Positions 1 through 32,657 of a DNA stretch of 32,657 nt are shown piece by piece; the first letter of the stretch is position 1, and every line of letters begins with the position of its first letter. Made by a program: the position numbers and the translations under genes. Source of the DNA: a virus; IMG/VR virus record IMGVR_UViG_3300031851_000096, positions 1-32,657 of that record; one strand, given 5' to 3'. The notes beneath the pieces are model-generated. The model had not been told where the DNA came from. It saw nothing but the letters and a program-made list of their open reading frames with translations, and ran no database searches.

Positions 1-3000
1 ACCTCTGTAGGAATAAGTGTCTGTGATACTGGCTTTCCACTTATACAATCTACATACTCAAGTGTTAGATTACTACCAGTATTGTTCTCCCACGTATACG
101 AGTAACAACCACACGATTGATTTAGTGGTTTTGAAACTATATCATCAGTAGCAGTATTTGCAGTAGTTCCTGTTATTGTCCACTTACATCCATCTCCACT
201 TAGTAATTCTACTTTATCTCCAACTGAAACTGCAATAGAAGATGTTACTGTTCTAACTTCACCAGTAACACATTCTTGAATTGAATAGTTTGATGGAACA
301 AGATTACACTCACAAGAAACAAATTCCACAACTATTCCTAAAGCAGGAGTAATAGAAGATGCACAAATATTCTCCACTACTGGACTAGTAACATCTATTT
401 TTACTAGTAATCCATTACAGTCTATATAATTAACAGATATACTGCCTCCTGCAGTGTTTGTAAGTGTATATTCATTACAAACGTCACTGCAATCTTCACC
501 TGGATAAGTGTTTATTATGTTAGTATTAACAGTTCCAAACTCAGTAAATGATACTACTTTAAATTTGCAATCAGGCTCGTTATCAATTTGAACAATATCA
601 TTTACATTATAACCTGCATTATTAGCTATATATGTGGTAGGAATTGTTGTAGCTGCTGAAGCTTGACATCTTTCTAGATTTACAAAAGAAGGCTCACTAG
701 CAGGGCATTCACAACTTGTCCAAACTAAATCAAAATCAGGTTGTGGTGCTGCATCTTTAGCACATATATTTTTAAAGTTTCCTGCTTTAATATCTTCATT
801 TATAACTACACCATTACAATTAGTATATATAAAATCAAATGTTGAGCTATTATTAGTTACTGTGTAAAAATTACAAACCTCACTGCAATCTGCAGCAGTG
901 CTTAATCCTGTAGAAGTAGCATTAGCAGGACCTGTATTTGTTTCAGAAATAACAACATAAGTACAATCTGCATCTTCATTTATAGTAATTAAATCACCGA
1001 CATTAAACAAACCACTATTTACTACAGTAACTTGATTAAAACCATTTGTACTCCAATCTATTACACATCTTTCAGCTATTAAAAATGGTGCAACAGGATC
1101 ACACTCACAATCTTCAAGAGTAATAATAATTCCTGGGGTTGCAGAAATCTCTTGAGCACAAATAACTAAATCATCGTCTGCAAGAACTGTAGCCGTTACT
1201 GAATCCCCATTACAATCTATGTAGTCAACATCTGTATCAACTCCATTAGTATCTTCTAATTGATACTCTTGGCATATGTCTTCACATGTAGTGCCTGAAG
1301 GTAATATAGAAGTAACAGTTGCAGTAGCTGCAGATGGAGTTATTGATCCAATTTCATAAGTACATCCATTAATCACAACTAATTCTCCTGTGGTATACAC
1401 ACCTTGAACAACCTCAGTCTGTACAACTCCATCGGCTCTACATTGTGTAGCTTCAAAAGTATCAGGTTCTGAACAACCACAACACGCATCTAGACTATCT
1501 GTGGTTGAGTAACATAACTCAGCAAAAACAGGAGACCTGTAATCATATATCAAATACAAGTAATCACCAGAAGTTCCTGCAGGCATTATAAAGTCACCCA
1601 AGTATGTACTTGGTGCTCCTGAAGAATTTACTGGTAATTGAGTAGAAGCGTTTAATAATGTTTGAATTGATGCAGGTGTATTTGAGTATAACGTTGCTGA
1701 CCTTAAATATTTAAAATTCATAGGTGGGGTTACAAAAACAAAATCATCTGTTGGTGGTATTTTGTTTGAAATAATCGAAACGATTGCTCCATCAGCAGGT
1801 ATTACTCCTGCACCTTGAACCCCTGCAACTGTACTGTATTGTGATACATTAGGAGAGTTTATCGATGATAAAAATTCAATTTGCTCCTGATGTAATGGAG
1901 AAATAAATGGTCCATCAACCCATCGATATTGATTATGAATAAATTGACCTGCATCTGAGTTGTTAGTAACACAAACTTGTACAATACTTAATGCTTTGGC
2001 ATCTACACAACTAACTGTATAGTCTATAACTGCTGATGCAGTTCCATCAAAAGTAAGGTTTAGAGTATCTGTTAAAACTAAATTTTTAATTACTGTGATT
2101 GTGTTTAGTCCATTAACTAAATTTACCACTTGAAGTGTTGTTCCATATTCAACTTGTGCTTGAAGAGAACCACTAGTTAAATCAGAAACATTAATTGTTA
2201 TAGTTACTTCACCCACTAATTCTCCTACATTAAAGCAGTAGGTGATAGTTGTTCCGTTAAAATTTAATAGTTGATTAATTCCACATTCAATACAAGGCAC
2301 ATCAATTGGAAGCGACTCATCATTAATGGAAAGAACATATTCATCCATGTAAGGGTCGTACCCTCCTAGTTTTTGATTATTAGGAGATGATATAAATTTA
2401 TCTCTAAACCACGAACGCATTCCTGCATCGGATATAACTGTAAGTTGTTCATTAGAATATGCACTACCTTTTAGTTGAATTAATGCTCCACGTTTTTGGT
2501 CAGAAAAATATTTATCAAATCCATATTGTGCAAAACTTTCAGGGTTAAAGCTTATCCCATACTCCTCTAATCTAGCTATTTGAGTTCCAAGAACTTCTGG
2601 AACAGATGTAATAGCTCCTCCTGGAACTGAATCAGATAATAAATTTTTACCTGCTAGTACATATGATATTTTATCTTCTTGTAATGTAAGTATGTCAGTA
2701 GCTCTAGCGAATAGTTTTTCAATAGGACCGAATGATTCTTCTGTTTTTTTAAAATTTAAAAGTCCAAGGTTAAACTCATTAAGTTTATTTACGTTACTTT
2801 CATCATTGTATATACCACTATAAGTAATGTCTGCAAACCTATCAGCTTCTCTATAATCTTCTGCAGATGTAGTTGTTACTCTATTACCTAATAATAATGG
2901 CTTGCCCACTATTGAATCTCTAATCTTGTAACTTTCTACACCATTACCAAAAGCAAAACAATTAAAAAATGATGTGTCAATAATTGCAGGATTAGTTGCG

Positions 3001-6000
3001 TCTTGATCTTGAACATTTCCAAGATGTACATCTTGATATGGAGTATTAGTAATTGTTACATCTGCAGGGTCATCAGGTGGAGTAGATGGTGATATAATAG
3101 CAGACCCACAATCTGTCCATTCTGCTGCAGAGCCACCTGGTGGAAGAACAAGTTGAGATTGAATACCATTTAAAGTGTAAACAAATGCAATTGAGTTAGA
3201 TTCACTAGAAGCTACTTGAAATACAGTTTTACAACCTCCTGTAGCAATATCAAACGTTTGAGCACCTTCATACCAAACATCTGGTTGTGCATCAGTAGGC
3301 TCTGTTTCAAATACAATTGTAGTTTCAGCTCTAAAAATTTGCCAAGTTGCTCGAACAGTAGACCTTCTTTTCTTAGTTCTTCCACAAGCTCTAGTACCAG
3401 ACATTATAAAACGTATCTCTTGAGTACCAGGGTCTTGAAACCACCTGTAATAATTTGTTCCTAATGCAGGATTTAATCCATATCTATCAAATGGATTTGA
3501 AGATATTGCCGTAGTTGGTATGTACACATTCTCTATAGGACCTCCATTACCACCAACTTCTTGTATTCCTGTATTTAAAACTGATTGTACATTATCTCCA
3601 TTAAACCACTCAATAATATTATCGTAATCAGTAGATGAAACTAAACTAACATCTAAATTATATTTTCTACGTTCACATGCATTATTACCTCTTTGAGGTC
3701 CTCTTCTTTCAAACTCAAACGTCATTTGTATTCTACTACCTGCAGGTATGGTTAGGTTCTGATAATTACCTGCAGCGTCAGGTTCTGCAAATCCTTTATA
3801 GGCAAGTACAGGATAGTTATCATTTCCTCTTACTGTAATCTCTTGTTTTCCTGGCAATATAAATGGGTCAGCACCTGGAGCTATAGAAAAGTCTTGAGCC
3901 TTTATTTTCATGTAAGTTCCTGCAGGAATATTTATTTCTTTTCCGTTTTCATCAGTTGGTAAAGGGTCAAGAAAATCTCTTTGTTGTGCTTCTTTATCTA
4001 AAACTGTTCCATAAGCACATCGTTGTAAAGCACCACTAGTATCTGCTTTTACAATTAGTCTATCTCCCACCTCAACTTTTCTTGAGTTTTCACCCTCTAA
4101 TAAAAAGTATGTGTCATTTGTAGCAGGGTCTGTAAAAAATATATTGGTATAAACTGTTTCATAAGTTGAAGCATTTGGCTTTATTGCAAACTTATATTTA
4201 GTTGCCCAATACGGAGGCTTTTGTTGAGGTGGTATTGAAACCCTTATAGAGTTTTTAAGTTCTGCAAATCCACAAGGCACATGTTCTGTGTTTAACGGAC
4301 TAACTAAAGCAGTTGAAGCTCTATTAAATTCATCCATGTAAACCATACCTATTTCATAATCTCTATTACTATGAAGACTTTTATTATTACTTACTCTTTG
4401 AAAAGAAACTTCTGCACTATCCCATTGAAAATATTCATAAGCACTTTGAGTTGGAGTTGTTGTGTTATTTACTCTGCGTATTGCAGGTAGTTGAAATCCA
4501 ATGCTATCAAGGCTTGGAACTGTTATAAGAGATATAGGTTGATTTGCTGCTGAAGTTCCACTTTCATATTTAGTCCAGGTGGTCGGTTGACCTGAATCTA
4601 ATATGTTTGGTACGGCACAATTAATTACGTCTGTAAATGTATTACCATCACAAGAAGTTTCAATTGCAGGGTCAATATTAAAAACAGGTTTTATATTACT
4701 TGCTATACCCACCTTTTCTTGAAAGTCTACACTTGAAGCTAATTCATATACAGAGTTAAAATCTTGAGGTAACACATAACTGAATTGAACATCTACTGAT
4801 CCACTTGTTTCTGTTGGAGTATTTCCACTAAAACTACTATGTACAAAAGATGCATCAATAGTTAATATAGAATTTGCAATTAAATCTACATCTCCTAAAT
4901 CTACAAATAACCTTGATTCTGGAACAGAAATTGCTCCACCAAACGTATATTCTCCTATTGTAAAAACATCATTTATATCCTCAAAACCTATATCTTCAGA
5001 TATTAATTCGGTCTCATATTCTAAACGTACAGGAGAATTGTTTTTATCTAATAAATTATAGTTTTCGATGTAGTTACCATACATTAGTCTGTTGCCCATA
5101 ATTGTTTGAGCTTTAGCTAATAAAGGAACATTGTCATATAATCTAAGTAGTTCTGAATCAGGAAGTATTGTAAATATTTTACTATTTCTAAAGTTAAAAG
5201 TATAATTAGTATTATCTGCTAAACCTAGTTCAGATTTTTTTAATTTTTCAATTACCTTTATAATAGTACCATCACTGTCTTTAAAAAGTAAATCAATAGC
5301 AGTAACTAAAGGTCCTCCTGAATTATATGTTATAACGGCAGTATTATATCTATTGACTGCACCTTCATTTAAAAACGATTCTGCACTAAAATCAAAAGTT
5401 TTAGGTTGAAAAGCTGCATCTGTAAATTGTGAAACGGCAGAATACTCATCATCTTGATATTCATATCTATAAGCAAAAGATATAAATCTTTCTTCTAAGA
5501 AATTTTCTTGTCCACCACTAGTAACTGTTAACTCTATTTCTGGAGCTTTAGCAGGTGGTTTTTTGATAACTAAAAAAGACTCTCTTAAAAGGTTTGCATT
5601 CCCACCACCATCAACTAAAGGACTACCTGAAGGGTCTTCGTAATTTCTTAGTATATTAATAAACCTTGGAGGATTATAATCATCAGTCCAAAACAATAAT
5701 CCATCAATAACATTAACTCCAGTTATTAAATGTTTATCATCAAAGTTTAATACTGTTTGTCCTGATGTACCTCCATCAGAAACACTTATAACTAAATATG
5801 ATAAAATGCTTGTTACTACATTAAAAGAGACAATTAAATCTAACTTTCCTGAAGGACTTGTAGGACCAAATGCAGGGTCATTTACAAACCAATATATAGT
5901 ATCATTAGCCCCATCATCTACTGCACCAATACACTTTGCTTGGTTACTTAGAAGAACCCCTCCGTAAGATAAGTTAGTAAGCTTAGTGTTACCTTTAGAA

Positions 6001-6143
6001 TTTTCTACTGCTCCAACCTCTGTTGATTCAGATGATCCTAACCTAACATTTACTGCGTCAATATATTGTCCGTTTGGAACGAGTCTCTCGTCAACGGACT
6101 TATTCATTTTACCTGCTACAAAGTTTCTTGAAAGTTTAGCCAT
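1..6143 (-). CDS. Giant tail/virion protein, C-terminus cut by window edge
   Basis: The reading frame is open from ATG at 6143 to the left edge, at least 2,047 codons; I checked the N-terminal part and the last ~700 bp and met no stop. The N-terminus (MAKLSRNFVAGKMNKSVDER, then LVPNGQYIDAVNV, SESTEVGAVEN, KGN) is a module I associate with very large tail proteins of marine podovirus-like phages. The last ~500 residues hold Cys-rich tandem modules of about 130 aa with YxDCNG, ICA and CEC motifs (see repeat entry). The middle is Ser/Thr/Asn-rich and beta-like. The gene starts two bases after the connector-like gene ends and is the last visible gene of the leftward virion operon. Probable role: tail hub or host-contact structure. 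The CDS is firm; the tail role rests on size, context and the N-terminal motif, and no enzymatic motif was seen. Confidence 0.85.
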   Translation of the reverse strand, partial: MAKLSRNFVAGKMNKSVDERLVPNGQYIDAVNVRLGSSESTEVGAVENSKGNTKLTNLSYGGVLLSNQAKCIGAVDDGANDTIYWFVNDPAFGPTSPSGKLDLIVSFNVVTSILSYLVISVSDGGTSGQTVLNFDDKHLITGVNVIDGLLFWTDDYNPPRFINILRNYEDPSGSPLVDGGGNANLLRESFLVIKKPPAKAPEIELTVTSGGQENFLEERFISFAYRYEYQDDEYSAVSQFTDAAFQPKTFDFSAESFLNEGAVNRYNTAVITYNSGGPLVTAIDLLFKDSDGTIIKVIEKLKKSELGLADNTNYTFNFRNSKIFTILPDSELLRLYDNVPLLAKAQTIMGNRLMYGNYIENYNLLDKNNSPVRLEYETELISEDIGFEDINDVFTIGEYTFGGAISVPESRLFVDLGDVDLIANSILTIDASFVHSSFSGNTPTETSGSVDVQFSYVLPQDFNSVYELASSVDFQEKVGIASNIKPVFNIDPAIETSCDGNTFTDVINCAVPNILDSGQPTTWTKYESGTSAANQPISLITVPSLDSIGFQLPAIRRVNNTTTPTQSAYEYFQWDSAEVSFQRVSNNKSLHSNRDYEIGMVYMDEFNRASTALVSPLNTEHVPCGFAELKNSIRVSIPPQQKPPYWATKYKFAIKPNASTYETVYTNIFFTDPATNDTYFLLEGENSRKVEVGDRLIVKADTSGALQRCAYGTVLDKEAQQRDFLDPLPTDENGKEINIPAGTYMKIKAQDFSIAPGADPFILPGKQEITVRGNDNYPVLAYKGFAEPDAAGNYQNLTIPAGSRIQMTFEFERRGPQRGNNACERRKYNLDVSLVSSTDYDNIIEWFNGDNVQSVLNTGIQEVGGNGGPIENVYIPTTAISSNPFDRYGLNPALGTNYYRWFQDPGTQEIRFIMSGTRACGRTKKRRSTVRATWQIFRAETTIVFETEPTDAQPDVWYEGAQTFDIATGGCKTVFQVASSESNSIAFVYTLNGIQSQLVLPPGGSAAEWTDCGSAIISPSTPPDDPADVTITNTPYQDVHLGNVQDQDATNPAIIDTSFFNCFAFGNGVESYKIRDSIVGKPLLLGNRVTTTSAEDYREADRFADITYSGIYNDESNVNKLNEFNLGLLNFKKTEESFGPIEKLFARATDILTLQEDKISYVLAGKNLLSDSVPGGAITSVPEVLGTQIARLEEYGISFNPESFAQYGFDKYFSDQKRGALIQLKGSAYSNEQLTVISDAGMRSWFRDKFISSPNNQKLGGYDPYMDEYVLSINDESLPIDVPCIECGINQLLNFNGTTITYCFNVGELVGEVTITINVSDLTSGSLQAQVEYGTTLQVVNLVNGLNTITVIKNLVLTDTLNLTFDGTASAVIDYTVSCVDAKALSIVQVCVTNNSDAGQFIHNQYRWVDGPFISPLHQEQIEFLSSINSPNVSQYSTVAGVQGAGVIPADGAIVSIISNKIPPTDDFVFVTPPMNFKYLRSATLYSNTPASIQTLLNASTQLPVNSSGAPSTYLGDFIMPAGTSGDYLYLIYDYRSPVFAELCYSTTDSLDACCGCSEPDTFEATQCRADGVVQTEVVQGVYTTGELVVINGCTYEIGSITPSAATATVTSILPSGTTCEDICQEYQLEDTNGVDTDVDYIDCNGDSVTATVLADDDLVICAQEISATPGIIITLEDCECDPVAPFLIAERCVIDWSTNGFNQVTVVNSGLFNVGDLITINEDADCTYVVISETNTGPANATSTGLSTAADCSEVCNFYTVTNNSSTFDFIYTNCNGVVINEDIKAGNFKNICAKDAAPQPDFDLVWTSCECPASEPSFVNLERCQASAATTIPTTYIANNAGYNVNDIVQIDNEPDCKFKVVSFTEFGTVNTNIINTYPGEDCSDVCNEYTLTNTAGGSISVNYIDCNGLLVKIDVTSPVVENICASSITPALGIVVEFVSCECNLVPSNYSIQECVTGEVRTVTSSIAVSVGDKVELLSGDGCKWTITGTTANTATDDIVSKPLNQSCGCYSYTWENNTGSNLTLEYVDCISGKPVSQTLIPTE
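25..1500 (-). repeat. Cys-rich tandem protein repeats in the giant tail protein
   Basis: Four degenerate copies of a ~130-aa module. The Cys codon of the (V/I)DY-x-DC(N)G motif lies at 45-47, 417-419, 816-818 and 1212-1214, spacings of 372, 399 and 396 nt. Each full copy runs CxxxCxxY, YxDCNG, ICA, CEC, ERC or similar, then a GDxV strand and another Cys. The DNA has diverged, so the copies are old and kept at protein level. They may form disulfide- or metal-stabilised beta domains; the function is unknown. Confidence 0.75.
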
Positions 6144-6144
6144 A

Positions 6145-7068
6145 TTATTTTATCCACTTGTCTCGACCTCTCAGATTCATTAATAATCTTCCTGGGTGTA
6201 TATTGCTTAATCTTATTTTTGCGTTTCTTAGAAGTGCTGATTTTGATTTTCTAGCTCTATTTACTATATATTCTTGAACTCCTAATTTACTACCTAATAT
6301 TTGATAGCTAATATATGCATAAACATATTCTTCAAACAACTTATTTACAGTTATTTGTGTATCATCTCCATTTTCCATGCCATCAGAAACATATTCTAAA
6401 ATACAACTTTCATTAGCCATTGTAGAATCAAAGTTGATTACCCCTGCTTTTTTATCAATTCTAAAAGTAGGATTAGCATTTGCAGTTTCTGTATTAAGAC
6501 CAAATCTAGCACCAACTGCAAAATCAAAGTACCAACAACCTTCATATTCATATCCTAAGAATCCATTATATGGACTTAAACTGTTTAAATAAATACTTGG
6601 TTGTTGACCTGTAATTCTAGCAAAATCCAAAGGTGAGTATTGAGGTTGTATAGCATTTCCATTTTGGTCGAAAAGTATTCTAGCATCATTGGCTTGTAAA
6701 TAAGCTCTAGCTGAATTTACTTGAATGTTTTCTACCATTGGTCTGATAACACCATCTTTATAATAAGATATTCTAACCCAATTTACATAATCAGAAGGTA
6801 ATATAAATCTAAGTTCTTCTGAAACAGTAAGTTGTAAAACCTTTATTTCTTTAAATGCATCATAGTTTAACTCTTGAATAGCTCTTTTTGCATGAAAAAG
6901 TATCTTGTATCTTTCTTCATTGTTTATCAAAGAATGATTACCTGAATACATTAATTCATAATTTACAACTATATCTTGCAATGATACATATTGGTATGAT
7001 CCCCAATTAGCATCTTCTGGAGCATTTCCCCCATTCTCGTAATATTGGTATTGGCTAATGTATGACAT
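6145..7068 (-). CDS. Tail tubular/connector-like virion protein
   Basis: 307 aa starting at ATG 7068. The N-terminal third (SLQDIVVNYELM, then EERYKILFHAKRAIQELNYD) is helical and is followed by a beta-rich region (LRFILPSDYVNWVRISYY) and a C-terminal helical segment (VNKLFEEYVYAYISYQIL, RARKSKSALLRNAKIR). This helix-beta-helix plan and the LPSDYVxW phrase recall tail-tubular-A/ring-type adaptors of podoviruses, which sit below the portal. It lies between another connector-like gene and the giant tail protein, as such an adaptor would. The family assignment is from pattern memory, without a profile search. Confidence 0.65.
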   Translation of the reverse strand: MSYISQYQYYENGGNAPEDANWGSYQYVSLQDIVVNYELMYSGNHSLINNEERYKILFHAKRAIQELNYDAFKEIKVLQLTVSEELRFILPSDYVNWVRISYYKDGVIRPMVENIQVNSARAYLQANDARILFDQNGNAIQPQYSPLDFARITGQQPSIYLNSLSPYNGFLGYEYEGCWYFDFAVGARFGLNTETANANPTFRIDKKAGVINFDSTMANESCILEYVSDGMENGDDTQITVNKLFEEYVYAYISYQILGSKLGVQEYIVNRARKSKSALLRNAKIRLSNIHPGRLLMNLRGRDKWIK

Positions 7069-7070
7069 AA

Positions 7071-8030
7071 TTATTTTTCACTATTAATTTCAGCAGCTTC
7101 TTTTGCTCCTGCGTATTGTACAACTGATGCTTCACGTATTGATACTCCTGCATACTGTAAAATTTTCATTGTTAAATCAGTAGCATCATCTGGAAACAAT
7201 TCAAAGTCTTGATAATCAGGTTGTGATTGGTCAAAGACTGGTTCATTATCATTACCTAAATCCACATAAGTCCACTTAGGAACTTTAGGATAGCGTATAT
7301 ATTGACATGTCACAACTGTTCCTAATGTAGGTGTTGGATACAATGTAGCAACATTTCCTTCACTTGTATAAGCAGGAAACATCGAAGATGGTGCAGTTAA
7401 AGGAGACATATTTAATAAAGTAATTTTACTTTGCTCCACCCTTTCAACTTCCTTGATAGTGCTTCCTTTGTATATCTGATAATCTAATGGAAAATTATTT
7501 ATAACACTAGGTGTAACATTTAATTGTGTATTACTATCAATATTAGTTACTGTAACAAAAAACGGAATTAAATTAACTACAAACACAATATCTCCAACCT
7601 GAACACCTGATGATGTAAAGTTTGCATTTGAATCTACTATTTTATTTTGACCCCCAAGTGTTCCTGTAGTAGTTCCAGAAGTTACTAAAGTATTATTAAT
7701 AACTATTTTATTAATTAAGTAATAATCTGAACCTGTCGTAGCTAATGAGGGTAAATTATATTGTGTGTAATTTGGTCCTATTGGAATCAATGGTTTAGTT
7801 ACAGAAAAAAAATCTATAACTTCCACATAACCCTTTTTTATATCAGCATATCCTGTTCCAGAAGTTCTTTGGTTTTCTTTGTTAACCTGATAGTTATATG
7901 CATAAAAGTAATCCTCAAATAAATCCATTTGAGCTTGTTGTGCATATAGATTAAAATCTTGTGGAGAGATGTAGCCATAGTTGTTTTTATTTAATACGGC
8001 TAAAACTGTATTTCTAATATCGTTTATCAT
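7071..8030 (-). CDS. Head-tail connector/ring-like virion protein
   Basis: 319 aa from ATG 8030. The N-terminus (MINDIRNTVLAVLNKNNYGY, then ISPQDFNLYAQQAQMDLF) is a helical stretch seen in structural genes of flavobacterial and crAss-like phages. The middle is beta-rich, with a GDIVFVVN-type barrel-like segment (about residues 145-180), and the C-terminus is helical (DATDLTMKILQYAGVSIREA). It follows an intrinsic terminator and a TAnnTTTG element, so it may head its own transcript, and it ends 2 bp before the next gene. I take it as a ring protein of the connector; the exact position in the virion cannot be told. Confidence 0.6.
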   Translation of the reverse strand: MINDIRNTVLAVLNKNNYGYISPQDFNLYAQQAQMDLFEDYFYAYNYQVNKENQRTSGTGYADIKKGYVEVIDFFSVTKPLIPIGPNYTQYNLPSLATTGSDYYLINKIVINNTLVTSGTTTGTLGGQNKIVDSNANFTSSGVQVGDIVFVVNLIPFFVTVTNIDSNTQLNVTPSVINNFPLDYQIYKGSTIKEVERVEQSKITLLNMSPLTAPSSMFPAYTSEGNVATLYPTPTLGTVVTCQYIRYPKVPKWTYVDLGNDNEPVFDQSQPDYQDFELFPDDATDLTMKILQYAGVSIREASVVQYAGAKEAAEINSEK

Positions 8031-8047
8031 CCTAAGTATTATTTACA

Positions 8048-8055
8048 CAAAGATA
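8048..8055 (-). promoter_or_regulatory. Bacteroidota -7 promoter element for the connector/tail genes
   Basis: On the minus strand this reads TATCTTTG, a perfect TAnnTTTG, 18 bp upstream of ATG 8030 and just past a terminator. No TTG was found at the expected -33 distance, so the assignment is partial. Confidence 0.5.
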
Positions 8056-8058
8056 ATC

Positions 8059-8088
8059 AAAAAAAAAAGAGGTCTTAAAAAAGACCTC
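8059..8088 (-). terminator. Intrinsic terminator after the 248-aa gene
   Basis: Minus-strand stem GAGGTCTT/AAGACCTC (8069-8076 with 8081-8088, perfect 8 bp, TTTT loop) followed by ten T residues (8059-8068). It lies 39 bp past the stop of the gene ending at 8128. Confidence 0.9.
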
Positions 8089-8127
8089 CTTACTTAATGA
8101 ATCACAAAAAAAATCACTATTAACTAA

Positions 8128-8874
8128 CTATTCCATTAAGTTTTCTAATACTTTTAATGCCTCAATTCCTTCGTCAGATTGGAAATATGATGACACTATA
8201 TATATTGGGTCTTCTCCAAAAGGTATTACACATAGTCGTGTTTTGTTAGTTTTGGTAGCAAACCACACTTCTTTATTTTTGTTTCTGTATTTAATAAGAC
8301 CTTGTTCAAACAACTTATGTACAGTTGCTTGTAGCTTTAATACAGGGTCGTTTATAACCGACATAAAATCTTGAGGTTCTCTTTTAGCATAAACTAATAT
8401 ATCTCTCTTCATTTCATCCGTACTAACTCTAGATGGGTCTTTTTGAAACAATACTCTTGTTAAAGTCTCTAGTTGTGATATAGACAAAGAACGAGCTTCT
8501 ATCATTGCGTCAAGTTCTATGTTAATGTTTTCAACAATTTCTTGAGCATCTTTTGCATTATCTAATTCTTTAAACTTAATACCATTGTGTGGGTGAACAT
8601 CTAAGAATCTTTGTAAAACTTGATTGTTTTTAGTAACTCTTAAAAATCCATCTTCAAAAATAACAGGCTCTATAATTGCATTGTCATCTTGTTCATCTAC
8701 AAATGGAGATGATTGATTTCTAGCGTAACGTAATTCTCTATTTATTCCTGTTTCAGGATCAACCCAAAGTAATGGAAATCTTCTAGTGTGTCTAGTTGCA
8801 AGCATGAAAGATAAAGGTGCTGCATTCCTTGTTAACTTGTAGACTTTGTCTACTCTTTGTACTGTAGTTTTCAT
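8128..8874 (-). CDS. Conserved phage protein of unknown function, MCP-adjacent
   Basis: 248 aa from ATG 8874. It begins with a basic beta-like region (APLSFMLATRHTRRFPLLW) and contains DPETGINRELRYARNQSSPF, a phrase I recognise from uncharacterised flavobacterial phage proteins. Residues 80-150 look helical (KDAQEIVENINIELDAMIEA). A C-terminal winged-helix-like region follows (LKLQATVHKLFEQGLIKYR, then EVWFATKTNKTRL). It sits between the major capsid gene and the connector genes and is bracketed by intrinsic terminators at 8900-8940 and 8059-8088, so its level may be set by read-through from the capsid gene. A head or head-completion role is possible from position only. Confidence 0.75.
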   Translation of the reverse strand: MKTTVQRVDKVYKLTRNAAPLSFMLATRHTRRFPLLWVDPETGINRELRYARNQSSPFVDEQDDNAIIEPVIFEDGFLRVTKNNQVLQRFLDVHPHNGIKFKELDNAKDAQEIVENINIELDAMIEARSLSISQLETLTRVLFQKDPSRVSTDEMKRDILVYAKREPQDFMSVINDPVLKLQATVHKLFEQGLIKYRNKNKEVWFATKTNKTRLCVIPFGEDPIYIVSSYFQSDEGIEALKVLENLME

Positions 8875-8899
8875 TTGATATAATTTAAATTTAATTTAT

Positions 8900-8940
8900 A
8901 AAAAAGAGGTGGCATCCCTTCTTGGGTTTCTGCCACCTCT
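8900..8940 (-). terminator. Intrinsic terminator after the major capsid gene
   Basis: Minus-strand inverted repeat AGAGGTGGCA/TGCCACCTCT (8931-8940 with 8905-8914, 10 bp, 16-nt loop) followed by a T run, 14 bp past the capsid stop. It should cut transcription between the capsid gene and downstream genes. Confidence 0.88.
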
Positions 8941-8953
8941 ATATTTAAGCTAC

Positions 8954-10411
8954 TTAATCTTGGAAGATAAAGAAGTTATTTGCACCTAAAGTACAAACTG
9001 CTCTTTCACTCAAGAAGTTTACTTCCATCGCATCTAAGTCAGATGTTCTTGCACCACCAGCAGAACCAGTAATCCAAGTTTTGTAACGTCTGTCTTCAGT
9101 TTCAGAAGCTCTGTATCGAACATGTAAGAATGGTCTCTTAGCGTTCTTTCCAAGGATTTGGTCATAAACAGTTGTAGAACCTGCAGGCACTAACAATCCA
9201 TTGATGCTTCCTGTACCATCAACTCCCCCACGCATTGTTGGGTCGTTTAAGTATTTCCAGTCAGACTTGTAAAAGTCATAACCTCTACGGAATCCTGTAA
9301 ATCCTAAGTTAAGTGCCATCTCCTCATCATTGTCAAAAAGACCATAAGAAGTTCCACCTGCTCCATAAGAGTTTTGAGCTGCTAACATATCATCGATGTC
9401 AAATCCAAAGTCTCTGTTCAAGAAAATTACATTCTCTTCAATAGCACCTTGCTTGTCTAAACGTGAAATGATTGCGTCAAAGTCTGCTAAAGCATTAGGG
9501 TTTCCACCTGCCCATACATTACCTCTTTGTTGTACTACATAGAATACACCTTCAGACCCTTTGTCTCCAACTTGGTCAGATGTAGTTTGTGTTACAACAC
9601 CAGAACCTGCTTCAGCAGGAACTGCTTCAATCATTGCAGTTTCTAAATAGTCATCGTAACGTAAACGAGTTTCGTGCTCAGACTTCAAGTACCATAAGTA
9701 ACCTGTTGCTCCATTTTCAGTAGTAACCTCAATCCATCCGATTTGAGCCATATCAGAACCTGATACTGCATATTTATCTTTGATGATAATTGGAGAGTTT
9801 TCGAAGATGAAATCGTCAGCTTCTAATGAACCTTGCATTCCATTTGTTCCTTTCTTAAATTCAGAACCATAGATAAAAACACTTGCATCAGCATTTCCTA
9901 GTCCTGTACCACCTGTATAACCACCTGCATCGTAAAACGCAACAGTGAATTGGTTGTTTGCAAGGTCAACTGCTATAACAATAGCTTTGAACTCACCTGA
10001 CCCATCATTGTTTACAACAACAACTGTCTGACCAACTCTGATTGCAATCTGAACTGTTGCACCAGAACCTGGTTGTACAGTTGAACCTGCAGGGTTAAGA
10101 ACGTCATTTACTTGAAAAATTGCTTCTCCACCTGCTACTACTGCTGCAGTACCACAATCAACGTACTTGGTGTGTAATCTTCCTTGCTCTGCCCATTTGA
10201 TAAGGTCTGAGTTAGAAGGCATTTCTGCTCCTACCATTCTAATGAATGAGGAGATTGTTCTGTTACCATATCTTTCGAATTCTTTTTCGTAAGTATCTGG
10301 TAAATACTGATTCAAAAAGTTGAAGTCAGTAATGTAATTCGAAGCCAAAGGTGTTTGATGCGAACTTGGTTGCAAATCAAAACCTGGCGTAGCTTGGACT
10401 GATCCTGCCAT
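8954..10411 (-). CDS. Major capsid protein (putative, HK97-like)
   Basis: 485 aa from ATG 10411. The N-terminus (LASNYITDFNFLNQYLPDTY, then EKEFERYGNRTISSFIRMVG) is typical of large capsid proteins of flavobacterial podo-like phages. It is followed by a beta barrel-like insertion (GQTVVVVNNDGSGEFKAIVI) and a C-terminal region with IEENVIFLNRDFGFDIDDML and RRGYDFYKSDWKYLNDP. Its local base composition looks less AT-rich than that of its neighbours, in line with high expression. It comes directly after a scaffold-like acidic gene and before a strong terminator, the usual arrangement for an abundant capsid gene. The HK97 fold is inferred from context; a different major structural protein is the main alternative. 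Confidence 0.8.
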   Translation of the reverse strand: MAGSVQATPGFDLQPSSHQTPLASNYITDFNFLNQYLPDTYEKEFERYGNRTISSFIRMVGAEMPSNSDLIKWAEQGRLHTKYVDCGTAAVVAGGEAIFQVNDVLNPAGSTVQPGSGATVQIAIRVGQTVVVVNNDGSGEFKAIVIAVDLANNQFTVAFYDAGGYTGGTGLGNADASVFIYGSEFKKGTNGMQGSLEADDFIFENSPIIIKDKYAVSGSDMAQIGWIEVTTENGATGYLWYLKSEHETRLRYDDYLETAMIEAVPAEAGSGVVTQTTSDQVGDKGSEGVFYVVQQRGNVWAGGNPNALADFDAIISRLDKQGAIEENVIFLNRDFGFDIDDMLAAQNSYGAGGTSYGLFDNDEEMALNLGFTGFRRGYDFYKSDWKYLNDPTMRGGVDGTGSINGLLVPAGSTTVYDQILGKNAKRPFLHVRYRASETEDRRYKTWITGSAGGARTSDLDAMEVNFLSERAVCTLGANNFFIFQD

Positions 10412-10433
10412 AATTTTTATTTTTTTAAATTAA

Positions 10434-11519
10434 TTATTTTCTTTTTATACTTCTAATTTTAAGTCCTCTTCCACTCTCTGTGTTTAAAGACTTAAATTGT
10501 GTTCCTCCTTTGCTTGTCACTTCTGGTGCTCTACGATCAGACATATTAATATTTTTTGTCTTACGCATCACATCTTCTGTGGCATTAGCTTTACCTTGCT
10601 CATAAAAGAACTTAGCAAATTTTTCAGGATTCTGTGCAATTGCTATACTCCTATGAAAACCTTTTGAATCTTTTAAAAGACCATCGTCATCTAAATACTT
10701 GGTTGCCCAACTACCTGGATTTAATGCATTCTTTTTTAACTCATCAGTACTGCTTGGAGAAAATGTTATTGTTTCTTCACCTATATTAAATTCAAAACCT
10801 TTGAACTCAGGTGTAAATACTTCTAACGTCTTGGAGTCGTAAAGCTCTTTCTTTCTAGCAGTCTCTTCTTCATAAGACTTCGCATTTGCGATGTATTGCT
10901 TATAGCCTTCCATTTCTTTATCAGATACATTTGAAGCCTGCGTTCCACTTGACTCAAGTGGATGCTTGTACTTTTCTTGCATTCCTTTAAAGTAATCTTT
11001 TGCCTTAGCAATAGCTTTTTTCTTCTTTAACTTAATTTTCTTTATAACTGCTTCTTCATCTAAGTCTTCATCAAAAGAATAGTCATCCATTAAGGTTTCT
11101 ATATCCTCTTCATCAAGACCATCTTCCGTAGCACGCAAATAATCTTTAAGTAAAGAATCAGGGTTGGTATCGTCAAAATCTTTCTGTAACTCTACAAAAT
11201 CTTTGATTCCTCTCCCTGTATCTTTTTTATATTTAAAGTAAGCAGCGACATCTTCAGGTAATTCTTCCTGAGTTTCTCGCTCACTCATTAACTCATCAAA
11301 TGAATTAATTTCTTTATTATATCTTTTACCAATATATGAAAGAACGTCTTTCTCGTCTAATTCAGCAGGCTCTTCAGCTTTTGGCTCTTCAGCTTTTGGC
11401 TCTTCAGCTTTTGGTTGATCTTCTTGAAGACCCTCTTCATGCTTATCTAAAAGCTCTTGTTCTACCTGTTGTACAGACTTTTCTTCTCCTACTGTTACTT
11501 CTTTTACTTTGAATTCCAT
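10434..11519 (-). CDS. Acidic scaffold-like protein upstream of capsid
   Basis: 361 aa from ATG 11519. It is highly charged: an acidic N-terminal half with three KAEEP units (about residues 37-52), long Glu/Asp stretches around residues 110-150, then a Lys-rich helix (KKIKLKKKKAIAKAKDYF) and a basic C-terminus (GRGLKIRSIKRK). A charged, helical, low-complexity protein directly upstream of the capsid gene is the usual look of a scaffolding or capsid-assembly protein. A basic C-terminal tail is known from other scaffolds to contact the coat, though that is inference here. No protease motif was seen. A promoter-like TATATTTG lies 21 bp upstream of the start. Confidence 0.65.
   Translation of the reverse strand: MEFKVKEVTVGEEKSVQQVEQELLDKHEEGLQEDQPKAEEPKAEEPKAEEPAELDEKDVLSYIGKRYNKEINSFDELMSERETQEELPEDVAAYFKYKKDTGRGIKDFVELQKDFDDTNPDSLLKDYLRATEDGLDEEDIETLMDDYSFDEDLDEEAVIKKIKLKKKKAIAKAKDYFKGMQEKYKHPLESSGTQASNVSDKEMEGYKQYIANAKSYEEETARKKELYDSKTLEVFTPEFKGFEFNIGEETITFSPSSTDELKKNALNPGSWATKYLDDDGLLKDSKGFHRSIAIAQNPEKFAKFFYEQGKANATEDVMRKTKNINMSDRRAPEVTSKGGTQFKSLNTESGRGLKIRSIKRK
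11371..11415 (-). repeat. 15-bp coding tandem repeat (KAEEP x3)
   Basis: Three consecutive plus-strand copies of TCTTCAGCTTTTGGC at 11371-11385, 11386-11400 and 11401-11415; only the last base of copy three differs. They encode PKAEE repeats near the N-terminus of the scaffold-like protein. Near identity points to recent slippage expansion. Confidence 0.95.
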
Positions 11520-11539
11520 ATGATTAAATTTGATTATTA

Positions 11540-11547
11540 CAAATATA
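11540..11547 (-). promoter_or_regulatory. -7 promoter element for the scaffold/capsid genes
   Basis: Minus strand TATATTTG, a perfect TAnnTTTG, between the portal stop and ATG 11519. A TTG at 11563-11565 lies 15 bp upstream, slightly short for the -33 element. A separate capsid promoter would make sense for expression. Confidence 0.5.
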
Positions 11548-11574
11548 AGAAAAAAATAATACCAATTTTAGACA

Positions 11575-14010
11575 TTATCTAGGATTGAATTCAGCCAAAT
11601 CAAAGCCATCTAGACTATCTTCATTTGATTCAAAATTTACTGGTGGTAAATTATTTTTTCTTTGTTGTATTAGTTTTGATTGTTCAGTATTAGCTTGACT
11701 AATTCTATTAGCTTTTGCTCCCTCTCTTTGAACCTCTCTTTGAGCTAATGATTGTTCCGATATATTTCTTAGTTGTAAATTATAATTAAACTCTTCTTGC
11801 ATTAGCTTGCTTTTAAGCATAGCCTCATTGTTTTGCTTTTCTATTTCAAAAGCTATTTCAGCCTGCTTTAACTGCATCTTACTTTGCATCTCAGCTTGTT
11901 GAGCTTGCATTGTCATTTGCTGCTTCATCTCTTGAGACTTTAATGCCTGTTGAGCTTGCATTGCTTGAGCCTGCATTACTTGTTGTTGCTGCTGCTCTTG
12001 TAATGCTTTACGTTTTACTTTAAGTAATTGATTAGCAAGCTTAATGTTTTTTATCTCTCTAATATCAATAGCATCTTCTAAATTAATGTCACCCTTAGAT
12101 AAAGCCATTTGTATGTTAGCTTCTAATTGAGCTCTTTGTTCTTCATCTGGAGCTACTTCAATAAAAATGCCAAAGTCATAAATATACAAGTCTTTAATAT
12201 CATTAAGTATACTCACGTTATATTTACCTATAGCATTAGCAAAATCATCTTTAAAATCTGCATACTGTAATATATCTGCCACCCTATAAGTTATAGCTTC
12301 TGCTAAAGTTCTATATATATATAACGAACCTTCAAGTATATGTCTAGTTGCAACATTAGAATTTAAAGCTGCAAGCTTTTGTAAACCAACTAAAGAATTA
12401 GGATCAGGTGAAGAAGCATCTCTAGCTTCATTTAATCCTGTTACCTGTCTAATCATTCCTAAGTAATGGTTATAATTTGCAATTAACATTTGTGTTTTAC
12501 TTGCACCTGAGCTAGATTGTAACTCTTTAATTGGAACTTTCCCTTGATTGTAGTCTCCATCTTGAGTATAGCTTCTACCAATAACAGAACCTGTTTGGAA
12601 ATATAATCTCAAAGCATCTTCAGGATTATAAGCATTTCCTGTACCTAAGTCTACTTCGTTTAATCCATCAGCGTCAATATATACACCATCAGGGACAACT
12701 CTCGAAATAACCTGTTGCAGTTTTAGGTGTGTTATCTGTATCAAATCAGCAAAAGGAATCATACGTCTTGTTAAAGATTCAATAACTCCTTTATACATTC
12801 TAGGAGCTACTGCTACGTAGTTTGGTAATGCATGTTGTTGAGCTGATTTTGGTCTTACCATATTCTCAGCAAGTTCCCACTTTAAAAGAATATTTGTACC
12901 CATAACCATTACCCCTTCATACCACACATCAATGGTTTTTTCCATCTTCTCAAACCTTCCTTCTTCCATCATTTCTACAGGTGGATTAAATTGGTCATCT
13001 TTCTCTATAACCTTTGTTCCTCCATTTTCTAGTATTTTCTTTTTATAAACTACTTTTTTAGTGGTTTTATAATTAAAATACATTAATGTAACAGTGTCTC
13101 TATAAAAAATATCATTCTCATAGAACTGAGCCACATTATAATAGTCATACCAACTCTGAGAGTATTTAGAAATTTCTTCTAAATCTTCTCTAGTTAAAGA
13201 CTGGTCAATTTTCATCAACTCAGTAATTGGGAGAGTTTTAATTTCTCCCCAATAAAAACAATCTTTAAAGTGTGGGTCTTCTGTATAACTGTAAACAATA
13301 TTTGCAGGGTCTACATATTTAATTTCAACTCCTGCTCCTGGTAAAAATTCATGTTTTGTACAACCAATACCTAAAACAGTTAAATCGTAATCAACTCTTT
13401 TTCTAACATCGTTGTAATGATTTTCTGCAAAAATAGTATTAATAGCTTCTTCTTCAGCAATCTCTATGGCAGGCTTGTATTTAAGCTGCATGTATAAGTT
13501 TAATTCTTCATCTGTTTGAGGAAGGTCATCAGGATTCATAATGAAAGGGTCAGCTCCTGTTTCTTTTTGAACAATTTGAAGAACATCTTTAGCTGCTGCT
13601 TGACCTTGTATCATATCTTGATACTTACTTCTTTGAGATTGAGACATAGCATCTTCTGCATATGCCTTTACATCAAACAACCTGTCGTTCATTCCATTAA
13701 CAACGACATCTACAAATTTAGGGATAATAGGAACAGGTGTCCAATCTAGGTTCAAGTAACTTAAATCACCATCAACTGCAAGTTCATTTTTATATTTAGC
13801 TACCGACTGTTCACCTCTAGCATAAAGACGCAACCTGTAGAAATCTCTCCACTGATTATAATATCTGCATTGGTTGCCATCTTTCTTAAACCATTCGTAT
13901 TGAATAGCCTGACCTATTTGTAAGCCAAATTCATCTGATGCTTTTTCACTATCAGAAACAAACTGACTTGGAAACCCAACAGAAGAAACATTTATTTTTA
14001 CGTCTTTCAT
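11575..14010 (-). CDS. Portal protein
   Basis: 811 aa from ATG 14010. The N-terminal region (YEWFKKDGNQCRYYNQWRDF, then RLYARGEQSVAKYK, NLDWTPVPIIPKFVDVVVNG) matches large portal proteins of flavobacterial podo-like phages. The central part holds a TRRMIPFADLIQITHLKLQQ helix and RQVTGLNEARDASSPDPNSL, typical of the portal stem/wing region. The C-terminal ~150 residues are a Gln/Met/Ala-rich coiled coil (about residues 665-760), as in other ~800-aa portals. It starts one base after terL ends and precedes the scaffold/capsid pair. The portal forms the DNA channel at one capsid vertex and docks the terminase. Confidence 0.85.
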   Translation of the reverse strand: MKDVKINVSSVGFPSQFVSDSEKASDEFGLQIGQAIQYEWFKKDGNQCRYYNQWRDFYRLRLYARGEQSVAKYKNELAVDGDLSYLNLDWTPVPIIPKFVDVVVNGMNDRLFDVKAYAEDAMSQSQRSKYQDMIQGQAAAKDVLQIVQKETGADPFIMNPDDLPQTDEELNLYMQLKYKPAIEIAEEEAINTIFAENHYNDVRKRVDYDLTVLGIGCTKHEFLPGAGVEIKYVDPANIVYSYTEDPHFKDCFYWGEIKTLPITELMKIDQSLTREDLEEISKYSQSWYDYYNVAQFYENDIFYRDTVTLMYFNYKTTKKVVYKKKILENGGTKVIEKDDQFNPPVEMMEEGRFEKMEKTIDVWYEGVMVMGTNILLKWELAENMVRPKSAQQHALPNYVAVAPRMYKGVIESLTRRMIPFADLIQITHLKLQQVISRVVPDGVYIDADGLNEVDLGTGNAYNPEDALRLYFQTGSVIGRSYTQDGDYNQGKVPIKELQSSSGASKTQMLIANYNHYLGMIRQVTGLNEARDASSPDPNSLVGLQKLAALNSNVATRHILEGSLYIYRTLAEAITYRVADILQYADFKDDFANAIGKYNVSILNDIKDLYIYDFGIFIEVAPDEEQRAQLEANIQMALSKGDINLEDAIDIREIKNIKLANQLLKVKRKALQEQQQQQVMQAQAMQAQQALKSQEMKQQMTMQAQQAEMQSKMQLKQAEIAFEIEKQNNEAMLKSKLMQEEFNYNLQLRNISEQSLAQREVQREGAKANRISQANTEQSKLIQQRKNNLPPVNFESNEDSLDGFDLAEFNPR

Positions 14011-16176
14011 TTATCTAATTATTTCACTACGATTTCCTTTATTGTTGTATCTAGCAAAGTTAACAATAATATTTGATTGTTTTTTCTCAGGTTGATAAAG
14101 ATGTCTTTGACAAGCCATTACTGCCAAACCTGAACTAATAGATGCGTCAAACTTAGTTCTGTTGCTAATGTCAAACTTTGCCCAATCTTCTAATGTTCTA
14201 CTAAAAGGCATATAACCCATTTCATCTTCTTTAACTAATCCTACGTATGTTTCAATATAAGACTCAATAGCTGCTGCGTGAGCCTGTTTTACTGCTTCAC
14301 TTGAGTTAGGTATACCCCCAAGCTCTTTTTCTGTCTTAGAGAGCTTGTGTTTAAGTTTATCTGGTCGGTTTATACTAAAGCTTCTATACCCTCTATTTTT
14401 AAAATGATATAACAACCTAGGTTTATTATTCTCTACTAATATAGGCATTCCATAAAAAACACATGCCATCAATACTTCCTCAAAAAATATTTCGGCAGTT
14501 TGAGGTCTTGCTACATACTCTAAAAAAAACTGATTGCTAGGAGCATCATCCATATTAAACTTTGTAATTCCATGCAATGCACCATTAGATGCACCTCCTC
14601 CAACAGTTCCTGATATATCATAACTGTCACACCCAAAAGCACCAAGATGCTCATTTAAAGGAAAAAAATCTCCTCTATTATTTTTCTTGTACCTATTTTG
14701 CATATTTTTTTTAGGAAGCCACCCTACTAAAAATCTTCCTCTAGTGTTAGGAGTCCATATTACTTCAGTATCTTTAATTCCATTTTTCCAGGAAAAAGAG
14801 CCACGAGTTGTATGGTGTTCTTGTATAAGTGAATCATTGTAGTCTATCTGTTGATATATTCTTGTAAGATTAAACAATGACTGTTTGCTTTCATCTCTAA
14901 ACGCATGAGATTCAGTACGAGGAAATTGTCTGTAAAACTCATTTAATGCGTCAGGATCATTCTTTAAACTTTCAACTTCATTGTTCCAATACTCTATAAC
15001 ATCATCCATAGGCATACCATACTCATCTATATAACCTTCAAAGTTCCACTCCATAGGGATAAAAAGTGAATATAACCCACTTTTGGTTTGACCATTATTA
15101 CTTCTTTCATGTGGATTAGAATCGTAATATAGTTTCTTAAACTCTTCACCTCCTTTACTAAGAGAGTTAGATGTCGACCCCATCATACACTTACCAATTA
15201 TTCTTCTACCCAACCTTAAACAAGTTTTCGTAACACGATAATTATTTAGTATATTATTAGGCTTTAGCCATTTACCACTTTCATCATGAGCTAATAATAA
15301 AAGTTTTTCCCCATCATAAGAGTTGTCATCTGTATTCTTCCAGTCAATGGTTGTGTCAAGACCTTCCATCTCTTCATCATCAACATTGTACATATTCTTT
15401 TTTGTAATCTTTGATGCAGGTATTCTAAAAGCTAATTCAGTTTTTGGCTTATCCATACCATCCTGAACAGGTTTAAAAAAGAAAGGATAGTTTCTCACAA
15501 TTGGAACAACTTTGTCTGTAAACATTTTTTTAGCATCAGAACCAGACTTAGATAATATTCCTATTCGAGAGTTTTTAGATATTGTTCCAACATTTGCACA
15601 CTCTTCAGATGCCATATATGAAAAACCTGAACGTCTGATTTTTAAATATATCATACCAAAGCATCGAGGATCTGCTTTACATGCCTCCCAAAAAATGTAA
15701 AAGATTCTGTTAGCCTCCCTAAAATCTGGATAACCAACATCAATCTTTGTCCATTGAAGGTACATATAATGTGACCCAGTTATATATGTACTATTGTTAT
15801 TGTTTACAAACCAATAGCCTTGTTCTCTTTTGTCAAACTCACTTTCAATATAGTCTACCCATTGAGCTTTGAAAGTATTAGGATGTTCATTCCATTGAAA
15901 TATAGATTGTATTTTTAGAATTTCTTTTGGTGGTTCTTCTCTTTCCCACTTGTTATTGTCTCTTTGAAGAGACTCTGGAGCTTTAGGCAAACCAATCCTA
16001 AGTCCGTTAATTTCATATATCTCACCTACCTCACCTGTTTTAGAAATTACAACAACATCATACTTTTCATCATAGCCATATTTCCATGACCTATTCCTAT
16101 TCTTTTTTTTAAGAATACCTTTAGGTATGTAGTTATCTATAACCCTGTATAAACTATGAAGACCTTCGTTCTGCAA
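14011..16176 (-). CDS. terL: Terminase large subunit (ATPase/nuclease)
   Basis: 721 aa. The start is TTG at 16176: an in-frame TAG lies a few codons upstream and the first internal Met is near residue 138, so a non-ATG start is needed. It overlaps the upstream gene by 23 nt, which suggests translational coupling. ATPase signatures are a Walker-A-like KIRRSGFSYMAS (179-190), a Walker-B LLLLAHDES with Asp-Glu at 298-299, and a coupling segment GSTSNSLSKGG (333-343). The C-terminal nuclease domain starts near 510 with an acidic motif GCDSYDISG (515-523). The length suits a full TerL that packages genomic DNA into the prohead. The Walker A is divergent (RSGFS in place of GxGKS), as in other marine and crAss-like TerLs. 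Confidence 0.9.
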   Translation of the reverse strand: MQNEGLHSLYRVIDNYIPKGILKKKNRNRSWKYGYDEKYDVVVISKTGEVGEIYEINGLRIGLPKAPESLQRDNNKWEREEPPKEILKIQSIFQWNEHPNTFKAQWVDYIESEFDKREQGYWFVNNNNSTYITGSHYMYLQWTKIDVGYPDFREANRIFYIFWEACKADPRCFGMIYLKIRRSGFSYMASEECANVGTISKNSRIGILSKSGSDAKKMFTDKVVPIVRNYPFFFKPVQDGMDKPKTELAFRIPASKITKKNMYNVDDEEMEGLDTTIDWKNTDDNSYDGEKLLLLAHDESGKWLKPNNILNNYRVTKTCLRLGRRIIGKCMMGSTSNSLSKGGEEFKKLYYDSNPHERSNNGQTKSGLYSLFIPMEWNFEGYIDEYGMPMDDVIEYWNNEVESLKNDPDALNEFYRQFPRTESHAFRDESKQSLFNLTRIYQQIDYNDSLIQEHHTTRGSFSWKNGIKDTEVIWTPNTRGRFLVGWLPKKNMQNRYKKNNRGDFFPLNEHLGAFGCDSYDISGTVGGGASNGALHGITKFNMDDAPSNQFFLEYVARPQTAEIFFEEVLMACVFYGMPILVENNKPRLLYHFKNRGYRSFSINRPDKLKHKLSKTEKELGGIPNSSEAVKQAHAAAIESYIETYVGLVKEDEMGYMPFSRTLEDWAKFDISNRTKFDASISSGLAVMACQRHLYQPEKKQSNIIVNFARYNNKGNRSEIIR

Positions 16177-16441
16177 ATCCTTGTTTAGTGTCTAGTTTAC
16201 TTGGACCTCGTGCTTCGATTTCCATTAAATTTTTTTCATTCTCTATTCTAGTCAGTATATCAAAAGCATCAAATATAGCTAACTTCTTAGTAGCTGCAGC
16301 ATTCTTTAGTCTATCAGCAGCTAACTCGTCTTCAGGGTCTGGCTTAATTATATCTTCCTTAGCAACTTTAATTAGTTGCTCTACGGCTCTCATTCCTGCC
16401 TGAATAATATTCTTCTTTAAAGTTTGTGGGTCTAGTGCCAT
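16154..16441 (-). CDS. Small helical protein upstream of terL; small-terminase candidate
   Basis: 95 aa from ATG 16441. It is almost entirely helical (QTLKKNIIQAGMRAVEQLIK, then DELAADRLKNAAATKKLAIF, DAFDILTRIENEKNLMEIE). Its 3' end overlaps terL by 23 nt. The position, size and helical content suit a small terminase subunit (DNA recognition), but no helix-turn-helix is clear. The segment AADRLKNAAATKKLAIFDAF recurs, as I recall, beside terL in marine phages. The family call is an inference. Confidence 0.7.
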   Translation of the reverse strand: MALDPQTLKKNIIQAGMRAVEQLIKVAKEDIIKPDPEDELAADRLKNAAATKKLAIFDAFDILTRIENEKNLMEIEARGPSKLDTKQGFAERRSS

Positions 16442-16493
16442 TTGGATTATATTTTATTCTTGGTCTTTTTTTTCTTCTAGGCTTATCTTTCAT
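16368..16493 (-). CDS. Possible 41-aa basic ORF overlapping the small-terminase candidate
   Basis: ATG at 16493 overlaps the stop of the upstream gene as ATGA (16490-16493), the coupling geometry also used by groEL/groES here. It encodes 41 aa starting MKDKPRRKKRPRIKYNPNG, strongly basic, and ends within the next gene in another frame. It would explain the 48-bp gap in an otherwise tightly packed operon. It could equally be a chance ORF. Confidence 0.35.
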   Translation of the reverse strand: MKDKPRRKKRPRIKYNPNGTRPTNFKEEYYSGRNESRRATN

Positions 16494-17053
16494 AATTTAA
16501 TTGTTATTTGATGATCAAACATTCGATAAAGTTTTTCACCATCCACCTCAAACTCATATTCACTTTCTGGTTTAAAACATATTTTATCTCCTGGATTCAC
16601 ATTTTGTGAACGCAAATACTCATTGCTATACTTTATTTCACCAACTAAAGGTTCTTCGTTTGTGTTTTTGTATAAATAATAATCCTCTGTAGGAACAGGT
16701 TTCGTAAAACAATACCTGCCACTAGTATTCCATTGTTCACCATCATGATACATATAAAACTGATCAGGCTCAACAAAAAATAAATCATTCATAAAATAAC
16801 TTCTACCACTTTTTCTTCTGCCCTGCATATCGTTATAAAATTTAAAAACATTGTGATGAACTAAAAGTTTATCTCCTGGTTTAATAGGACCATCATACAC
16901 AATAGGTGTGGCTACCACCTCAGCAATACGATTAGATGCCTTATGGTTTTCTTCTGAGGTGCTTGTTATAAAGTCTACTCCACCTATATTTTTAGTGTTA
17001 TTATATCTTTTATTGTCTAAAGGAGTAGTGATAAATAGGTAAGGTGATTTCAT
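16490..17053 (-). CDS. GroES-like protein with two tandem barrels (putative)
   Basis: 187 aa from ATG 17053. Residues ~5-101 follow the GroES plan: strand YLFITT, a loop with GGVDFITSTSEENHKASNR (24-42) in the place of the mobile loop, AEVVATP (44-50), KPGDKLLVHHN (58-68), and a closing NDLFFVEPDQFYMY (89-102). Residues ~112-187 repeat the second half: GRYCFTKPVP, VGEI (137-140), NPGDKICF (153-160), VDGEKLYRM (170-178), HQITIKL. In E. coli GroES the matching parts are GEVLAVG, VGDIVIF and SESDILAI. The protein is thus a candidate two-barrel co-chaperonin. It lies just upstream of the terminase genes, far from the phage groEL/groES pair, and its start overlaps the previous stop as TAATG. Family membership is my pattern reading, not a profile hit. 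Confidence 0.7.
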   Translation of the reverse strand: MKSPYLFITTPLDNKRYNNTKNIGGVDFITSTSEENHKASNRIAEVVATPIVYDGPIKPGDKLLVHHNVFKFYNDMQGRRKSGRSYFMNDLFFVEPDQFYMYHDGEQWNTSGRYCFTKPVPTEDYYLYKNTNEEPLVGEIKYSNEYLRSQNVNPGDKICFKPESEYEFEVDGEKLYRMFDHQITIKL

Positions 17054-17283
17054 TAGAAGTTAATATTATATTCGACAGATACAGGCATATTAATAAACTG
17101 CTTCCACAAAACAATTTCTTTGTTATATGTGGATTCAATCCATATTTTAAAGGCATCTACATTTTCATCATATCTTATGTGATGTATTTTGTAAGTACCT
17201 TTTAATATTTCTTGTCCAACAACATAATGCATAGCTCCTCCTTTGTAATCAGGACCAACTGCTATCTTACGAATATCATTCAT
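17053..17283 (-). CDS. Small conserved phage protein of unknown function
   Basis: 76 aa from ATG 17283: a short beta-rich protein (MHYVVGQEILKGTYKIHHIR, then FKIWIESTYNKEIVLWKQF). I do not recognise a domain. It is first in the leftward virion operon, directly after a TATATTTG element, and its stop overlaps the next start (TAATG, shared base 17053), so the two are probably co-translated. It could be a partner of the GroES-like protein, but only position says so. Confidence 0.7.
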   Translation of the reverse strand: MNDIRKIAVGPDYKGGAMHYVVGQEILKGTYKIHHIRYDENVDAFKIWIESTYNKEIVLWKQFINMPVSVEYNINF

Positions 17284-17303
17284 TTAATTAGATTTAATTT
17301 ATA

Positions 17304-17311
17304 CAAATATA
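17304..17311 (-). promoter_or_regulatory. -7 promoter element of the packaging/virion operon
   Basis: Minus strand TATATTTG, perfect TAnnTTTG, 20 bp upstream of ATG 17283 and just beyond a terminator T run. No well-placed -33 TTG was found. Confidence 0.55.
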
Positions 17312-17314
17312 ATC

Positions 17315-17347
17315 AAAAAAAAATACCCCTGAATTAACAAAGGTATT
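17315..17347 (-). terminator. Probable intrinsic terminator of the fibre-like gene
   Basis: Minus-strand stem AATACC/GGTATT (17342-17347 with 17322-17327, 14-nt loop) followed by a T run (17315-17323). The stem is only 6 bp, so it is moderate. It lies about 100 bp past the fibre-like stop, after the tandem-hairpin region. Confidence 0.6.
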
Positions 17348-17356
17348 CTAAGCTAA

Positions 17357-17437
17357 GAGGTCGACTAATTGAAAAAATCTCAAAGATTTAATTCTAATTG
17401 AAAACATCTCAAAGATGTAATTCTAATTGCCAACCTC
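17357..17437 (-). ncRNA. Candidate structured RNA: tandem 29-nt hairpin repeat in the fibre 3' UTR
   Basis: Two full 29-nt units (17365-17393, 17394-17422) and a partial third (17423-17429). Each unit has a 6-bp stem with a 3-nt loop: AAATCT-CAA-AGATTT in unit one, ACATCT-CAA-AGATGT in unit two. The only two differences between units are paired with each other (A-T to C-G), a compensatory change. GAGGT (17357-17361) can pair with ACCTC (17433-17437) and enclose both hairpins. The minus strand carries CAATTAGAATTA, also found in leaders of the rightward operon. It lies between the fibre-like stop and its terminator, so it is probably transcribed leftward. Confidence 0.5.
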
Positions 17438-17444
17438 GCATATT

Positions 17445-18365
17445 TTAAATGCTAAACCTTTGAGCATTACCTGTTGACCCTTGAGTTAGTGTGTAATTAT
17501 TTACAACTTTACGATTACTGCCATCATATTGATATTTTAATGTTACGGCATTTGATAAATCTCCAAATATGTATGGCAACTCATGGTTTGTATTTGTCCA
17601 TGTAGGGTTTGGTATACCTATAGCAAATTTCATTATAATTTGTGAGGTATGATAATCATTTATATTATTTTCTGGATTTACATTAGCAGCAGGTCTTGTA
17701 ACTGAAAATCGTGTACCCCAATAATCTCGTGTTGTTGTCGCAGGAAGTGATGTCACTTCTGTTGCATTTACGATATCAAACAAAAATCCTAAAGGATTAA
17801 AAGGAACTTCAATATATGTAGTAGGTCTTAGCGAAGCAAAGTCAGTTATTAATGACCCTGTCTTAGCTATCTTTAATTCACTGTTTATATCCCATTCTGT
17901 TGGAATAGGAAACAATATATTACCATCATTAGTAGTCTGTAAAGTTGATGCCCAATTACTACCTGGGAAATTAGTTCTCTGATATTCTCCATTGTTATGA
18001 GAAGGGTGAATAAAATTTGTCCTTTTCATTAAATACGAAGAAATACCACCTTGATCTACTCTTCTAGTTTTTGACTTTCTATATCTAAACATAAAAAGCC
18101 TAGGATTTTTAGTTAACCAATCTGTTTCAACAGGTTTTTGCATAGCCACAAAAGCTTTATCATTTTTTGTAGTAGCATCAACATATGGTCTTTTCAAAAC
18201 ATACATATAGGGTGTAGGAATATCATCACCTTGTCCTATGTAAGTTTTTAAACCCTCAACAGTAATGTTCTTAGTTACATCTGTTGGTGTCCCATTTGTT
18301 TGAGTGATAATTATCTTATCATCACCTTGAGGTGTAACTGTATTATATGAACTAATCTTTGGCAT
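17445..18365 (-). CDS. Tail fibre-like/virion appendage protein
   Basis: 306 aa from ATG 18365. The N-terminus (MPKISSYNTVTPQGDDKIII, then TNGTPTDVTKNITVEGLKTYI) is the short attachment module that begins many phage fibre and appendage proteins, where residues such as DKI...T...TKN..V..L lead into a variable distal part. The rest is Asn/Thr-rich and beta-like with no catalytic motif. It ends in LTQGSTGNAQRFSI. It is the last gene before a structured 3' UTR and terminator, and follows the holin by 4 bp. Its position beside the lysis genes and adhesin supports a host-contact role. The receptor-binding function is inferred. Confidence 0.6.
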   Translation of the reverse strand: MPKISSYNTVTPQGDDKIIITQTNGTPTDVTKNITVEGLKTYIGQGDDIPTPYMYVLKRPYVDATTKNDKAFVAMQKPVETDWLTKNPRLFMFRYRKSKTRRVDQGGISSYLMKRTNFIHPSHNNGEYQRTNFPGSNWASTLQTTNDGNILFPIPTEWDINSELKIAKTGSLITDFASLRPTTYIEVPFNPLGFLFDIVNATEVTSLPATTTRDYWGTRFSVTRPAANVNPENNINDYHTSQIIMKFAIGIPNPTWTNTNHELPYIFGDLSNAVTLKYQYDGSNRKVVNNYTLTQGSTGNAQRFSI

Positions 18366-18369
18366 AATA

Positions 18370-18765
18370 TTATTTTTTTGTTTCTGAATATGACTTCATC
18401 ATTTTTTCTCCTGTTCTCCCAATAACATATCCACCTATTCCTATTTGTAGCAAATTCCAAAACTCGTTTTCAAGCTCAGGTATTGTTAAATCAAACAAAG
18501 GAGCAAGAAACTTTACGTAGATTACTATAAATCCAAACGCTAACATTAATATTGGTCTCCAACTTCTCTGAATCCAATTCCCTTTCGCTTCGGCTACAAT
18601 TATTTCTGTCTGCATCCTTTGCAGCTCTAGCTCTTTCTCAATAAGAATTTGCTTGATAGCATTCTCTGCTAATATTTTTTCTTCTTTAGAAGTAAATAAT
18701 TTATCAAGACCACCCATTATGTCCTTGACTACAGTACTTCCAAACCAATCTAATATCTTTTTCAT
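18370..18765 (-). CDS. Holin, GTA-type (3TM holin family)
   Basis: 131 aa from ATG 18765. The N-terminus is amphipathic (MKKILDWFGSTVVKDIMGGL), followed by a charged helix (residues 25-60), the hallmark WIQRSWRPILMLAFGFIVIY (64-83), a second hydrophobic stretch (NLLQIGIGGYVIGRTGEK, 104-121) and a basic tail. The RSWRP followed by a membrane helix and then GGYVIGR is the signature I know from holins of the gene-transfer-agent release family (PF11351). It forms the inner-membrane lesion that times lysis. It lies one base downstream of the M15 endolysin, a complete holin-endolysin pair. Confidence 0.82.
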   Translation of the reverse strand: MKKILDWFGSTVVKDIMGGLDKLFTSKEEKILAENAIKQILIEKELELQRMQTEIIVAEAKGNWIQRSWRPILMLAFGFIVIYVKFLAPLFDLTIPELENEFWNLLQIGIGGYVIGRTGEKMMKSYSETKK

Positions 18766-18766
18766 A

Positions 18767-19138
18767 CTAATACATCCACATTACTTGCTGAGACTTTTCA
18801 AAATCTAAATCTACATGAATAAAAGTTTTGGCAACTCCTATTCTTTGAAACCCTGTTTCTTGTAGTAAATATATCAAATAAAATCTATCAACACTATTAT
18901 CACATTTTATATCTGCTGCTAACCCATACATATGACTTGAACCTGGTGATGTTTCTGTTTTGGGTTTACCTCCAACTGCTGCATTATGATCTTCGCTTCT
19001 ATAGCCACTATTTATAATAATAGGCTTTCCAAACTTGTCTCTAACTTCATCAAGCATTTCTAAAAAATTCTCATCCATTAACGAACCACTGCCTGGCATG
19101 TCAGGAGAATCAAATTCTTTATAGCTAAAATATTTCAT
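18767..19138 (-). CDS. Endolysin, M15-family peptidase
   Basis: 123 aa from ATG 19138. It has the M15 zinc-peptidase motifs: SGYRS (44-48), SHMYGLAAD with His69 and Asp76, and HVD with His108; these three are the expected zinc ligands. The size matches the short Peptidase_M15_3 type (D,D- or L,D-carboxypeptidase/endopeptidase acting on the peptide stem of peptidoglycan). No signal peptide is seen, so it should need the holin to reach the cell wall. Its start overlaps the stop of the 55-aa membrane protein as ATGA, and the holin follows one base after. Confidence 0.88.
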   Translation of the reverse strand: MKYFSYKEFDSPDMPGSGSLMDENFLEMLDEVRDKFGKPIIINSGYRSEDHNAAVGGKPKTETSPGSSHMYGLAADIKCDNSVDRFYLIYLLQETGFQRIGVAKTFIHVDLDFEKSQQVMWMY

Positions 19139-19302
19139 TTGTTTTCTTTGTAGTTAGCATAAATCCTTTGTGCAGTATACACAATAGAAGCTATCAATAA
19201 TACTATTTTAAGTATTGCCTCTAGTTTACTAAAAGAAACAATTAGTGCTAAGCTATTTAGCAGTGTTAGTTTTATATCCGATAATGTCATTTTGTTAAAC
19301 AT
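19135..19302 (-). CDS. 55-aa membrane protein heading the lysis cassette
   Basis: ATG at 19302, 55 codons plus TGA; the sequence starts MFNKMTLSDIKLTLLNSLAL. Residues ~12-22 are hydrophobic and residues ~32-46 (LKIVLLIASIVYTA) form a clear membrane segment, ending in a polar tail (RIYANYKENK). The ATGA overlap with the endolysin start shows coupling. A Met at 19290 is an alternative start. It could be a spanin-like, antiholin or second holin component; no lipobox is present, so an o-spanin is unlikely. The role is inferred from context. Confidence 0.72.
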   Translation of the reverse strand: MFNKMTLSDIKLTLLNSLALIVSFSKLEAILKIVLLIASIVYTAQRIYANYKENK

Positions 19303-19386
19303 CTTTGTATTGATAATTTATTTGAACGTCTATCAACCAAGAATTAGTTTGAATATAATAACTTTTAACACTTGATTTCATACAAA

Positions 19387-19394
19387 CAAAGTTA
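19387..19394 (-). promoter_or_regulatory. -7 promoter element for the lysis genes
   Basis: Minus strand TAACTTTG, perfect TAnnTTTG, in the 113-bp gap between the adhesin stop (19416) and the 55-aa membrane gene. No -33 TTG at the right spacing. It would drive the membrane protein, endolysin, holin and fibre-like gene. Confidence 0.45.
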
Positions 19395-19415
19395 AGTAAA
19401 AAATAATTAACCTAT

Positions 19416-22259
19416 CTATGGGGTGCAGGCAGTAAAATTAGGTTTTGGTTGTGTCCATGAAGTAGCACCATCAGCAAAGCTTGTACAGTAAGTCACATTA
19501 CCCACATTCCATCCACTTAAATCTTGGTTATAGGACGTTGCATTTTGAAACATAAAACCCATATTAGGTATATTACTCACATCCCAAGAACTTATATCTT
19601 GATTAAAAGCATTTGCATCATAAAACATACTTAACGTATTAGTTGCACTAGTCACATCCCAAGAACTTATATCTTGATTAAAAGGAGTATTTCTAAACAT
19701 ATTATTAAAATCAGTAACACTACCAGTATCCCAACTACTTATGTCTTGGTCAAAAGAAGTATCTTTAAACATCTTATACATCCTAGTTACACTACTCACA
19801 TCCCATCCACTTATGTCTCCGTTAAAAGAAGTAGCATCCTCAAACATACCATTCATATCAGTAACACTACTTGTGTCCCAAGAATTTAAGTTTTGGTTAA
19901 AAGAATCTGTGTCCCCAAACATTCTCGCCATACTTGTAACACTACTCACATCCCAATTATTTAAAGGTTGATTAAAATCACGACACTTATTAAACATATC
20001 ATTCATAGCAGTAACATTACTAACATCCCAATTACCAATAGGTTGATTAAATGAATCTGCATTCTCAAACATATTGAACATAGCAGTTACACTACTCACA
20101 TCCCAAGAACTAATATCTTGGTTAAAAGGAGAACCACTAAACATACTATTCATATTAGTAACACTACTAACATCCCAAGAACCTATATCTTGATTAAAAG
20201 AATTTGCAAAATTAAACATACTATCCATAGTGCCAACACTACTCACATCCCATCCACTTATATCTTGGTTAAAAGGAGAAAACTGAAACATAAATGCCAT
20301 ACTTGTAACACTACTTACATCCCAAGAAGTTATATCTCCATCAAAATCATTTGCTCCATTAAACATACTTTGCATAAAGTTAACACCACTTACATCCCAA
20401 GAACCTATATCTTGGTTAAAAACACGAGCATCATAAAACGTTTCATACATCCTAGTAACATTACTTGTGTCCCAACTACTTATGTCTTGGTTAAAATCAA
20501 ATGCTTGACGAAACATTTTAGACATATCAGTAATATTACTCACATCCCAAGAACTAATGTTTCCGTTAAAATCCCTTGCTTTATAAAATATACTCTTCAT
20601 TTGAGTAGCACTACTTGTATTCCATGAATTTAAATCTTGGTTAAAAACATTAGCATCTTGAAACATTGATTCAAAGCTAAAAACACTACTCACATCCCAT
20701 GAGTCAAGAGGTTGGTTGAATAGATTTGCACCTAAAAACATATATTGCATGGTAAATACATTACTTGTATCCCAAGAGCTTATATCTTGATTAAAAGAAC
20801 CTGCTCCATAAAACATACCTACCATATTAGTCACACTACTAGTATCCCAAGAACCTATATCTTGATTAAAAATAGAACTACTCCTAAACATCTGATTCAT
20901 CTTAGTAACACTACTAACATCCCAAGAACCTATATCTTGATTAAAAGAATTTGCATCATAAAACATATCGCCCATACCAGTAACACTACCTGTATTCCAA
21001 CTTGTAATATCGCCATTAAAAACAGAAGCATCCCTAAACATAGAAAACATATTAGTTACACTGCTGACATCCCAAGAATTTAAGTTTTGATTAAAAACAG
21101 AAGCATCCCTAAACATAGTATTCATGTTAGTCACACTACTTGTGTCCCAAGCACTAATATCGCCATTAAACGAGCTTTTGTTAAAAAAAGCATTAGACAT
21201 ATTTGTAACTTGGCTAACATCCCAATCTTGTATCTTTCCGTAAGGAGAAAGGTCATAGTCTCCATTAGGGTCTTGAGCTAGTATATCATTAATTGCAGTT
21301 TGAAATGTTGCATCAGTTAATTGACTAGCATTTACAAAAGGTGGTTTAGGTAGTGTCCAACTTGGTGTATTAGTATCAAAGTCAGTGTAATTACTAACAT
21401 TACTCACACTCCAACCACTTAAATCTTGGTTAAAACTTGTTGCGTCTTTCCACATCTCTTTCATGTTGTTCACGTTGCTAGTGTCCCAAGAACTAATGTT
21501 TCCGTTAAATGATGTAGCATCTTCAAACATGCTAAACATATTTGTAACTTGGCTAACATCCCAACTGTTTAAAGATTTATTAAATGAAGTTGCAAAATTA
21601 AACATACTAGCCATATTAGTAACATTACTCACATCCCATCCACTTATGTCTTGATTAAAAGATGATGCTTGATAAAACATACGCTCCATAGTATTTACAC
21701 TACTCACATCCCAATTAGAAATATCTTGATTGAAAGCTGAAGCAAAACCAAACATATAAAACATAGTAGTCACGTTACTCACATTCCATCCACTTATGTC
21801 TTGATTAAAAGCAGAATTAAACGAAAACATATTACTCATATCAGTCACGTTACTCACATCCCAACTACCAATGTTTTGATTAAAAGGAGTACCTGTAAAC
21901 ATCTCAAACATATCAGTTACACTACTTACATCCCAAGAACTTATATCTTGATTGAAAGAAGTTGCCTGCCCAAACATTCTATACATATCAGTAACACTGC
22001 TTGTATCCCATGCAGAGATATCTCCATTAAAAGTAGACTTAGATATAAAAGCATTTGCCATATCAGTAACTTGGCTAACATTCCAATTTTGAATTTTGCC
22101 ATAGGGTGCTAGGTCGTAATCCCCATTGGGGTCTTGAGCTAATATATCTGTAATCGCTTGATTAAATGTAGCGTCAGTTAGAGGCAGACTTCCTCCTCCC
22201 CCTGCACCAATTGCTGAGGATGTTGAAGATCCTATACCTACTGCAATGGCTATATACAT
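19416..22259 (-). CDS. BspA-like/DUF285 repeat adhesin, two tandem solenoid domains
   Basis: 947 aa from ATG 22259. After a Gly/Ser-rich N-terminus ([10 protein letters not shown]) comes a cap ([20 protein letters not shown]) and then ~25-aa repeats of the pattern [20 protein letters not shown]. I count nine repeats ending with a [10 protein letters not shown] cap, then a second copy of the start cap ([20 protein letters not shown], near 21190-21325) and 23 more repeats ending with a SWTQPKPNF cap: 32 repeats in two domains. This is the BspA-like surface repeat (DUF285), known from bacterial surface proteins that bind host or matrix molecules. Between the spike-base-like protein and the lysis genes it is probably a tail adhesin or receptor-binding protein. 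No signal peptide or sorting tail is present, which supports a virion role. Confidence 0.85.
19440..22190 (-). repeat. ~75-bp coding repeats of the DUF285 adhesin (about 32 copies)
   Basis: The plus strand shows recurring ACATCCCA(A/T)...ACTTAT(A/G)TCTTG(G/A)TTAAA blocks every ~75 bp (72 where one codon is lost, as in the TP/SP ends). Copies are diverged in the xx of NMxxMF but almost fixed in [15 protein letters not shown]. Such arrays can expand or contract by recombination. Confidence 0.92.
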
Positions 22260-22260
22260 A

Positions 22261-22527
22261 TTACCAAAGTGCTAATATGTCAGAAGCAGAAGTTCCTGTT
22301 AAATAAACTCTTACAACATTTACTGGTAAAAATCCTCCATTAGGAAATCCTGCAAAAGTTACGTCATCTCCCCCTGCAGTTAATACTCTAAGGTTTCCTC
22401 CAGTCCCTACATATAAAACACATCCATTATTTCCTCTTCCATTTTGTGAAGAAATGCTAGGTATATCATCGGTATTAGATGGAATAACTGCAACTGCCCT
22501 GCTTGTTTGTAATTTCTGGTATGACAT
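22261..22527 (-). CDS. Spike-base-like small virion protein
   Basis: 88 aa from ATG 22527. It contains [22 protein letters not shown] and [20 protein letters not shown]. This two-block pattern (YVG.GG.L.V.T.GG..V.F, then P..V.RV..TGT.A..I.AL) is what I associate with small spike base proteins of the GTA Rcc01079 type and related marine phage proteins. It ends one base before the adhesin starts, so it could be the platform or adaptor for the adhesin. The protein is small, beta-rich and has no charged surface helix. Confident as a gene, moderate for the role. Confidence 0.7.
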
Positions 22528-22537
22528 ATCTTAAATA

Positions 22538-23122
22538 TTAAAGTTTAGTAACAACAATTCCAACTACTGCTTCAAGAGTAGTTTCTGTAATACTTCCTGC
22601 TAATTCAATTCCACCCATAGCAAACATGCTTCCTGCAGGAATTACTAAGTTTTGTGAAGTTACATCTTCCACAAATCCTGGTGCAGTATTGTTATCTGCA
22701 TTAGTTAACTCAGTAACTAAAGCTCCTAATTGAGTCCATGTTCCTGGTGTGTTAGGGTCTGCTGCTAAATCTGTACTAGTGTAAAGATTAAATACATAAT
22801 TAAAATCTGCACTTGCTCCAGTCATTGGTGCAGCAGCTTTAAAATATACAGACTGAATTTTTACTGCATATGGAAATATAATTGCAGAAGCTTGATTAGT
22901 TGGTGATTGGATTCCTCCCCACTCTACTGTGTCTCCATTAAATGGATTGTTATTCCCTGCTCCGAGGTTAATAATTTTTCCGTTATAAGATATTGTTACA
23001 AGTTCACTGAAATCTTCAGGAAATGTATAAGCATCTCTCATTGCGTTTGCTGAAGCTGATCCTAAATTCTCTGTTGGTACAAAGGATGCAACTCCATGAA
23101 ATTTTGTTCCGTTTGGTATCAT
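22538..23122 (-). CDS. Virion decoration protein with shared N-terminal anchor
   Basis: 194 aa from ATG 23122. The N-terminal ~35 residues (MIPNGTKFHGVASFVPTENL, GSASANAMRDAYTFPE) are nearly the same as the start of the protein encoded at 24012-24491, while the rest is unrelated. The remainder is beta-rich, low in Cys and Lys, with PFAVKIQSVYFKA-like strands (PYAVKIQSVYFKAAAPM) and an end of EAVVGIVVTKL, resembling a jelly-roll-type decoration. A common virion-binding anchor with swapped outer domains is the simplest reading. Confidence 0.65.
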   Translation of the reverse strand: MIPNGTKFHGVASFVPTENLGSASANAMRDAYTFPEDFSELVTISYNGKIINLGAGNNNPFNGDTVEWGGIQSPTNQASAIIFPYAVKIQSVYFKAAAPMTGASADFNYVFNLYTSTDLAADPNTPGTWTQLGALVTELTNADNNTAPGFVEDVTSQNLVIPAGSMFAMGGIELAGSITETTLEAVVGIVVTKL

Positions 23123-23147
23123 TTTTATTTTTATTTTTAAAGTTTAA

Positions 23148-23312
23148 CTATTTACTGTAAGGAAACTTTCTGTTTAACGAATCTCTTCTTTCAGAACATC
23201 CACATGGTTTACCTGTTGCTTTAGCAACTTTGTCTACTACTTTTTTAATACCAGTAGCAGTGGTAATTTTTTCAATGGTATCTCCTAATCCTTTAGATTT
23301 TTCGTTCAACAT
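23148..23312 (-). CDS. 54-aa protein with CGC motif
   Basis: ATG at 23312 to TAG at 23148-23150; starts MLNEKSKGLGDTIEKITTAT and ends KPCGCSERRDSLNRKFPYSK. The C-terminal CGC...RRDxLN..FPY motif recurs, as I recall, in small proteins of flavobacterial and marine phages and may bind metal through its two Cys. It lies two bases downstream of the next small gene in the operon. Confidence 0.72.
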   Translation of the reverse strand: MLNEKSKGLGDTIEKITTATGIKKVVDKVAKATGKPCGCSERRDSLNRKFPYSK

Positions 23313-23314
23313 AA

Positions 23315-23524
23315 TTATTTTCTTATTAATTTACTTAAATGTCCTTTTACACTTTTTGGGTAATGTTTTTCATACTTCATTGAGTGATCTCCTCCGTATG
23401 CATGACCATAATCTTTTTTAGACATTGCTTTACTTTCGTCTCTACGATCCTTTAATGATTGAGACTTCTTTCCGTTTTTTGCTCCTAGAGATTCATCTAG
23501 TCTAGCGTTGTAACCTTGTTTCAT
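23315..23524 (-). CDS. Small basic phage protein
   Basis: 69 aa from ATG 23524. It starts MKQGYNARLDESLGAKNGKK and continues SQSLKDRRDESKAMSK, then YGHAYGGDHSMKYEKHYPKS. It is strongly basic, with no hydrophobic segment. I recognise the NARLDESLG...RRDES pattern from uncharacterised phage genes. A DNA- or virion-interior-binding role is possible from charge alone. Confidence 0.7.
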   Translation of the reverse strand: MKQGYNARLDESLGAKNGKKSQSLKDRRDESKAMSKKDYGHAYGGDHSMKYEKHYPKSVKGHLSKLIRK

Positions 23525-23547
23525 GATATATTTATTTATTTAATTAA

Positions 23548-23709
23548 TTACTTATTTCTTCTAGCTCTCTTCATACCTGCTGCTGCTTTTCTAGCCATTC
23601 CTTTTTTGCCATACTTGTTTACACCTGCAGCATAGGCTATTTTTTTCGCAGCCGTTTCAGATTCACCTTCCGACATTAGCTTATTAACTAGTTGTTTAAA
23701 TTTTCCCAT
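23548..23709 (-). CDS. 53-aa basic protein
   Basis: ATG at 23709 to TAA at 23548-23550. It starts MGKFKQLVNKLMSEGESETA, continues AAKKIAYAAGVNKYGKKGMA, and ends RRNK. It has the composition of a small nucleic-acid-binding or internal protein: about one third Lys/Arg, Ala/Gly-rich. A TATATTTG (-7 type) lies only 5 bp upstream of the ATG, so any transcript from it would be nearly leaderless. Confidence 0.7.
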   Translation of the reverse strand: MGKFKQLVNKLMSEGESETAAKKIAYAAGVNKYGKKGMARKAAAGMKRARRNK

Positions 23710-23713
23710 GATA

Positions 23714-23721
23714 CAAATATA
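23714..23721 (-). promoter_or_regulatory. -7-like element abutting the 53-aa gene
   Basis: Minus strand TATATTTG ending 5 bp before ATG 23709, immediately after the stop of the upstream gene. If real, transcription would begin at about the start codon. Confidence 0.3.
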
Positions 23722-24012
23722 CTAATATTTTCCTTGTCTATTTTTTGGACTAGATTTTGTGCTTCCACCTTTACCTGACCATAAGTTTTTACATGCCCAA
23801 TATCTTGCAGTTAATTTACTTTTTGCCGTACCACACTTGTGTCTAGCTTTAAAACTTTTTCGAGCTGCTGCACTATAGTTATGCCCATAACCTTTAGCTC
23901 CAAAATGAATTAGTTTTTCTTTTCCCCCTGCACAGGCTTTAACCATTTTCTTTTTTCCTGCTCTATCTGAACGTCTTGGCTTGTTACAAGCCATTTTACT
24001 TTTATCTGCCAT
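23722..24012 (-). CDS. Small basic Cys-containing phage protein
   Basis: 96 aa from ATG 24012. The pattern MACNKPRRS, KKKMVKACAGGKEKLIHFGA, GYGHNYSAAARKSFKARHKC, GTAKSKLTARYWACKNLW is one I know from small uncharacterised proteins in phages and large DNA viruses. Cys9 or so, Cys in KAC, HKC and WAC could form one metal site. It is very basic (Lys/Arg near 30%). The start shares a base with the upstream stop (TAATG). Confidence 0.75.
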   Translation of the reverse strand: MADKSKMACNKPRRSDRAGKKKMVKACAGGKEKLIHFGAKGYGHNYSAAARKSFKARHKCGTAKSKLTARYWACKNLWSGKGGSTKSSPKNRQGKY

Positions 24013-24491
24013 TATGTTGATTTAGCTTGAATTACTACCCAGTTAATACCATCAGACCATACTGCACATCCGTTATATGGTTTGTTTATTTCATATGTTG
24101 CACCACCATCAATAGTTTCACCAACAGGTGCAGCAATATCAACCTTATCATTTGCAGTAACAGTGGAGTTGTTTACTATTCTTAAAAACCTGTAAGGTAT
24201 CTCAGTTGCTGAAGGCAACGTTAAAGTATAAGTTCCTGATCCACCAACCCAGGAAATGTCTATAATATTTTTAGATGTTGATATTACAGAACTTCCTCCA
24301 GGTGTCGCAGTGATAAACTCTGGAACTAGACGTGTAACTGAATTATCTTGAATAAAAATATTTATAGATTCACCTAACTCTTCAAGAGTATAAGCATCTC
24401 TCATTGCATTAGCCTGTGCAGAGCCTTTGTTCTGTGTATCTACAAAGGGTGATACTCCATGAAATTTTGTGCCATCTGGTATTATTGCCAT
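24012..24491 (-). CDS. Second virion protein with the shared N-terminal anchor
   Basis: 159 aa from ATG 24491. Residues 3-38 (IPDGTKFHGVSPFVDTQNKG, SAQANAMRDAYTLEE) match the N-terminus of the 194-aa protein at 22538. The C-terminal part is different: a beta-rich domain (GSGTYTLTLPSATEIPYRFL, RIVNNSTVTANDKVDIAAP, GETIDGGATYEINKPYNGCA, VWSDGINWVVI) of the type found in phage tail-fibre and spike tips, where TLPSA...I.N.S...V.I.....IDG....I is common. Probably a small surface or spike protein. Confidence 0.7.
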   Translation of the reverse strand: MAIIPDGTKFHGVSPFVDTQNKGSAQANAMRDAYTLEELGESINIFIQDNSVTRLVPEFITATPGGSSVISTSKNIIDISWVGGSGTYTLTLPSATEIPYRFLRIVNNSTVTANDKVDIAAPVGETIDGGATYEINKPYNGCAVWSDGINWVVIQAKST

Positions 24492-24493
24492 TA

Positions 24494-24739
24494 CTATGTA
24501 TATCTTTTAGTTACTCTTGCTGCATTGGTGTTTGAAACAAACTGTTTCCTTCCACCTGATGCTTTCTTTTTTCTAGCCGTTTTAGCTCGTTGTCTTTTAG
24601 TTAATGATTTAGCTTTAGCCAATGGTAAGCACCTGTCTGGATTTTTTTTATTCTTGCTAGTACCACAAGCTCCTTTGATTGACCCATCCGTACCAATCCT
24701 AACCCACTTCTGATCTCTCCATTTTTTAAGCTCACCCAT
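24494..24739 (-). CDS. DUF6321-like small basic protein
   Basis: 81 aa from ATG 24739. It starts MGELKKWRDQKWVRIGTDGS, then KGACGTSKNKKNPDRCLPLA, then KSLTKRQRAKTARKKK. The KKW...WVRI...G..GPCG...K..RCLP.AKA pattern agrees with my recollection of DUF6321 proteins in marine phages and algal viruses. Function unknown. Coupled by TAATG to the 53-aa gene upstream. Confidence 0.72.
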   Translation of the reverse strand: MGELKKWRDQKWVRIGTDGSIKGACGTSKNKKNPDRCLPLAKAKSLTKRQRAKTARKKKASGGRKQFVSNTNAARVTKRYT

Positions 24740-24900
24740 TAGTATCCTGTTTCAGTCATCTTAGTATTAGGATTATTCTTCATACTTCCACCCATTGTTT
24801 TTGCAAATGTATGTGCTTGAGCTTTTCCTACTGCATTGTAGGGAAAACTTTTTTTCATTGACTTTCCAGTATCTGGACAACTATATTTTACTGTTGGCAT
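24739..24900 (-). CDS. 53-aa protein of unknown function
   Basis: ATG at 24900 to TAA at 24739-24741; starts MPTVKYSCPDTGKSMKKSFP and ends NPNTKMTETGY. One Cys and no hydrophobic segment. Its TAA overlaps the ATG of the DUF6321-like gene, which supports it as a real, coupled gene. Not recognised beyond its membership in this cluster. Confidence 0.68.
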   Translation of the reverse strand: MPTVKYSCPDTGKSMKKSFPYNAVGKAQAHTFAKTMGGSMKNNPNTKMTETGY

Positions 24901-24902
24901 AA

Positions 24903-25097
24903 TTATTCTTTTATGTGATTACCTCCTATTATCATTGCTACAATAGCAATTAAACTTGTTGTTATTTGTCTTATAATTTCTTTACCATCTTCATCTAATT
25001 CTCTATCTACTATTACAGATGCAACTAATGAAAATATTAATATAAAACCTATAACACTTAATATCATCAAAACAATATGGTAATGATTTTTATTCAA
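24903..25097 (-). CDS. Small membrane protein with two hydrophobic segments
   Basis: 64 aa if it starts at TTG 25097; an ATG at residue 11 gives 54 aa. Two membrane segments are clear: LMILSVIGFILIFSLVASVI (10-29) and ITTSLIAIVAMIIGG (45-59), joined by an acidic turn (DRELDEDGKE). A hairpin membrane protein of this size in a late cluster could be a holin-like or envelope-associated protein. The TTG start keeps the tight spacing to the neighbour upstream. Confidence 0.65.
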   Translation of the reverse strand: MNKNHYHIVLMILSVIGFILIFSLVASVIVDRELDEDGKEIIRQITTSLIAIVAMIIGGNHIKE

Positions 25098-25099
25098 AC

Positions 25100-25255
25100 T
25101 TATTTCTTTTTACCTTTAGCGTAGTTGGGGTCTTTACAATATTTACTAGCAGCCATGTTAGCATACGCAGATGGATATTTATCAAAGGTTCTCTTTGCCC
25201 AAGCAATGCCTGCAGGGCAAATCTTATTTCCTTTTGTTCTACCTTTCTTTGCCAA
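25100..25255 (-). CDS. 51-aa basic protein, TTG start
   Basis: TTG at 25255 (an in-frame stop lies two codons upstream, which rules out a longer form) to TAA at 25100-25102. It starts MAKKGRTKGNKICPAGIAWA, continues KRTFDKYPSAYANMAASKYC, and ends NYAKGKKK. The ICPAGIAWAKRTFDxYPSAYAN...KYC pattern recurs in small phage proteins. The two Cys and high Lys content suggest a compact basic fold. Function unknown. Confidence 0.7.
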   Translation of the reverse strand: MAKKGRTKGNKICPAGIAWAKRTFDKYPSAYANMAASKYCKDPNYAKGKKK

Positions 25256-25258
25256 AAT

Positions 25259-25468
25259 TTAAAATTGTGTTGGAGCTAATGGCTGAGAAGTTCGTACTGT
25301 ATTTTTATTATTCGTAGAATATTTTTTTAAATACTTATTTTTTGTCTTCATAGCAGCTTTATTTTTATCATTAAAAATACTATCTTTTTTCTTTAATTGT
25401 TTCATAAACTTTTCTTGCTCCTTGCAAGCTTTTAAAGTAGCTCCTGTTTTTCCTTTACATTTACTCAT
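25259..25468 (-). CDS. Small Lys-rich protein
   Basis: 69 aa from ATG 25468; starts MSKCKGKTGATLKACKEQEK. About a third Lys in the first 50 residues, then a neutral tail ending SQPLAPTQF. No recognised domain. It overlaps nothing and is 16 bp from the upstream gene. Probably a nucleic-acid-associated or virion-interior protein by composition only. Confidence 0.62.
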   Translation of the reverse strand: MSKCKGKTGATLKACKEQEKFMKQLKKKDSIFNDKNKAAMKTKNKYLKKYSTNNKNTVRTSQPLAPTQF

Positions 25469-25484
25469 GGCGTTTTTGTTTTTA

Positions 25485-25730
25485 TTATTTTTTGTTTTTT
25501 GTTGTTGTTAATCCTTGAAGAACTTGAAGACCTTGAAGCCCTGCTATTTTAGTATACTTTTCTGACACTTTTTTTCTCTTAGCATCTTTTCTTTTTTTTT
25601 TAGCTGCTGCTCTTTTTTCCTTTCTGTTTGCGATTGCCTCAGAGGTAAGCTTTTTGTTTTGTGATTTCAAATCAGCAATTGCATTAGCAGTGCTTTGCCT
25701 AAAGTTAGATGTTTTTTCTTCGTCAGTCAT
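25485..25730 (-). CDS. Small Lys/Ala-rich helical protein
   Basis: 81 aa from ATG 25730. It is helical and very basic in the middle (ANRKEKRAAAKKKRKDAKRK, about residues 35-54) with a hydrophobic end (AGLQGLQVLQGLTTTKNKK). It is the first gene of the small-gene operon, directly downstream of a well-formed Bacteroidota promoter. No homologous family comes to mind; histone-like or internal virion protein is a guess from charge. Confidence 0.65.
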   Translation of the reverse strand: MTDEEKTSNFRQSTANAIADLKSQNKKLTSEAIANRKEKRAAAKKKRKDAKRKKVSEKYTKIAGLQGLQVLQGLTTTKNKK

Positions 25731-25747
25731 AATTAGTATCTTTACAA

Positions 25748-25775
25748 CAAAGTTACTAAATTAAATTTTATGCAA
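25748..25775 (-). promoter_or_regulatory. Bacteroidota promoter of the small-gene/decoration operon
   Basis: Minus strand: -33 TTG at 25773-25775, 17-bp spacer, -7 TAACTTTG at 25748-25755, both matching consensus; ATG 25730 follows at 17 bp. The -33 element lies inside the first codons of the divergent gene at 25770, so repression or activation there could touch both directions. Confidence 0.72.
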
Positions 25776-26204
25776 TCAGACTACTTAAAATATTGGAGGG
25801 TAGTGCGTCAGTTTATAAAAGCAAAACATAAGCTAACACAAGCAGACCTTGACATCTTACTATTTTTAAAATCAGAACAATACTTTTCAAAAGATAAATT
25901 TAAAGAGTTCGATGAATTAATAAGTTGGAATAAAAACAGATTTGAAAATCTAAGACAGGCAGGTTGGATTGAGGTCTTTAGAAAAAGAATGGGTAAAAGA
26001 AAAGCTCTATATCAACTTTCTACAAAAGGAAAAAGGGTCACCACATCAATATACAAATACCTCAATGGGAAGGAAATTCCTACAAGTAATGATGGCAACC
26101 CTATGTTTCTTAGAAACGTATCATACACCGATAAGGTGTATCGAAATTTTATAACAGAAATGAACGCTTTTACAAGACAACAACGACATCAGATTCAGAA
26201 ATAA
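25770..26204 (+). CDS. Winged-helix-like DNA-binding regulator (putative)
   Basis: 144 aa from ATG 25770. Residues ~20-95 look like a winged helix: LTQADLDILLFLKSEQYFSK (helices), WNKNRFENLRQAGWIEVFRK (recognition helix and turn), then a wing with KRKALYQLSTKGKRVTTSIY. The order and the KxxxYxLSxKGK ending are those of MarR/PadR-like regulators. It is the only rightward gene among the leftward late genes, is divergent from the small-gene operon, and its 3' end overlaps the groES stop region by 35 bp tail to tail. It may control the operons on either side. A similar protein is, as I recall, common in flavobacterial phages. Confidence 0.7.
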   Translation: MQSDYLKYWRVVRQFIKAKHKLTQADLDILLFLKSEQYFSKDKFKEFDELISWNKNRFENLRQAGWIEVFRKRMGKRKALYQLSTKGKRVTTSIYKYLNGKEIPTSNDGNPMFLRNVSYTDKVYRNFITEMNAFTRQQRHQIQK

Positions 26205-26427
26205 CTGTGTGCTGCGTTCCGTTGATTACCATCTTGTAGCCTGCCCTTGAGTCGTAGTATATCTCATCAGCAGTGTTTACCACACCCACATCTGTACCAG
26301 GCATGACAACCACACCCTTCTTATATCTCAAGTCCTTGGTGTCTTCGCTAGTTAAAAGTATTCCTGACTCTGTACTGATCTCTTCTTTGATTTCATCAAT
26401 CACGATATATTTTCCTATTGGCTTCAT
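26170..26427 (-). CDS. groES: Phage co-chaperonin GroES
   Basis: 85 aa from ATG 26427. The GroES plan is complete: N-terminal strand MKPIGKYIVIDEIKEE, mobile loop with ESGILL (20-25; GILL in place of the usual GIVL), KGVVVMPG (37-44), ADEIYYDSRAGYKM (53-66) and the closing SESDVVVVL, the counterpart of SESDILAIVE in E. coli. It is about ten residues shorter than bacterial GroES. It overlaps the end of groEL by ATGA, so it is downstream of groEL, the reverse of the bacterial groES-groEL order. It should cap the phage GroEL during folding. Its 3' end is overlapped by the rightward regulator. Confidence 0.88.
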   Translation of the reverse strand: MKPIGKYIVIDEIKEEISTESGILLTSEDTKDLRYKKGVVVMPGTDVGVVNTADEIYYDSRAGYKMVINGTQHTVISESDVVVVL

Positions 26428-28046
26428 TCGCTTTCGTATGTTCTAGCCATTGTAATAATGGCATTGGTTGATAAAATAGTTACTGCAACAGACACTGCAT
26501 TTTGAAGAGCCGACCTAGTCACCTTGGTAGGGTCAATAACACCCATCTCTATTAGGTCACCATATTCCTTAGTCTTTAAATCATACCCATAATCAAATCC
26601 ACTAAGGTAGTGGTCTTTGAGAATATCATCAGGTTCTAGACCTGCGTTTATAAGTATCTGTCTCCATGGAGCTTGCAGGGCATTGTACATAATATCTCTC
26701 GCTACCATAAGCTCCTTGGTTTCCTTTTTTTCATTTCTCTTGAAGTGAAAGGGTGCACATATTTTTGCTAGTGCCATTCCTGCTCCTGGAAGTATACCTT
26801 CCTCTAAAGCTGAACGTACTGCACACACTGCATCGTCTACCCTGTCATACAACTCCTTCTGCTCAAGGTCTGTGTTACCTCCTACATGGATAACCCCTAT
26901 CCCTCCTGTTAAGGAGGCGATTCGCTGAAGAATAAAATCCTTGTCATGCTTTGCCTTAGTTACCTTGTGTGCATCCCACAACTCAGCTACCCTTTGGTCC
27001 ACATCCTTGTTTTCCTCAGCCTCACTTAAAATTACAGAAGAGTCTCTCCCAACTATCACCCTGGAAGCAAACCCTAAGTCTGTAAATTCAATGAGGCTTA
27101 AATCGTCACCTGTCTTCTCCGAAAAATATGTAGCTCCTACCGACAACGCAATGTCCTGCATCAGCTCATGCTGACGATATCCAAAGTTTGGTGGTGGAAC
27201 TGTACATAGGTGTAACCCCCTCTTCTGAACATTGGCAGCCAAAGTGGCTATCACATTCGTAGTACATGGCGATATAATTAATAATTTTTTCTTATCTTGT
27301 ATGATTGGTTTCAACACATTCTCTATCTGAAGTATGTTACTGATCTCTGCATCACATACTAGTATATGCACATCATCCAATATACACTCGTCTTTCTTTT
27401 GGTGGTTGATAAACATCGGTGACGAATATCCCTTATCTATCTTAATACCTTTAGTGGTTTCATAAAAAGTCTCTGGTGTCGGTGAGTTCTCAACAGTGAC
27501 TATGCCGTTCTTGCCAACATCGTTGTAACAGTCAGAGATTATCTTCCCTATAACCTTGTCGTTATTGGCTGATATAGTTGCTACATCAACTAACCTCTTC
27601 TTTGTTACCTTCTTACTTTCTTTCTTTAAAGACTTAACCAACCCTTCGGTCTCACTTGCTAGATGTCTTAGAACTTCTGTCTTGTTTACATCACCAGTAA
27701 TCTTTTGCAATCCCTGTTTAACTAACGCCTCTGTCAACACTATAGCAGTAGTAGTCCCATCACCTGCTGAGGTAGCAGTTCTAGCTGATGCTTCTTTCAT
27801 CATCTTTACGGCAAGATTACCCACAGGGTCTGCCATGTCATAACTCTTAGCAACAGTTACACCATCCTTGGTGACTGTCATTCCATGAGTGTGATGAGGT
27901 GATTCAATTATTACTGTTTGACCCATAGGTCCTAGTGTGCTCTTAACTGCACTTGATATCATAGAGATACCTTGAAGAAGTTTCTTTTGTGAGTCTACAC
28001 CTATCGTAAGTTCTTTAGGTGAATACCCTCCCATTGGATTATTCAT
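26424..28046 (-). CDS. groEL: Phage chaperonin GroEL (Hsp60)
   Basis: 540 aa from ATG 28046 (MNNPMGGYSPKE). A frame-open ATG 22 codons upstream (28112) is rejected because the promoter -7 element (28073-28080) lies inside that extension. ATPase residues are intact: TLGPMGQ (38-44), TKDGVTVA (59-66), GDGTTT (95-100), VDDA with the D398 equivalent at 405, and GAG at 421-423 in place of GGG. YGYDLKTKEYGDLIEMGVIDPTK close to residue 485-507 matches the C-terminal equatorial domain. The apical domain (about 185-375) is diverged: PPPNFGYR for the usual APGFGDRR. The GGM tail is absent; the protein ends TYESE. Expected role: folding of phage proteins such as capsid. Local base composition looks less AT-rich than in the virion genes. 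Confidence 0.93.
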   Translation of the reverse strand: MNNPMGGYSPKELTIGVDSQKKLLQGISMISSAVKSTLGPMGQTVIIESPHHTHGMTVTKDGVTVAKSYDMADPVGNLAVKMMKEASARTATSAGDGTTTAIVLTEALVKQGLQKITGDVNKTEVLRHLASETEGLVKSLKKESKKVTKKRLVDVATISANNDKVIGKIISDCYNDVGKNGIVTVENSPTPETFYETTKGIKIDKGYSSPMFINHQKKDECILDDVHILVCDAEISNILQIENVLKPIIQDKKKLLIISPCTTNVIATLAANVQKRGLHLCTVPPPNFGYRQHELMQDIALSVGATYFSEKTGDDLSLIEFTDLGFASRVIVGRDSSVILSEAEENKDVDQRVAELWDAHKVTKAKHDKDFILQRIASLTGGIGVIHVGGNTDLEQKELYDRVDDAVCAVRSALEEGILPGAGMALAKICAPFHFKRNEKKETKELMVARDIMYNALQAPWRQILINAGLEPDDILKDHYLSGFDYGYDLKTKEYGDLIEMGVIDPTKVTRSALQNAVSVAVTILSTNAIITMARTYESE

Positions 28047-28072
28047 TTGATTTGATTTAAATGTTATACATA

Positions 28073-28102
28073 CAAAGATACAATAATTATTCCATATCCA
28101 AA
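28073..28102 (-). promoter_or_regulatory. groEL-groES promoter
   Basis: Minus strand: -33 TTTG at 28099-28102, 18-bp spacer, -7 TATCTTTG at 28073-28080. Both boxes and spacing match the Bacteroidota consensus, 26 bp upstream of ATG 28046. Two GTGAC sites sit immediately upstream, so regulation by a site-binding protein is plausible. Confidence 0.8.
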
Positions 28103-28310
28103 CCTGTGACAAGGTGACAAACTTTTTTCCCTATATATATATATATTTTTTCCTCCTTTTATAAATACTACTCCCTATACGACCCTTTTAAATTGTCACA
28201 AACTGTCACCATCCTAATTATCAAATAGTTAAGTATTTAAATTCGTCACAAAACTGTCATTTATTTGTCACAATATTATAATAAACTATACTAGTCTGTC
28301 ACAATAAAAC

Positions 28311-28341
28311 AAAAAAAGAGGCAACTATAAAGTCACCCCTC
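28311..28341 (-). terminator. Possible intrinsic terminator after the 63-aa gene
   Basis: Minus-strand GAGG (28338-28341) pairs with CCTC (28318-28321) with a further weak inner stem TGAC/GTTG, followed by a run of T (28311-28317). Stem is imperfect, so moderate. It would separate the small gene from groEL. Confidence 0.5.
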
Positions 28342-28359
28342 AAAATCAAACAGTAAATT

Positions 28360-28551
28360 TTACTTTAAAAATTTTGTAATTGCTTGTTTCATTTCTTTTC
28401 TGTCATCAGCAAGTTCAATACCCAATGCAATATCTTGAGTTATGCTTCTTTGCTTGTTAGCCTTTCTTAACATAGCAGCTTGTGATATACCAGAAATACC
28501 TACAGGGCGATCATTAATTAATCTCCCATCTTTCATTGTTAATCCATCCAT
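28360..28551 (-). CDS. Small protein of unknown function, 63 aa
   Basis: The chosen start is ATG 28551 (MDGLTMKDGRLINDRPVGIS). The frame is open to a TTG at 28584 (74 aa), but that TTG lies inside the TACCTTTG promoter element, which argues for the ATG. The protein is helical in its C-terminal two thirds (SQAAMLRKANKQRSITQDIA, DRKEMKQAITKFLK) and has no recognised domain. It is a single leftward gene between the groEL control region and the orientation switch, a usual place for a small phage regulator; that role is only contextual. Confidence 0.6.
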   Translation of the reverse strand: MDGLTMKDGRLINDRPVGISGISQAAMLRKANKQRSITQDIALGIELADDRKEMKQAITKFLK

Positions 28552-28581
28552 GGTTCTTAATTTTAAATTATACGTATATCC

Positions 28582-28589
28582 CAAAGGTA
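28582..28589 (-). promoter_or_regulatory. -7 promoter element of the 63-aa gene
   Basis: Minus strand TACCTTTG, perfect TAnnTTTG, 31 bp upstream of ATG 28551. No TTG at -33 spacing. It decides the start codon choice for the gene. Confidence 0.55.
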
Positions 28590-29123
28590 CAAAATTTTAT
28601 TAGATAGGTGTAGTGTTTGGGTTATATGATATGATGAAGACGCACCCCCCCAGAGAAAACCGATTTTTTTTGCTCGCCATTTCACGTTTTTATTTCGTTG
28701 TTTCTGATTTTTTTAGCTTTTTGTTTAGGTGGATCAATCCCTTGCCACCACTACGATTGTCGTAGGTTTTGCCCTTGCACCAATCTACGTGGAACTCCCA
28801 ATGTAATGAAGGGGAACTACCTTCACATCCATAGGAACAGATACAAAAGAGAACTAAAGAACTTTAAACTCTTAAAGTATTAAGATGCTTAGAGGCATCT
28901 CATAACCTCTCCCCTATCTAAATTTTGCGTAAACATTTCGATGTAGGTAGCATCTCGCAATCCCTTTGTTAGTCTATGTTCAGACAAGTCAAAAACAAAA
29001 GACAATCACTCGTATGAAAATAACACAGATATTAGACGGATATTAGACGAAAATTCACTATATTGTCGTGGGAATAGTCCCATAACACAAGTAAAAACAT
29101 AAATACTTGAAAATCACAGAATT
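28590..29123. other. 534-bp region without a convincing gene at the orientation switch; possible origin/early control region
   Basis: Genes diverge from here. Contents: a run of seven C (28645-28651) followed by T8; a perfect hairpin CTACGA-TTG-TCGTAG (28751-28765) followed by GTTTTG; a hairpin TGAAGG/CCTTCA (28807-28825); a hairpin AGATGC/GCATCT (28883-28900); an 11-bp tandem repeat GATATTAGACG (28028+1000 scale: 29028-29038 and 29039-29049); and a hairpin TGGGA-ATAG-TCCCA (29069-29082). A TTG-started 61-codon frame (28698-28883) lacks an early ATG and overlaps two of these hairpins. No rightward TAnnTTTG was found, so the early promoter may be of another type. Confidence 0.55.
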
Positions 29124-29405
29124 ATGAAGAAAACCAAGATTAAAAACCTAGAGCAGATGATATCATATTGCCAAAAGCATATGCGATTTGTATCTACAAC
29201 AGAAGATTTCAACGGAAACGAAGGAGGCATATGGTTATGTGCTGATGACAATGATGCCTATGGTGGAAAAGAAATTTACAACTACTATGCAGAGAGCCAA
29301 TCCTATGAACTAGGAATACTAAAGAAGTGGGAAGAACGCATCAATTCTTACGGATGGTTTAGTGAGTGGTACGATTGTGGAACAATGATGCTTTATAAAA
29401 TTTAA
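29124..29405 (+). CDS. Early-region protein of unknown function, 93 aa
   Basis: 93 aa from ATG 29124. Mixed helix/strand with a helical basic start (KKTKIKNLEQMISYCQKHMR), a Tyr-rich middle (GGKEIYNYYAESQSYELGI) and an aromatic end (YGWFSEWYDCGTMMLYKI). I have seen SEW-D-GT endings in uncharacterised phage proteins but know no function. It is the first rightward gene after the 534-bp control region. The leader ACAGAATT before ATG resembles, but lacks part of, the operon's common leader. Confidence 0.68.
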   Translation: MKKTKIKNLEQMISYCQKHMRFVSTTEDFNGNEGGIWLCADDNDAYGGKEIYNYYAESQSYELGILKKWEERINSYGWFSEWYDCGTMMLYKI

Positions 29406-29410
29406 GAACT

Positions 29411-29584
29411 ATGAACAGAATACTCAAACACATTGTATTGCCGAGTGGATTACACGCATTACAGACAAGGCAAGATGGTAGTGATATCATCAGAACAGAA
29501 ATCTTCACCGAAGAAGAATACCAACACTTTACGTGGTGGAACAGAACTAAATTTAAACTTAACCTTTTAACCTTAAACAATTAG
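29411..29584 (+). CDS. 57-aa protein of unknown function
   Basis: ATG at 29411 (5 bp after the previous stop) to TAG at 29582-29584. It starts MNRILKHIVLPSGLHALQTR and has IIRTEIFTEEEYQHFTWWNR in the middle. It ends FKLNLLTLNN, and its last codons and TAG are part of the ACAATTAGAA leader of the next gene. The EIFTEEEYxxFxxW phrase reads as a small ordered domain, so I take it as real. No family is recognised. Confidence 0.68.
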   Translation: MNRILKHIVLPSGLHALQTRQDGSDIIRTEIFTEEEYQHFTWWNRTKFKLNLLTLNN

Positions 29585-29588
29585 AATT

Positions 29589-30161
29589 ATGAAGACAATT
29601 AAACAATCAGTATTTAGAGAATTATCGAACAGATTTGGTGACAATGAGTTCACTAGAAAAGACATCCAAAAAGCCGTATGGAATGCTCAAGGATTTAAGG
29701 CAGATGAGTTCACCTACAGACAAGGTTATTACGGCATCAACATCAAGAATTGGAATGACTATGAACGTCTAATCGAGAGGCAGTCAAGAGGTCACTACAA
29801 GCTAACTGAAGTCGGCAATGAGTTCGCTACTTGCAGTTACGAAGAAGGAGTTGCTTTGATACGTGAGAACAACAAGAACGTTCTTGACAGACGCAAGGCT
29901 AAAAGAGAGGCTAATAGAAAGGCTCTACCACCTCATATCCTTCACGCAGACAAGTTCCAACACTTGAGTGGACTGACCATCACTAGAGTCCGTTATATGA
30001 CTCCAAAAGAGGTGGAGCATTTAGGATGGTACAAGAGTTCCATAGTCCTTGAGATGAGTGATGGAAGTTTATTGTTTCCACAGATGGATGACGAAGGAAA
30101 TGATGGTGGAGCAATGGCACATATTTCTGAACTAGGGATGGCTACAATCTACACGATTTAG
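29589..30161 (+). CDS. Early protein with N-terminal HTH-like region and C-terminal phage domain
   Basis: 190 aa from ATG 29589. Residues 1-80 look like a winged-helix start: FRELSNRFGDNEFTRKDIQK, then YGINIKNWNDYERLIERQSR, GHYKLTEVGNEFA. Residues 88-110 are a basic helix (NVLDRRKAKREANRKALP). The C-terminal part (LTITRVRYMTPKEVEHLGWY, then IVLEMSDGSLLFPQMDDEGN) is a small domain I know from uncharacterised viral proteins (MT.EE....GW...P.V....G..L.P..D.EGN..G). It may be a DNA-binding early regulator. The leader has the full ACAATTAGAA motif. Confidence 0.68.
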   Translation: MKTIKQSVFRELSNRFGDNEFTRKDIQKAVWNAQGFKADEFTYRQGYYGINIKNWNDYERLIERQSRGHYKLTEVGNEFATCSYEEGVALIRENNKNVLDRRKAKREANRKALPPHILHADKFQHLSGLTITRVRYMTPKEVEHLGWYKSSIVLEMSDGSLLFPQMDDEGNDGGAMAHISELGMATIYTI

Positions 30162-30165
30162 TCCT

Positions 30166-30260
30166 CCAAAACACCAATTTCCAGTATTCGCCTCACTATG
30201 AAAATAGTGGGGTTTTGGTGGTGAAAGCAATGAAGTTTTCACTTTAAAACAATTAGAAAA
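30166..30260 (+). ncRNA. Structured intergenic RNA element A
   Basis: Hairpin one: CCTCACTAT-GAAA-ATAGTGGGG (30191-30212, 9 bp with one G-U, GAAA tetraloop), then TTTTGGTG; hairpin two: GTGAAA/TTTCAC (30221-30226 with 30237-30242); then TTTAAAACAATTAGAA (30243-30258) and ATG at 30261. CCAAAA (30166-30171) can pair with TTTTGG (30213-30218). The same architecture occurs in element B at 31478-31548 with different stem sequences. It may be a terminator, attenuator or processing site; T4 after hairpin one is short for a terminator. Confidence 0.6.
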
Positions 30261-30488
30261 ATGAGTAAAAATTTAAACAACGACCAAAGGATCAAACGAG
30301 GTCACAAAGACGTAAAAGGACTTGGAACATTAGCATCAACTATCCTAGTAATTGAGTTGCAACAACTCATCGAGCAGAGGGTAAAGGAGGTGCAAAAAAT
30401 CAAGAGTGGAACACGAGTAAATCCATTCGTATCAAACCAAGCCGTAGTGCAAGTATTAGAAACATTTATTAACCCAATTAACTATTAG
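30261..30488 (+). CDS. Small helical early protein
   Basis: 75 aa from ATG 30261, directly after structured element A and a full leader motif. It starts MSKNLNNDQRIKRGHKDVKG and has a central helix (ASTILVIELQQLIEQRVKEV), and ends NPINY, with its TAG forming part of the next leader (ACTATTAGAA). No recognised domain; a small helical regulator or a subunit of a larger assembly is possible. Confidence 0.65.
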   Translation: MSKNLNNDQRIKRGHKDVKGLGTLASTILVIELQQLIEQRVKEVQKIKSGTRVNPFVSNQAVVQVLETFINPINY

Positions 30489-30493
30489 AAATT

Positions 30494-30883
30494 ATGACTA
30501 CAGAACAAATTTTAGAACAACTACACGACAACACGATTTACGCAATCCAAGTCGAACTGCTTGAGATTCTTCAAGCCAATGACCTTGCAAATAATTTCAA
30601 GGACGAAACCGACTACGAGTTCATGAATATGCTACTAAAAAAGTTCCTCAACAAGACTTACTATCAGAAGGCTTACTATCTCTTTGGAGATGGTGCAGTT
30701 CGGATATTTGAAGATGAAGGATTAGATGCCTTAATTGAGGAATACGAGAACAACGAAGTCGGATACCTTACTTACTGCTATGACCAAAGCAAAGACACTC
30801 CCACAGACCTCTTATATGAGGCTCAAGGGATGAACGACTTTGCCGTAATAACTGAAGAAGAATATAATAAATTAAACCAATAG
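30494..30883 (+). CDS. Acidic early protein of unknown function
   Basis: 129 aa from ATG 30494. I count 27 Asp/Glu against 8 Lys/Arg, net about -19. It is helical (LEQLHDNTIYAIQVELLEIL, then EDEGLDALIEEYENNEVGYL). Small acidic early proteins in phages often mimic DNA or bind host enzymes (for example Ocr or ArdA), but I see no sequence motif of those families, so this is only a possibility. Its TAG is part of the next leader. Confidence 0.65.
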   Translation: MTTEQILEQLHDNTIYAIQVELLEILQANDLANNFKDETDYEFMNMLLKKFLNKTYYQKAYYLFGDGAVRIFEDEGLDALIEEYENNEVGYLTYCYDQSKDTPTDLLYEAQGMNDFAVITEEEYNKLNQ

Positions 30884-30888
30884 AAATT

Positions 30889-31197
30889 ATGACTACAAAA
30901 ATCAAATTAAGAAGTGGATTTCCAAAGGGATATCTACCACAAGGAATCACCTACAAGAACTACACAATGCTTGTAGCAATCGCTAACTATTCTGACAACG
31001 GCTCTTGTTGTGGAACGGCTCACACTCTCATCGAGGAGATTGCATCCATAGAACGCAAGAATCAACTTGTAGATGGATTAGGAGGCTTTATGACTGCAAT
31101 TTGCAGAGGCACGTTTACAGAGGCTTGGAAAAGAGCAGACCACTCTAATCGCAAAGCACTAATCGAGGGACTAACCAATAACGAGATAGAACTATGA
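30889..31197 (+). CDS. Early protein of unknown function, 102 aa
   Basis: 102 aa from ATG 30889. It starts MTTKIKLRSGFPKGYLPQGI, has a Cys pair (GSCCGTAHTLIEEIAS, about residues 42-57) and a C-terminal helix (SNRKALIEGLTNNEIEL). Not recognised. It overlaps the next gene by ATGA (31194-31197), so the two are coupled. Confidence 0.65.
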   Translation: MTTKIKLRSGFPKGYLPQGITYKNYTMLVAIANYSDNGSCCGTAHTLIEEIASIERKNQLVDGLGGFMTAICRGTFTEAWKRADHSNRKALIEGLTNNEIEL

Positions 31198-31451
31198 TAC
31201 AGACATATAGAGATTTTGTAGAGGCTGACACACGAGCAGAGGGTCTTACGATACCATTTCGTGATGTTTATGCGATACTTGAAACCAAGTGGAGTGACGT
31301 AGAAGAACATTGCTTTAGACTACGAAGTAATCCACACAAAAGGAGGAGTTACAACGATAGACTCAGCTACACCCTTAACTTACTATCAAAACATAAGTGG
31401 CTCTTGTACCTAGATAAGTATGGTAACATTTATAGTGGAGTAGTAATGTAG
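31194..31451 (+). CDS. Early protein of unknown function, 85 aa
   Basis: 85 aa from ATG 31194, coupled to the previous gene by ATGA and lacking the common leader for that reason. Helical and basic in the middle (LRSNPHKRRSYNDRLSYTLN), with an aromatic end (LLYLDKYGNIYSGVVM). It has the look of a small winged or beta-hairpin domain at the end, but I recognise no family. It ends just before structured element B. Confidence 0.62.
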   Translation: MIQTYRDFVEADTRAEGLTIPFRDVYAILETKWSDVEEHCFRLRSNPHKRRSYNDRLSYTLNLLSKHKWLLYLDKYGNIYSGVVM

Positions 31452-31477
31452 AGGAACAACCTCAACCTCATCAAATG

Positions 31478-31548
31478 CCTTGCACAGAAATGTGCGAGGT
31501 TTTGGTGGTACAAGGCGATATTGCCTTGCATTTAAAACAATTAGAACG
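31478..31548 (+). ncRNA. Structured intergenic RNA element B
   Basis: Hairpin one: CCTTGCACA-GAAA-TGTGCGAGG (31478-31499, 9 bp with one T-G wobble, GAAA loop), then TTTTGGTGGTA; hairpin two: CAAGGC-GATATT-GCCTTG (31511-31528); then TTTAAAACAATTAGAA (31531-31546) and ATG 31549. It has the same order and similar lengths as element A. AACCTC copies upstream (31458-31468) can pair with GAGGTT (31496-31501) as an alternative to hairpin one, so a switch is conceivable. Confidence 0.6.
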
Positions 31549-31725
31549 ATGGCAAAAGCAATCACAGATTACACCTTAGATGGTGATGGAACACTGACAA
31601 CATTTGTCGGTAAAGAAGTACACAATGTTATGTATAATGTAGACAATTTGATGGAAGTACAGATGCATATCAGCGAACAGAACAATGAACTATTTAATAA
31701 ACATTTATTAACCTTAAACAATTAG
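31549..31725 (+). CDS. Early protein of unknown function, 58 aa
   Basis: Start taken at ATG 31549, directly after the full leader motif of element B; a longer frame with TTG at 31480 is rejected because it would run through both hairpins. The protein starts MAKAITDYTLDGDGTLTTFV, has KEVHNVMYNVDNLMEVQMHI, and ends KHLLTLNN, the last codons falling in the next leader. Beta-rich, not recognised. Confidence 0.68.
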   Translation: MAKAITDYTLDGDGTLTTFVGKEVHNVMYNVDNLMEVQMHISEQNNELFNKHLLTLNN

Positions 31726-31729
31726 AATT

Positions 31730-32068
31730 ATGAAAAATTATTATCGAGAATTAAGACACAATCCACCAACACTAGAGGTGGTAAAAAATCCAAAGAGAGT
31801 TACCTTAAAAATGGTATCGTGTATGTGCGACAATCGTTCAGAAATCAAGTTTATAAAGACAGAAGATTTTTGGAGAGTATGGTCAGTAATGCCTAGTGGA
31901 ATGGGTTACGCAATGAGCAACTATCAGTTCGGTTGTGGTGCAACTGGAGGAGGCTTCAAGGCTACTGCTGAAGACCTTTGTTGGATGGCTCTAGAAGGCG
32001 ATTGGGATGGCATCCTAAAGACCATTAATAGTGGAACAGCCGTAATAGAAAAAGCAAGAAGTTTATAA
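31730..32068 (+). CDS. Early protein of unknown function, 112 aa
   Basis: 112 aa from ATG 31730 after a full leader motif. It has two Cys in SCMCDNRSEI (about residues 30-39) and a further C-G (NYQFGCGATGGGFKA), and ends in a helix (TAEDLCWMALEGDWDGILKT). The mix of an acidic amphipathic end and central Cys suggests a compact fold. I recognise no family. Followed by 21 bp with another leader motif. Confidence 0.65.
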   Translation: MKNYYRELRHNPPTLEVVKNPKRVTLKMVSCMCDNRSEIKFIKTEDFWRVWSVMPSGMGYAMSNYQFGCGATGGGFKATAEDLCWMALEGDWDGILKTINSGTAVIEKARSL

Positions 32069-32089
32069 CCATTAAAACAATTAGAAATT

Positions 32090-32350
32090 ATGACAGAACT
32101 AGAAAAAGCAATTCGTGAAAGTCTCAATAGAGAGAGAGTTATGAATAAAGAGAAAGTAGTTACTTACGATGATACAAGAGATGTAGCCATCACAATAGTA
32201 GAGTACCTAATCGACAATGAATTTATAAAGTATGAAGAAGGAGATTATCCCTTTGAAATTCAAGACGAAATACACGATGAGGTAAATTCCTTGCTAGGTC
32301 TCAAGCAAGATGAAGTTGAACAAATTAAAATAACCAATAAAAACAATTAG
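32090..32350 (+). CDS. Small acidic early protein, 86 aa
   Basis: 86 aa from ATG 32090 after the full leader TAAAACAATTAGAAATT. Helical and acidic (MTELEKAIRESLNRERVMNK, then FIKYEEGDYPFEIQDEIHDE). Not recognised. Its end (NKNN) and TAG form part of the next leader. Confidence 0.62.
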   Translation: MTELEKAIRESLNRERVMNKEKVVTYDDTRDVAITIVEYLIDNEFIKYEEGDYPFEIQDEIHDEVNSLLGLKQDEVEQIKITNKNN

Positions 32351-32354
32351 AATT

Positions 32355-32597
32355 ATGAAAACACAAAATTTAACATATGTCAATGAAGAAAATGAACAAG
32401 TAGGTTTGTTTCTTCTCAATACTCTAAAAGGCAAAAAAATATGGAGTATGAGCCGAACAAGTGATGAATTAGAATCTCTAGTTAGGAAATACCACACAAA
32501 AAATGGTATTCCTAATTGGATATTTGCAGACAACTATGACGAGGGTATAGATTGGGTTTGCTTTGGAGATTTATTTAACAATTTAAAAAACAATTAG
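32355..32597 (+). CDS. Small early protein, 80 aa
   Basis: 80 aa from ATG 32355 after a full leader motif. Mixed helix and strand (NEENEQVGLFLLNTLKGKKI, then DELESLVRKYHTKNGIPNWI), ending DWVCFGDLFNNLKNN. The FADNYDEGIDWVCFG phrase looks like a folded domain. No family recognised. Its last codons and TAG belong to the next leader. Confidence 0.62.
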   Translation: MKTQNLTYVNEENEQVGLFLLNTLKGKKIWSMSRTSDELESLVRKYHTKNGIPNWIFADNYDEGIDWVCFGDLFNNLKNN

Positions 32598-32601
32598 AAA
32601 G

Positions 32602-32657
32602 ATGAAACAGATTATTAGAAAAAGTAACCTCCAACCAACGTTGGAATCAAGAGAATG
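32602..32657 (+). CDS. Start of a further early gene, cut by window edge
   Basis: ATG at 32602 two bases after the ninth copy of ACAATTAGAA; the frame (MKQIIRKSNLQPTLESRE) is open to the edge. Too short to classify. The common leader is the reason to call it a gene. Confidence 0.55.
   Translation, partial: MKQIIRKSNLQPTLESRE

Follow-up and report, generated by a model that had tools for sequence, protein, structure and literature searches.

Why would a phage that encodes both GroEL and a canonical GroES carry, among its packaging genes, a further gene whose product resembles two GroES domains in a row? The locus that raises this question lies in an IMG/VR virus record (IMGVR_UViG_3300031851_000096, positions 1 to 32,657), the whole of which, 32,657 nt, is referred to here as the window. 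The relevant features are as follows.

8954..10411, minus strand: probable major capsid protein, a possible client (phrog_13704 virion structural protein, E 8.7e-99)
11575..14010, minus strand: portal protein (phrog_6547, E 4.9e-132)
14011..16176, minus strand: terminase large subunit (phrog_6681, E 1e-165)
16154..16441, minus strand: 95-aa gene in the interval between the tandem gene and terminase (open frame)
16490..17053, minus strand: tandem GroES-like protein, 187 aa (open frame; phrog_13932, E 4.4e-17; AlphaFold2 model and fold search)
16490..16735, minus strand: predicted barrel 2, residues 107-187 plus stop (VIA-align rows 2-16; phage GroES profile, 94%)
16646..16681, minus strand: reduced barrel 2 loop, residues 125-136 (174 of 181 rows have a short segment 116-144)
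16736..17053, minus strand: predicted barrel 1, residues 1-106 (own model, pLDDT 89.0; VIA-align rows 1-13, GroES/Cpn10)
16928..16996, minus strand: mobile-loop-like segment of barrel 1, residues 20-42, tip GGVDFIT (hydrophobic at 28/29; low confidence at 31-40)
17053..17283, minus strand: 76-aa gene directly upstream of the tandem gene (upstream relative in 199 of 202 testable loci)
26170..26427, minus strand: canonical single-domain GroES (Pfam Cpn10, 44.1 bits with a cut-off of 21.1, E 2.2e-11)
26424..28112, minus strand: phage GroEL (Pfam Cpn60_TCP1, E 2.2e-57; phrog_5725, E 2.7e-131)

The open frame of the tandem gene runs exactly from 16490 to 17053, and its 187-aa translation contains the motifs on which the original prediction was built (GGVDF, AEVVATP, KPGDKLLV and others). 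According to the open-frame list, its start shares one base with the stop of the 76-aa gene, and it is followed by the genes for the 95-aa protein, the terminase large subunit, the portal and the putative capsid protein, which confirms the proposed location in a packaging operon; the product of the last of these genes is probably the major capsid protein, judging by its position and size. The Pfam matches of the canonical GroES and GroEL (E 2.2e-11 and 2.2e-57) likewise bear out that the tandem protein is encoded in addition to both. The 95-aa protein has no Pfam match at E 1. The 76-aa protein is without Pfam or PHROG matches at E 0.01, weaker Pfam matches being present, and it may act together with the tandem GroES. 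Elsewhere in the window, a 947-aa protein consisting mostly of DUF285 repeats (19416-22259, minus strand; Pfam, 1028 bits) is unusual for a phage, and a DUF285 protein is also annotated near the matching place in the phage Elemovirus. A frame of at least 2047 aa (3-6143, minus strand) continues past the window end, and an 11-kb structural gene of Elemovirus occupies the corresponding place.

The AlphaFold2 model of the whole 187-aa protein (37 aligned sequences) has a mean pLDDT of 82.4 and a pTM of 0.76. The first solved structure that Foldseek matched to this model was 7ekq_R (E 2.0e-5, TM 0.56/0.54), named in its record as the chloroplast Cpn20 co-chaperonin subunit, with Cpn10s next. VIA-align gave 7ekq_R a Z score of 9.4 (158 aligned residues, rmsd 5.3), and among its best 50 rows this chain alone spans residues 1-187. 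The remaining GroES rows align with barrel 2, among them 1wnr_G (Z 8.9, rmsd 2.4, 70 aligned); rows 2-16 match this barrel to single-domain Cpn10, GroES and gp31 chains at Z 7.3-8.9, including T4 gp31 (1g31_A, Z 7.3). The whole-chain TM lies above the value of about 0.3 that single-domain GroES rows reach on the whole model in Foldseek, which suggests that the relative placement of the modelled barrels is roughly that of Cpn20, in a loose superposition (rmsd 5.3 A). Since barrel 2 fills the match list of the whole model, barrel 1 was modelled separately (67 sequences, pLDDT 89.0). VIA-align rows 1-13 for this model are all GroES, Cpn10 or Cpn20 (Z 8.1 to 6.2), and below them, at Z 5.8 and less, come dehydrogenases with a GroES-like fold; a single row reaches Z 8 or more (the best, 8.1), near the warning level of the program. 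Foldseek returned nothing below E 0.001 for barrel 1 alone (best 8.3e-3), and the GroES-like assignment of this barrel is carried by VIA-align, which re-aligns Foldseek candidates only. In the search of predicted viral structures, the top matches included a protein of Cellulophaga phage phi18:3 named chaperonin cpn10 (query TM 0.74). Structure prediction and fold search thus agree with the original prediction of two GroES barrels: a GroES-type barrel is found in both halves of the models (residues 1-106 and 107-187), and the protein is predicted to consist of two such barrels head to tail.

At the sequence level, phrog_13932 (co-chaperonin GroES) aligns with residues 1-178 at E 4.4e-17 and matches all 68 of 68 diverse members of the family. 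Two scans of viral contigs confirmed at least 597 and at least 595 relatives (80 of each were retained), and together with the phrog_13932 match these numbers indicate that the tandem protein is not a product of chance. The Pfam Cpn10 model scores 15.9 bits on the window protein, under its cut-off of 21.1, and reaches E 0.05 or better in 32 of the 68 diverse members. Above the cut-off are barrel 2 of the relatives in G055 (36.8 bits) and phi18:3 (33.3 bits), as well as those in phi38:1, G030, G031, G032 and G056 (24.1-26.9 bits). NCBIfam gave no match to the window protein at E 0.01; weak partial Pfam matches to DUF7765 (17.4 of 27 bits) and Lactamase_B_5 (11.9 of 28.4 bits) were rejected as identities. 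When profiles were compared with that of 45 single phage GroES sequences, barrel 2 matched at 94% and barrel 1 at 32%, the barrel 1 score of 24.7 exceeding 100 of 100 column shuffles narrowly (top shuffle 23.8). Therefore, barrel 2 is, on profile evidence, a Cpn10 domain by descent, whereas the assignment of barrel 1, with weak sequence support, leans mostly on predicted structure. The profiles of the two barrels align over 10 columns at 4%, and thus an internal duplication is not apparent from the sequence. Two conserved segments, HHN and SEYEF, lie outside the loop of barrel 1. A subgroup of about 201 aa (L160, L165, L172 and others) continues beyond barrel 2 into a conserved C-terminal tail that carries the motif EYNPSWA or a similar one.

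The tandem protein was also proposed to be unusual, and this does not hold. A tblastn search with the window protein found 77 phage records, including 68 from Flavobacterium, seven from Cellulophaga, one from Maribacter and one unclassified, and the phi18:3 copy as query added eight records that represent four phages, each entered twice. A viral-contig scan with the protein of Maribacter phage Panino found no relative. Altogether, 215 fetched loci, named records excluded, carry the tandem gene, and in each of the 208 with more than 900 bases downstream a terminase match lies within 1.5 kb downstream of it (208/208). A relative of the 76-aa gene is found directly upstream in 199 of the 202 loci with room upstream. 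In isolates, this gene already bears the annotation "co-chaperonin GroES" or "chaperonin cpn10" (phrog_13932). The tandem GroES family is thus widespread among related aquatic phages rather than rare, known in isolates as a co-chaperonin, and fixed in position beside terminase. Bartlau et al. (PMC8776804) count chaperonin cpn10 as a core protein of Pervagoviridae, and the Calle_3 record suggests that this is the tandem protein. In L135, a contig of 1.05 Mb whose title names a Candidatus Aenigmatarchaeota chromosome, a tandem GroES is followed by frames sized like terminase, portal and capsid genes (10001-18086), which may represent a prophage, misbinning or a chimaera.

The original prediction had placed a loop at residues 24-42 of barrel 1, and this segment indeed resembles a GroES mobile loop: it contains the least confident block of both models, residues 31-40 (pLDDT 56 in the whole model, 74 in barrel 1 alone). 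Loops were compared in an alignment of 181 rows, from which one 86-aa fragment was excluded and in which the window sequence occurs twice (L001 duplicates it). In 175 of the 181 rows, residues 28 and 29 are each L, I, V, M or F. Two residue pairs of strand 63-65 are hydrophobic more often (181 and 180 of 181 rows) and the pair 7-8 equals the loop pair in this count, so that the latter is distinctive solely as a loop feature. The tip of the window loop, GGVDFIT, has a charged residue beside the hydrophobic pair, and its residues differ from those of canonical GroES. The corresponding segment of barrel 2, residues 116-144, comes in a short form (26-31 residues; 174 rows) and a long form (36-39 residues; the other seven rows). 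The long loops of these seven rows and of phi18:3 are GroES-like by eye, phi18:3 having full loops in both halves; the Pfam Cpn10 match crosses the barrel 2 loop in G031, G032, G055 and phi18:3, and in phi38:1 and G056 it does not. The simplest history would be an ancestral tandem protein with two loops, the second of which was reduced in most of the sampled lineages.

Single GroES and GroEL genes were sought in 63 records, mostly picked by length and with MAG contigs left out; as fragments cannot show absence, we considered the 16 records of at least 50 kb, namely the 11 viral contigs of this length that the fetched loci contain and five named records, where G029 and phi38:1 represent one phage and several others are closely related. 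A single-domain GroES is present in 16 of these 16 records, annotated as hypothetical in Panino, and GroEL in 14. With PF00118, which a very diverged chaperonin could escape, GroEL was not detected in G031 (72.8 kb, possibly an incomplete genome) or in the complete circular record of phi18:3. The phage GroELs that were aligned, that of the window (26424-28112) among them, do not end in the Gly-Gly-Met tail that E. coli GroEL has (five of five), and its absence, read from the sequences, may point to a different GroEL cavity.

The reading that we consider probable, with room for serious doubt, is that the protein is a phage tandem co-chaperonin acting as a Cpn20-like GroEL lid for the folding of a virion protein late in infection. 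By analogy, a GroEL ring would be capped via the hydrophobic-tipped loop of barrel 1, the ring being the phage's own where one is encoded and the host's otherwise. The capped chamber would then assist the folding of a virion protein in the late phase of infection, as with T4 gp31, and the client would most likely be the capsid protein encoded by the same operon; capping of GroEL on behalf of the capsid protein, as originally envisaged, is plausible from the genomic position. The full-length match to Cpn20, the GroES-like model of barrel 1 alone, the Cpn10 scores above the cut-off for barrel 2 of relatives, the phrog_13932 match of 68 of 68 members, the hydrophobicity of the loop tip, the full loops in both halves of phi18:3, the GroEL (14 of 16) and single GroES (16 of 16) in the long records, the terminase neighbour at 208 of 208 loci, the missing virion MS/MS tag in phi40:1 and phi18:3 and the gp31 precedent count for a lid, whereas the Cpn10 score below the cut-off, the missing NCBIfam match, the weak sequence and Foldseek support of barrel 1, the charged residue in the loop tip, the residue pairs elsewhere in barrel 1 that are at least as consistently hydrophobic and the reduced loop of barrel 2 count against it, as does the uneven fit of a two-barrel chain to a seven-fold ring.

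In a particular form of this lid, tandem and single phage GroES would share one ring of seven domains, for instance three tandem chains plus one single or two plus three, with loops contributed by barrel 1 and the single GroES only. We regard this version as a tentative possibility. Consistent with it are the presence of a single GroES throughout the 16 long records, even in the two where GroEL was not detected, the similarity to Cpn20 across both barrels, and the hetero-oligomers of seven GroES-like domains that Cpn20-type and Cpn10-type subunits are reported to form in chloroplasts (PMC5780408). However, the single GroES gene adjoins GroEL and is distant from the tandem gene, the 16 records include several close relatives, and the co-occurrence is equally expected if the tandem and single proteins serve different clients. 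Were it correct, which is less likely than not, phages would have independently reached the chloroplast solution, an uneven lid of seven tandem and single domains with some positions loopless and a cage tailored to a virion protein, and in phages without their own GroEL the lid would take the host ring.

Alternatively, the GroES fold could have been co-opted into an assembly factor of the packaging machine or the head, with no role as a GroEL lid, which we consider unlikely. The constant terminase neighbour (208/208), the conservation of HHN and SEYEF outside the loop and the undetected GroEL of phi18:3 and G031 would fit such a role, but the barrel 1 loop stays hydrophobic and several relatives have GroES-like loops in both halves. 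The record notes of two isolates give MS/MS tags of virion proteins, within the detection limits of the method. Those of phi40:1 tag the portal (gp091), gp093 and others, and neither the tandem protein (gp089) nor terminase (gp090); in those of phi18:3 the portal is tagged and the tandem protein (gp096) is untagged. A stable virion part is thus less likely, and the untagged protein fits a helper rather than a virion component; because terminase is untagged as well, a transient role in packaging or head assembly is still compatible with these notes. The notes of phi38:1 (NC_021796, L083) credit structural genes to phi18:1_gp91 and similar; they seem to be mislabelled, as phi18:1 has 65 features and the matching MS/MS notes sit in phi40:1. 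On comparison, phi18:1 proved to be unrelated. Least probable of all is a two-tier lid of seven tandem chains, with barrel 1 on GroEL and barrel 2 stacked above to give a taller dome for a large client: the loss of the barrel 2 loop in 174 of 181 rows would be expected if this barrel made no GroEL contact, and T4 gp31 provides a precedent of a modified dome, but the arrangement of the barrels in the model is similar to that of Cpn20 in one rigid match (TM 0.56), if loosely (rmsd 5.3), and both loops are retained in the phi18:3 and Callevirus relatives.

Among known proteins, the closest are the phrog_13932 proteins of Elemovirus, Callevirus, Baltivirus and Panino, which belong to the same family over the full length and whose genes are located just before that of the terminase large subunit, as in the window. 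The window protein shares 35.3% identity with the copy in Elemovirus and 26-28% with those in Callevirus, and its barrel 2 loop is short, whereas that of Callevirus and phi18:3 is longer. Canonical phage GroES (phrog_3188; 26170-26427 in the window), which the barrel 2 profile matches at 94%, differs in having a single barrel with a full loop and in being encoded beside GroEL. T4 gp31 is a phage co-chaperonin with a modified dome that folds the T4 capsid protein. It shares the fold and has one barrel per chain rather than two, and we know of no tandem partner for it in T4. PMC6318259 describes gp31.

The tandem design itself has its counterpart in chloroplast Cpn20 (7ekq_R), which likewise consists of two head-to-tail GroES barrels matching the predicted model over its full length (Z 9.4, rmsd 5.3, 158 aligned), and which occurs with a single-domain partner (7ekq_P, Chaperonin 11), much as the tandem gene co-occurs with a single GroES in the phages. 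Its sequence match to the window protein is weak and limited to barrel 2 (E 0.017). Plastid Cpn20 has a mobile loop on both domains. Besides belonging to a plastid rather than a phage, it differs from the window protein in this respect, and the latter is not classed as a Cpn20 because its barrel 2 loop is short. Concatemers of six or eight GroES domains are also functional according to PMC5780408, and given the chloroplast hetero-oligomers reported there, mixed and uneven lids both have a precedent. Our searches of the open-access literature, some of which targeted the tandem form, yielded no description of tandem GroES proteins in phages, the counterpart of the chloroplast design. Cultivated systems are available in phi38:1 (tandem gene gp089) and phi18:3 (gp096), both with Cellulophaga baltica as laboratory host, and in Elemovirus; they lend themselves to studying what use a phage has for a dedicated folding cage and in what way GroES domains that come in even numbers work with a GroEL of seven-fold symmetry. 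The same review (PMC5780408) describes tandem co-chaperonins as unique to chloroplasts; the phage version found here is widespread.
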